Shown piece after piece: positions 1-64,000 of a stretch of DNA of 64,000 nt. A program made the translations under genes and the position numbers. The DNA is from Xestospongia bergquistia. Its lineage: Eukaryota; Porifera; Demospongiae; Haplosclerida; Petrosiidae. Positions within the stretch are counted from its first letter, which is position 1, and each line of letters starts with the position of its first letter. The stretch covers positions 3,509,501-3,573,500 of the forward strand of contig OZ014414.1 of the NCBI GenBank assembly GCA_963965975.1. Reading direction: 5' to 3'. The notes under the pieces are model-generated. The model searched no databases. It was not told where the DNA came from and saw only the letters and a program-made list of their open reading frames with translations.

Positions 1-499
1 TTGATAGCATGATTAATAACATTCATAATTGTTAAGCTTCTAAATATGATCCTGAACTATTTTTTCTAATGCTTTAGAATTGGATTTACATACTCTTCCT
101 CTGTAGTGAAGTAAGGGGTCCTCTTGTTAGTTATTTGAGTGTGGCACATGCTGTTGTATAATAGTGATCCTAAAATTGGATATTGGATTTGAAAACACTT
201 TTGATTTGAAGCAATATATGAAAGTGTTACATGTGCTGCTATCTTATCTCGGCTTTAATATGAAAGAGATCTCGTTCCAATTATATGTAATATGATTAAA
301 CGTAATTACTACTTGTAACAGAGTTAAAAAAATTGTTAATATGCTGAACAATGATCAAGTTAATACAGTGTAAATAGAAATTGATTATAAGTATTATCCT
401 CTTTTATTTCCCTCTTGCCTACCTAACATGACAATGATTCCATAATGTATTTTCATTACACATCACTAAATCAAAGCATAATTATATATATATATATAC
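1..499. other. AT-rich flank, no gene recognised
   Basis: I see no coding exon, RNA gene or recognisable mobile element here. A short (TA)n run at 481-498 directly follows the splice donor of the minus-strand exon at 500-721, so most of this stretch is probably the intron downstream of that exon. Confidence 0.4.
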
Positions 500-721
500 C
501 TTTATGTTCATGTGGTATTCTTGAAGATGTAATTTTGTGAAATGTTCCTTTTCTCATGTAATATCTCCCACTAGCTGGTTTTTTACCACGTATACGTATA
601 CTTGATTTGTAATATGACTCTAACTCACTGTCAGATGATACAGTAGGAAATGTTTGCTTCCTAAGAGAAATATCTTTATCAGACACTGATATATTTGATC
701 TCAGTCTCTTCTGTTTTTCTC
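500..721 (-). CDS. Orphan phase-1 internal exon, basic protein segment
   Basis: On the minus strand a TTTATCACAG acceptor ends at 722 and an AAAG|GTATAT donor follows 500. The 222 bases between them form 74 uninterrupted codons in phase 1/1. The product is basic and Ser/Tyr-rich (for example SSIRIRGKKPASGRYYMRK) and I recognise no domain. The symmetric phase is the same as in the Death/ROCO exons later in the window, so it could be a tail exon of a related minus-strand gene lying mostly to the left of the window, but this is inference. No partner exon is evident between it and the DDE pseudogene upstream at 943-4422. The long open frame with good splice sites makes a real exon likely; its function is unknown. 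Confidence 0.45.
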
Positions 722-942
722 CTGTGATAAATTAAAAAACACTTACTATTTACAGTTGTTAGAAGACATTATAACATTGTTTACTATGATAATAATATAA
801 CTAGCAGTTAGTCCTGAGAAGAAGCTATAATTATAATACTACAGTAAATGTTAGTGTAACAGTTAACATAATGTATTGACTTATTGACTTTTTTATAACA
901 TGGATGGATGGACATTCCTCTATTGTTTCACTTCCAAAAACT

Positions 943-3900
943 TCAGAAAAAGGGCTTGTAGTGATTATCTTCTCCAAGTACTGGATGAGGGATATGGTGC
1001 AGCTTTTGAAAGACATCAGCTGGAAGCTTAACAGGTTTGCAGAGAGTACATGTTACTTTCCCACATTTCAAAATATTGAACGTATATTGAGTAGACTGGC
1101 AGCAATGTGAGATAAACTCTGCTATGGAAGAGTGTTGGTCTAAATTATCCTTACGATATCTTCCTCCTTCCTGTAGAGTTGATTCGACTGCAATAACAGC
1201 AGACCAAAAATCATGCAGTTCATCTGGAGAAGCTGATGCAAAAGACCTAATATAGTTGTCGTGCAGCTTTAATCGGTTAAATATAGAGCAAAGAAGTACT
1301 TTGACCGGAGAAAGAGAATCTTGGACAGCTAATTTAATTCCACTCTTGTGTGATGCAATTTTTCTTAGTTCAGTAAGGTTGTTACATTTTCCAACTTCTT
1401 TCTCGAAATTATCAGGTATTAGATCACGAGCTAACCCAACACATTGAAGCCCCAAGTTAAGCACTGACATGATTTGCTCGACCGGGTTTCTCCAACTATG
1501 GTACGGAGCTGTTTGTCCAGCACAGAGATAATCTAAGTCCAATTTCAAAAAGAGACATATTAAGGAAAGCTTGACAGACACGTATGTCAGATGATGGTCT
1601 GGACCTCCATCTGTGTACAAGGACAAAACAGACTTTGAAAATGACTGAGATTGCATAAGCTGATATAACTCGCATGACGGCTCAAATATTGCGTCTTTAA
1701 GTCCAACAAAAACAGTACCTACAATGTAAAATCACAGATTCATAATAGTATCAAATTAAAAATAGTGTACATTAGGTCATTTGTTGTTTCCCCATTTCAA
1801 AAAAAATATCTGAAAAGTGCTTACAAAAATTTCTGATAGTTGAGACATGAAAACCAAGTGTAAATAGCAGTCAGGGTAATGCTAGAAAGATTACATAAAA
1901 TTTTAATGCATAACATAAAATCTGAATATCGGCAAGGTCCTCATGTAAGCACATATCTTTTTATAAGCAGTCTACTGTAACAAACACTAGATAAAGGCTT
2001 TTTTCACTCTACTGTCATTCACCATTATACTCCAAGCCAGCATTTAACTACAATTCAGGGGTGCAATTCCTCCCTAACCATGTACATGATTTAAGAAGCA
2101 AGAATTTTAACCTTATTTGTAATGGTGTTTGGCCTGTATAGTGTGTACCACACCTTAAATCATTAATTTTATTAGTGACTAGCATATAAGTGTGCCTTTC
2201 TTCTGTTACTGTGGGGACACGAGTATATGTGCTTTTATAATATTCAAGATTTAACCACATGGTTATTCATGAAAAAGGTTGCTTGAATACTACATGTGGC
2301 AACTTAATTGGCACATCTCGAAACATTGCAACATCAACATTATGTGAAATGCTTATGCCTCAAAAATTACATAGAGCTTTGACAAATTAAGCCACCTTTT
2401 TATTTATACAAGCTCACAGATACATAATTACAGTACGCATGTGTACAAACCTGAGTACCAAGAATCAGAGATTTGATGAGGCATATCGACAAAAAAGACA
2501 ACTGAAAGTATGAGTGAGAATTTTGTAAAATCATGGTCCCCAACAGTGAGAAATTTGTCTAGTCGGACAGGGACTCTCCTCCCTCTCTCAGCCAATGCAA
2601 CTGGAAATCCTGGGTCACCTACTTTCACCTTATGTTTATCATCAAGACAAATGAAGGAACAGTGGTCCCTTACAGTAAGAGCATACTCCCGCATATAACG
2701 AAACGAGGCTGCTGCATAATGAGAATCTGGATGTTGTCGGTGCCACTGTCTCTGTTGTATCATGAATTTCATCTCAAATCGTCCTGTGTATTGCAGAGAA
2801 CTCCTGGCAGATGGTGTTTTGGGCCAGAATTGAAGGCGCACCCACTCTAATGATGGTATAGGTGTCCCAGGAGGGCAACATACTTGAACTTGTTCCACTA
2901 GATCTCTGATAGAAATTGCTCTAGACAGGTGAGTAATTAGTCCATGGCGTCTATCGTCAACAGCTGCAGAAATATCTTCAGTCAAAAATTTTTGACACTC
3001 TTCCCAAAAAGAATCGTATTGACTAGCTTCATTTGTATTGAGAGATCGAAGGTCAAACATGATGCTAGGATCTTCCATGTCTATGAGTTCACGAACTCTA
3101 GTATCAATCTGAGCCTCATCCGTTGTTGTAGATGCAGATTGATCACCTGTAAATACAGTTACCAACCATAAAATAAGTGTACAATACTGACTAACCTGTA
3201 AGATCCTTATAAAAATAATGTAAAACGGCTGGCTTAACAGATGAAGAAATGAGGCCAAACTTTCAGAACATAGCTATTTTCATAGCCCTACTATGGTAAA
3301 CTGGAAGAGTTCTTTCTATTTCTTCTATAACTGCTTGACTTCTTTCGAAAATTAGGCTTGGTTCAATGCCCTCTTGTACTTTCCAAGCAAAGACTTGATT
3401 ACCAATATTGCTACCAAGAGAATAGACTAGTATGACACATGGATATGACAAACTACTAGAAAATAAGGTGTCCATGAAGCGATGCTTCTGAACAGAATCA
3501 GAGGGGAGGAAGTACGTTAAAGTTTCGTATTGATAATCAGATTTGTCTTGAAGCAAATGATTGATAGATTCCAATGAGGAAGATGCTGGTAGAAACAAAG
3601 CTGGTGCAATGAACTTCAATTTTAGGTTACTGGTTAGTTCACGAACAGGAGTGGGTGATTTGTGATAAAGCTTCGTACGCTTTGCTTTCTTTGTCAAGTA
3701 CTGGCCGTAAGACGATAAACTTTCAGCGAGTTCTAAGAAATGTGGTTTAAGCTCAATCCATTGTGGTCTTTCCCAGAAATTATTACTTTGAAGAACAGTG
3801 GACAAATCAAGTGCAAACTCATGCACTTGATCAGCAGATATATTGAATGTCAATCTCTTGCGGTATTTCGAGAGTTGGGGAGTGTTATACCCAGTGAAGC

Positions 3901-4422
3901 ATGAAAAGATCGAAGGAAGAGCAAGGGCTCTGTTCTGAAATACATGATGGTGGCCGTCGACATACCATAGTATATCTTGCAAGATGTGTACTAGCTTTTT
4001 TGCCAACTTCAATTCACTCGAATCATTGAAAAAAGCACCATGCCTTGATAAGAAAGAGATGATATCATTAAAGAGCTTGTCTGTTTTGTTTCTTTCTTGA
4101 ATGAATTCTATGGTAATGCCACTGCTTGGGCCAGCTGACATGAAACTTCCAGGAGACTCTTGACCAGTCAAGCATGCTGGTAAAGCAAGCATACTATCCT
4201 CAACCATCACATGCTACTTCATGAAATGCCAAACGACTTGATCACAAGAACCCTTGTTCAATCCGATGTAAACAGATGAAACACGACCACATTCAGACGT
4301 CACCCTAGGCTTTACTTTATTCATAAAAAAATCACCAATACTGTGCGCTTCATCCTCCACTCGTAAGATAACAAAATACGTTTCGTTTCAGCAGCCAGAA
4401 CACACGTGTTAACCAACACCAT
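943..4422 (-). pseudogene. DDE-type transposase-like gene, three exons, inactivated
   Basis: Three minus-strand exons are visible: 4422-3196, 3146-2451 and 1718-943, with phase-1 junctions and introns of 49 and 732 bp. The order of motifs suggests a DDE-like catalytic core: CLDDKHKVKVG in exon 2 (about 2600), then YTDGGPDHHLTY and NPVEQIMSVLNLGLQ in exon 3 (1615 and 1490). A C-terminal Cys cluster reads KCGKVTCTLCKP. Full length would be about 830 aa. I recall similar proteins as repeated families in sponges and cnidarians, but cannot name the superfamily. Four lesions are seen: a frameshift near 4378 after the first ATG (4422-4420), an in-frame TAG at 4216-4214, an in-frame TGA at 3265-3263, and a frameshift in a C/T run near 950. 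After each break the expected reading continues in another frame or past the stop, and the splice phases agree only if the stops are ignored. This supports a decayed copy, although sequencing errors in homopolymers could explain the two frameshifts. Confidence 0.7.
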
Positions 4423-4500
4423 TGTCACCTCAGAAATAATTAAAATCTAGCTTCATCAGAAGCGGCAGTATGCGGGCGGGAAACGGGAAACAATGAATCT
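4423..4500 (-). promoter_or_regulatory. Possible promoter with GC-rich E2F-like patch
   Basis: Immediately upstream of the first ATG of the minus-strand DDE-like gene lies a GC-rich patch in otherwise AT-rich DNA. Bases 4472-4490 contain GCGGGCGGGAAACGGGAAA, resembling the E2F core GGCGGGAA twice. Position and composition suggest a promoter; there is no direct evidence of use. Confidence 0.25.
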
Positions 4501-5480
4501 AATTGGAGTGGCCTAACCTTAAATCAACCAATCAATTTTACAGTGCAAACTCTATCTTTTTATATCACTTGGTGTTGTTTATAATTACATTTACATGTAA
4601 AATTTACTCTGAGAGCTTTCTATATTCTCATTTAGACCCCTTGTTGGAGTGATCATACATCTTTATTAATATTTATAGGGACTGGATGATGTCCTTTTGA
4701 ACTATTAGAAATACTTGGGATAATTGTCCTCAGCTTCACAGGGAAATTGGTCCTTACCAATGAAATAGTCTTAAGATTATAAAAAATTATCATAACATTT
4801 TTGCTGGTATTATTGCTGTAATGGACTGTACTTTGTCAATATGAAACCACTGAGTTAAAACAATCTATGGTAAAAGTTACAAAAGATTTCAAGCCTTGAT
4901 CAGTCATACCTAATTTGTACTAATATTAATTAAATTCATTGATTGTGACATGCATTAGAAGCTACTTTATATAGGTTAAATATATGTTTTTTTAAAAGTC
5001 ATATACAACAATACAAAAGAGCTCTTAACCATTTAGCATTCAAATGACCAAGAGCCACTTTGAAATGAGTGAGATTTATGGAGTTAAAGATTAGATGTGT
5101 CTTTTTATAGTCCAAAAAAGAGGCAGAAAAATCTTCCTTGTGAATATTTTTAGAGACATAGCTACATATCTATTTTAATCATGTGATTATAATGTTGATG
5201 TTATGTCTTGTCTAATAGTTACTATTCTTTAAAACATCTTGAAAGTTACACTTCATTGTCATGATCCAAATTATCACAGTAACAATATTGATATCAGCAT
5301 TATGGTTGACTTGAATAACTGTTTTAATAGTAATTTATGCAAGATGTTTAAACTATATACAGTTGAGTGTAATCTGAGGGACTGGTAAACAATAAACAAA
5401 CAGAAAAAAAACTTAAAATATACAATTAAGTCAATGGTCCAACTGAAAATAATATAACACATAGGTATTTATGTTGCAAA
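4501..5480. other. Intergenic, nothing recognised
   Basis: AT-rich DNA with short open frames only. I could not identify a domain, repeat boundary or RNA gene. Confidence 0.4.
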
Positions 5481-6440
5481 GCATATCAACTATCATCATC
5501 TTTGTCTTTCCATATGACTCCTTAATCATATTTTTCACAACCCTATGACAACAATGAACATTACCTCTGTCTGACAGTTATTGATTCCGACAAACTATAG
5601 ATCTTCAACAGTCTGTCACAAAAATGGCGGAGTTATTTTAATTGCGGATCTGTTACAATAGCAAAAATACAGTAGTTATAGCTGAGCAATATACTCGACA
5701 CTACATTTATAAACAATTTTTAAATGAACAGATCAATATTAAACAACTGATGCTTCAATTATTGTCATTTCAGTGCTATTTTGGAATGAGCACCTGATAC
5801 AACCATAGTATAACAACTACTGACATTTTTAGGAAAAATATTGACTTCACTTATACAGCTTTAATCATATAACATGAATATGAACACTTACTTCATTGAC
5901 AACATCTAGATTGGTTCCTTTCTGTGTTAAAATCAAAACAACATCTTTGTGTCCTTTTTTACTGCTAACATAACAGGAGTAGATCCAAACTAAAAAATAA
6001 CTACATTAACATGAACAAACAGAGAATATCATAACATCTTTACATTACCCATACTAACACTGCTATAGATAAGTAAAACATTAACATTATAAACCTAGAC
6101 AACATTACATATAGTTAAACAAAATAACTTAAATCACTCTCAACAATTGACAAAACATTATAAATATAAATTTCATACTGTGACAATAACAAATACTTTT
6201 TATAGCATGAGGATAAACTTCAAAATTAGGGATAACATGTGTACAATAATTGTCAATAATATATGTTCTTACACTTTGGTTAAATTTTTTGTACAAGTTT
6301 AAATAATAATACATCATCCAGTGATTATTAACCAATAATATATTAATAAAAAAAAATTATTTGCACAATGTTCAATGATCATGCATCATCCTTCATTTTA
6401 TTCCATACACTTAGAATATCACATTTAGCAACTATTATGT
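5480..6440. repeat. Duplicon copy 1 (partner at 41150-42080)
   Basis: This segment is clearly homologous along its length to 41150-42080. Both share the series CTATAGATCTTC, the stretch TATAGCTGAGCAATATACT, a cryptic ankyrin exon on the minus strand, and the tail CATCCTTCATTTTATTCCA. In both copies the ~140-bp satellite begins immediately to the right, so the duplicated module is ankyrin-exon segment plus satellite. The copies differ by many substitutions and small indels, so the duplication is not recent. Confidence 0.75.
5892..5989 (-). pseudogene. Degenerate ankyrin-repeat exon, copy 1
   Basis: Between a TTTTTTAG acceptor and a GAA|GTAAGT donor lies a 98-base exon whose translation gives the two halves of an ankyrin repeat in different frames: STPVMLA near the 5' end and GHKDVVLILTQKGTNLDVV near the 3' end. 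A single missing base in the A-run near 5960 separates the halves. The second copy (41551-41648) is intact at that point but broken elsewhere, so the two copies decayed independently. No neighbouring ankyrin exon was found, so this is a relic. Confidence 0.6.
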
Positions 6441-7108
6441 TGTAAAGGAAACATTATATCACTCTTACCAACTATTATATTGTACAGGGCACATTAAGAT
6501 GATAAGTAATTACAGCACAATAGAAGTGGAAACATTATATCACTCTTACCAACTATTATATTGTACAGGGCACATTAAGATGATAAGTAATTACAGCACA
6601 ATAGAAGTGGAAGCAGAAGAAATAGAGTATGAAAATGAACGTCACATTCTATATACTTAGGACTTCTACTACTTTATATCACATTTACCAACCTTTATAA
6701 TGTACAGGACACATTCAGATGAGAAATAAGTCAAAAACAATAGATGTGAAAAAAGAGAACTACAGAGTAAAAAATGTCAACGTCACATTCAATACAATTA
6801 GGATTTATACATTATGTCACATTTATCAACTATTGTATTGTAAGGATAAATTTAGGTTGCAAGTAACTACAGTACAATAGATATAGAAAAAGAATACACT
6901 GGAGTAAAAAAAAAGTCAACATCACATTCAATACTCGTTGGATTTATACTACATTATATCTCACTTACTCCTATTATATTGTAAAGGACTCATTCAAACG
7001 ACAAGTAATTACAGGCACAACAGATTTGAAAACAAAAAGATAGAGTAAAAGTGTCAACATCACATTCAATACACTAAAGGGGATTTATTGCTACATTATA
7101 TCACATTT
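6440..7108. repeat. ~140-bp satellite, left fragment
   Basis: About five degenerate units of the satellite that forms the large array at 42070-48935. Landmarks are CCAACTATTATATTGTACAG, then a GACACATTCAGATGACAAGTAATTACAGC-like segment, then TTAGGATTT, then a CTACATTATATCACA-like segment. Bases 6468-6542 and 6543-6617 are a near-exact direct repeat. The array runs into the assembly gap and resumes at 13318. Confidence 0.8.
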
Positions 7109-7308
7109 NNNNNNNNNNNNNNNNNNNNNNNNNNNNNNNNNNNNNNNNNNNNNNNNNNNNNNNNNNNNNNNNNNNNNNNNNNNNNNNNNNNNNNNNNNNN
7201 NNNNNNNNNNNNNNNNNNNNNNNNNNNNNNNNNNNNNNNNNNNNNNNNNNNNNNNNNNNNNNNNNNNNNNNNNNNNNNNNNNNNNNNNNNNNNNNNNNNN
7301 NNNNNNNN
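7109..7308. other. Assembly gap of 200 N
   Basis: Exactly 200 N, probably a placeholder of fixed size and not a measured length. It hides the junction between the satellite and the left end of the piggyBac element, including its 5' terminal repeat and TTAA site. Confidence 0.98.
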
Positions 7309-9822
7309 ATATGATATTATACTTGATAATAAAATAAAACAAACAAATATTTGAATAGAAATGGATGACAGACAACTTTTTACTCGAGAAGATGTTTTAC
7401 AACTTATATGTGAGGAAGAAGATGATGAGGGACCTCCAGAGATAATGTTTCCTGGTAGCGACGAGGAATTTGGTCTTTATGATGATGATGATGAGAATGA
7501 TGATGAACCTAGGAAATAAAAAGTGATTTATGAAACAAATATGTGACCTTATATAAACAGACATGATGATACAATTAACAAACACAAGTTAAAGACTTTG
7601 GATCTAGTGTTTCTACAATCCCACAAATATTACCACATATACCTGATGGGATAAATAACACATTGTAAGAAAAGAAACACATGTGAATTAATTTTTTTAA
7701 AACTTATTACCAGGATAACAACAACATCTGTGCAACAAAATTCACCTGTTCTGTAAGTGACCAAAAAAGTAATAATAATTACTTACTTGAAATACTTAGA
7801 ACTATATCACAAGAATCAGATGATATAACTAAACCTACTGATGACTCTCCTGAGTCAAGTCGACAAATTAGGTAATACTTAAACAAGTGTCACCTCTTTA
7901 TGAATGTTAACTATATCCACAGCTCTGAAAAAAAAGTGAAATGGTCTAACGATCTAAGACGAATTGAAGTTGATCCATTTACGGCACCAACTGGACAAAC
8001 TTTGACCCTCCCAACTTGTCCAATTACCACTTTTCTTCTCTTCTTTACCGAGTCTCTTTTTGAATTAATTGCAGTAGAAACAAACAGATATGCACAAACC
8101 TGTATGGGAGAGGAAGAGTACACAAAATGGACCAATGTGACAATTGACGAATTAAAGGCATACATTGGATTTAAAATACTCATGGGAATAATACGCTTAC
8201 CATCTCTGTACGACTATTGGAAAAAAGATCCTTACTATCATTATGGACCAATAGCAAATAGAATTTCTAGAGATAGATTTATGGAAATTGGAAGATATCT
8301 ACACTTTGTAGATAATTCAACATTAGCACCACCAGGATCAGATGAATATGACCGCCTTGGAAAAGTGAGACCAGTCTTGGAACAACTATCGAAACAATTC
8401 ACAGTTCTGTATAATCCAAGCAGAGACTGTAGTATTGATGAGGCAATGATACCTTTTAAGGGACGTAGTAGTATGAAGCAGTACGTACCCAAAAAACCGA
8501 TAAAACGAGGATTCAAGGTTTGGACAAGGGCAGATAGCAAAAATGGGTTTGTATCTGAGTTTCAAGTGTATGTTGGCAAAAAGAAAGAAGTTGAAAGAAG
8601 ACTAGGAGCAAGAGTGGTGAAAGATCTAACAAGATAGTTGGAAAAAATCATGTCTACTGTGACAATTTTTTTACAAGTATTCCACTATTCCAAGATCTAT
8701 TAGATGACAAAATCTATGCCTGTGGAACTATACGCTCTAACAGGGAATTTTTTCCACAGGATTTCAAGTCAGATTTAAAAAAGGGATTCAAAAATAGAGG
8801 AGAATACAAACTGCTACAAAGTGGAAATTTAGTCATTGCCCTGTGGCAAGACACAAAAGTTTTTACGGCTATATCTACAAATTCACAACCAAATGAAATA
8901 GTTGAAGTAAAAAGAAAGCAAAAAAATGGTGAGAGACAGCTTGTCCAATGCCCAGAACTTATAGCTAAGTATAATGAAAATATGGGTGGAGTTGATAAAA
9001 ATGATCAACTGCGACAATACTATAGTATTAGAGCTCGTGGACGGAAATGTTATAAGTACATTGCCTACTTTAGCATAGATTTAGCCATCACAAACTCTTA
9101 CATTTTTCATAGTCTTCTGTCTGAACCAACTTTTCGTAACTTGAAAGACTTTCGTCTCAATCTTGCAACTCAACTCATTGGCTTGTACAATAGTCGAAAA
9201 CATGCTGGTCGTCCTTCTATATTACCATCAAAAAAAATTTGCCAGAGTCATTTTCCAAAGAAACCAAATGATAAATGGTACCGATGTCATTACTGCTACA
9301 CCTATAAGAAGATAAGGAAAGATACTCAATGGTATTGTGAAGATTGTAGTATACACCTCTGTCACACTGGGAAGAGTGATGACTGTTTCATACTCTATCA
9401 TACTCAATATCTTTAGCTACATAGTACTCTTCAACAGTTAAGCAACCAGACAAATTACATATATAATCAATCTCTCTATTTATACTAAAATATATAAAGA
9501 AGCTATACCATACTTTATTGTTCCTATTACTTACTACTCAGGCAAAAAGTCAACTCAATATAAAGAAAAACACAAATGGTAGACAAATGTAGGTTGGACT
9601 TACGTGTACTCAACTATAATAACAGCGCTTGTTGTTACTCAATTGTACTGACATCCTTAGAGGTTAAAATGAGAGTTAGAAACTAGTTATAGCTTTATTT
9701 GAACACGTTAGAACATTTCTAAAGCGTCTTCTTGAAAAAAAGTGTGCTTTTGGCTTGAGGGAAAATTTATTTCGTCATCGCGTGATCCCGCCCACGCAAT
9801 TATTTCGTTAAAAAAGGGTTAA
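7309..9822 (+). mobile_element. piggyBac-type DNA transposon (left end in gap)
   Basis: The element contains a decayed piggyBac transposase and ends at the right with AAAAAAGGG directly followed by TTAA at 9819-9822, the family's target site and duplication. The inverted sequence therefore begins CCCTTTTTTAACG, as expected of a piggyBac terminus. The subterminal region 9740-9818 has several CpGs in an AT-rich setting. The left terminal repeat cannot be seen because of the gap. The element, or the block containing it, interrupts the ~140-bp satellite. Confidence 0.8.
7361..9416 (+). pseudogene. piggyBac transposase (DDE_Tnp_1_7 type), broken
   Basis: The N-terminal acidic region begins at ATG 7361 (MDDRQLFTREDVLQL) and soon reaches a stop at 7517; 7520-7899 is degenerate. 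The catalytic core is open from 7900 to 8637 and again, in a different frame, from about 8644 to 9416. One lesion at about 8635-8645 (TAG plus frame change) separates these two blocks. All expected acidic residues are present: Asp in CSIDEAMIPF (8437-8439), Asp in VYCDNFFTS (8661-8663), and Asp in MGGVDKNDQL (8994-8996, with a second at 9000). The C-terminal Cys-rich zinc-binding domain is complete (RCHYC, CEDC, LC, CFILYH). Family members cut and paste into TTAA. This copy could not make a full transposase unless the lesion is a sequencing error. Confidence 0.85.
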
Positions 9823-9846
9823 TGTAACAATTGAAATCTTTTGTTG

Positions 9847-10060
9847 TAAATGGTGGTTCTTAAAACAACCGTTAAAAATTGTTTTTGGTTCTGAAAAGAA
9901 CAATTGTAAAGAATGGGAGTGGTGGTTCTGAAAGAACCATTGTAAGAATGGGAGTGGTGGTTCTGAAAAGAACCATTGTAAAAAATAGGAGTGGTGGTTC
10001 TGATAAGAACCGTTATAAAGAATTGGAGTGGTGGTTCTGAAAAGAGCTGTTAACAGGAAT
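9847..10060 (-). repeat. Tandem array of six histone-type 3' stem-loops
   Basis: Six hairpin units start at 9855, 9887, 9924, 9959, 9996 and 10033, spaced 32-37 bp. In the minus-strand sense the best copies read GGTTCT-TTTC-AGAACC: a 6-bp stem with a 4-nt UUUC loop, followed by ACCACTCC and preceded by ACAAT. The metazoan replication-dependent histone mRNA element is GGCUCUUUUCAGAGCC with an ACCCA-like 3' flank, so these differ by one compensated base pair. The loop sequence fixes the orientation as minus, the same as the gene at 10101-12997, whose stop codon is only 52 bases upstream of the first hairpin. The outermost copies are imperfect. No histone gene is present. An unrelated palindromic minisatellite is the alternative explanation. 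Confidence 0.6.
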
Positions 10061-10100
10061 ATTATATGTTGAAATGCCCAGTAATGATGAAGCAATGAAA

Positions 10101-12997
10101 TTAGTTGCTCTTTTGACAGGATCTTCGATTATGGCCAGCAATACCACAATTACCACAGATTCTTAATCGCTTTCTTGGAGGGGAATCTAAAATACCATAA
10201 ATATGTTATTATTGATTTAGTTAATTTACCTGATGTTGATTTTTGACTTTGTAAGTCTAGAGGAGCTTCAACATCTTGTTCTGAAGAGGAGACGTGTTGT
10301 TCATTAGAGCAATTTTTTGGTCTTAATGCAGTAGGTTGTGGACAAGTGAGACCCTTTGATCTCAAAGAAGTACAAAGTGGTCGGATTTTTTTGAAAAGAT
10401 ACCACTGCCTCTCCTCAGACAATCCCTTTGGATGAACTACAGGTGGTAATTGAGCTGATGATGGGCTCCAAGATAAATCACTCTTTCTGAGATCAAGCTT
10501 CAGCTGTTCAGAATCACTGAACCTTTTGACAAAGACCCTTCCTGGCTTCTCAGCAACAAAGTAAAACTGATGATACTGCTTGATGTTTGGGACCTTTTTG
10601 AAATATACACCAAGATGAGTGGACCAATCATACGTTGGAACTATCATTTGTCCATCCTGTGTTCTACAAGTATTGTTTCGTTAAGTGCTGCTGACTCATT
10701 AATCATTTGAACGATGTCTTGCAGGCATTCGACATTTGTTTTTTTGTATTTTTGTTTCATTAGTCCAAAACCTGCATCTGGTGCAAACTTGGTATGTCCA
10801 ACTACCATAAATGAGAGAATAATGGATCTGCTCAGACCAACCATCACTCTCCAGCACAGATACTATTTTAAGTAAATTTAATATTAATAATGATGATAAT
10901 TTTGATAATTATTATTTTACCTGAATAACTGTGTTATTCTTTTTTTGTCCTATACAGTTGTCAGCATGCATAGAGTGGTGCATCTCTCCGAGCCCAAAGT
11001 TAGTGAGAAAGTCATGTAACAAGCTAACAACCGTGTTCGATCCTTTGCCAGTGTCACAAGATTCATCGATCAAGTAGTTAACCTAGAAAAGGACTGCTTG
11101 CTATGTAAGTATTGTATGATTAATATTTACCTGTCTGAGTATTCCCTCACAGCATATACCAAATAGCCCACACTTTCTTGGTGTTAGGAAATAAATTGGT
11201 CCAGGTTGTAAGGGGTTGCTTGGATAATGCATTTGCTGTGCAAAATCAAAACTTAGATGAAGAGTTATGTCTCTTGTACAGTTAGTAATGGAGGTTCTAA
11301 AAGGAGTCAGACAGAAAGTTAGTTCATCGATTGTGAACCCTTGTTCAATGTTATTTTTGCTTTTAGCACATTCAGCTTTGTAGAAATTTCTCTCAATTGT
11401 TGCTTGCTCAATGTGAGCCTTTGCTGAATCAATGATCTAGTATAAATTATCATTATTCCCTTTGTTATTATCGTTCATATTTACCTGTAGTTTGTGAGAC
11501 TCATATGAATTAGCAGCCTGAGTAATTGCAACAGAATTTCTCTGGCATATCCAGCAGAGATCTGATCTTGGTTTTGTGATGACGACGTGAGGAGCAAACT
11601 TCTTACATATTTTGTTAAAGCTCATGTATCCAGCTATACAACTTGATGATGGTCCATTTGCACGAATGTAATCATTCCATACTCCTCGCTTAGTCATGTG
11701 AGTCGGAAGCAGTTGTATGTCTATTCTTTTATAACCAGGGATTCTCCCTGGTAGTAAAATACCATGAGTTTCAGCGTAGTTTTTTATGATTGTGACTGTA
11801 TGTTTCAGTTCCTCTGTTGTGTATGCATTGTGTGGTAGCCGATTAGCATTGCCATGAATTCTTGGATTTAATCCGTAGTTGAGATAACTTAGACTGATGG
11901 CATCTAATCTCTTTCTACTGATGCTATGCAAGAATAGAAAAGTTGTCCTACAAATCTATAAGATATATTCTGTTAGTCAATTGTTGAAAGCTGTGCTTAC
12001 ACTATCTTAATACCTTGATGCATGAACTGTGTTCTTATTTTTTCTCTGTCCTTTACCTGATGTCCTCTATGTTGAATCTTTGTAGATGTCGATATGCTGG
12101 CCATTATTTGTCCAAAAATAACAAAATCAAGTATCGTATGGTCCAATGCTTGACATTGACTCCTAATAGATTCGTAGTGGTCTACTGAGAAGGCTCTGCT
12201 ACAAGGACCATTCCTATATGACCCACACCCACATCCAGTCTCAAAGAAGTAATCTATTTTCTCTTTTTCATTTCTGTCTATACCTCTGTCATCCAGCGTA
12301 ACCTCAACTGAAATGTCACAATGAAATTGATGGTCAACTATGGTAATAGATTGACTAACTTTCTTGTATTGCTATGTCAGCAGATTCATAAACAACATCT
12401 ACCGTAATTATGGTATGTCTGAAGATTTTGTTTTATTGAGCTTACTTTCATCAATTTCCCTTTGTGGTAGAGTAATAACATTAACTGTACTCCTTTCCAA
12501 TGGAGTGCTATCATGTTCCATAACTAAACAAGGTGTATGAATTGTACAAGACATTGTCTGTTTTACCTTGTACATCATTAGGTGCTGCTACTTCATTAGT
12601 GTCTGTGGTATGCTGCTCGATTTCTTCTACAAAAGAGGTATGACTATGTTTCATTAATGTAGCATCTACCTTCTGTAGTCTCTTCAGGACCCTCAATAAT
12701 ACCACTTCCCAATATTGTAGAAGCCTCTATGTGATGATGATATTCGGAGAGGTCTACTTCTTTGTCGCCTTAAAATAATTATGTTTGATTATTAAATAAT
12801 TAGTAAAGTCAAAGTAAAACTAGAAATAGTAAGAATTTAATAAACATACTGGAATAGTCATCGTGTTCATCGAAGGAACTGTCTTCGCTAAGGAAGTATT
12901 CCTCTATAAAGGATTCTAGTAGAGATTGGTCACTGGAACAAAACGATCTACTCGTGGTAAGATCGTTCAAAACTTTAGCAATTTTTGTTTTCTCCAT
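10101..12997 (-). pseudogene. Ten-exon gene of an uncharacterised transposon-like family, one frameshift
   Basis: Ten exons with matched phases: 12997-12850, 12768-12670, 12626-12567, 12523-12446, 12307-12003, 11955-11485, 11436-11131, 11082-10921, 10862-10230 and 10186-10101; about 783 aa. Landmarks in order: an acidic start (ATG 12997); ETGCGCGSYRNGPC; LPHNAYTTEELK; LLPGRIPGYKR; VITKPRSDLCWICQRN; SFDFAQQMHYPSNPLQPGP; PRKCGLFGICCEG; MHADNCIGQKKNN; VVGHTKFAPDAGFG; MIVPTYDW; and a terminal zinc knuckle CGNCGIAGHNRRSC. I recall this order from large repeated families in cnidarians, sponges and fish. The HADNC..QKKNN block resembles a DDE-type active-site segment, but no function is established. 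A one-base deletion at about 10663 in exon 9 shifts the frame; downstream splice phase fits only if that base is restored. Otherwise every exon is open, so it decayed recently or the base is a sequencing error. Confidence 0.7.
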
Positions 12998-13317
12998 CGA
13001 ATTCTAACGTAAAAGTAACAGCTGCAGCTCTTAGCGCGTAAGGGCCTGTGTTACTAGGGCAGTGCATCGTGTCAAGCATGGCTCCATTCGCGGTAAAACC
13101 GTATACTATAACAGTTGTGTTAGAAAAATTGTTATAACATTGGAAAGACAGAATTTTGTTAAGTTTGAAAGAGCAACATGAAGTATAGTTTTTGTGGACC
13201 TCGACCATACCGAAATCTCGATTTCCATTAGTCAACCATTTCGAACACATTTTGGCCTGTAGTGAAAAAATAATTGCGCGTTAGGTACCATTTTCGTATT
13301 TACGGTCACATATTATT
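12998..13317 (-). promoter_or_regulatory. Upstream region of the ten-exon gene
   Basis: Between the start ATG and the resumed satellite lies a 320-bp non-satellite segment with several CpGs (TAGCGCGTAAGG, CATTCGCGG, TTGCGCG). It most likely carries the promoter and outer end of the inserted element. I could not identify a terminal inverted repeat or target duplication. Confidence 0.3.
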
Positions 13318-13575
13318 ATGGACACATTGAGATGATAAGTAATTAAAGCACGATAGAAGTGGAAGCAGATGAAAAAGAGTATAATAATGAAACGTCACAT
13401 GCTATATACTTAGGATTTCTACTACATTATATCACATTTATCAACCTTTATATTATACAGGACACATTCTGATGACAAATAATTGAAACACAATAGATGC
13501 TAAAAAAGAAAACTACAGAGTAAAAAATGTCAACATCACATTTAATACACTTAGGATTTATACTACATTATATCC
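13318..13575. repeat. ~140-bp satellite, right fragment
   Basis: About two satellite units resume at GGACACATTGAGATGATAAG and end near ATTATATCC. They continue the array that stops at 7108. The 7109-13317 block therefore looks like material inserted into a pre-existing satellite. Confidence 0.75.
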
Positions 13576-14235
13576 ATGCAATTTTTAATATTTCAGGATG
13601 CCTTGTTAGTAGGAATTATGGTTCATTTTTCTAATTGCTAAATTTAAGGATTTAGAATATAGAATTAAAATAATTTTCAATTACTACAAATCAGGTTGAC
13701 ACAAGCGTAAATTTATACAGACAGACCTGTTACAAATGAAATGCACTAAAGTGCTGACTTAACCTTGCTGCGGTCTTATCCAGAGACCTGACAAATTCTC
13801 AGGTGATGCGCAAGATGACTATCGATGACTCAGCATTTCTCTCAATTAAAGGGGAAAAAAAGCTTTGCCTTTTAGTGCGTCTACTGAGTACTTTTTGCCT
13901 CTAATTGACAAAAGGTCCAATACTTTCAAACTTCTTTGTAGTGATTCTCCAATGACAGCTGTGGTGCTAGTATTTTTTGTTCGCACTGAATGTATTGACA
14001 AAGATAACTGTCAAAAGTTAGTAAAACTGTCATAACTTTCCAAAGAAGTATTTTTGCAAAAATTCTCACTTTAAAAAGTTAGAAAATGTCATATGCTGTA
14101 TGCAGGATTTTTTTTGAATTTTTGAGTCTTCATTGAAAGCTGTGCTTTTTTCAAAGGTTTTTCAGAATTTAAAAGCTTTTTGTGCTCCTTTTGGCAGTAT
14201 TTTTAAGAGGTACAGAGGCTTTGCTACCGTGCACT
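13576..14235. other. Intergenic, nothing recognised
   Basis: AT-rich with a patch of normal complexity at 13740-13960. No domain or repeat was recognised on either strand. Confidence 0.35.
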
Positions 14236-14424
14236 ATAGTTTGGTGGCTTTAACATTTATTGATTGAAGATAACAACTCAACAAGTGAACAAGTGAAGCA
14301 CACATATAACCAAAATTACTTATATAGGAACAACAGAAAATACACTATACATAGTTAATACATTAACAAGCATGTATTTGTTCTAACACAATAGTACATT
14401 GTTCCACTAGACAATTCCATTACA
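14236..14424 (-). repeat. Putative 3' LTR of the minus-strand Ty3/gypsy element
   Basis: Directly after a polypurine tract the minus strand reads TGTAATGGAATTG, a typical LTR start. Inside are a TATATAAG box near 14320 and an AATAAA signal near 14263. The outer end is uncertain (several possible CA ends around 14226-14240) because no matching 5' LTR was found. Confidence 0.5.
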
Positions 14425-14436
14425 TCTCCCTTTCTC
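14425..14436 (-). promoter_or_regulatory. Polypurine tract of the LTR element
   Basis: GAGAAAGGGAGA in the minus-strand sense, immediately before the TGTAATG start of the LTR. This is the usual plus-strand priming site of Ty3/gypsy elements. Confidence 0.6.
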
Positions 14437-17170
14437 AGAAAGCCAATCAATCAGGTGGGTTCATACCTGCACCTGTGCAAGATCTAGTCATAATTGGACT
14501 ACGATTGTCAACTCTACCAGGGTTGTCCATTGGAGTATTTGAATCTCTCTCTCTTGAAGTCTTTTCATTTTGTATGGTTTTAGTAGCATCATGCAGCTTG
14601 ACTGTTAGATGACGATGATTTCTTCGAACTTGACCTGATGGTGTATTGACCACATAAGATATTGGTGTTTCAGCTTGATGGTTGATATTGCCAGGTATTT
14701 GTCTCATATGTGAAGTGACCCAGACAGGAGTGTCATCTGGTATTTCAGGTAGTGAACGAACTCTGTGTCGATGATCAAAATTTAGTTTCTGTTTGTTCTT
14801 TTCTCTCTCATTCTTCCATTTAAAATCGTTAAGATAGTGCCATGTTGGAATCAAAATCTCTTTAGTTTGAGGTAGCATTGTGCGAATTTGTCTTCCCATC
14901 AGGAGCTCAGCTGGACTATGTCCACACCATGGGAGAGGTGTTGCTCTATAGTTTAGGAGAGCCATATAATGGTCTTTATTGTTAGATAGAAGTGTCTTCA
15001 CTGTTTTAACCATGCGTTTAGCTTGACCATTGCTTTGTGGAAAATATGGACTTGAAATGATATGTTGAAATCCATAAGACATTGCAAAATCTTTCATTTC
15101 CTGTGAAATATATTGTGGACCATTGTCACTAATCAGAATTTCTGGAATGCCATAACGACTAAAAATAGACTTGAGAGCAGAGATGATAGCTTGAGAAGTT
15201 GTTGTGTTCAATCTTATAACTTCAGGGTATCTTGAAAAGTAATCAACTACTAAGAGGTAGGTAACTCCTTCCAAATCGAATAAATCTGAGCCAATCTTTG
15301 CCAAGGATGGTATGGTGATTTTGAAGTATTAGTGGCTATTTTGGAGGGGTGTTCTTCCTTCACGTTTTGGTACTGTTTGAACTATTTCTTTTGAGAGACC
15401 TGGCCACCAGACAGATGATGTTGCTCTAAAGCAACTTCTCTGAATTCCTTGATGACCCTCATGGATCTTGTCATGTGTTTCTTTCGTTAGGGATTCAGGT
15501 ACAACAATGCGTTTATTAAAAAGGAGTAGATTATTGCATACTGTTAACTCACTTCTAACAGTCCAATATGGTTTTAGAAAGCATTGAATCGCATGTTTCT
15601 CTGGCCAACTGGATTGACAATACTTGATAACTTGTGAGCAGAGTGAGTCATTCATTTGAGCTTGACGATAAACGTCCAGTTTCTCCTTACTAGCTGGTAG
15701 ACTTTCCACTTGAACCTTAACAAAATGCTCAATATCTTTTAGGTTATAATCCCCTAAAGAGGTAATAATAATAGTAGGATCACACGAGAAAGTATCTGCT
15801 GTATATATGTACTTCTGTGGTACATGGCTAATAGAGTAGTCATACCTCATTAGCTGTAGCCGAAACCTCAAAATTGGTGGTGTGAGGTTGTGTTGTTGTT
15901 TTGATATTAACAAGGGAACCAGAGGTTAATGGTCAGTTTCCAAGTGAAATCTTTTCCCAATGATGTAGTCTGAGAACTTTTTACATGCCCAAATAGCTGC
16001 TAGTGCTTCTTTTTCAATTTGAGCATATCTTCTTTCTGTTTCTGTCATTGTATGAGAGGCGTATACAATTGGTTTCCAATCCAGTCCACGTTTCTGTAAT
16101 AGTACAGCTCCTAGACCAAAGATGAGGCATCAGCTGATATCTTTGTATCTGAGGTTGGGTCAAATATGGCAAGTATGTAGGCTTTGAGAGTTTTTGTTTG
16201 ATTTTCTCAAAAGATTTCTCTTGATCAGGGCTCCATAGATAGGTGTTTTTCTTACTCAATAATTCTCTTAATGGTTGTGTTATTTCAGCTAGGTTAGGGG
16301 TAAACTTTGCCAGTTGGTTTACCATCCCCATGAAGCGATGTGATTCTAATACGTTGGTAGGTGCTTTCATGTCTATGACTGATTTCACTTTCTCTGGGTC
16401 AGCATGAACTCCATCCTTGTCAATAACATGACCTAGAAATTTTAGTTGATTCTGATGGAATTTGCACTTCTCTGAATTAAGAGTTATGCCAGCCTTTTCA
16501 ATTCTTTTAAGTGTAGCTTCCAGTTGAGCTTCATGTTCCTCCTCATTGCGAGCAAACACTAGAATGTCATCCATGAGAATGAAAACATCTTCTAATCCTT
16601 CCCAGATTTTGGCCATTCTTCTTTGAAAATGCTCAGGTGCACTGGTGATTCCAAATGGGAACTTGTTAAAATGGTAGTGTCCAAATGGAGTGATAAAAGT
16701 AGTGAGGGGTCTGGAAGTTTCAGTTAAGGGGATCTGCCAGAACCCACTATTAGTTGATGAAAAGTGTAGCTCCTGCGAGCTGAGCCAATGTCTCGTCCAC
16801 TCTGGGTAGAGGATATACTTCTCATAAAACACTTTCATTAAGTGGTTTCAAATCCACACATATTCTTATTGTACCATTTTTCTTTGGCACTACTACCATT
16901 CCTGCACACCATTGAGAAGGTTTATCAATTTGGAGATTACACCAAGTTCCTCCATTTGTCTCAGTCTCTCTTGAACTTTATCTCGAAGGGGAAGTGGTAT
17001 TCTTCGAGGAGTATAGAGAGCAAAGGCTGTAGCATCTGGCTTCAACTTAATTTAATATTCTTCTCCTAAATTGCCAAGTCCTTTGAATAAGTTAGGGGAT
17101 GTAGCATGAACCTTCGAGGTATAGTTATTCAGAGTTATGGAGTCAATCTTTGACACCAGACAAATGACTT
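14425..17170 (-). mobile_element. Ty3/gypsy retrotransposon relic, 5'-truncated (RT-RH-IN)
   Basis: Order on the minus strand is the normal gypsy order: reverse transcriptase, RNase H, integrase. RT fragments begin near 17060 (PLPLRDKVQERL), then GMVVVPKKNG, PFGITSAPEHFQ and the active site LMDDILVF (about 16570, usually F/YMDD or YVDD). RNase H is present only in shifted fragments near 16130-15900. The integrase has a zinc-finger remnant (15510-15390) and an open core at 15304-14447, with Asp in VVDYFSRYPE and in SDNGPQY, but the expected Glu is Lys in NGQAKRMVKT (15017-15019). Gag, protease, the 5' LTR and the primer site are missing. Several frameshifts and stops interrupt pol between 17060 and 15913. 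The element is dead. Confidence 0.8.
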
Positions 17171-17261
17171 TCTAGCTAACTTGGCAAGAGTTTGTAGTCT
17201 TTAGGCATTGTCCTTCTAAAATTGTGTAGAATAAAATCAAAGACTAGCAGAGTTAGTTTAG

Positions 17262-17480
17262 CAAGATAGGAAGAAACTTCGGTCTCCTTTTCTTGATCAT
17301 GACTTTGTAAGACACTTAGCTTTTATTGTGAATGCAGTGAATCCTATGAAAACATCATTCATCAAACATAAGATTGAAGACAAAACACCAGGCTGTTTTA
17401 ATTGTGAGAAAACTGTTAGACAGAGATTGAGAGAGAGAACCGACAAAGTGACTGGTGTAATCCTTGATGACTACGTGTAA
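17262..17480 (+). other. Unassigned 73-codon open frame
   Basis: A stop-to-stop frame of 73 codons without an early ATG. It is rich in charged residues with a CFNC pair (TPGCFNCEKTVRQRL) and ends VTGVILDDYV. It could be an exon or transposon fragment related to the Cys-rich tail at 18240-18525 on the same strand. No family recognised. Confidence 0.25.
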
Positions 17481-18239
17481 GGATTAATAATAATCTGTTT
17501 GACTTGACTCTTAAACATTGTTTTCTTTTATTGTTCACTTGTTTTGTTGTAAAATCCTATTGTTTACGCATCTTTACATTATAAAATGACAATAATAATT
17601 TGTCCCGTCTGTTGTCGGAAGTGATTTATATTAAATACGATTTTATTTCCAAACCAAACTATAGGCAGAGCTACCTTATTAATAATTCATATTTTTTATT
17701 CTGTACTATAACTTCACTATTATTGTGTCATTCTTAATAAATTTACTAACCAATAAACTATACTCCTAATAAACATGAAAAGCATGACAAAAACAGTTCT
17801 TGAGATATAACTTGTGATGTCATGGTATCAATTAAGATATCTTTATATCAATTAGTATGTAAATCATGTAGAAAAAGACTTCTCAAAAATACTAGCAGAT
17901 AAGAATTATATTACTAGATAGAAAAAGACACTAAGAATAAATTGCACTGTAAGAGCAGTGCATTATAGCAGCATTGGAACTCATGCTAATTTATCACCAA
18001 TGTTCCAGCAGCATTTTTACAATGCAAGTTTGACAATAACCTAGTACCAACACCACTTTGTAAACATTATTACCATATCGTATACAATTCTTATCAATCA
18101 ACACAAACAAATTGCACTACTTGCATCATGTCCTTAAGACATACTTAATCAAAACCTTATCCTCAGCCTGAAAAGATTGAATAGCTATGAAAAAAAGCAG
18201 ATTTTGATAATAATATAGGAAAAATGCTAGTAGTCTGTC
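17481..18239. other. Intergenic, nothing recognised
   Basis: AT-rich, short frames only. Confidence 0.35.
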
Positions 18240-18525
18240 AGAGTGAAAACATCACTTAAAGGAGGCAATGCAAGCAGGCTATAAAAGATAGAGATGCTCT
18301 TGCAAGAAGCCATACCTTGCTATAAAGGATGTGAATGCATAAATTGTGAAAACACAAAGTACTTACCTATTCAAACAGATACAGCTGAGATACAGCACGT
18401 GATATTAGAAAAATCTATAACCAAATGTTGACGACTTCAATGAATTCATAGACTGCTTCAACGATGACAATGACACCCACATGTACCTAGATACAGAGTT
18501 ATATGATGAAAACCAATATTATTAG
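18240..18525 (+). pseudogene. Decayed Cys-rich (CXC/tesmin-like) C-terminal fragment
   Basis: Three plus-strand frames together give RCSCKK, then CYKGCECINCENTKY, then an acidic tail DDFNEFIDCFNDDNDTH that ends at TAG 18523-18525. The spacing C-x-C-K-K ... C-x3-C-x-C-x2-C resembles the metal-binding CXC motif found at the C-terminus of some transposon proteins. Frameshifts near 18325 and 18425 separate the pieces. The upstream part was not identified. Confidence 0.4.
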
Positions 18526-19404
18526 TACTAGTACTCAACTTCAGTTAAATCACATATAGTTTTATGGTGCATATTGACTACTTTATAATTATTGTTCAAT
18601 ATCAATGTACTTTATAGTCATAATTCTTTGAATCCAGAAGTATCATTTCTAACAAAGCAAATAGATTGTAAACTTTACATTCTGATCCACTATAAACCTA
18701 CCTAACATACTTTGAAATGTAAATTTGTTTGGTATGTAAATGAATGAATATAAATAAAACTGTTACACATGTAGGAATATACGATGTTAGTAAAAGAGTT
18801 AACAATGTTTCGAATGATCTATCTTTACTACTTACTTTTTATATTTAGAATCTGTAATGATAGAGTAAAGGCGGGGGTATTCCGACAAAGATTTTCGAGT
18901 AGCTATTCACCTATCGCCTGACTTTTCAGTATTTCTTTTGATATTGTTGGATAATAGAACTATTGTACTATACTGATATAAAATCTCAAGTAATGTTTCC
19001 TTCGTATTTAATCAATACAGCTTGGAATGCCACTACTACTCTAAATAGCCGAGGGCGTGGTTTCCGGACACTAGTTAAAACTTTGCGTCTAGGTAATTAC
19101 TATTAGCAGAAGAAGGTTTCAAAATTATTTCTGGTAATTAAACTCTAAATGGATGGTGAGATATAAAAGTATTATACTATAACATGAATACAAGTAAAAT
19201 GTGAATACAAAAATTAATTTGGGTGTTATATAATTATAATTATGACATGCAGCTAGCTGTGTTATTGATTAGATGTTGCTCCTTTTTTACAGTACTGGCA
19301 AAGAAATCGTTGCCTGCTAGTTGGCATTCTCTTGAACCCAGCACACCAGTAATGGTACCATCTGTTACATACAATCTCCATCACATCCTATCCACCCATT
19401 CTTA
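18526..19404. other. Intergenic, nothing firm
   Basis: AT-rich. A less AT-rich patch at 18860-19090 (AGGCGGGGGTATTCC, GAGGGCGTGGTTTCCGG) could be a promoter or CpG-containing transposon end, but no transcript structure is visible next to it. Confidence 0.3.
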
Positions 19405-19605
19405 TCATCTTATTATATCTACTAGATCTTTAGTTAACCCAAATCCCTTTTCTCCCAGTGCAATAAATGAAAGAACAATCTCTCTTTCCTCAGTATATGT
19501 TAGAACTGTTGATCCTCCAGTACCTACTTTACTATGTCTCTCTGAGAGATGATCATGCAGAGTACTGGAGCTAATTCCATATTTTCTAGCAGCACCACAG
19601 ATGCT
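19405..19605 (-). pseudogene. Pogo/Tigger-like transposase N-terminal relic
   Basis: Minus-strand translation gives a psq-type helix-turn-helix, ICGAARKYGISSSTLHDHLS, followed by GGSTVLTYTEEREIVLSF and GFGLTKDLVDIIR, then TGA at 19407-19405. Spacing between the HTH and the second block is typical of pogo/Tigger-family (Tc1/mariner superfamily) transposases. Downstream sequence (19404-19300) is out of frame and no DDE core was found, so this is a fragment. Confidence 0.55.
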
Positions 19606-20039
19606 ACATGCTCATGTCTTGACTTCTTCTATGGTGCTTTCTATTGTTTCTTTACTATAAACCATGTTATGGAAACTCAAATTGCATTGAAGTTTTCAAA
19701 TTTGAACTGTATTTTATGAGCTGCTCAAAAAATTAATTATAAATGTTGAATTCATCATAAAATTTACTTAATATTTACTAAATATTTTGTTAGATTACAG
19801 TTGATGGCTCCACTTCACTGTTATTCAGTTTGACTATAAGAAGTGTGTTCTTAAAGGCAAGAGAGAAAGTTTAAGATCAGAAAATCTATTCCAGCATTGA
19901 AAGGGGAACAAAAACCCTCTGCAAATAACTGTAGGATATAGTAAAACTAGCATTGATTGGTACAATAGATTGATTATATATAGCTATATTATAGGTACTA
20001 ATATTTATAGTCTTTTCACATTGTAATACTTGATTGTGT

Positions 20040-20214
20040 CCGGAACTAGATTCAAATAAGTGACTAAATTTCGCTAAGACCATTGTCTCCCAGGAAATGA
20101 CGTCATGCTGATCATGTGATCTTACAATGCAAATGCAAAGAGATTGTACTTGTTTGTTCAGTTAATTCTCCAATTTGTATTGCTGTTGATCTGTCGTATT
20201 GTTGAAGCAATAAG
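20040..20214 (+). promoter_or_regulatory. Gene A promoter region and noncoding first exon
   Basis: A donor AATAAG|GTATGA at 20214/20215 closes a probable 5' UTR exon. The same exon end is recognisable in gene B (TGTCGTGTTGTTG ... GCAACAAG|GTACTA, donor after 58143), and the first bases of both introns are similar. Upstream, 20098-20105 is a palindromic CRE/ATF site TGACGTCA. The transcription start was not located. The paralogous conservation is the main support, since a noncoding exon cannot be seen from an open frame. Confidence 0.45.
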
Positions 20215-22842
20215 GTATGATCCTATTAATAATTTGTTTGTGTGTTCATGAGCCAGAGTTTGGAGTTACGCCCCCTGTTTATTTCATGACGGCGTATATG
20301 TAATTCCCGCCAAAACTAACACACTGTGTTAAAGTTAGTTTGTACATCTACCTTGTTGTTACTGATCTAAATAGAGTCTGAATTACATGTAAGCCTACTG
20401 TATTAAACTCGTTATTGTTAACCATTACATAGAGTTAATTAGGACTAAATTGTATCCTATTTTATATTATAGGATGAGATTATGCTCTGAAGGTCAAGCA
20501 TGACCTTTCTTGTCTCAAAATAAGATGTTTATTCATTTAAATATGAAAACTGTTGTTTTGTGACTTAAGTTGTTATTCAAACAATATTTTAGCAGAGCAA
20601 TCAGAAATCTTGAAATCTATTACATCATTATCCAAACAACTTATTGTTAATAGTGTAAATATTTAAAGTATGTATGACATGAAGAACTAAAATGTAGTTA
20701 TTTGAAAATAATGTTTGAAACTATCACAAGCATAAGTGAATAACTACTTGTATAATCTGGAGTAAACCTTTTTGATTAGATTTTGCCATCTAGCTTGTAT
20801 GTAATGTATCATGCCATAATATCAATGAATTTCACTAAAGTCAGCAGATGCACTTGCTTAGATTAAGCAAGTAGGCATCTGAGTAAGACACTGAATTCTA
20901 GCTCAATCAACATTAATATTTGTATAAATATCATAATTTTTTTCAAATTGGGTGGATCATTGATGTAACACTATATATATAAAAGATATAATATTCATTA
21001 ATTATCACATTATGTGAAATGTAATATAGTACATTTGAGGATACCACTTAGGGGTAGGGTATGTCATCAGATGTATTATATTTTTATGAATATGTTTACA
21101 TGTTTTGGTTGTTACATGTAGAGACCTATATACATTTGGTGTTTTGATTCGTTTCTAGGAACGCTCCTTTTAGATGAAATTATCACCTATCTCAAAAATT
21201 GTTAGACTGATCTGTGTATGTGTAATACATATTGTAGTTAGACTGCTAGTCAGTGTTATAAATCAATGATTTGCCAATTATTAATTGCCATGTCTTTAAA
21301 TCAATGAGCATGTCTATCAACAAAAATTAATAGCTATATAACTGTATGCCTTAATTTTTCATAGCACTCTCTACACACTATATTGTAATGTCCTTTAAAA
21401 ATATATCTATGAGCCTGATGTATATTTATGAAAAAATAGTTACCACTTGTAAATGGATGTTCTACAAACAGAAGGTTCAATGACCACTATACCACCTTGT
21501 ATGAATACCTCTATCAATAGCTGGATATTAAAGTAATATGAAAATTATAAAAAGAATATTCAAATTTAAAAATCACTAAGACCAGATTGTCTGGTCAATC
21601 AAGTCTGTTTCCTTGCTTAGCTATTTTTTCCCGTTCCACTTGCCTAAGTGTCTGTACCACTAACTCAGCTCATACATGCAGTTGTCATCTAGGGTTATCT
21701 GTTTTTCATAGTCTTGGAGACCCTTGTTCATTACTTGGGACAGCTTCATTTACAAGTGGCAATAACAGAGAGCAGGAGAATTATTCGAGTACTGGCAATC
21801 ATTTTTCCTAATTGATTGTGTTAACGTCCAGGCTGAAATCAAACCTGTTTCTAATCTCCAGGACTTCGTATTGATACTCTTCATCTTGTCTGATGAAGCC
21901 TTATCTCCACTGTTACATTGTTGACCACAAAACCTAAGAAGTCCATACTCTCTCCAGTATGGATTCATTCTTATTAGTTATGAAATCTAGGCTCTTAAAG
22001 AGGTAGCACATATTATCTGCTTTATCAATTAATAGCTTGTATGATTTGGCCATGCTATCAATCATATCCCAATCTCTTTTAACAAAGCTATGGCTTGCTT
22101 GAGAGTCTTTATAAAGGCTTATGGAGCCTTTGAGAGACCAAAGGGAATGCCATTGAACTGGTATGAACAGCGTTGGAATTAGAATAGGATAAAATTGTCT
22201 GTGGGATCCGGAGCTGACTATGAACATTCAATCACTGATATTGTAGGGAAGGGGCTGGGCAACAACAGGTGTTACATTTGTTTAGCTTATAGCTTAATCA
22301 GGTCACTGATTTCTATGGTTTGATGTTGCTTGTTTCAGATAAAAAGAGAGTCAGACAAACTGTTTCTGTTCAGTAGTATGTCATTACTGGTTACAGAAGC
22401 ATATAAATGTCCACATAAATCTTATAAATTATGCACTCATCATGATCAATAAATTACAATTTGATATATAGTATATGGGTGTGGCATGTATAGTTTGCAT
22501 GCCACATCCACATTGTATGTTATAATATACACATTTTAGACTCAATGTCTATATTATACACAGTGTTTCCCACAGAATGTTTTTGTACTTAAATAATTAA
22601 AAGTACCCAAGGCTTAATGCATACAAGCAATAAAAATAGACATGATTTGTGGGTGTGATGAATAAGTTACAAGTTGAGTCCTATGCCATGCACTTACTAG
22701 AAGTCATTGTACATTTCTATATCTATAGATGACTATTTCCGTCATACAAAAATACAATTGATGATGTGTATCATATTCCATATTTCATTGTAATTGATGT
22801 AATAAAAACTTTGATTTTAAAATATATGTTGTCTTATTATAG
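20215..22842 (+). other. Gene A intron 1
   Basis: Inferred intron between the noncoding exon and the 2A exon. It contains the decayed reverse-transcriptase relic at 21600-22240 and a short palindrome at 22470-22503 (GTGTGGCATG ... CATGCCACAT). Its last ~150 bases are similar to the sequence before the 2A relic at 51489, so the exon was duplicated with flanking intron. Confidence 0.45.
21600..22240 (-). pseudogene. Reverse-transcriptase relic, DIRS-like
   Basis: In the minus-strand sense, 22165-22060 reads FNGIPFGLSKAP-stop-AFIKTLKQAIALL, matching the PFGLSxAPRxFTK block of tyrosine-recombinase (DIRS-type) retrotransposon RTs. Sequence downstream (22060-21600) is full of stops and frame changes. 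Assignment to DIRS rests on this one block, so another RT class is possible. Confidence 0.45.
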
Positions 22843-22844
22843 TA

Positions 22845-23070
22845 ATGATTGATATATCTCATTGGAGAGTGTGTATTGGATTGTGGGCATGTCATCAGAT
22901 ATCATACTGTACTTGTGCTAAAAAGACTCCAAGCACTGAGACTAGTATTTGGATAAATGGAGTAACCATCATCAGGAAGAATAAAGATCTTACTTTCTCT
23001 TTAGGAGTCTTACTCTCACTTCTTCTTATTTTATCAGGAGATGTTGAACTCAATCCTGGACCTAAAGCGG
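22845..23070 (+). CDS. Gene A exon 2: hydrophobic leader ending in a 2A peptide
   Basis: The exon starts two bases after a TTATTATAG acceptor (exon start 22843) with ATG 22845 and ends at GCGG|GTAAGC, phase 1, giving 75 codons. Residues 1-50 hold several Cys and a short basic patch (IIRKNKD). Residues 51-64 are strongly hydrophobic (FSLGVLLSLLLIL). They lead straight into SGDVELNPGP, with the 2A motif at 23037-23063. D-V/I-E-x-N-P-G-P is the invariant 2A core: ribosomes skip the Gly-Pro bond, releasing the leader and restarting at Pro. In sea urchin NLR proteins such leaders act as alternative signal sequences (established). Here the released product would begin PKAD and continue into the Death domains. 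The gene B exon has the same length and nearly the same sequence. A long AT microsatellite directly follows in the intron, so the longer open frame seen there is not real. Confidence 0.85.
23037..23063 (+). other. 2A ribosome-skipping motif, gene A
   Basis: Encodes GDVELNPGP, a perfect match to the 2A consensus, preceded by LLLILS. The predicted non-formed bond lies between the last Gly and Pro. Codons are GGA GAT GTT GAA CTC AAT CCT GGA CCT, identical base for base in gene B at 59272-59298. Confidence 0.9.
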
Positions 23071-23103
23071 GTAAGCTATTAAAAAATATTGCCTATGTTG
23101 TTA

Positions 23104-23169
<66 letters not shown>

Positions 23170-25035
23170 TTGTACATATCTACTAGTCACTTATCATGAG
23201 TTCCATTGCCTTTATTACATTTGGAGATGTTAACCACAAATATAGCACTAACTTGAACAGACAAGTGTTGAATACAACAAAGTTGCAAAGGTTCAATAAC
23301 TCCTAAGAGAAATTATCTTGGCAGAGTATCAGGTAGAAAGAAGTATGTTCAAAAATAGTTACCTTGGGATTATTTTGGAAGTGTTTTCAAGCTCTTTTCT
23401 GAATCAGATATGATAAAATACACTATTTGCATTCTGTTGTTTTAAGTGCTATCAAAACAACTGTGGTTAAAAGTTAGCTTTGGGAAATATCCTGATTTAT
23501 TTTTAAATTTAATTCGAACTGAACACTAGATCTTCTGATATCACCTTACAATGTTGTCAAGTCATAGTACCAAACATCATTTTATCACGTTGCCTTCTTT
23601 TTTATGGTTTCCACGCTAATATAAGTAGAATTAATATGAATACAAACTTTCTTATTGATATTTACAAACCAAGGTGATCATAAATAAATGCATAAACAAT
23701 GTCAAAACATTATGCAAATTATTGTAGTGTCTAGAGTTGTCATCGACTGACCCACTTCGTAAAATAACATGACGTCATCCTCATCTCAAATGATAACTCT
23801 TGCATCTTCTTTACTAACATCACACTCAAACATCTGTTTTTTTTTCAAGGCGGAGACAATGATACAAGCTTAATTTGTGACTTCCATAAACTTAGCCAGA
23901 CTAATAGCATGTGCTTATACGCATGATAGCAAAATTTGTAATAACTAATAATAATTATATAACTATATTATATAACTAACTTTTATACCAACTAGCCAAA
24001 CAGACAGACCAACTAACCAAAGCACAAAAAACAACTAGCATTTTGGATGCAACTAGCCTTAATTTTAAAAGCTTTTTCTTTTGGAATTTTCTGTACATTA
24101 TAGTATGTGAATGCATTTACAGTAGTGTGTTTTCAATGTGTCCAATAGCTGATTAAAACCAGTTTTGTTGAGCGCACAGGCTTAATTAATGTTTTTATGA
24201 GTTGATATATGGTCAGGCCTCAAATGGTTAATAGAATTTTTTTTCTTGTCCTTATTTATTATATCATTACCTAAAAGTAGTAACTCAGATGTGCTCTTAA
24301 TACAATGTATGGTTAAACTTATGAGTTGCCATCTCTTGTAACTACATTTCACCTTGTCACAAAATATGTAGTATAGTAACTGATTTAATTCAACGACTAC
24401 ATAAATAAAAAAACAAAAACAACAAAAACTGAGGAAACAGACCTAAACAGCTATTACATTTACATGATATTTTGTGAGTTCACACCACCATATGCAATTA
24501 ATAAAGGTCAACGTTCGCACAAATTATTGTAAGCAATTACTATGAAGTTCTTTGCCCTGGCTCTATACTGTCTGTTGATACGATGTGATAATCATTGCCA
24601 GGGAATTCATTGAATGATAAACAGTACCATTAACCTACTATTAATTTTCTTAATTTGTACTAATTTAATAATTGCTAAAATTTCAGCATGCTAAACTTTA
24701 GTTCATATGTGACTTAGAAAATCACTAAAAGTAATACATGTAAAGTTCAAATGTTTTAAATTTTTTACATTTAATATATTCTATTAAAATTAGGCTATAT
24801 GTAAATGTTAGTAACAGTTGAAGAATAGTAGTACATGTAGATGTCCTAGGTAATTTTGTAAATATAATTACCATTTTATATTTCAACTTTCTGTATTAAA
24901 TTACATGTACATTTATTGATAATTAAGGTTTTCATCTAAATCAATATCACATACATTTAAAATGATATTTTTTAGAACATTATTTAATTTATAATATGAC
25001 AATTTGTTATAATTATTATTTTGTCATTATTTCAG
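23071..25035 (+). other. Gene A intron 2
   Basis: AT-rich intron. It has a second CRE-like palindrome TGACGTCA at 23770-23777. Its last ~250 bases (24780-25035) are clearly similar to the intron ends before the gene B Death exons (60000-60261 and 61400-61651), showing that the Death exon was duplicated together with upstream intron. No coding sequence is seen otherwise. Confidence 0.5.
23108..23165. repeat. (AT)n microsatellite in gene A intron 2
   Basis: Nearly pure alternating AT of about 56 bases, 38 bases after the 2A exon donor. Confidence 0.95.
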
Positions 25036-25326
25036 ATATTACCAATATATTAAAGGCGACTCCTGATGAAGATCAACTATTTGATCTATTGTATAATATT
25101 AGAGACAAATGGAATGAGATTGGACTTGCATTACATGTACATCATAATATTTTGGCTGACTTAAAACACTTAAACTATAGTGACACTTTCAGACTTTTGA
25201 ATGTCATTAACATATGTATCACTCAACCATCTCCTATTACCTGGGAGATGGTAATAACTGCAATGGAGAATCCTATTGTTAACAACAAAGAAAAATCTGA
25301 TCTGATATGTCACTATCTTAGTGCTG
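25036..25326 (+). CDS. Gene A exon 3: Death domain 1
   Basis: A phase 1/1 exon of 97 codons between TTATTTCAG and GCTG|GTAAG. The translation has the Death-fold signature: LLYNIRDKWNEIGLALHV, DLKHLNYSDTFRLLNVI, then ITWEMVITAMENPIV and a final helix ending SDLICHYLSA. The W-x2-I/L-G pattern after helix 1, the spacing to the ITW motif and the length of about 85 residues fit Death domains of apoptosis adaptors and NLR/ROCO receptors. It should mediate homotypic assembly. One complete domain per symmetric exon allows clean duplication by exon shuffling. Confidence 0.85.
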
Positions 25327-25683
25327 GTAAGAACAATAAGTTATTATTGCATTTGAAATAAAATTAATAACAATCCACTTTTCGCATTAAGTATTAGCCT
25401 ATGACAGACTTTACCATTGATTCCAATTACTTAGTACATGTACAAGTATTAGTTACCATCTAGTGTATCTAGCTGTAACTTATACCTAGATGATGTGTTA
25501 CAAATTTCTAATGAGATCTCATCAGAATTTCAGTTAACTGTGATAAGCAAAAATAAAGAATCTACAACCTCCACCGGAGCATACTAGTTTCACTCACGAT
25601 GTATTTTGTCCATGTTTGATGATTTGCAGATTTCATTTATGTTGTGACAGTTTGTTATAATAATTATTTTGTTATTATCTTAG

Positions 25684-25962
25684 ATATTACCAGTATATTA
25701 AAGGAGACTCCTGACGAAGATGAACTAGTCTGTCAATTACTAGGCATTGAAGACAAGTGGTATAGGATTGGAAAATCATTACAATTGGATTGCAATGATT
25801 TAGATCATATAAAACACAGTCAAGATGATAACATAGCCAAACTCAGGAAAGTCTTAAAGATCTCATTACATGTCACCTGGGAGAAAGTTATAACTGCTAT
25901 TAAGGGTCCTATTGTTAAAAATGAGAAGAAAGCTATGGAGATATGTCATCATCTTAAATTAG
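25684..25962 (+). CDS. Gene A exon 4: Death domain 2
   Basis: A 93-codon phase 1/1 exon after ATTATCTTAG, with donor TTAG|GTAAGC. It is a paralogue of exon 3: it begins DITSILKETPDEDELV, continues EDKWYRIGKSLQLDCNDL, and has HVTWEKVITAIKGPIV. It is four codons shorter, mainly in the loop before HVTWE. Function is inferred as for exon 3. The two domains could act as a paired oligomerisation module. Confidence 0.85.
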
Positions 25963-26878
25963 GTAAGCAATTATTATTAATTATTGAGTTTGTTTTATTA
26001 ATACTGCCACTGTTAGTAAAGTATATAGCACAAATTTTAATATAGAAAATTTGATGGTATATTATAATTTTGTATATTTTTAATATGCAAAATTTTATTG
26101 TTCGTTTTCAAAGAGTTTAATACTATACTTCAATAAATATTTCTATTTATCACAACATACATTAGTATGTAGTACTATTTTGGGTATGTTTATGTTGCAA
26201 CATGTAGCATATACACAATGGAACTAACTTATTTGAATTGACAATATGCTTCTTATCTGTTTACCTCAGATATAATTAAATTGATTTTATGATGAACTTA
26301 AAATACATATAATAAAGAATATTATTTAATGGAATATTATTTAATGGTAGATTATTTAATGGAATAGAAAATAAGGACAGATATAAGGAATTACAGATAA
26401 TAAAATATAGTTATTAGCAAAAGAGAAATTAGTTTTTTGTGAGTCAACCTGAATGAGACCAATAACACACCAATTACAACTATACTCTAATTTACGTTTG
26501 TGCCTCTTTTGATAACTCATGTACTGATACTAAATATGCATACATATATTGACATCAAACATCATGACTTATACTGTTTACAAATAGGTACATGTATTTA
26601 TTGTATTAGATAAAGTATCAAAACTTTAGTGTATGAGATATACAATATACACTAGAGGAGAGGTTTCTTGTTTATACAAACTTGTCTTCATTTGTGTTAT
26701 ACTAACATCTTGGTCATACTGATCCCTCCTTCATACATGTTTTGTTACTCATATATAATAGTTATGTAATACAAGGTGAATTACTGTATTAGTGTTTAGT
26801 TAGTATGTCCAAATTAGGTCATTATTAATCAATTCATAATTATTATTGATATTACCTATAATTTGTTTGTTCATGTAG

Positions 26879-26935
26879 TTACAATTAGGAGACTTCAATA
26901 TAATCCTAGTCCCGACACTGAAATATCAAATTCAG
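26879..26935 (+). CDS. Gene A exon 5: linker exon
   Basis: A 19-codon phase 1/1 exon (TVTIRRLQYNPSPDTEISNS in context) between TTCATGTAG and TTCAG|GTACAT. The gene B counterpart at 63338-63400 shares R-x-R/L-x-YNP and TEIS-x-S, so the exon is real despite its size. It links the Death domains to the GTPase module; no domain is recognised. Confidence 0.65.
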
Positions 26936-27059
26936 GTACATTTATTTTATTATTATATATCAATATGCTATGTTCACTGTAGAGTGGACATTTACTGTAG
27001 TGTTATTATAGATGGACAGTTTTCTTTTACTTGTTTTGTTCTTTAGTTTCAAAAGAGAG

Positions 27060-27620
27060 TGATATTCAGTATTGTCACATCTTTAGTGTTTTAGTAAGGA
27101 ATAAGTTTAGTTTAGTATTAGTGAAGGCTTATAAATTACATTTTAGTTTTAGTATGTAACCAGAAAAGTAATTTTAGTTAGTATTAGTTTAGTTTTTCAA
27201 TTTGATTTTTATTTTATTTTAGTTTAGTTTTAGTAAGGAGTTGACAAAGCAATTTTAGTTAGTATTAGTTTAGTAGCTTCATATAATTTTCATTTTAGTT
27301 AATATTAGTTTACTTGATTCACTTAATTTTGCAATCATTAATTTTCAAGAAAGGCAATCAAATAATGACAGGTCAAAGGTACACATATTTTCTGTTTTTT
27401 TTAAGGAAGGACTTCACATTCTAAGTTGTGGTTTGTCAGCTATTAATATTAAAAAAATGTTAATAGAATAACATAATGTCAGCTTTAATTTTAGTATTAT
27501 TTTAGTTTTTGGCAGCTAAAATTTTAGCTTTAGTTTAGTTTTAGTTGTCTGGAAATGTTATCTTTTTAGTTTAGTTTTAGTTGGTCATGAAAGAAGTTTT
27601 TTAGTTTAGTTTTAGTTTAC
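27060..27620. repeat. Low-complexity TTTTAGTTTAG-rich intron stretch
   Basis: Degenerate repetition of TTAGTTT/TTTTAG words throughout the stretch, within intron 5 of gene A. The words resemble 3' splice sites but there is no coding sequence between them. Confidence 0.7.
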
Positions 27621-27639
27621 TAAAACAACACTACACATC

Positions 27640-28150
27640 TTGTCATTTGTATTAACTAGCATCCTACATATCCTAGGACACTGATACTAAGTAGTTCCTA
27701 AGAGTGGACAATTTTGAACATTGGTTATCCTTGAGTTTTGTATTGGTTGTTTCCATATTGACTATAGTACATACTAGAATGATTAGTTCATAATTCCAGT
27801 GCATATGAATTCCTAAATATCACTAGTTGCATAGTACATCCTGGGATGGTGAGGTTAGGAGTCCAGACTATGTATTACTTAATACTGAATGATACTTGGT
27901 ACATATTACATCCTGGTTTGGTCCAATCAGGGGTTCACTTTCACTTTGGAGCTCAGTGCATATGTATCCTTAGTACTATGTTCTTGATACATGGTATATC
28001 CTGGGATGGTCAGTAGTAATCCAATGCATAGATATATCTCCGTTACTAAATATTGATACTTATTACATTCTGGGATGGTTAATTTAGGGTGTCATTTTTA
28101 GGCCAGTGCATATATGTCCCTTAATACTAAGTATTTCTGCATATGGATTC
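27640..28150. repeat. Degenerate ~75-100-bp intron repeat
   Basis: Repeating block with landmarks ACATCCTGGGATGGT, CCAGTGCATAT and TTAATACTAAGTA, about five copies. A homologous series occupies 63600-64000 in the same intron of gene B, so the repeat predates the gene duplication. Confidence 0.65.
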
Positions 28151-28308
28151 TCATCTTTGTCACTAGAGAAAAGTATAGTGTATGAGTAACTCTACGGGAC
28201 TACTTTGTAGTTGTAATATTGTTTTTGTCACTAGTAGAAAAGAACAGTATCATGTTATTTTATGAAGCATTGATTGATATGATGAACCTACCATATTTTA
28301 TTTGTTAG

Positions 28309-30285
28309 ATGAATTACTTGACAAAGCTATGAAGGAGGGTTATGTTGTTGCTAGATGGACCAGGTTCTCAGTATCAGGTGCTCCTGGAACTGGTAAATCG
28401 TCCTTTCTAAGGTTGTTATATAATGAAGATCCACCAGTTCATCACGATAGTACATCAGTAGTTGTCCCTCAAGAAGCAAGACGAATAAGCATTTCACGAG
28501 CCATCATTGATGATGATACCACTTGGACAAAAATAAATTATGAAAACATAAAAGAAATGATTGCTCAAGGAATTAAAGATGGGGTCAGACCTTCTAAAAG
28601 GTTTAAACTTCAAACAATAAATGAGGAATCAGACGAGGTAATGAAAAACGCAGATGGTGATGATTCTAAGCCAATAACTACAACTGCAAAAATAAGTCAA
28701 GAGATTGTTAGCCTCTTACCTCATGTAGAGAAATCTGAACTGCTTTATAAATCTCATTGGATATATGGTGTTGATACTGGTGGTCAGGCTGCTTTTTTAG
28801 ATATTGCTCCAGCATTGTTACGGTATAATTCAGTCAATATTTTTACACACAAACTAACTGAGAGGCTTGGTGACAAAGCTAAGTTCTTTTTTAGTGTCAA
28901 AGGAAGGCCAATTGGAGAACCAGATGAAAAGCAAATGACAAATCTACAACTTCTTGAAGCTTCAGTTTGTTCACTATCGTTGGCAGATTCTCCGGTATTG
29001 CCAAACATCCATGTCAAGCTTGTTCAAGGAACCTCATGTCTAATATTAGGGACATTCTTGGATAAAATGCTGGAGTCCAGTGAGTCTTTAAATAAGAAAA
29101 ATGAGCTTCTTTGGTCACATTTAAACAAATTTAGTAAAATTATCATCAAAACTCGTCCGGCTGGTGAAGAAGTGATTTTTTCTGTTAACAATACTGCTAG
29201 AGGTCCTAGTGAGCTTAATATGGCAAGAAAGATTCGTGATAAAATATGCCAGTGTTATATTGAAGCAGAAATTCCTATTCGTTGGTTTTTATTGCAGCTA
29301 GAGCTAGAACAACTTCACAAGTCATCTAAATCAGGTATAGTAACTAAATCAAAATGTTTCGAGATTGGCCAAAGCTTGCGAATAGATGTTAAAGAGATTG
29401 AAGCAGCATTAATGTACTACCATGATCTCACAATCTTCTTGTACTTCCCTCAAATCTTACCTGATGTAGTGTTCCTTCATCCACAGCCACTTCTTGATAA
29501 GTTATCTAATTTGATCAGTATCTCCATTGATAATGCTGTGAATCATTTAGATGATGAAGGTATTTCTCTTCCTCTTGGAACATATGAAGAACTAAAATAT
29601 GAGGGTACATTTAAAGAAGACTTGTTGACATCACCCAATTCACATTTATCACAAGGATTCTCTCCTGAGTTTAAACCAAAAGATTTTTTCAAGTTAATGA
29701 CAAGTTTATATATAATGGCCGCATTACCTGAGAAAGGAAAATACTTTCTACCAACTGTCCTTCCTATTAAACCGTCCACTGAATATAAATCTATACCATC
29801 TCCTTTTAAAGAACACGTAGATCCTTTAATTTTGTCATGGGATATGAAGCCTCTTCCTCGAGGTGTATTCCCTGCTTTAGTTGTAAACCTTTTACATCGT
29901 AAAAATCAGCCGAGATTTCAACTTAAACGCCCTCTACGTTCCACACAACGTTATCGTAATATCATCACTTTACAAACTAATTATGGTGATGTTCTTTTAG
30001 TTGATGGAATTTATTGGATAGCAATATATTATTCTGGCTTTCCTACAGAATGCTGCATTTTACGAGATATTATCTACACAGGAATCAATGAAGTGACATG
30101 TAAATTCCAATATATGGCTAATGTGAAAAGTGTCAATGAATATTTTTACTGTACAATACCTGATTGCCCTAAAAAAGCTTCAGAACATTTTTGTCGTTTA
30201 AGTGATGACAAACTAAAGTGTATTTGTCAAGATAGCTCTCAAACAACTGACACTGATGAGACACGTCAACTACCTTGGTTTAGAG
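28309..30285 (+). CDS. Gene A exon 6: ROC-like GTPase plus COR region
   Basis: A single 659-codon exon, phase 1/1, from TTTGTTAG|ATGAATT to AGAG|GTGAGT. Exon residues 24-31 are a P-loop GAPGTGKS. Residues 156-160 are DTGGQ, the switch-II/G3 signature of ROC and other Ras-like domains. Residues 247-253 (LGTFLDK) occupy the place of a degenerate G4. The COR-like part follows: IPIRWFL (322-328), YHDLTIFLYFPQ (371-382), VVFLHPQPLLDKL (387-399). The C-terminal 60 residues are Cys-rich (CTIPDC, CRLSDDKLKCIC). ROCO proteins are dimer-regulated GTPases in signalling and cell death. Together with two N-terminal Death domains this gives a Death-ROCO protein without LRR or kinase. A NACHT/NLR reading is less likely because DTGGQ and the COR blocks are diagnostic of ROCO-type GTPases. 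The upstream TTG at 28302 is intronic and not a start. Confidence 0.85.
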
Positions 30286-30896
30286 GTGAGTTTTAGACTT
30301 AAAAACTACTTAAATTTCATTAAGCTAGTTATATTTGATGTGTAACTGTTGTCATATAATTTCTAAATTGACCATATTAGCCTTAACACCTGTACAATCT
30401 TGAGCATATTGTATAATATAATTGATGTTGAATGAGAAGATTCCTATAGTTTTATTTACCATATTTGTAGAGCTTAGATAATTGATTAGATTTTTCACTT
30501 GTACATGATCTGGGTGGCAATGACAAATCAATAACTTTGATTTAAGAAGCAGTAAAAATGGAATAACAAAAAGTTTTTTTTTAATGTTAGTACACATTCT
30601 TAGAATTACATTTTTCAATTGCCTTGGATTATCAAATTGATCTATACATATCATGAAAAAGCAAGTCATTCTAACTTAATTTTGGCATAATTGTTACTTT
30701 CATATGACATTTAGTATACCATATTGACATTGTAGGACAATGAAAAATCAAGTCAAAGATTCTCTGCTTGATGTTTTAATAATAGCTTTGCATTATTATA
30801 TCAGTACTAAGTCATTACCATTTATTTGTTTGTATTGCATTATATAAATAATATTATACTTTTTATCTTTTAATATTATCCTTATTTATTTTGTAG
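30286..30896 (+). other. Gene A intron 6
   Basis: AT-rich intron; no coding or repeat feature recognised. Confidence 0.5.
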
Positions 30897-30932
30897 CTTC
30901 TTATCCTAGTAGGCAAGATTCTGCATCAGTTG
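30897..30932 (+). CDS. Gene A exon 7, 12 codons
   Basis: Micro-exon ASYPSRQDSASV between TTTTGTAG and GTTG|GTATGT, phase 1/1. It is paralogous in position and style to exon 9 (32436-32492): both precede a basic NLS-like exon and end S-V or P-V before the identical donor GTTG|GTATGT. Confidence 0.6.
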
Positions 30933-32150
30933 GTATGTAAATGAACACTTCTACTTTATCTACCTGTAGTGTAATGTATCCTATATAAAGCACGTTTGTA
31001 TTATTCCATCCACTATCCTAATATTGTAGTACATTAATGGTTAATATTATCATCACCTTATGAAGTCAGGAATAACATTAAAAAAGCTTGTTGCTTTGCT
31101 TATATAATTGCTTAGAAAGTAGAAAAAAGAAAACTAGACTCAGCTGTAGTTATTATCAGACATAATATATGATAGTAATAGCATGTGCTATATATCTATC
31201 AATGTCTACTTAATTGCAATATATCAAATTTTTAACAACTAAATAAAATATGATATTCAATGCTTAACATCTCCTGGCATTCATACCTTGTTGTAATACT
31301 ATGGTATGTACATGAGTTTGTACATTATGTATAGCTTCCTATCCTTATGATATCAACACACAAGCTCCACCTTTATTGTTTTGGAACCAATCAATTTAGA
31401 GCCTGCTGTAAACATTATCAATCCAAATGTGCAAACTCTCATTGTCATTCATGACCCTAATTTATCTGATTCAGTAAACTATGTCTATAAAATAGCTTGT
31501 TTAGTCTTAGTCCATATATATCACTGATAACAGTACATTAGGTGAACTTTTAATGTTTATTTCATATATTTTTTGTAATTATTGGAAACAAATCCAAGTT
31601 AACTGTTTGTATGTCTAAAATGTAATATTGCTACTTCAAATTTCATCCCTGATCTTCAAGCTCCTCCCTTTTTCTGGACATGTAGAACATGTGACATTTT
31701 CATATTTTACTTCAAATCTCAGTTATAACAATGATATAAGCACTTACTTTTCATTGCCATTAAGACAACTAATCTATATATATCCAATAGCTATTTTTTA
31801 GAGAATAATAGCACATGGATTGTCAAAAGGAATACCTAGAAAATACCAATTACTTTATGAATACTACCAAAATAACCACAAGAATGTAAATAATCCAATA
31901 ACATCAAAGTTAGCTCAATATCAAGAAATATAGCACAAGACTTGTGCCACAAGTTAATGATTAGAAATAAATGTGAAAATTCAAAGCTAAACACAGTTTC
32001 TATGTACTTTTTATTGGCCTGATCATTGTAACAATGTTAACAATGTTTCAAGTACAATTTAAAAAAAAAAATTAGAATATTGATATTTCTATTAACGAAT
32101 TAATGTCATCCATTTGGAATTTAATTTGTCTTGTTGTTCTTTTTATATAG
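30933..32150 (+). other. Gene A intron 7
   Basis: AT-rich intron with no recognised feature apart from short A- and T-runs. Confidence 0.45.
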
Positions 32151-32216
32151 GTCATAAACGACCCAACAGCATGGAGGAAATGCCATTATCAAAAAAGAAA
32201 TCTACTACTTCCTTAA
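32151..32216 (+). CDS. Gene A exon 8: bipartite-NLS-like exon 1
   Basis: A 22-codon phase 1/1 exon encoding GHKRPNSMEEMPLSKKK followed by STTSL. KR, ten residues, KKK is the classical bipartite nuclear localisation pattern. Sites are TTTATATAG and CTTAA|GTTAGT. Nuclear import is predicted from the motif only. Confidence 0.6.
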   Translation, partial: VINDPTAWRKCHYQKRNLLLP

Positions 32217-32435
32217 GTTAGTAATTGATTTAATTGTATTGCACTTGATTTGAAAAGGATTGGATCCCTTTCATAGCAAAGCTAATTTCAAATGTTAGTA
32301 CATGTGGCTCTCATATACATAGCTGCAAAACTTAGTTCTAAGTATGATATTTTGACAGTATGATGTCATTATAGCTATTCGTTCTGTTTAATTTTTGTCT
32401 TCTATTATTATCTACATTTTCCTTTTATTCTACAG

Positions 32436-32492
32436 CTACAACACTTTCACCTCATGATTTTTATGATACTAGTCAAGATCTTAAACCAGTTG
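32436..32492 (+). CDS. Gene A exon 9, 19 codons
   Basis: Encodes TLSPHDFYDTSQDLKPV, phase 1/1, between TTCTACAG and GTTG|GTATGT. Counterpart of exon 7 in an internal duplication of exon pairs (7+8 and 9+10). Confidence 0.6.
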
Positions 32493-32708
32493 GTATGTTA
32501 ATAATAATTAAGTATAGTCACATTTTCTGGTCTTACCTAAAAACAGAATTACAACATTTGAAAAACTATGCATAAGTCTAAATGTCTTATAGAGAAATTC
32601 ACTATTGTTTTATTAAATCACCTTTACACAAACACTGCAGTATTACAAAAAAATTTGCAGGAGTTATCCACCTACAAAGTACATTATCATATTACCCTAT
32701 TTGTGTAG

Positions 32709-32786
32709 GTTATGTACCACGGAAACGACCTAATCAATTCCCAGAGGAAGCAGCACCATCAAAAAGGGAGTGTACTACTCTCTCAA
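32709..32786 (+). CDS. Gene A exon 10: bipartite-NLS-like exon 2
   Basis: A 26-codon phase 1/1 exon with RKRPNQFPEEAAPSKRE and then TTLS. It is recognisably the same module as exon 8 (KRPN, acidic pair, P-S-K-K/R, TT-L), with KR-x11-KR spacing. Acceptor TTTGTGTAG, donor CTCAA|GTAATT. Confidence 0.6.
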
Positions 32787-33980
32787 GTAATTAAATTTAA
32801 TTATACTAGACCAAAATTTCCAAATTAAGACTAAGAAATATTTTTTCATGTCAAAGCCAAGCTAAACAGTAGTGTATGTAACATTTACTGTGCATATGTT
32901 ATTGAAATGTAATGGTATCATAAAAACTTTAAGGTGTCATAGCTAATAATTATAGTCAATAATCTGTTAACATTAGACAATGATATTGCACACTCCACAT
33001 TTGTTTATGACTATTATCTGTCCATCGTGAGAATAACCAGTAACTCAGTCTTCTATAGCTCATGCTATAGAAATAATTTATAGAGAAATAATTTGCACCA
33101 TTCAAATAGCCTTCAAGTTCATAAATGTTATCTATAAAATTGAACATTAGCTATTTAATGAAGACACAACCTTGAAATATATAATTACATATATGTTATT
33201 AATAACACACTTAGCCTTTCATTCTCACATTACATTATGCAAAATTCACATTCAGTAGCGATTGCAAAATTCAACCAACCGTTCTCTACTTTACCAGAGA
33301 AGTTCAGAACTGTCAAAAATATCATCAATTGTTAAAGAAGGATATATATTAAGAAGACACAACACCAAAACATGAGAAGATTCACTATGATACACAACTT
33401 ACACATACAAAAACATTTGTAACTATGACACCATGCCCAAACTAGGTTGATTACATTGATTTATATTGATGTTCCAATAAACTGCAGTTATTCTAGGAAA
33501 AAGTATAGGTTAACCACTAATATTATTAAAGTCTTTCTCAGTGAAAACTGTGTTGTTACTAAGTACTGTTGTAAATTCTAAGCTATATCTAAGAAAAGTT
33601 ATGTCATCAATAATCAATATGATATTGTTCATTTACAATATTTACAGTGTAATAGGTCAACCTGAATGACCCCAATTTTTGGTCCTAAATCATCTGATGA
33701 AGTTTGCTATCATATAGTGAACAATATCCATAAAAGAGAATTTATTATTAGAGGCATAATTAACACTTTCATGTCTGAAACAATCTTCAGAGTCAAATCA
33801 AGTCATAACAAAGTGTATTGGCATTGGTAGTGAATGATAGTGACTACCCATAAAGTTTAGACTACAGCCATAGCATTTTCAGTTGTTCATATTTCTAGTA
33901 GTATTCTGTGCTGCATATATTTAGTTCTTACTATACTGATATTTTTCTGTTGATAAAGAGTTTTTCATCACTATCTATAG

Positions 33981-34082
33981 AAGAAAATAAGCCAGCACAT
34001 GACAGTGTGACACAGAGTGGTCAGCAAAACCTGTCTGGAGCTGCTGTTGAAAGCAGTGGAGTGATTCAACAGGGTGAAAAAA
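33981..34082 (+). CDS. Gene A exon 11: Gln/Ser-rich tail
   Basis: A 34-codon phase 1/1 exon, polar and without a recognised domain (ENKPAHDSVTQSGQQNL, then SGVIQQGEK). Acceptor ATCTATAG, donor AAAA|GTATGT. The longer open frame around it runs through intron sequence and was not used. Confidence 0.6.
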
Positions 34083-34251
34083 GTATGTCTTATACTATTT
34101 TGTGTGCCTACTACACCTCAAATCTTGTGTAGTCCTAAGATAGTTTTGAGCCAAATGTTTACTAATAATTGTCCATTCATTTTACATCATTTTACTAGAT
34201 ACCATAATAATTTTGTCAGGTAATATAGACTTTTATTGCTGTATTGTATAG

Positions 34252-34280
34252 GATACATACCATCTTTAGACTATTACTAA
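34252..34280 (+). CDS. Gene A exon 12: terminal exon
   Basis: After TGTATTGTATAG the phase-1 frame reads YIPSLDYY and stops at TAA 34278-34280. Phase agrees with exon 11 and the stop comes within nine codons, so this is a plausible last exon. It brings gene A to about 1,065 aa including the 2A leader. A different distal exon cannot be excluded. Confidence 0.45.
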
Positions 34281-35870
34281 CATACAACCCTAATATTGAT
34301 ATGGAAAACTTACTTCTTAAACAAGCAACTATACCTTTGTTGAACATCATGCATTTTCATTATGTAAACATTACAATGGACATTCACAATTTAACAAGTA
34401 GATTCTTTTTTTGGATTGTATCAGGAGATTTGACACAAATATATAATATTATAATTATAAACATTTTCCTTTTATAGATTATTATCATGCTACTCACTTC
34501 ACATGTGCTGTTCAATAGCATCATATATATTATTGTATCAGAATGTTTAATTGTTGAAATGAAGATTCCAAAAGCTCTTCTAATACATTACTTATGAATT
34601 TCATATATCACATTTTTCTGTAATGATTTTTAGTAAAGTTTTGTTATAAATTTCATATATCACATTTTACTGTAATGATTTTTAGTAAAGTTTTGTTTTT
34701 ATCATGCATTGTGTCATGACCTATAGTAATAGCCTCGTACCATGGTGAAGAAAACGCCTGATAACTACTGCTTGCTCTTGCGCATAATTTCCACATTTTT
34801 TTGGAAAAATATATAGTATACTTTAGGAATCATCCTTCAACTGTGATGCATGTAAACATTTCTCAGTATTCCACTATGCGCGATGGCTATTATACCCGTG
34901 GTGCAGATTGTAACTTCACTGCTGTTCTACACTACCATCTAAAGTAGCTAGGAAGATTAAGACTATCTCTAAAAAAGTTTTTATCCGTTGAAGCTGCATA
35001 TTACGGAAAAGATGTCATCGTGTGGTAGTTTGGAAAGATTTTACATTTCTAATTAAGTCAGTGGAACTGTGAACTCAGATTTTCTAAAACTGGGTAACAT
35101 TTATTGCTCATTTTTATATAGATGAAAGCAGTACTATAAAGAAAAGGAATCTGTTTTGTATATATTGATAAGAAAAATTCTAAAACCATTCAACCAAGTT
35201 GTATCTTACTTGTCATGTAAGACATAACAATGTGGAGATTTACTTCAACTAGATGTAACATTCCATAACAAACAGCACTTTATTAAATATTGATCATACA
35301 ATGTATAAAAATACCTTATGTTATAATTGATGCTTGGTTTTATAAAAATCATTTTTAGTATATGTAGCATAACTCAGGAATTACTGCTGTTGTTGTGATT
35401 GATAATGGAAACATGTAATGTAGTGTAAGTTTATATTTTATTCATGAATTCTTAACAGGTTTTACACATTATGAGCATTAATTTATTTTTTATAGTTATA
35501 AAAATGCGTAAAAACAGTTTATAGTAAAGTTCTGCTAGTCGCAATATGGCACTTAGTCTACTAATTTTGAAAATTCTTTCTGTTGTGTTGTGTTTTATAT
35601 ATCTGAAGATCATTAGAACTATCAAGCATTAATCCATTAATTGTCCCAATTATCAAATTCCAAATATCAAATTACAGTGAATACAATTGCAATTAATATT
35701 AATTTTAATAATTATATATTTATAAACTATTGTTATTCATAATACGCCACGCCCCAAGTTTCCTGAAAAATGATAGTCGTGACTAAGAAGTTTCGCACGT
35801 ACATACCTGGAACTGTTGTTTCCCTTCTTATAGCTAACTAGTCTTCCCAAGAAGACAGACTTAATTTTCA
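34281..35870. other. Intergenic, nothing firm
   Basis: Mostly AT-rich. There is a two-copy tandem repeat of about 50 bp at 34597-34695 (AATTTCATATATCACATTTT units). A CpG-containing patch at 34735-34900 and another at 35740-35830 could be promoter or transposon-end remnants. No gene was recognised. Confidence 0.35.
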
Positions 35871-35879
35871 TTAGAAAAG

Positions 35880-36300
35880 ATTATGGACTGAACCATCTGC
35901 ACACATTTGCTTGTACAATGATGGTGGCATTTGGCAAGTCAGCAAGCACACATTGGAAGATACAATGGACACGACGAGTCATGCTCATTTAGTTGCAAAA
36001 CATACAACCATGTCAAAAAACTTTAATATTACATGAAAAAATGTCAAACGTTTAGACCTTGTTATGCCAATGATTTCTGCTCTGGCAGCAGGGTTATAGT
36101 TGAGTAATTTTCCTGATTATATACCACCATAACCTGAGTGTCAGGCTAAATATTGGTGGAACAAATACATGATGAATCATGAGGCAAAGTGCCATATGGC
36201 AAAAGACCATTTCCTGACTGGTATAAATGAATTAAAGAAATATTGCTTTATGCAACATTTTGGTGGCAGTGGTGGATCACTTTGAACGGAAGACAGAAGA
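35880..36300 (+). pseudogene. Frame-preserved fragment of an uncharacterised secreted-type domain
   Basis: One plus-strand frame stays meaningful over about 140 codons despite three in-frame stops: YNDGGIWQVSKHTLEDT, HAHLVAKHTTMSKNFNIT, stop (36031-36033), KNVKRLDLVMPMISALAAGL, stop, LSNFPDYIPP, stop, ECQAKYWWNKYMMNH. I recall proteins with NDGG-x-WQV ... YSALAARL-x-LSN ... QA-x-YW in marine invertebrates, but cannot name the family; a lysozyme-like fold is only a guess. The stops sit where Trp and Tyr would be expected, indicating point decay without indels. The gag frame of the retrotransposon starts about 150 bases downstream. Confidence 0.45.
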
Positions 36301-36448
36301 GAACCGCCCAGTGGATGAACGAGTACAATTTGGATTACGACGCTCATCGAACTATAATAAGACTGAACCTTCGTGAACAAACAAGTACAATTTGGATTAC
36401 AATGCTCATCTGACTGCAATAAGACCAAACCTTTGAGAGACACTTCAA

Positions 36449-37100
36449 ATGGCCTATAGGTATCAATCTACTGTATCAGATAGCGAAGAAAATGTTAGTA
36501 AGAGAAGAACAAAAACGAAGAGAAATACAGAAATGGAAGAATTGACACATATAATGGCTAGGATGGCTCAAATGATGGAACAGAACCAAACTCAGAGAAG
36601 TACTAACGTTCCCAAGTTCAGAACCATGGGAGAAAAAGAGGATATTGAAGACTATCTGACTCTCTTTGAATGACATATGATTCTTAATGACATGCCCGAA
36701 GATGAGTGGACCCGACAATTGCCACCTGTGCTCACTGGGAGAGCAGGAGCAGCTTACAACAATGTAGAACCGAAAGCACCTTATGAAATTCTCAAGCAAT
36801 TCTCCAACGTTATGAGATCAACCCAGTACAAACTGGTCTGCCCCGAGACCTTCAAGCATGAATAGATGCTCGAGGACCTCATACCATGGGGGAGCTAAAA
36901 AAGTGCATTCAATAATACCAACTGAAGTGAAAAGAGGAAGATATGGAACGGAAATTTATTACATCCTCCCGACCCGAGATCAGAGAAGGATGGAAGAGTC
37001 AGCCTAGTAGGAGAACAGAAACCAAGTCACCTCAAGAAGAGAAGTAACTTGCTACAAATGTGGTCAGATTGGTCAGATTTCCCGGAATGGCCCTAAGAAA
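36449..37100 (+). pseudogene. Gag region of the Gmr1-like element, broken
   Basis: Starts ATG 36449 (MAYRYQSTVSDSEENVSKRR). A capsid-like segment follows (PPVLTGRAGAAYNN). In-frame stops occur at 36671-36673 (TGA) and 36862-36864 (TAG). The zinc knuckle near 37050 reads CYKCGQIGQISRNGP: the His and final Cys of CCHC are replaced by Gln and Gly. All lesions are substitutions except possible shifts around 36890-37000. Confidence 0.65.
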
Positions 37101-37480
37101 TTGTTTGGACAAAAGATGATTTACCGAGATCTGTTAAGGAAAGGTATTGTGAATGGAATACCTACTGACAGAATAGTGTTGGACACTGGAGCATCTACCA
37201 CTATCGTACATCAAAGGATGGTAACAGAGGAGAACTATACTGGAGATGCTGTGACAATTACAGATTCTGGAGGATCTACCTGTTTATAAACAAAGGCTAA
37301 AGTGACAATTCAACTACAAAGGGAACAAGAGTTCAGTCAGGAAGTGGCTGTGTCAGAAGTTGTGCCCGAAGATGTACTGTTGGGGAAAGATGCACCAATT
37401 GGCATACCTTTGTTAGATACCATTCCACGACAAGTGAGAAAGTCGATGTGGGAGAAGATGAATTGAGAGTTTGCTGGAGC
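37101..37480 (+). pseudogene. Aspartic protease region of the Gmr1-like element
   Basis: Contains the retroviral-type active site VLDTGASTTIV (about 37180-37210). An in-frame TAA follows at 37287-37289, after which the protease fold continues in the same frame (LLGKDAPIG). Inactive as read. Confidence 0.65.
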
Positions 37481-37559
37481 TGTGGTGACAAGAGCTCAAG
37501 TTAGGAGAAGTCATCGAGACTGAAGGAAGAAGGTTGGATCACCAAGGAATTCGAGTCCA

Positions 37560-39030
37560 GTTGTGGCAGTGATAGAGCTTCTGAAGAATAAGAAGAATTG
37601 GAATCACTGTCAACAAAAGTGCCGGAGGAAAATCAAAGTACTGAGAAATCTGAGATGGAGATGGGGAGTCCAATGGAAGGAGGTCAAAGAACTGATGAAA
37701 CTAAGATTGATGGGAACTGTGATCAGACGGATCAAAACTCCATCTGTGAGAATATTGAATTTAATTTTGATGATACTTTGTTTCAGGAACCCGGACGAGG
37801 ACGAATAACCAAAACCAGAGCAAAGAAAAGGCAAGAGCGCCGAAGACAAAATGGATGTAATGCAACAAGAGATCAGCTCATTGAGGGACAGCAAAAGGAT
37901 CCAGATATCCAAGCTTGGAAGGCAAGAGAGGATTCAGAAGCTGTGGATATTAGAAATGGAGTGTTGTGTTGACTGTGGAAGTCAAAACGAAATCCTAATG
38001 AAAGGGAACTTCAAATAGTTCTGCCTACACAATACTGGTTTGATATTCTCAAAATGCCACATGACATGCCAATGGCTGGACATATGGGAGTTGAACGAAC
38101 TCTTCAGAGAATTAGAAAAAGTTTCTGGTGGCCAGGAGTAATGAATGATGTGAAGACCTATGCACAATCCTGCACAGAATGTCAGAAAGTGGGTAGGTGA
38201 CCTATGAAAGTGCCATTGGTGAAGATGCCTATCAATGGCAAACCCTTCGAATGGATAGCAATGGATATAGTAGGACTATTACCGAAGACAACCAGTGGAC
38301 ACCATTACATTTTAGTAATTAGTGACTATGCTACAAGATTTTCAGAAGCATACCCTCTCAGGAGATATACAGCTGTAAGTGTAGCTGATAAACGTATGGA
38401 TTTATTTTCCATAGTGGGAGTACCAAATGAAATTTTGACAGATCAAGGCACAAACTTTACTTCAGAACTGCTGAAGGAATTGTAGCAGATGTTGGGAATC
38501 AAAGCCATAACCACCAGCCCATATCACCCACAGACTAATGGTTTAGTAGAGAGACTGAACCAGACTCTGAAACTCATGTTAAAGAAAACTTCAAGATGCA
38601 CTACATGACAATGGGATAAAATGTTACCCCTGGTACTATTTGCCTACAGGGAAATCCCTCAGGAAACCACAGGATTCAGTCCCTTTGAACTCTTATATTC
38701 GAGAGACGTGAAAGGACCTATGGACATATTGAAGGATCAGTGGATTGCAACACAACCAGAAGAAAATGACATTACAAGCTATGTTTTGTCACTCCGTCAA
38801 TGTATGGAAGAAGCCCATGTGATAGCCCAACAAAATTGGAAGAAGGTTAAAATAAAGCAGAAACAATGGTATGATCAGCATGCTCAAAAGAAAAGCTACA
38901 TACCTGGAGATCAAGTTCTACTATTACTACCAGATAGCACACAGAAGTTTAAAGCGCAGTGGAAAGGACCTTACAGGATCAAAAAGAGAATTGGAAGAGT
39001 CAACTATGAGTAAGAGATGCCTGAACATAA
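37560..39030 (+). pseudogene. Integrase of the Gmr1-like element, upstream of RT
   Basis: After a poorly conserved spacer, an HHCC zinc finger is seen (HDMPMAGHMG ... SCTECQ, 38060-38190). The core has Asp in AMDIVG (about 38260), Asp in TDQGTNF (about 38440) and Glu in NGLVERLNQ (about 38545), so the D,D-35-E triad is complete. A C-terminal GPY/F-like KGPYRIKKR follows near 38970. In-frame stops occur at 38198, 38483 and 38606. Placement before the RT is the diagnostic oddity. Confidence 0.8.
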
Positions 39031-40070
39031 CATGACCAAGGTATTCCATTGTAACTTGCTTAAACAATGGTACCCTAGGACAGAAACAAGTTACACTAGT
39101 ATTGTGGAGGATAGCACTGAGTTGATAAGTCCTGAATGGCAAGAAGGGGAGCCATGAATAGGAGATCAACTAACAGGAAAGAAAAACAAGAATTAGAGAA
39201 ACTCCTACAACAATATAAGCAAGTTATTGATCCGAAGCCTGGACATGCTAAAAGAACTGTGCATAAGATCGTGACAGATGGAAGTGGTTCAATACGTCAA
39301 GGACCTTATCAGATACCTCCAGCCCTGAAGAAAGATCTCTGTGATGAACTGCAAACCATGCTCAAGGATGGATTAATTGAGGAGTCAAGCAGTGAATGGT
39401 CATCACCAATTGTTGTGGTTAAGAAGAAGGATGGCAGTAATAGAATTTGTGTAGATTACAGGAAATTGAATGCAATTACTAAATTTGATGCCTACCCTAT
39501 GCCAAGAATAGATGACAAGTTAGATGCCATAGGGAATGCAAAATATATATCTACTCTCGATCTAGCGAAAGGGTATTGGCAGATACCAATGGACCAACAG
39601 GATTGTGAGAAGACTGCGTTCAGCAGCCATTTAGGATTATTTCAGTTCACCGTGATGCCTTTTGGACTAAGTGGGGCACCAGTGTCTTTTCAACGAGTGA
39701 TGGACCAAACCTTAAGAGGACTTAATGACTTTGTTGGTGTGTATCTAGATGACATTGTAATTCATAGCTCAACTTGGAAAGAATATCTAGTTCACTATCA
39801 GCAAGTATTGGAAAGACTACAAGACACTGGATTAACTCTGAAACTAAAGAAGTGCGAATTCGGAGCAGCAGAATGCACTTATCTTGGACATTGCATTGGT
39901 CAAGGAGGTGTCAGACCTGAACAGAACAAAGTCATGGCCATTAAACTAGTAAAGAGACCAACAACGAAGAAGGAAGTTCGAGCATTCTGGGGAATGATTG
40001 GTTAATACAGGAGATTCATAAGGGATTTTGCCCATATAGCTGAGCCACTAACTAACCTTACAAAGAAAGG
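39031..40070 (+). pseudogene. Reverse transcriptase of the Gmr1-like element
   Basis: Open for 289 codons from 39136. RT blocks in order: IVVVKKKDGSNRICVDYRKL, TLDLAKGYWQIPM, MPFGLSGAPVSFQ, the catalytic YLDDIVIHS (YLDD at 39742-39753), LKLKKCEFG and YLGHCIGQGG. A TAA at 40003-40005 falls where the conserved G-Y-Y-R-R-F segment is expected, and the frame continues after it. Sequence style is Ty3/gypsy. Confidence 0.85.
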
Positions 40071-40071
40071 A

Positions 40072-40550
40072 TTGCCAGAGACTATAGAGTGGAGTGTTGC
40101 AGCAGAAACGGCATTTGAGAAACTGAAAACTACCCTCACTTCATCAACTGTTATGCGGAACCCAGAACCTAATTTAACATTCCTTGTGCAGACAGATGCA
40201 TCAGATGTAGGGATTGGAGTGGTATTGAGTCAGAGAGACCCATTAGGAAATGACTATCCTATTGCTTACTTCAGTAAGAAACTGCTGGACAGAGAACGAA
40301 AGTATGCTGTGGTGGAAAAAGAATGTCTAACAATAAAACTAGGAGTACAAGCCTTTTCAGTATATTTGATCGGAAAGCCTTATATAATACAGACTGACCA
40401 CCGAGCACTCCAGTGGCTGCAGAAGTTTAAAGAAGGGAACTCTAGACTGATGAGGTGGAGCCTGACGCTTCAGCCCTATCAATTTACATTAGAGCACAGA
40501 AAAGGACAAGAGAATTAAAATGCTGATGGATTGTCCCGATTGGAATTGGA
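40072..40550 (+). pseudogene. RNase H of the Gmr1-like element
   Basis: Gypsy-type RNase H: FLVQTDASDVGIGVVL, PIAYFSKKLLDRERKY, VVEKECLTI and QTDHRALQWL. A TAA at 40516-40518 interrupts the final ADGLSR motif region. No integrase follows, confirming that the order is not the usual gypsy order. Confidence 0.8.
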
Positions 40551-40559
40551 GCAACCTGC

Positions 40560-41150
40560 ACTTCGTGCAAAAGAAGGTGGGAGTAAATGTGACAAAAGTG
40601 AGCTAGTGGATCAAATGGAGGATGTTTATGATGAATAAATAATGGACCAATCAGATTCATTGTTTAAAGGAACAATCATATTCATTGTATTTTATTTTCC
40701 CACGCTACATTAACCAATCATTTTGTTTTAATCATGAGACCACTAAGTTCACTATTTAAACCCATTCACATTCATTCCTAGTCAGTCTGAAGTCTGGATA
40801 TATTATACTTAACTTATTATTTTAAAATCAAGATTATTTAACCCAGCGCATCCGACAGTGATGCTTTCCTTAACCTATACCTTAGTCATAAGTAAAAGAT
40901 TATCAGAGAAAGTAATACTATAGAATTGAAATATTTTGATCAGTTTTGAGTGAGATATTCAATGTTTTCTACCAATACATTTCAATGGACAACCCAGGTC
41001 AGCCCTACATAGGGACTGCTACTACATGCCTAATAATTATCCTAAAAACAGCTTTCACTTGTTCTGATCTTTTGCTTTTAACAAATTAAGTTTTCTCAGA
41101 GATGTGATTGTTTATTATTAGATAATTACACTAACATTTTATGTTATATT
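40560..41150. other. 3' flank of the Gmr1-like element
   Basis: A purine-rich AAAAGAAGGTGGGAG at 40570 followed shortly by TGTGAC might mark a polypurine tract and LTR start. TTTAAACCCATTCACATTC near 40755 is promoter-like, but no 5' counterpart was found, so the LTR is unproven. From 40850 on nothing is recognised. Confidence 0.35.
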
Positions 41151-42070
41151 GTCTAATTATCGCAACATTATACCAACAGTCTTCATAAAATTTATAAATA
41201 TTTGTTACAATAATGAACATTATGTCTGTCTGACAATTATTTGATCTGATAAACTATAGATCTTCGACAATCTGTACACTAAAAATGGCTTATTTTAATT
41301 ATGGATTTGTTACAATAGAAAAAATGTACATTAATTATAGCTGAGCAATATACTTAACACTTCATTTATAAACAATTTAAAATGAACAGTTGCATATTAA
41401 ACAACTGATGCTTCAATTGTTGTCCTTCACTGATATTTTAGAGTGAGAACCTGATGCAACTACAGTATAACAAATACTGGCATCTTTAGAAAAAATATTT
41501 ACTTCACTTATACAGCTTTAATCATAAAACATATGCACATGAACACTTACTTCATTGAAAACATCTAGATTGGCTCCTTCTGTGTTAAAATCAAAACAAC
41601 ATCTTTGTGTCCATTCTTTGCTGCTAACATGACAGGAGTAAATCCAACCTAAATATATTATAATAACTACATTAACATGAATCAAGAGAGGATATAATAA
41701 CATCTGTACATTACCCATACTACCTAGACAACATTACATATAATTAAACAAAATAACTCAAGTCATTCTCAACAATTGACAAAACATTATAAATATAAAA
41801 ATTCGATACTGTGACAATAATAAATACTTTTATAGCATGAGGACAAACTTCAAAATTAGGACATAATACATGTACAACAATTCTCAATAATACATGTTCT
41901 TACAGTAAAACAAACAAGAAAAGACATTCGCTGTACATACACTTAGGTTAAATTACTTGCACAAGTGTAAATAATCATTCATCATCTACCGCTTATCAGC
42001 CAATAACATATTGATAATAAAAATTATTTGTACAAGGTTCAATAATCATTCATCATCCTTCATTTTATTC
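41150..42070. repeat. Duplicon copy 2 (partner at 5480-6440)
   Basis: Homologous to 5480-6440 over most of its length, including the ankyrin relic and the boundary with the satellite array. It has about 50 additional bases near 41900-41950 relative to copy 1. Confidence 0.75.
41551..41648 (-). pseudogene. Degenerate ankyrin-repeat exon, copy 2
   Basis: Same acceptor and donor positions as copy 1. The first two thirds form a perfect ankyrin core in one frame (FTPVMLAAKNGHKDVVLIL), then a one-base deletion near 41581 (AGAAGGAGCC against AGAAAGGAACC in copy 1) moves the last residues out of frame. Confidence 0.65.
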
Positions 42071-42939
42071 CACATACCAACTATTATATTGTAAGGGACA
42101 CATTTAGATGACAATTAATTACAGCATAATAGATGTGACAAAAGAAAACAATAGAGTTAAAAAATGTTAAGGTCACATCAATATACTTAGGACTTCTACT
42201 AAATTATATCACACTTACCAACTATTATATTGCATAGGACACATTCAGATGACAAGTAATTACAGCACAATAGAAGGGGAAGAGTAGAGTATAAAATGAA
42301 AAAGTAATTATAACACAATAGAAATTGAAGCAGAAGAAATAAAGTATATATATGTAAACGTCACATTCTCTGTACTCAGAATTTATACTACATTATTACT
42401 TATTTACCAACTATTATATTGTACAGGACACAGTTAGATGACAAGTAATTACAACAGAAGAGATGTGAAAAAAGAAAAACTACAGAGTAAACAATGTCAA
42501 CATCACATTTAATCACTTAGGATTTGTACTACATTACATCACACCTACCAATTATTATATTGTACAGGACACACTCAGATGACAAGCAATTATAGCACAA
42601 TAGAAGTAAAAGCAGAAGAAATAGACTATAAAAATATAAAAGTCACATCTCTATATACTTAGGACTTTTATTACATTATATCACACTTACCAACTATTAT
42701 ATCGTACAGGACACATTCAGATGACAAGAAATTATAGCACAATAGAAGTAGAAGCAGAAGAAATAGAATGAAACGTCACATTCTACATACTTAGGATTTC
42801 TACTACATCATACAACACTTACAAACTATTATATTATACTTAACACATTTAAATGACAAGTAGTTATAGCACAATAGAAGTAGAAGCAGAAGAAATAGAG
42901 TATAAAAATGAAAGGTCACATTCTATATAGATTATAAAA

Positions 42940-43170
42940 ATTTTATACTACTTCTAGTGTGCTATAATTACTTGTCATCTGAATGTGTCCTATACAATAT
43001 AGTAGTTGGTTAGTGTGATATATTGTAGCAGAAATCCTAAGTATATAGAATGAGACCTTTCATTTTTATACTATATTTCTTCTGTTTCTACTTCTATCGT
43101 GTTATAATTAGTTTTCATCTGAATGTGGCTTGTAAAATATAATAATTTCTTCTACATCATATAACAGGAT
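42940..43170 (-). repeat. Inverted satellite segment 1
   Basis: About 1.5 satellite units in reverse orientation (CTTGTCATCTGAATGTGTCC, ATAGTAGTTGGTTAGTGTGA) flanked by forward units, creating a long imperfect palindrome. Confidence 0.75.
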
Positions 43171-43724
43171 TTCTACTACATCATATAACACTTACCAACT
43201 ATTATATTATACATAAGACATTTAAATGACAAGTAGTTATAGCACGATAGAAGTGGAAGCAGAAGAAACGTAGTATAAAAATGAAAGGTCACATTCTATA
43301 TAATTAGGATTTCTACTACATTATATCACACTTACCAGCTATTATATTGTATAAAACACATTCAGATGATAAGTAATTACAGCATAATCGAAGTGGAAGC
43401 AGAAGAAATATAGTATAAAAATGTAAGGACACATTCTATATATACTTAGGATTTCTACTACATTATATCAAACTAAACAACTACTATATTATACATAGCA
43501 CACTCAGATGACAAGTAATTATAACACAATAGAAAAGTGGAGGTACAAGAAATATAGTATAAAAATGAAAGGTCACATTCTATATACTTAGGATTTCTGC
43601 TACATTATATCACACTTACCCACTATTATATCGTAAAGGACACATTCTAATGACAAGACATTATAGCACAATAGAAGTAGAAGCAGAAGAAATAGAGTAT
43701 AAAAATGAATGGTCAAATTTTTTA

Positions 43725-43970
43725 TTATAGAATTTGACGTTTCATGTTTATACTCTATTTCTACTTTTCCCACTTCTGTTGTGCTGAAATTACTTGTCAT
43801 CTCAATGTGTCCTATACAATATAATAGTTGGTAAGTGTGATATGATGTAGTAGAAACCCTGAGTATATAGAATGTGACCTTTCATTTTTATACTATATTT
43901 CTTCTGCTTCCACTTCTATTGTGTTATAATAACTTTTCATATGAATTTGTCTTGTACAATATAATAATAT
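43725..43970 (-). repeat. Inverted satellite segment 2
   Basis: A second reversed segment of about 1.7 units (TTACTTGTCATCTCAATGTG, ATAATAGTTGGTAAGTGTGA) inside the forward array. Confidence 0.75.
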
Positions 43971-46900
43971 AATTAATTTCTATATACTTAGGATTTCTAT
44001 TACATCATATAAGACTTACCAACTATTATATTGTACAGGACATATTTAGATGACAAGTAGTTATAGTACAATAGAAGTGGAAGCAGAAGAAATAGAGTAT
44101 AAAAAAAGAAACATCACATTCTATATACTTAGGATTTCTGGTACATTATATCACACTTACCAACTATTATATAAGTGAAAGAAGTGGAAATAGAGTATAA
44201 AAATATAAATGTCACATGCTATATACTTAGGTTTTCTACTACATTATATCACAATTACCAACTATTATATTGTACAGGACACATTCAGATGACAAGTAAT
44301 TACAACAGAATAGAAATGGAAGCAAGTAAAGTTAAAAAATGAAACATCACATTCTATATACTTAGCATTTCTACTAAATTATGTCACACTTAGAAGTGTA
44401 CAATACAATAGTTGGTAATAACCAACTATTATATTGTAAAGGACACATTTAGATGACAAGAAATTATAGTACAATAATAGTGAAAGCAGAAGAAAGACAG
44501 TATAAAATGAAACGTCACATTCTATATACTTAGGATTTATACTACATTATATCATATTTACCAACTATTATATTGTATAGGACACATTCAGATGACAAGT
44601 AATTACGGCACAATACAAGTGGAAGCAGAAGAAATAAAGTATAAAAATGAAACGTCACATTCTATATACTTAGGATTTATACTACATTATATCATATTTA
44701 CCAACTATTATATTGTATAGGACACATTCAGATGACAAGTAATTACGGCACAATACAAGTGGAAGCAGAAGAAATAGAGTATAATAATGAAAGGTCACAT
44801 TCTATATACATAGGATCTTTACTACGTTATATCACACTTACCAACTATTATATTGTACAGGACACATTCAGATGACAAGTAATTATAGCACAATAGAAGT
44901 GGAAGCAGAAGAAATACAGTATAATAATGAAAGGTCACATTCTAACACTTAGCATTTCCACTACATTATATCACACTTATCAAATATTATATTATACATA
45001 AGACATTTAGATGACATGTAGTTGTAGCACAATAGAAGTGGAAGCAAAAGAAATAGAGTATAACAATGAAATGTCACATTCTATATACTTAGGATTTCTA
45101 CTACATTATATCACACTTACCAACTATTATATTGTACAGGACACATTCAGATGACAAGTAATATAACACAATAGAAGTGGAAGCAGAAGAAATAGATTAT
45201 AAAAATGAAAGGTCATATTCTATATACTTAGGATTTCTACTACATTATATCACACTAAACAACTATTATATTGCACAGGACACATTCAGATGACAAGTAA
45301 TTATAACACAATAGAAGTGGAAGCAGAAGAAATAGATTATAAAAATGAAAGGTCATATTCTATATGCTTAGGATTTCTACTACATTATATCACACTAAAC
45401 AACTATTATATTATACATAACACATTCAGATGACAAGTAGTTATAATACAATAGAAGTGGAAGCAGAAAGTGACATTCTATATTGTTAGGATTTCTACCA
45501 CATTAAATCACACTTACCAACTATTATATTCTACAGGACACATTCAAATGGCAAGTAAATACAGCACAATAGAAGCGGAAGAAGAAGAAATAGACTATAA
45601 AAATATAATGTCACATTCTATATACATAGGACTTCTACTAAATTATAAAACACTTAACAACTATTATATTGCACAGGACACATTTAGATGACAAATAATT
45701 ATAGCACAATAGAAGTGGAAGCAGAAGAAATAGAGTATAAAAATGAAACATTACAGTATATATATGTAAGATTTCCTCTATATTATAGTACACTTACAAC
45801 TATTGTATTTTACAGAAGACATACATATAACAAATAATTACAACATAATAGATGTGAAAAAAGAAAACTACATAGTAAACAATGTCAAGATCACATTGAA
45901 CGTTATATTGTATAGGACACATTCAGATGAAAAGTAATTACAGCATAATAGAAGTGGAAGCAGAAGAAATACAGTATAAAAAGGAAACGTCACATTCTAT
46001 TATACTTAGGATTTCTACTACATTATATAACACTTATCAACTACTGTATTGTACAAGACATATTCAAATGTCAAGTAATTATAAAACAATAGAAGTGGAA
46101 GCAGAAGAAATAGATTATAAAAATGAAACGTCACATTCTATATACTTAGGATTTCTACTACATCATATAACACTTATCAAGTATTATTATATACTAACAC
46201 ATTTAGATGACAAGTAGTTATAGGACAATAGAAGTGGAAGCAGAAGAAATATAGTATTAAAATGAAAGGTCACATTCTATATACTTAGGATTTCCACTAC
46301 ATTATATCACACTAAACAACTATTATATTGTATAGGACACATTCAGATGACAAGTAATTACGGCATAATAGAAATGGAAGCAGAAGAAATAAGAGTATAA
46401 CAATGAAATGTCACATTCTATGTACTTAGGATTTCTGCTACATTCTATCACATTTACTAAATATTATATTGTATAGGACACATTCAGATGACAAGTAATT
46501 ACAACATAATAGAAGTGGAAGCAGAAGAAATATAGTATAAAATGAAAGGTCACATTCTATATACTTAGTATTTCTGCTAAATTATATCATGCTTACCAAC
46601 TATTGCATTGTACAGGACACATTTAGATGACAAGTAATTACAGCACAACAGAAGTGGAAGCAGAAGAAATAGAGAATAAAAATGAAACATCACATTCTAT
46701 ATACTTAAGATTTCCACTACATTATATCACACTTACCAACATTTATATTGTACAGGACACCTTGAGATGACAAATAATTACTAAAGAATAAATGTGAAAA
46801 AAGAAAACTACAGAATAAATATGTTAACATCACATTGATGCACTTAAGATTTATACTACATTATCTCACACTTACTAACTATTTATATTGTAAATGACAC

Positions 46901-48935
46901 ATTGAGATGATAAGTAATCATAACACATACATGTGAAAAAAAACAAAGTAAAAAATGTCAACGTCACATTTAATCACTTAAGATTTACACTATATTATAT
47001 CACACTTACCAACTATCACACTCACCACAATAGAAGTGGGAGCAGAAGAATTACAGTATAAAATGCAAACGTCACACTTTATACACTTAGTATTTTCGCT
47101 AAATTATATCATACTTACCAACTATTTTATTGTACAGGACACATTCAGACGACAAGTAATTACAGCACAACAGAAGTGGAAGCAGAAGAAATAGTGAATA
47201 AAAATGAAACATCACATTCTATTTACTTAGGATTTATACAACATTATATCACACTTATTAACTATTATATAGTACAGGACACATTAAGATGACAAGTAAT
47301 TACAGCAAAATAGAAGTGGAAGCAGAAGAATTTTAGTATAAAAATGAAATGTTACATTCTATATACTGAGGACTTCTACTACATTACATCAAACTTACTA
47401 ACTATTATAGTGTACAAGACACATTAAGAAGACAAATAATTACAGCACAATAGGAGTGGAAGGAGATGAAATAGTGTATAAGAATGAAAGTGACATTCTA
47501 TATATTTAGGATTTCTACTACGTTATATCACAGTTACCAACTATTTTATTGTACAAGACATGTTCAGATGACAAGTAATTACAGCACCACAGAAGTGGAA
47601 GTAGAAGAAATAGAGAATAAAAATGAAACATCACATTCTATATACATAAGACTTCCACTACATTATATCACACTTACCAACTTTTATATTGTACAGGACA
47701 CCTTGAGATGACAAATAATTTACAAAAGAATAAATGTGAAAAAAAGAAAACTACAGAATAAAAAATGTTAACATCACATTCAGTACACTTAGGATTTATA
47801 CTACCCTATCTCACACTTACTAACTATTTATATTGTAAATGATACATTGAGATGACAAGTAATCATAACACATACATGTGAAAAAAACTAAGTAAAAAAT
47901 GTCAACATCACATTTAATCACTTAGGATTTATACTATATTATATCACACTTACCAACTATTATGTTGTACAAGACAAATTGAGATGACAAGTAATTACAG
48001 CACAATAGAAGTGGAAGCAGAAGAAATAGAGAATTAAAATGAAACATCACATTCTATATACTTAAGATTTCCACTACATTATATCACACTTACCAACTTT
48101 TATATTGTACAGGAAAAATTCAGATGACAAGTAATTAAAGCACAATGGAAGTGGAAGAAAATGAAATTAAGTATAAATATAAAAAAGTCACATTCTATAT
48201 ACTCATGATTTATACTACATTATATCATACTTACCAACTATTGTATTGTACAGGACACCTTCAGATGACAAATACTTACAAAAGAATAGACGTGAAAAAG
48301 AAAACTACAGAGTAAACAATGTCAACATCACATTCAATACACTTATGATTTATACTACATTATATCACGCTTACTATCAATTTATATTGTAAAGGACACC
48401 TTCAGATGACAAGTAATCATAACACATGTGAAAAAAGAAAAAAACAGAGTCAAAAATGTCAACATCACATTTAATCACTTAGGATTTATACTACATTATA
48501 TTATACTTACCAACTATTATATTGTACAGGACACATTCAGGTGACAAGTAATTACAGCACAACAGAAGTGAAAGCAGATGAAACAAAGTATAAAAATGTA
48601 AATGTCGCTTTCTATATACATAGGATTTCTACTACATTATATCACACTTACCAGCTTTTATATTGTACAGGACACATTCAGATGACAAGTAATTACAGCA
48701 CAACAGAAGTGGAAACAAGAGTATAAAAATGAAATGTCATATTACTCCATACTCTTAGTATTCCATTAAATTATACCATACTTACCAACTATTGTATTGT
48801 ACAGGAACTATTCAGGTGACAAGTATATTCCTGAACAACAGAAGTGGAAGCAGAAGAAATAGAGTATAAAAATGAAACGTCACATTCTATATACTTAGGA
48901 CTTCTATTACATTATATCACATTCATCAACTATTA

Positions 48936-49229
48936 ATTGTAAATATTGATTAGTAAACAATCATTTAAAGTGACGAACTTTGTTTATATTACAATATATA
49001 TTGTATCTTAAACAATTGTGAATTTCATCTTCTATGTTTCCATATTTACTACTTTGTAGAATATATAGGTTCTATAGTTGCAGTTAGTAAGATAACTATC
49101 TATATAAAATATAGTTTGGAGCTTAATTCAAACTTATGATTTACAATACACAACAAACAACCATTGACTAACCAGCACTGTTCTATACAATTTATTCCGT
49201 ATATGCATAAAGGATCAGTATATACATAC
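48936..49229. other. Flank of satellite, nothing recognised
   Basis: AT-rich non-satellite sequence with no coding signal. Confidence 0.35.
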
Positions 49230-49368
49230 TATTTGCATAACAATACCCAATGGTATTGCCAACAGTACCTCCTAGAACCACTCCTAGACCTAATGCAGCA
49301 CCACCAACCACAACACAAAATACTATAGCTAGTAATGAAAATTCTTTGAGATATATGTATTGTGCCAT
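49230..49368 (-). CDS. Candidate exon: glycine-rich transmembrane segment
   Basis: Minus-strand frame from ATG 49368-49366, ending at AATA|GTATGT. It encodes LLAIVFCVVVGGAALGLGVV followed by LGGTVGNTIGYCYAN, a hydrophobic helix with a G-x3-G/glycine-zipper pattern. It may be the membrane span of a gene whose signal-peptide exon lies at 50283-50379, but phases across the middle exons could not all be reconciled. Confidence 0.3.
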
Positions 49369-49479
49369 ATTGTGAAGCAGGACAAAACTTATCCTCCTGG
49401 TATGTATTCAAACTTGAAGGGTGGACCAACAACAAAATTTAGATGTTTTGCCTGTTTGTAATATTAGCACAATGTTCTA

Positions 49480-49770
49480 GTTAAACTGTAACTGATTTAT
49501 TGAGTTGAGATGAACTAGATACTGATATATAACACAATCCGTTGATAAGTGTACTATTTTCAAGAAATTCAAATTTGCCACTAGGTCCACTACACAATCC
49601 ATTACCAGTAACTTAATATAAAGCATCTACTGGTATAATGGCTTCTGTAGGTATTAAAAGTTTTAATCTACATTCTTCAACTGATAACTGTTGATCTTTA
49701 GCAGCACTACATTTACAATAGTTCTTTCCTACTATCAATATTCCTATAAATAAATCTACGTAATAATAAC
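49480..49770 (-). pseudogene. Possible extracellular-domain exon with an internal stop
   Basis: One minus-strand frame reads KNYCKCSAAKDQQLSVEECR, then PVDALY, a TAA (49617-49615), and continues in frame with VTGNGLCSGPSGKFEFLEN and LCYISVSSSSQLNKSVTV. The second half is vaguely fibronectin-III-like. The stop and uncertain splice sites argue for a relic. No reliable family. Confidence 0.25.
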
Positions 49771-49842
49771 TTTGCACATAGTAATAATGATAGTTTAATG
49801 ATGACATCATTAATTTTATCAGTATATAGTCACTGACAATAC

Positions 49843-49934
49843 CTTTTTTATTTGAGTTGATTGTTCCTTTGCTAGTTGTAACTTTGCTAGCTTAACATTT
49901 GTAGTTTCACTGTGTTGCATCATTGTGGCTGCTC
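49843..49934 (-). CDS. Candidate helical exon
   Basis: Between TTTTTAG and AAAAAAG|GTATTG on the minus strand lies an open segment TTNVKLAKLQLAKEQSTQIK. Its entry phase (1) matches the donor of the signal-peptide exon at 50283-50379. Could be the second exon of a small gene. Confidence 0.3.
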
Positions 49935-50282
49935 CTAAAAATATTTAATAAGAGTGTAATACACATCTGAATGTATTAAACAAGTCATAAAAATGAGCTT
50001 TTTTGTGAAGCCCTTTTTACTATATTAATACAACTAATTTACTGATGCCTGAGAAAAATCTGTGAGTGTGACCAAGGCTAAAAGTCTGCTAGTTGATCTC
50101 TGTTAGGCAATAGAGATCAACCTCATGTTGTCTGAAATTCCTAGAGCTCTCTTGAGCGAGTTTATGGTAAAGTATAGATAAGTGTAGGAAAGGGTCAAAC
50201 ATTGTCTTTCTCTATCATCTTTTTGTTCTCTCTTAGAGTTCCATCCTTTCTTTCATAAATGAATTAAGTAAATGAGGCTTAC

Positions 50283-50379
50283 TTGGCAAGAGATTCTCAT
50301 TCGATGAAGACACATGACATGCATTGGAAACCATGATGTACAAGTATGTGAAGGTTATTGTACATATCAATATCACCAT
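50283..50379 (-). CDS. Candidate signal-peptide first exon
   Basis: ATG 50379-50377 starts a hydrophobic stretch MVILICTITFTYLYIMVSNA, a good signal peptide, followed by CHVSSSNENLLP and a consensus donor CCAA|GTAAGC (phase 1). With the exons at 49843-49934 and 49230-49368 it suggests a secreted or single-pass membrane protein on the minus strand. Weak evidence overall. Confidence 0.35.
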
Positions 50380-51350
50380 TTTTGCACATCTTAAAAAAGA
50401 ATTTGTTTGATGGGGTAACTAGCTCTTCTATTTACTTCATCCCATAATCTTTCAATTGCATGATTCTAAAAGAATGAATTATTATAATACCTGAGTAGTA
50501 GTGTAGAAGTATTATACATTTACGGAAGATCTTGTGGCAACTGGAGATCAAGTATTATTATTATGATATTGTGATAATAGCTCTTTAAAAAAATAATTCT
50601 TTACCACACTCAAATTTAAATGATCCCAAAATCCTACTCTGTCACTATATTTCAAAAACAAGTAACAATTAGATGACTTTTTAAATGTTATTATACATAC
50701 AGATGTTCATAGACAAATAATTAGTTTATGATGGGTATCACTACTGCAGCAACTATATTACCACTGTATCTGTCTATAGCAACATTATGAGTTATCCCTA
50801 AAATTACCATGCAGTTTCTCATTCTGGGTAATATAAACTTTTTTCCAAAATTATTGCCAAATACGGACCTGGATTAGTATGTTGATAAGCTACTGTTGCT
50901 CATAATTGGTGATGATTTGGATCTACTCTAATTAATGAACTTTTGATTCAATTTTCACCCATTCAATCCTTTTAGTTGCTATTCATTTTTGTCGATAAGA
51001 TGAACCAATGACAAATGTGATATTGTACATAACATAAATGATTGTATTCACCTATCTCTCCTCTGTTTTACTGATTAGATCAGAAGTATTCTGAATCTTT
51101 CAATTCCCACGTAACTTATCTTCGGGTTTGAAAAAGTCAAACTCTCTGGTGATAACTCATCATAGCACTATACCAGCTCTGACACTATGTAGTGTTACTG
51201 ATAATTAATACCACTCTTGTAAACACTAACAATAGCATAAACATGATCTAAAATAACAAGGCTTACAACTCAACTTATACAGACCAGAACAGAAACAGGA
51301 AATAACAATGAACTCAATTACAATTATATTACAAACACACTAGAAAATTC
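50380..51350. other. Intergenic, nothing recognised
   Basis: AT-rich, no coding or repeat structure seen. Confidence 0.35.
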
Positions 51351-51488
51351 ATTTGCACATTTCTATATCTATAGATGAATCCCTTCATGTAAAATACAAT
51401 TCATGATGTACATCATATTCCATATATCTTTATTTTAGTTGATTTGATAAAACTTTGACTTTTTAAAAAATCTTCTCTCATTATAGTA

Positions 51489-51626
51489 ATGATTGATATC
51501 TTGCAATGGAGATTAAGTATTAGATTGTGGGCATGTCATCAGATATCTTGCAGTAGTCACACTAAAGAATCTTCAAATATTGAGAGCAGTAGTTGGATAG
51601 ATTTAGTAACTATAATCAAAACCTAA
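51489..51626 (+). pseudogene. Relic of a third 2A leader exon, 2A deleted
   Basis: Acceptor TCATTATAG, the following TAATGATTGATAT and the upstream ~130 bp of intron match the 2A exons of genes A and B. The frame reads MIDILQWRLSIRLWACHQIS and onward to VTIIK, then jumps from ATCA straight to ACCTAAAACAAGTAAC. The latter corresponds to the codons just after 2A plus the donor of gene B. About 85 bases encoding the basic turn, the hydrophobic segment and most of GDVELNPG are missing, and the frame stops at TAA 51624-51626. No Death or GTPase exon follows within 12 kb before gene B. Confidence 0.8.
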
Positions 51627-51629
51627 AAC

Positions 51630-53276
51630 AAGTAACACTACTATTAAAAAACACATCCTCTGAACTTGATTGCATTTATTGTAATTAAAATTTACTCATG
51701 ACCATATTTTTCACCCAATCCCAGACACACATCCAATCGGTATGTCAATAGTATTCAACCATACACATTGTACTTATTAATTCATTGAATGACATGAGCA
51801 TGTTTCAATCTTATGTTTTGTTATTCTGCCTGACACACAAAGTATGTCAAGTAGTCGTCAGATTGTTTATGATTATGTGTTACATGTATACAGTTTTTGT
51901 ATGTCCATTTGAGTATGTTAAATTATTGTAAGAAATTTTTCATGCCATTAAAGAAGTCAACACATATATTCATACACTATACTCTGTTCATGTTAGAATG
52001 ACCATTGACTTAGTGTTATAACTCTCACTAGGACATGTAGTGATCTGTACCATTCAAAGGCCATGCAAGTCTGCAAACTTTATCAAAAAAAGGACTGGCT
52101 ATTTAAGAAAGCTGAATATTTGATTTGGATATGCAAAATGTTTGCAAAAATAAGCACATGAAGACATCTTTTCCATCATATACAGCTTCAACAGATAAAA
52201 AGCTCTTTTTTAAGAAATAGAATTAATCTTCCTAGCTGATTTAGATCATCATAGAGCAGCAGAGAAGTTACTATATTCACTATAGATAGCCATTGTAGAT
52301 AGTAGAACATTGTGGGTAAAAGAAATTTATACGACATTGTTGATGGAGGATTCTTAGAGTATTTTTTTTTTCCAAGTAATCTATGGAAATTACGTGCATG
52401 TGCAAACAGTAATTACCAGGCATTTTTTCTTTTGCAAAGGCCTGGGTATGAGACTAGACTGATGTCATACTTAATTTGCATATTATTAAAGCTAGTCATA
52501 AAAGCATATTTCAGCTTCATCTGAAAAGTTTAGAAAGTGTCAAAAATACCTTTTAATAGTAAAAATAGACAAGAGAAGAGACAATGACACAAAATGCTTC
52601 AATATAACTCATAAAAACACTGTATCTATAATGCCACACCCAAATTATGTTGATGTGTAGGTCTTTTTACAATTCAAATAAACTGCAGCCTTTCTCAATG
52701 TGTACAGAGTATAGTGTATATACAAAAATAAATTCTAGATTTTGTTGTTATTGACCAATCAGATTGGAATTAGAGTTTTGGTCCTTGTAGCAATGAAAAC
52801 ATTGTAATTATTATATGATTGGCTGTTGTAATACACCTGCATACATTCACCAATGACGCCTTGACAAAGAAGAAAAAGTCAAAGAAATTGATGAAAAAGA
52901 TGGCCAGTATATAATTCATACCTCTCAGAGGGAAGTAGTTGTAGTATAGCCAATTTATGTACACTGTAATACATATCTCATAGTGAGTAGTTCTACATTC
53001 TTCTAAGTTGATCTAAAACGTTACTTCTATTGAATTTCTAGTCACTTGAACGAATATTTTGATTTTAATTGTGCCACAGATGAACAATTTTCTGGTGAGC
53101 TCAGTTAATATAAACATGCCATACTCAATTAATAAGTTCATAATCATTGTTATAAAAGTGCATATAGATGCATAATAGCAAGCATGTATGACTATTCACC
53201 TGGTTATTAAAATGTTATTATGCCTCATCTAGGTTAAAGAAACATTTATTAACTATCATTATTGAAAGGTAAAAAA
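51630..53276. other. Intergenic; dispersed repeat at about 52530-52700
   Basis: No gene recognised. Bases 52530-52700 resemble 33310-33490 in gene A's intron 10 (shared features CACCCAAATTATGTTGAT-like and AATAAACTGCAG), suggesting a dispersed, perhaps SINE-like repeat or a piece of the ancestral gene duplication. Confidence 0.35.
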
Positions 53277-53411
53277 ATGGAAAACATTGAAAATGTTAAT
53301 GATGAAAAAGAAATCAATAATTCATCAAAACAACCAACAGAAATTTTTGATTATTCAGAAGAACAACCTACTTTCATTATCTTACTTTTTGTTTATGTAC
53401 AAGGAAGATAA
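53277..53411 (+). CDS. Small acidic open frame, doubtful
   Basis: ATG 53277 to TAA 53411, 44 codons, Asn/Glu-rich (MENIENVNDEKEINNSS) with a hydrophobic end FIILLFVYV. No homology recognised and no clear splice context. Listed only because the start context is A-rich and the composition is protein-like. Confidence 0.15.
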   Translation: MENIENVNDEKEINNSSKQPTEIFDYSEEQPTFIILLFVYVQGR

Positions 53412-53929
53412 TGATATTGGTTAACTGTTTCATTTTATGTTATGTGTCTTCAAAATTTTGTAAGGTATTCTTACTCAACTAAGCTCAAAATTTATAATTG
53501 TTTTAATTTGAACACTATAAAGGTAACTAGCTGAATAGCAATAACAACATTGAACTATAGATGATGAAACAATTTGTTAATGACTAGTCAATTATGACAG
53601 TGGATGTATATACCTGAACAATTTTGTACTGAATTAAAACCACTACTTGACAAACTGCATGGCTGCAAGAGTAGTTGGATCTTGTCATGAAGTTTGTCTT
53701 CGAATTCAACAACAAAAGAAAATACTTTTTATCAGAGTAGGTTTGAGTGACAAGTATTTAGACTACCTCCAAAGTATTTACTCTTATCACAATCCACACT
53801 GTCTCAAAAGTCCCTGTCCTATAAATCAATTTATAAAAGGCTATTAGTGTTACACTATATACTAAATGTTTTCTTGCTTCTGAAAAAAAAGCCAAACCAC
53901 ATGTTGCTTCTTTCTTCTTGGGATGACAC

Positions 53930-54122
53930 ATTATTAGATTCTCCAATCAGTTTGTTTTCAACTCCTCCTTATAACCTGTTAAGATTCATCATTTTCCTCC
54001 TGCATGTCATTTCACACCACAACCACTATTGCTCAAACCTCTCTACATAAGATAACGAGGTCTCTTTGCCTGGAGAAAATTCTCCCACAGAACCATGAGT
54101 TGCGATCACCCTCGTCGCCAAT
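53930..54122 (-). pseudogene. Gag start and primer-binding site of a minus-strand LTR element
   Basis: In the minus sense, the LTR end ACATTACA is followed by AT and then TGGCGACGAGGGTGATCG (54120-54103), a typical Ty3/gypsy primer-binding site. The following leader codes VGEFSPGKETSLSYVERFEQ, matching the gag N-terminal motif (GEF ... W-x-SYVER-x-E), then TAG. Sequence further left is degenerate and no pol was found. Confidence 0.55.
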
Positions 54123-54380
54123 TGTAATGTCCTGATCACTTTATTACACTGATTAGAATTTATTATCATAAACAACTAACAAGGTGAACAACTTAAATAC
54201 AAGTAGAGCAATTAAGGACTAATTTGCACATGAACAAAAGCTATACAAGAAAAGAACAATGTAACAATAACCAAGTATAAAAAATATTAATAAGAAGTAA
54301 TTAACACAAACCATAATTGTATAATCCTAAATTTACACTAATTAACAAACTTAAGGTTCAAATATAATGAGTGTGTTAGA
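54123..54380 (-). repeat. Probable LTR of the above element
   Basis: In plus orientation it begins TGTAATGTCC at 54123; read on the minus strand it ends ...GGACATTACA directly before the primer site. AATAAA (minus sense) lies about 20 bases from this end, as expected for R-U5. The outer end is not defined. Confidence 0.45.
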
Positions 54381-56200
54381 GAGCTTTAATGATGATGTCA
54401 AAAAGTGGTATGAGTTTTTGGGAAGTGTCTTGTCAAAGATACTGAGAAAGTTGATTTATGGTTTCATAATTTTACTGGTCTTTTGTTTCTGATTGATGTG
54501 ATAACAGGAGAAAATTCTGATGATTTTATTTACACTTGAGACTCTGACATTAATGTATTAGATAAGGCAATTACCATTAAAATTGGGATTAATAGAGCTT
54601 GTTTTAAATTTCTTATGTAGTCAAAAATCAGTTAAGTAATCAAGATGCATACAACAAGTATATATGTATCAAGTATATATGTATTACTTTTATATGTTTA
54701 CAATCTTGTGAGTACTCCCCTAGTAACTATTATAGTTTTATTATTATCAGTGTTATAATGTAGCAATTCAATGTAAAATATTTGGCAATTTTAAATTACT
54801 TGTTAAGTCTCTTTTTATTATTATTCATCGATGCAATTTGCTTTTAAAATTTCATGACTTTTGCTTTAAGAATTGAAGTATAAGATTACTGTGAAATTAG
54901 CCTAGCTTTGGTGAAGTCTTCATAATAATTTGAGTGGTGAAGTCACTATAACAGCTTAATAATTCAATCATCAATGGTTACCTGGGGGATATTGATCAGT
55001 GCTCTGTTGTTAGTAAGCTTACAGATTTATGTACATGACCATATCTGTCATGTCCGACAGCTTTTTTGCATAACTCTGCTTCAAGGTCTCTATTTGCATC
55101 AAATAAACTACATTCCTAGACTCTTGTGACATAATTTAGTTGTTGTGTACATTATTTTGAACATAATTTCTAATATCGGGAACTATTATCTCAACAAGTA
55201 TATTTCTCTACAATCATTGTTCTGTTGACCGAACTATTTTCTTAATCATGGTTACTGTTAACATGTCAATGTTTTTTTTCACCATTTAGTAATTATCATA
55301 ACACCAATGAGCAGTCTAGTGAATGAGTAAGGAACAGAGAAAGAGAAGTTACATATACAACTACACACACAGTGCATATATTATACCTGAAATCTACATT
55401 TAATTTCTGTCCTTTACTTATGAATTCTTAGAGAACAGTTTGTATTATTTTATTTCAGTCAATGGCTTTATGAAGTGAAAACTCACATATAACTATACGT
55501 ACCAAATAATGAATATTATTATACCTTTAAGGCTTAGCAGTAGTGACAAAACTGCTGGCTGTTCCTCTATAAACATTCATTATTGCTTTGATCACTCTAT
55601 GGATATTAGTTAAGTGATTATTTTGACTTAGTACACCAGTAAATCAACGTGACAACAATAACAAATAATATATCACTGTGGATTAAGGACTTACTATAGA
55701 GGTTCATATAGTGAGATCAGAATGCTCCTTTTTCTTTACATATGTATATCATTGTGCCTCAATGGATTATTGCAATATAAAAAGGATAATAATAATAATA
55801 AAAAAGTTGTAATAGGTTTAGGGAGTGTTGTTTGTATTGACAGGATTTTATATAATTATACTAATGTTACAAAATTACAAGACAAAATATTGTGATGTAT
55901 TGCAATGTAATGGAATTTATTACATTATTTTGGTAAAATGAATATCTTAATAATTATTATTAACTTGCCTTTATTATTACGCTTGTAGTTAATGTGCACG
56001 ATTGCTATATTATGATGTCATAGATAAAGAAAAGGCTTTACATTATTGCCATACATCCAATCACATGATCATACCTGTAGTAAAGGAAATGGATTATATA
56101 CTAAATACATTAAATGGAACAGTGGTGTCTTATATGAAATATGTGATTATCGCATGCAGGTATATCATGTATTCATGTATTGTATGCTTATATAATATAT
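54381..56200. other. Intergenic, nothing recognised
   Basis: AT-rich. I searched specifically for a TEA DNA-binding domain that would belong to the TEAD frame downstream and did not find one on the plus strand. Confidence 0.4.
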
Positions 56201-56204
56201 GATA

Positions 56205-56239
56205 CACATATACATATACATACATACATACATGCATGC

Positions 56240-56337
<98 letters not shown>

Positions 56338-56365
56338 TATATATATATAAACATATATATATATG
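56205..56365. repeat. Compound microsatellite (ATAC)n-(TGTA)n-(TA)n
   Basis: Runs of CATA/TACA, then GTAT, then a long (TA)n tract. Tyr-Ile open frames on the minus strand here are artefacts of the repeat. Confidence 0.95.
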
Positions 56366-56507
56366 ATTAATGCATACAAATGTCTTGTATATTAAATTGA
56401 TGTGTGATACTATTAAAACCATATCATATATTAGAGCTCACATATGAGAAAAATGTCCCACATCCTCTGAGACTCAACCACCTAGTGTACCAGCCCTCAA
56501 TCTGCCA

Positions 56508-57146
56508 TTGAGAATGGTGGAATTTTATGCATTTGTTGATCAATCCAAGACAGAATCAGACTCAAGTAAAAAACATATGTTTGTTAATATTGAGCCCTCC
56601 ACAAATTTTACCGACCCTTCAATGGAGGCAGTAGATATTAGGCATATAGCTGACAAATTTCCTGAGAAGAATGGTGGACTTAAGGAGCTCTTTGAAAAAG
56701 GTCCACAAGAGCGTTTTTTCTTGGTCAAATTTTGGGCAGACATCAACACACCACTATTAGATGATAACAATGCTTTTTATGGAGTTACTAGCCAGTATGA
56801 ATCTCAAGAAAATATGACAATTTCTTGTTCTACCAAAGTATGTTCTTTTGGGAAACAAGTAGTGGAAAAAGTAGAGACTGAATATCCAAGATTTGATAAT
56901 GGCCAATTTGTGTATCGGATTAATCGGTCACCTATGTGTGACTACATGGTCTCTTTTATCCATCGATTGAAGCATCTTCCAGAGAAATACATGATGAATA
57001 GTGTGTTGGAGAACTTCACTGTTTTGCAGGTGGTCACTAATAGAGAAACTTTGGAAACACTTCTCTGTTTAGCTTATGTCTTTGAAATTTGCACAAGTGA
57101 TGATGGTCCTAAACATCGAGCATACAGATTGGTTAAAGACAGTTAA
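56508..57146 (+). CDS. TEAD YAP-binding domain, without visible TEA domain
   Basis: The 212-codon frame covers the whole YAP-binding (transactivation) domain of TEAD/Scalloped: [101 protein letters not shown]; ending YRLVKDS. The Cys of RSPMCDYM corresponds to the autopalmitoylated Cys (359 in human TEAD1). TEADs are nuclear factors that bind DNA through the N-terminal TEA domain and recruit YAP/TAZ through this domain. The frame stays open upstream to about 56470 without a Met, and an acceptor-like AG near 56445-56480 is possible, so this may be the last exon of a gene. AATAAA at 57173-57178 may be its polyadenylation signal. If no upstream exon exists it would be a YAP-binding-only protein or a partial retrocopy. 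The frame shows no lesion. Confidence 0.85.
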
Positions 57147-57172
57147 AGATGGAGGAAAGATGATCATTTTTT

Positions 57173-57178
57173 AATAAA
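57173..57178 (+). terminator. AATAAA polyadenylation signal after the TEAD frame
   Basis: Canonical hexamer 26 bases after the stop codon. Position is right for the TEAD transcript, but AATAAA is common in AT-rich DNA. Confidence 0.35.
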
Positions 57179-57179
57179 A

Positions 57180-57840
57180 TTAATGTTTAACTTTACATTA
57201 TCAGGGGAGCACCTCATATTGCTCTTTTACCCATCCACTAATTTCATGATATACCCACAACAGTTTACTATTATCAGACATCTATTAAAACTTCTTATTT
57301 TATTTATCAACTCTAATATACTAGTTATGATGTGGTAGCAAACTTTGTTTCCATTTAAATTACACTATACACTTTTTTCTTATGGACTTTTCTGTATTTT
57401 TTATTATTTTCTCACTTGCACTAATTTCAATTTTTCTTTTCCCCCAATATGTGCTCAATTTAATGGTCCAGTGACAATAAATTAATGAATATTACCAAAT
57501 TTTGCATGCACAATTGACTTAACCACTTATATCAAAGGCTTTAATTACTCCAAGGACTTTAGCAAACTGTTATACTGAGGTAATGCATGTATTAATATTA
57601 AAGATTGATGAATTGGGTCAAAACACTGCCAGTTTCTTTTAAACCACATAATATATGTATACATCAATCATAATATTAACATGATAGTACAGACTACATA
57701 GAAGTATCTATTACATTAACTTTTATTTGTTGTAAATGACTTTTCTAAAGGAAACATTATAACGACATGTCAACTTAGATTGTAAATAGTCTCGAGTAGC
57801 TAAGCCAGTCTCTTAGTTGCAATCATCAGGGGGATGGGAT
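57180..57840. other. Intergenic, nothing recognised
   Basis: AT-rich, no feature seen. Confidence 0.4.
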
Positions 57841-58143
57841 GGCTATGCGAAATTACTTGTAGCCGCTTAATGTATCAAAAAGTTTTTTGATCGTAATATT
57901 TAGGACGGTGAAACTAACAGTTATCCAGAGATCTATATTGGGAGGAGAGAATGTGTTCTTGTCTAAAAATAGCAACAAATCCATACGAGTGTACCATTTT
58001 CTAATTTTACGGATAATAGTTATTTCCGGTATTTCAGACCAGACCCGCGCTACAACCAAGACTACTTGCTTCTTTGTTAAAGCACTAGCTTTCTTATAAC
58101 TTGTGTTGATATTTGTCGTGTTGTTGTACTTGGAAGCAACAAG
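57840..58143 (+). promoter_or_regulatory. Gene B promoter region and noncoding first exon
   Basis: Paralogous to 20040-20214. The exon end GGAAGCAACAAG|GTACTA gives a donor after 58143. Upstream, ATTTCCGGT at 58022-58030 is an ETS-type site (CCGGAAAT on the other strand). CpGs at 58045-58060 mark a promoter-like patch. The transcription start was not located. Confidence 0.4.
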
Positions 58144-59077
58144 GTACTAACCTATTAAATAGTTCTCTCTGTATATTCATAACTTATAATTTAAATTTGC
58201 AACATTTGGGTCACACCCTTTTATTGCGTGAAGGTTCATAAATGGGTCAATAAGGAGGACTTGCTTCTTACCAAACTAACACACACTGGCCTTTATATGT
58301 CTATATGTACCTTTTTATATATGTATGAATGGCTCTTCCTATAATTATATACTTTAAACAAACTGCTGGTTTGGTTGATACTGACTTGTGACTCAAGATA
58401 TGTTAAGAAACTATCCTCATCCCCAGACTACCATAACCCACTGTATGGTACTTAGTATATATCGTCAAGCCTCACTGCATGATGTATTCAAAATAGTTTT
58501 TATTAGCTTTTGTTTTATATGTCTTTAGTAGCTGTAGTAGCCTTGATCCTGTACTTTAATTTAGTGCTTTTATTCACTTATTGTCAATTTATGGTGTAAT
58601 TAGAAAATGAATAATGAAATATTTTATGTACAGGTATATAGCTATTTATGATATCAATAGGTATGATATTTATTGTATGAATGTAGTACTCTTTAAAATT
58701 TAGCCTTGTATTGAGGCATTTAAGAACTATGGTGTGTTATTTCCTATTGTTTCATATAATGAGTAATGTCTGTGTCATTAGCAATGATAATCATGATCAT
58801 AATTACAGTGAAAGTTGAGTATGGTTTTTATAAGGAGTACATACTTTCCTGTCATTATATTATTACAATTTTGTCTTTTAAAACTGGTAACATTAATTTT
58901 AATGCTTAACATACACATGTGCAATAAATGATTAAATAAATTGATTCATGTGTCCTAGCTATGAAATGTATAGAGAGTGTCTTAATGTGTAATTGTATAA
59001 AATAGTTCAAGCAAATATGATTAAAACATTTTCTAAATTGTTTGGCTAATTTTCTCTTCAATATTCTCTCATTATAG
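58144..59077 (+). other. Gene B intron 1
   Basis: Inferred intron of about 0.93 kb, against 2.6 kb in gene A, which gained the reverse-transcriptase relic. No other feature. Confidence 0.45.
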
Positions 59078-59079
59078 TA

Positions 59080-59305
59080 ATGATTGATATATCTCAATGG
59101 AGGGCGAGTATTGGACTGTGGACATGTCGTCAGATATCATATAGTACTCATTCTAAAGAGACTTCAAACATTGAGAGCAGTAGTACGATAGATGGAGTGA
59201 CTATTATCAGGAAGATTAAATATCTTACTTTATTATTAGGGATTTTTCTCTCACTTCTTCTTATTTTATCAGGAGATGTTGAACTCAATCCTGGACCTAA
59301 AACAG
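59080..59305 (+). CDS. Gene B exon 2: hydrophobic leader ending in a 2A peptide
   Basis: Acceptor CATTATAG, ATG 59080, donor ACAG|GTAACC, phase 1, 75 codons: the same length and layout as gene A exon 2. Hydrophobic LTLLLGIFLSLLLIL leads into SGDVELNPGPK (2A at 59272-59298). Substitutions relative to gene A lie mostly in residues 8-50, while the last 20 codons are almost unchanged. This suggests constraint on the hydrophobic-2A end. Expected product: a short leader plus a protein starting PKTG. Confidence 0.85.
59272..59298 (+). other. 2A ribosome-skipping motif, gene B
   Basis: Encodes GDVELNPGP, identical in DNA sequence to the gene A motif at 23037-23063. Confidence 0.9.
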
Positions 59306-60261
59306 GTAACCCTACTATTAAAATGAATAGCCTATGTCCTTTTTTACACATTTTGTTAATCAGTTATAATGAGTTAAATTAATTGCTCTTATTACGGACA
59401 AAACATTTATTCCAGAATTAGAATTTTATACATAATAATCTGATAGTACTCTGGTCAATAATAGTTGACTATCAAATAAACAATAATAACTCACCAAACT
59501 ATGATGATCTCAAGTAGTATTAACTCAATTGATAATAGTTGATGAAATTAGGTCAGAAATTATTTCCAGTACGCATGTAGTCTTTTTGCTTTAAATTATG
59601 CAGTTGGGAATCAATATTTACAACATTAGTCTAAGGAATGTATTAAAATACATATAGCCTTTGTGTTACATACTTTCTTATTAGTCATTAATGATGAGTT
59701 AGATTACACTTATTACTCCTGCAAATGTCAAACCTAACCTGACATTTTTTAATAAGTCAGGTGACTCCTGACTACACTGTGAAGTAGTACTGAGAGAGTA
59801 TAATGGCAGCAGGTAAATGAGCATCATAATTGTAGACAGTAATTGTCCATGTATTACTAGTTAATAAGTAGCTCCACCCTAATATCTTGAATGTTCTTAG
59901 TATTTGTTTGACACAGAAGTTATAGCACATATTCTATTTATAGCCCAATGACAGACCATTGTATTATAAGTAGTAAATTTATTTTATTATATCAGTGTCA
60001 GTGAAGTCAATGAATAATAAACAGTAAATGTTATTAACAGTAGAAGAATAGTATTACATGTAGATGTCCTAGTTAATTGTATAAATATAATACCAATTTT
60101 ACATTGAAACTTTCTGTATTAAATTCCATGTACGTTTATTGATAAGTGAAGTTTTCATTTATCAACACTTAATACCACATACATTTAAAATGATAATTTT
60201 AAGGGATGATTTAATTTACATTGTGACATTTGTTATGATAATTATTTTGTTGTTATTTCAG
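59306..60261 (+). other. Gene B intron 2
   Basis: The 3' part (60020-60261) matches gene A's intron 2 end and the sequence before the second gene B Death exon. No coding sequence is seen. Confidence 0.5.
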
Positions 60262-60549
60262 GTATTACTAGTAAATTAAGTGAGTATCCTACAAGAGAGG
60301 AACTGTGCTGGCTATTAAAAGATATTAGTGACAAATGGTATGATATTGGATTATCATTACAAATACCTCCCAGTGTTTTGGATGATTTAAGGCACAGGGA
60401 GGGGATTGACGAATTCTTCGCAGTCATTAATATTTTTCTAACAACTCAACCATCCACTGTTACCTGGGAAGCAGTGATAACCGCTATTGAGAGTCCTATT
60501 GTTAATGATAAGAAGACAGCTGATCTGATACGTCGATATCTTACTACAT
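60262..60549 (+). CDS. Gene B exon 3: Death domain 1
   Basis: A 96-codon phase 1/1 exon. It begins ITSKLSEYPTREELCWLLKD, with SDKWYDIGLSLQI, a TVTWEAVITAIESPIV motif and a final RRYL helix. Domain layout matches gene A. In-frame throughout; donor ACAT|GTAAGA. Confidence 0.85.
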
Positions 60550-61651
60550 GTAAGAGTAATAAGATATTATTATTAATTAATGAGGTTATTAATAATGGTC
60601 TTCAGACTACTCCTGTAAAGTGTATTAAATTCAATTTGAGTCAACAATGATCACATACAATGTACATCAGTTGAATGTGATTAAAATATCAAGTTAGTCT
60701 CAATCCACTTTTTTAAATAGTTATAAAATGGTGTGATGTTGATTGCATCAGCTATATTTGAATGCAAGAATGTTTTGTACATGTTATAAATAATTGTGAT
60801 GAGTTTGTAGATCGTCATGTGAATGTCATGACAAGAGACCTTCCTCTAACCTTTCCATATAATGTAACATCTTTGTCATCATAATTATGTAAGAGCCATG
60901 GTTAAGATTATTAAAACTTTTTGAATGGAATTAAGTCAGTGTATAGCTGTAAACTTCATTGAACTAAATTGAATATGAATACACCTAATGTCATTGTTAA
61001 TACACTATGTCCAGTTTTAGAATTACAAGTACTACATACTTATTTTACTTTTATTATGACTAATTCATTGTTATAGGGTTAGCATATTAATGACTTTATA
61101 ATTGCCTCTAATTAATTGACATATATACAAGTAGTAGTTACCGATCCATCTAGTCTATCCAGCTATACCCTCTGTTTGGCTAATATGTTAGAATGATCTA
61201 GAAATAGTGACAACAGAATTTTAAGTAATTATGATAAATGGAAGTTAAGAAGCCATACCCTCTCCTTGAGTGTACTATTTTATCATTTGACCCATTTTGG
61301 CTATGTTTGGAGATTTTCAGACTTGAAATATCATAGTTACTGATTTAAAGAGTCATAAAACAGCATTACCTTCAAAAGATTAAAATAGGTTTCTTCAGTA
61401 TAATAATAAACAGTAATGTTATTAACAATAGAAGAATAGTAGTACATGTAGATGTCCTAGTTAATTGTATAAATATAATTACAATTTTGTATTCCAGTTT
61501 TCTGCATTAAATTACATGAAAATTTATTGATAATTGAAGTTTTCATTAATACTTAATGAAAACTGCATACATATAAAATGATAATTTTTAAGATACTAAT
61601 TAATTTATTATATGACAGTTTATTATAATAATTGTTTTGTTGTTTGTTCAG
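60550..61651 (+). other. Gene B intron 3
   Basis: Ends with the conserved ~250-bp pre-Death intron segment (61400-61651). Otherwise unremarkable. Confidence 0.5.
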
Positions 61652-61939
61652 TTATTCCTAGGACTCTAAAAGAGATTCCAGATGATCTGTTTGTAGAGTT
61701 TCAGTATTATAGTGATAAATGGTATGAGATTGGATTATCATTACAAGTACATCGCAATCTTTTGGATGATTTAAAACTCAGTTGGAAGAGTGATATTGCA
61801 AAAATTAAGGAAGTAATTAGAATCTGGGTAAATACTAAACCATCCCCCATTACCTGGGAAACAGTGATGACTGCTGTGAAGAGTCCTGTTATTAATAGCA
61901 AGGAGTTAGCTGATAGGATTCGTCAAAAGCTTATGCAGG
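61652..61939 (+). CDS. Gene B exon 4: Death domain 2
   Basis: A 96-codon phase 1/1 exon: IPRTLKEIPDDLFVEF, SDKWYEIGLSLQVHRNLLDD, ITWETVMTAVKSPVI, ending RIRQKLMQ. Acceptor TTGTTCAG, donor CAGG|GTAAGT. Likely homotypic assembly module. Confidence 0.85.
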
Positions 61940-63337
61940 GTAAGTTATTATTATTATTAATTAATGAGTTTTTTTATTAATACTGTCACTGTCAATGAAC
62001 TGTATAGTGCAAACTTTTGACTTACAAAATTTTATCATTCTGTTGTCAAAAACTTTCATATAGATTTTTATTAACTATTTCTTACATCATGATTTATGTA
62101 GTACTGATATTTAGAATGAGCTTTTATTTTGATTTTACAGTGTTTCTCCTTATAATATGTCTCTATAACATGTACATACATGGAACCAACATATTGACTT
62201 GATAGTAATTCTTATCTGTTTAGTTCACAGTTACTATTGTAGTTAAAGATGTTGTAGATAATTATACTATTATGTATAGAAGTTGTACACTGTGTAAATG
62301 TCCCTGAATCTAGACTTATAATGATCATAGCTGTCCCATAATATTCTAGACTGAACAGTCGTTAATTATTGATAATGATATTAAACTTTTATGTGAAGGT
62401 GCTGCAAAAATCTCATTTTTTTATATTGTACATGTAATATACAGTAATGTTTTGCTTTCTAATTAATGCACAATGTAATGTACATGTACATAATTATATC
62501 TTTGCAATGAAACCTTAAGTTATTTTTATGACTTCCTTCAATTAGTAAAAAAATGAACAAGTTATGGTGTTGATCAAATGTGATATGTGCAATAGTTGAA
62601 TTAATTTTCGTTTATTATTTTTGATGGTTTTATGCAACAATATAATAACATCAAAAAACAAACATTTGTATACATAATATATTTAAGTTAGTCATTCCAG
62701 GCAAGCCCGTTTTCTAAGAGAGGAAGGCCTTATGAAATTACCATTGTGATTCACCATATATCAGCCCACTCAGCATTTATCAAGTTATTTTTGTTTTATG
62801 CTTTTAGGATGATTGTTTTCTATATCTTGAGTTTCCTAAATTTTGATATTGCTGACCTATGTATCACTAATTATTTTAAATTTAAACTGTTATAATAAAT
62901 TCACTGATTTCTATGATTTGTAGAAAATACAAACATAAGGCAGCAATTCCATCTGAATTGATTGCTAAAGATTTGAATCATAGCCTCAAAAATCAATATA
63001 TAAGAACTTGTACACCTTTCCAGGAGGTGTATAAGTTATTTATTTACCTGAGATGGAACAATCTGATTGGTTAATTAAGTGATAATATGCTACAAGTTAC
63101 TGATACATCAGAGTTATGTAATACATACAAAACATGTGGTCCAAAATATGTAATTTTAGGTTTGAGTGAAATAACTAACAGTTCAGTTAATTATATTTTT
63201 TAAAAATTTTATATAATTGCGACATCAACATAACTAATAACTGTATTAACTTGTAGTTAGTATATCTAAACATTAGGTCATTATTAAATAATTTATCATT
63301 ATTATTGATATTATCTATAATTTGTTTGTTTGTGTAG
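61940..63337 (+). other. Gene B intron 4
   Basis: AT-rich intron with no coding feature. Its last ~90 bases (CATTAGGTCATTATTAA, ATTATTGATATTA) are similar to the end of the corresponding gene A intron. Confidence 0.5.
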
Positions 63338-63400
63338 GAGCACTTTACAGAGTCCGATATAATCCTAATTATTTTGGTCCCACTGAAATATCTGATTCAG
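63338..63400 (+). CDS. Gene B exon 5: linker exon
   Basis: A 21-codon phase 1/1 exon (GALYRVRYNPNYFGPTEISD), paralogous to gene A exon 5. Acceptor TTTGTGTAG, donor TTCAG|GTATAT. The gene continues beyond the window. Confidence 0.65.
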
Positions 63401-64000
63401 GTATATATAATATGTCAATACATTATGTTAACTGATACACTGAACATTTACTGTAGTATTATAATTATAGCTTCTTCCTATGTGAGATGTTATATATTAC
63501 TTATTTACTTGTCATACCAGACAGCCCTATAATTGTTTTTAAACAATTTTCTTTTACTTGTTCTGAATTAACTTTAGTTAAAAATGTTAGTGATTTCCAG
63601 TACTACCACACTTTATTCATTGTATTAACTAGCAATCCTACACATTCCAGGATACTAAGTAGTCCCTAATACTGGACAAATGTCGACACTGAGTATCCTC
63701 AAATTTGATAATGGCTGTCTTTAGTGCATATATCTTCCTAAATAGCAAGTGTCACTGGTACATTTTGATATGACCCCATGTCAAGAGATATGCACTGTAG
63801 TACATCCTGAAATGGTCAATTTATGAGCCTAGTACATACATATCCATTAATACCAGTATCACTGGGTAGTTTGTATATCCTAGGATGCTCGGTCTCAGGA
63901 ACCCAGCCATACCTATGTATCACTTACTACTGAATATCCCTTGGTTCTTATTACAGCCTGGGATGATTCATTTAGGGGTTCATTTTGGAGCCCAGTTCAT
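63401..64000 (+). repeat. Gene B intron 5 start with degenerate repeat
   Basis: Bases 63600-64000 carry the same degenerate repeat as 27640-28150 (ACATCCTGAAATGGTCA, GAGCCCAGTTCAT). By comparison with gene A, where 1,373 bases separate the linker and GTPase exons, the next exon should start about 770 bases past the window end. Confidence 0.6.

Follow-up and report, generated by a model that had tools for sequence, protein, structure and literature searches.

What does an exon that ends in a 2A (StopGo) core do at the front of a gene encoding Death-like domains and a ROC-COR GTPase? The question arises from the window, the whole stretch of 64,000 nucleotides of Xestospongia bergquistia DNA analysed here, in which a sequence-only reading had placed a 2A-led Death-Death-ROC-COR gene. 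That reading began the gene at position 20040, a start that is unsupported; the first in-frame ATG of the leader reading frame lies at 22845. The hydrophobic N-terminal exon that it described, with a perfect GDVELNPGP end, is present at 22845–23070.

The leader exon and the gene behind it

22845..23070, + strand: 2A leader exon, coding part (from reading frame and sequence)
23037..23063, + strand: GDVELNPGP 2A/StopGo core, with the predicted break between NPG and P
23071..23072, + strand: GT splice donor, phase 1, end of the leader exon
25036..25326, + strand: Death-like exon 1, AG acceptor and GT donor, phase 1 on both sides
25684..25962, + strand: Death-like exon 2, AG acceptor and GT donor, phase 1 on both sides
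26879..26935, + strand: 57-nt linker exon, phase 1 on both sides, limits set by eye
28309..30285, + strand: ROC-COR exon with P-loop, DTGGQ and COR, GT donor at 30286
30897..30932, + strand: 36-nt candidate exon after the ROC-COR exon, phase 1, by eye
32709..32794, + strand: candidate last exon, phase-1 acceptor and in-frame TAA, by eye
33981..34084: other candidate for a late exon, by eye
59080..59304, + strand: another exon of this 2A leader family

The leader measures 73 residues to the end of NPGP. It consists of a polar N-terminus, RKNKD, a hydrophobic stretch (residues 49–63, mean hydropathy 2.6) and GDVELNPGPKA, with positive charges (RKNKD) before the stretch and negative charges (DVE) after it. 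Within the N-terminus, the conserved block of the QWRxxIGLWxC type takes the form HWRVCIGLWAC. A single in-frame Met precedes the core, which occupies residues 65–73 and carries the D(V/I)ExNPGP signature of 2A sequences, including the G that usually precedes it. By eye, the upstream LLILSG is similar to hexapeptides of the LLLLSG-like class (PMC12846837, in excerpt) and is a putatively suitable context for activity.

The phase-1 donor of the leader is predicted from sequence to be compatible with the phase-1 acceptors of the Death-like exons, and the matching-phase GT/AG sites proposed for this junction and for both Death exons are in place. The linker exon sits within a block kept in paralogues (26779–27009), and the 36-nt candidate exon is contained in a block conserved with L025 (30897–31077). 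No kinase or LRR exon was noted in the window gene, whose 3′ end, put at 34280 by the sequence-only reading, has candidates at 32709–32794 and 33981–34084.

In the large exon, GAPGTGKS at 28377 forms the P-loop, and DTGGQ lies at 28773. Its sequence gave no Roc or COR match in Pfam at E up to 1, no NCBIfam match and no PDB match by sequence search, and its identity was settled by predicted structure; relatives do carry PF16095. In the predicted model, the exon clearly forms a Roc GTPase fold followed by COR, matching LRRK2 and Chlorobium RocCOR, in agreement with the domain order first read from its motifs. Across 43 sequences, the P-loop and G3 core residues are invariant or nearly so, and the place of the Roc G4 motif, (N/T)KxD, holds only a GTFxDK-like segment, assigned by eye, with invariant G247, T248 and D251. 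The Death fold claimed for the two smaller exons is moderately backed by predicted structure, with no Foldseek match at E ≤ 0.001. Against Pfam Death, exon 2 reaches E 0.1 (13.1 bits, below the 22.6 cut-off) and exon 1 gives no match, while Death exons of other leader genes score E 0.00097–0.013, also under the cut-off. When the Death alignment was used as a profile against the PDB, two fimbrial and two FADD chains came back (E 0.0038–0.92); this result was set aside.

The leader family across the genome

The 146.5-Mb genome holds 56 matches to the pattern coding for GDVELNPGP and 161 to the looser D(V/I)ExNPGP; read backwards, neither pattern occurs. After merging of split rows (leader 148 to 147, ROC 70 to 66), 147 copies of the leader exon are counted. 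For 118 of them, the 10 kb that follow on the same strand contain an exon of Death, caspase, ROC-COR or NACHT type, compared with about 4 of 147 random places. The families searched were Death-A, Death-B (with a query from leader gene L031), caspase, ROC-COR, NACHT and only eight of 146 COR-A rows, chosen by eye near leaders; omission of these rows still gives 118, because every leader touched by them also had a Death exon. At short range, a recognised exon lies within 1 kb downstream of 105/147 leaders on the same strand and of none on the opposite strand.

The next recognised exon is of Death type in 104 of the 118 assigned leaders. NACHT exons stand behind 45 of the 118, and ROC-COR exons of the window's kind behind only 7. 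The attachment of the leader to a ROCO GTPase thus holds for the window gene, but not as a special case. Nor do ROCO genes need the leader, since 58 of the 66 scored ROC-COR exons have none within 12 kb upstream. Of 95 NACHT matches, 47 have a same-strand leader within 12 kb upstream and 31 have one downstream, counts that tandem arrays would give. Another gene, of ankyrin type, was also read with a leader exon in front. The second leader of the window is followed by Death exons at 60264 and 61654, its ROC-COR lying past the window end. The remaining 29 of the 147 leaders have no match in this count. Among the loci of this group that were fetched, a caspase-like exon follows L026 and a Death exon L029, while L014 has a Death exon at a distance of 5.8 kb; two further leaders (window 51489; C4:3757094) are decayed.

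The phase-1 GT donor lies at the identical place in 35 of 36 distinct core-bearing leaders and one codon earlier in the remaining one. Comparison upstream of the leaders, over more than about 40 bases, covers L001–L010 and the window. Judged by sequence and placement, the leader exon is a 5′ module that immune-type genes have in common, genome-wide.

The median pN/pS is 0.64 for the leader (33 comparisons), 0.64 for the Death exons (29 and 31 comparisons) and 0.46 for ROC-COR (5 comparisons). For the last 24 leader residues it is 0.62 (11 comparisons, with single values from 0.19 to 1.79), a figure that alone is no proof of purifying selection on the 2A core; together the values indicate modest constraint.

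A leader constrained only to about this degree could be a functionless relic, with 2A exons of non-LTR retrotransposons coming by chance to lie before Death genes, a reading to which we give almost no credence. Decayed leaders do exist, and the genome also holds 2A sites with a PHD-like Cys pattern after them (L037, L039), which we take to resemble those of 2A retrotransposons. A relic, however, sits poorly with a core, donor and N-terminus kept in many copies and with the same-strand order within 1 kb. When a retrotransposon origin of the leader was looked for, the four other 2A sites fetched (L037–L040) proved to be without the leader N-terminus. L037 and L039 have the L-rich stretch and D(V/I)ExNPGP of non-LTR retrotransposons that carry 2A (Odon et al. 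2013, as cited in PMC12846837 and PMC4981915). These two sites run in frame into the Cys pattern, whereas in the leader family a splice donor directly follows the core, and Death exons come after it.

Conservation and predicted fate of the leader

Leader homologues were picked by likeness to the window leader, with only short proteins admitted (73–122 aa found). In 92 of the 101 homologues the 2A core is intact. Conservation is 0.90–1.00 for the N-terminal positions M, I, Q, W, R, I, G, L, W and C and 0.87–0.99 for the core, and the middle of the leader is variable. None of the 95 NPGP-bearing homologues matched the Death-A exon, in a search where long spliced forms could not appear because only short proteins were admitted; their tails look like intron read-through. 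Among the best 120 of 282 ROC-COR homologues, none matched the leader or the Death-A exon, and no spliced form came up in these or in the 101 leader homologues.

The explanation that we favour, with slightly better than even confidence, is dual targeting by the 2A leader on the Death-Death-ROC-COR gene and on other immune genes; splicing, skipping and dual localisation are here all inferred from sequence. The leader exon would be spliced to the Death-like exons, and ribosomes would then arrive at NPG/P. Most of them would free a 72-residue leader peptide and continue, yielding as the main product a free cytosolic Death-Death-ROC-COR protein with an N-terminal proline. The remaining ribosomes would form the bond, and the hydrophobic segment, kept N-terminally, would direct the protein to the ER membrane or secretory route or hold it there. 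Since the segment ends 9 residues before the break and should still be in the ribosome tunnel when the skip decision is made, the choice would precede signal recognition. Once the ROC-COR switch is triggered, the Death domains would build a signalling complex. With one exon placed before NACHT, caspase and ROCO genes and at least one ankyrin gene, a single translational element might set the partition for much of the defence repertoire.

The charges flanking the segment predict an N-in/C-out topology, which would make the GTPase lumenal, an unexpected location for it. GTP and the partners of ROC-COR and Death domains are in the cytosol. If the leader-bearing minority were instead anchored at the cytosolic face rather than secreted, ROC-COR and Death domains would stay there, and the choice would lie between a soluble and a membrane-tethered receptor. 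This arrangement is unlikely in our estimation; NLR architectures with transmembrane domains reported from sponges (PMC12909245, in excerpt) speak for it, but RKNKD before and DVE after the segment favour N-in/C-out.

Dual targeting also leaves the conserved N-terminus of the leader unexplained, and the leader peptide may have a function of its own. The released peptide would then be the point of the system, with near-complete skipping delivering a 72-residue membrane-prone second product with each immune protein, a possibility that we rate as rather improbable. The N-terminal block is conserved like the 2A core around a variable middle, and a plain signal sequence would need no such block; yet neither a known role nor any relative of the block was found, the homologues were selected by similarity to the window leader, and a role in the ribosome tunnel or in splicing could also account for the long polar N-terminus. 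The 2A leader could also act as a brake, a sizeable share of ribosomes ending at the site without restart, so that the dose of Death, NACHT and caspase proteins stays low. The exons behind the leaders do come from families where a low dose would be useful, though only such families were searched; the tested sea-urchin leader, however, shows about 80% recoding and a clear downstream product (PMC4981915, in excerpt), and we hold a brake to be highly unlikely.

Known systems and biological meaning

The closest known case is that of the sea urchin Strongylocentrotus purpuratus, in which NLRs begin with 2A signal sequences (Roulston et al. 2016, PMC4981915, in excerpt), and the analogy drawn by the sequence-only reading is upheld. 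That paper gives such leaders for 85/241 NLRs, or 14/87 database entries. Shared features are a 2A core ending a hydrophobic N-terminal leader, innate immune proteins with Death domains, and many copies per genome. The sea-urchin leader has 26 residues and stands on NACHT-LRR proteins, whereas the sponge leader has 73, a conserved polar N-terminus and an exon of its own, and besides NACHT it fronts ROC-COR, caspase and one ankyrin gene. The window gene itself carries ROC-COR, not NACHT-LRR; NACHT is found on other leader genes.

With ROCO proteins (LRRK1/2, DAPK1, MASL1 and prokaryotic Roco) the window gene shares the Roc-COR tandem, P-loop and DTGGQ, and differs from them in its two N-terminal Death-like exons and 2A leader. 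Brown-algal ROCO candidate immune receptors (PMC11378527) are similar in their ROCO genes, exon shuffling and proposed immune role, but no 2A leader is named in the listed record. Large Death-domain sets with varied C-terminal parts are likewise described for the Death-like/TRADD-N expansions of Amphimedon (PMC8195603) and for sponge NLR repertoires (PMC12909245); the excerpts of both leave 2A leaders unmentioned, and the term NPGP is absent from the main text of the latter. A literature search on 2A and sponges gave no 2A leader in sponges among the matches listed, and the novelty of such leaders on sponge immune genes is uncertain.

StopGo is said to be rare in cellular genes (PMC12846837, in excerpt). 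A genome that places 2A leaders before death-type, NACHT, caspase and ROCO genes well over a hundred times would be making large natural use of it, and the leaders may have a bearing on the transmembrane domains reported for sponge NLRs, a link that we infer. Translational control of immune-receptor destination in animals, as opposed to control by separate genes, becomes testable. Tentatively, and somewhat short of an even chance, the leader may be a portable translational switch, recruited and kept alike before the unrelated NACHT, ROC-COR, caspase and Death-ankyrin families, with one ribosome-level decision setting soluble versus membrane-bound forms of more than 100 proteins. If this holds, 2A leaders would, together with those of sea urchins, represent a recurrent solution for animal innate immune receptors.

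Anatomy of the window gene

The window gene opens with a leader exon that ends in the 2A (StopGo) core GDVELNPGP. The exon order claimed by the sequence-only reading, a 2A leader followed by two Death-like exons and a ROC-COR exon, was confirmed, with each of these exons located and phase-1 junctions read at their borders, in a genome of 146.5 Mb and 21 contigs. The Death exons, positions 26779-27009 and the ROC-COR exon form the blocks common to the window gene and its paralogues.

Features of the window gene
22845-23070, +, leader ORF from the start ATG at 22845, encoding MIDISHWRVCIGLWACHQISYCTCAKKTPSTETSIWINGVTIIRKNKDLTFSLGVLLSLLLILSGDVELNPGPKA
directly 3' of the leader coding part, +, GT splice donor of the leader, phase 1
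25036-25326 and 25684-25962, +, two Death-like exons
26879-26935, +, 57-nt exon
28309-30285, +, 1977-nt ROC-COR exon
30897-30932, +, 36-nt candidate exon (phase-1 junctions of these downstream exons read from sequence)
32709-32794, +, candidate late exon found by eye, with a phase-1 acceptor and in-frame stop
33981-34084, +, further candidate late exon, found by eye

Another member of this gene family has its leader at 59080-59304, its Death exons at 60264-60548 and 61654-61932, and its ROC-COR exon at G000:C4:3574399 (genome:contig), just past the window end. At 51489-51660, a decayed leader copy retains 44 matching N-terminal codons and has lost the 2A core. The window also contains an ORF with a TEAD-type YAP-binding domain (56448-57143; Pfam YBD, E 2e-69), which, with the many Death, NACHT and caspase exons of the genome, makes the latter animal-like. 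Pieces of DDE_Tnp_1_7 transposase (two overlapping frames) and of retroelement reverse transcriptase/integrase lie at 7876-9413, 14447-16844 and 39136-40002.

Distribution of the leader across the genome

In a genome search that took the 75-aa leader as query, 150 of 175 candidates were scored, and the resulting 148 rows merge to at least 147 leaders. These were cross-matched with rows for the targets sought: Death-like exons of types Death-A (scores for 150 of 751 candidates) and Death-B (140 scored, of which 100 matched), caspase (99), NACHT (95), ROC-COR (66 exons; 66 of 625 candidates scored) and COR exons (COR-A, eight hand-picked of 146); leaders may precede exons of other kinds as well. 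Behind 118 of the 147 leaders, the next 10 kb of that strand hold an exon of these families before another leader begins. A Death-B exon comes first behind 74 of them and a Death-A exon behind 30; the first is a NACHT exon in another 10, a caspase exon in 2, and ROC and COR in 1 each. A NACHT exon is present behind 45 of the 118, a ROC-COR exon behind 7 and a caspase exon behind 3. With COR-A rows left out, 105 leaders have a same-strand neighbor within 1 kb downstream, against none on the opposite strand and a single same-strand neighbor upstream; when the distance is widened to 10 kb the counts are 118, 1 and 49, the last owing to tandem arrays. Random places on the same contigs gave a mean of 3.9 and a maximum of 7 (50 draws, 10 kb), versus 118 for leaders. 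Viewed from the exons, 71 of 100 Death-B exons have a leader in the 500 bp upstream (opposite strand 0), 36 of 150 Death-A exons have one in the 3 kb upstream (0), and 45 of 95 NACHT hits have one in the 6 kb upstream (1); within 12 kb on the same strand, a leader is upstream of 47 of the 95 NACHT hits but also downstream of 31. The interpretation given by the sequence-only reading is supported in part and was too narrow, as the leader is a module shared across the genome, with NACHT and caspase genes and one ankyrin gene included.

Gene classes carrying the leader (L numbers, leader loci elsewhere in the genome)
Leader-Death-Death-ROC-COR: window, L012, L016, L019, L023, L025 (fetched loci)
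Leader-Death-NACHT: L020, L027, L032, L035 (fetched loci, Pfam)
Leader-Death-ankyrin: L031, the sole example read (Pfam Ank_2, E 2e-191), source of the Death-B query
Leader-caspase, with a ROC-like exon in some: L017, L022, L026, L030 (fetched loci)

At L018, the leader is followed by a ROC-COR exon without an intervening Death exon. Leader use across gene families and contigs is patchy. A leader lies within 5 kb of NACHT in 9/9 cases on contig C11, 19/22 on C10, 3/3 on C14, 8/14 on C1 and 6/10 on C4, 0/29 on C2, and 0/8 on C3, C7, C13 and C15 together. The 29 NACHT hits at C2:8.83-9.15 Mb, none with a 2A leader within 5 kb, contrast with C10, C11 and C14. Within 12 kb, a leader accompanies just 8 of 66 ROC-COR exons and 3 of 99 caspase exons. 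Arrays of caspase exons shortly 5' of ROC-COR exons, with no leader in the cross-match, occupy G000:C11:6.37-6.47 Mb and C12:5.39-5.54 Mb, the two exons being 86 bases apart at C11:6445512/6445426; these arrays are a putative caspase-ROCO gene family.

The 2A core, probable splice junction and leader divergence

GDVELNPGP occurs 56 times in the genome versus 0 for the reversed control, and a looser 2A pattern 161 times versus 0, part of the 161 being another kind of site. D(V/I)ExNPGP is intact in 92 of 101 leader homologues from a protein collection; of the remaining nine, one stops at NPG, two have a core that opens with N or G and six are otherwise altered. Variants opening with N or G are described as functional in PMC12846837, and LLILSG, the hexapeptide preceding the core in the window leader, is similar to the LLLLSG-like class described there.

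A phase-1 GT follows the core in all 36 distinct core-bearing leaders, at one and the same position in 35; conservation among the homologues ends at this donor position, and 19 of 22 Death-A exon starts carry the matching phase-1 AG acceptor (exceptions L002, L003 and L032). The leader is therefore likely spliced to downstream Death exons. Tails past NPGP in 95 homologues fit intron read-through (third residue G in 92) and contain no Death-A exon, in a set restricted to proteins of leader-like length, excluding long spliced forms. No joined leader or Death-A exon appears among the 120 ROC-COR homologues listed from 282 matches.

In eight leader-ROC genes, median pS is 0.20 for the leader, 0.38 for the first Death exon and 0.49 for the ROC-COR exon, with leader pS below ROC pS in 26 of 28 non-independent gene pairs. 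At 14 of 15 compared loci, likeness to the window leader ends no more than about 30 bases 3' of the exon (L025 extends further); on the 5' side it ends 19 bases before the ATG in L010, the sole locus comparable there. Low leader pS and sharp similarity edges would fit exchange of the exon between genes, gene conversion, or constraint on the nucleotide sequence itself. pN/pS is ~0.64 for both leader and Death exons, so protein-level constraint is modest overall. Residues 1-16 form a block, MIDISQWRxxIGLWxC, as conserved as the 2A core across the 101 homologues.

Proposed function and known relatives

An N-terminal 2A sequence taken from one sea-urchin NLR served as skip site and signal at once, as described in PMC4981915: recoding in vitro reached ~80%, and the medium contained ~15% of the wild-type mCherry product. 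By analogy, the bulk product of the window gene would be cytosolic Death-Death-ROC-COR, and a minority would retain the leader. Nine residues separate the end of the window leader's hydrophobic stretch (residues 49-63, with a mean hydropathy of 2.6) from the predicted break, so the stretch would lie inside the ribosome tunnel at the moment of the skip decision. ER translocation of some upstream proteins can inhibit 2A (PMC2978324), so targeting and skipping may be mutually coupled in leader genes. The charges flanking the stretch would place the GTPase in the lumen, which counts against simple secretion, as does the conserved N-terminal block of the leader; together these suggest that the leader peptide itself has a role or that the protein has a membrane-tethered form.

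Sea-urchin NLR 2A leaders are the nearest known case, and the window gene looks built to work like them. Those leaders, however, sit on NACHT-LRR proteins, a defining feature absent here, and are shorter than the window leader; the window gene is therefore kept outside that family. The second relative is the 2A retrotransposons: L037 and L039 are 2A sites that lack the leader N-terminus and are followed by a PHD-like Cys/His pattern, as in such elements. Among the papers listed first by literature searches, none deals with 2A leaders in sponges, and priority is uncertain; a Death-rich repertoire has been described in the sponge Amphimedon (PMC8195603). The new content is one leader module common to unrelated immune and cell-death families.
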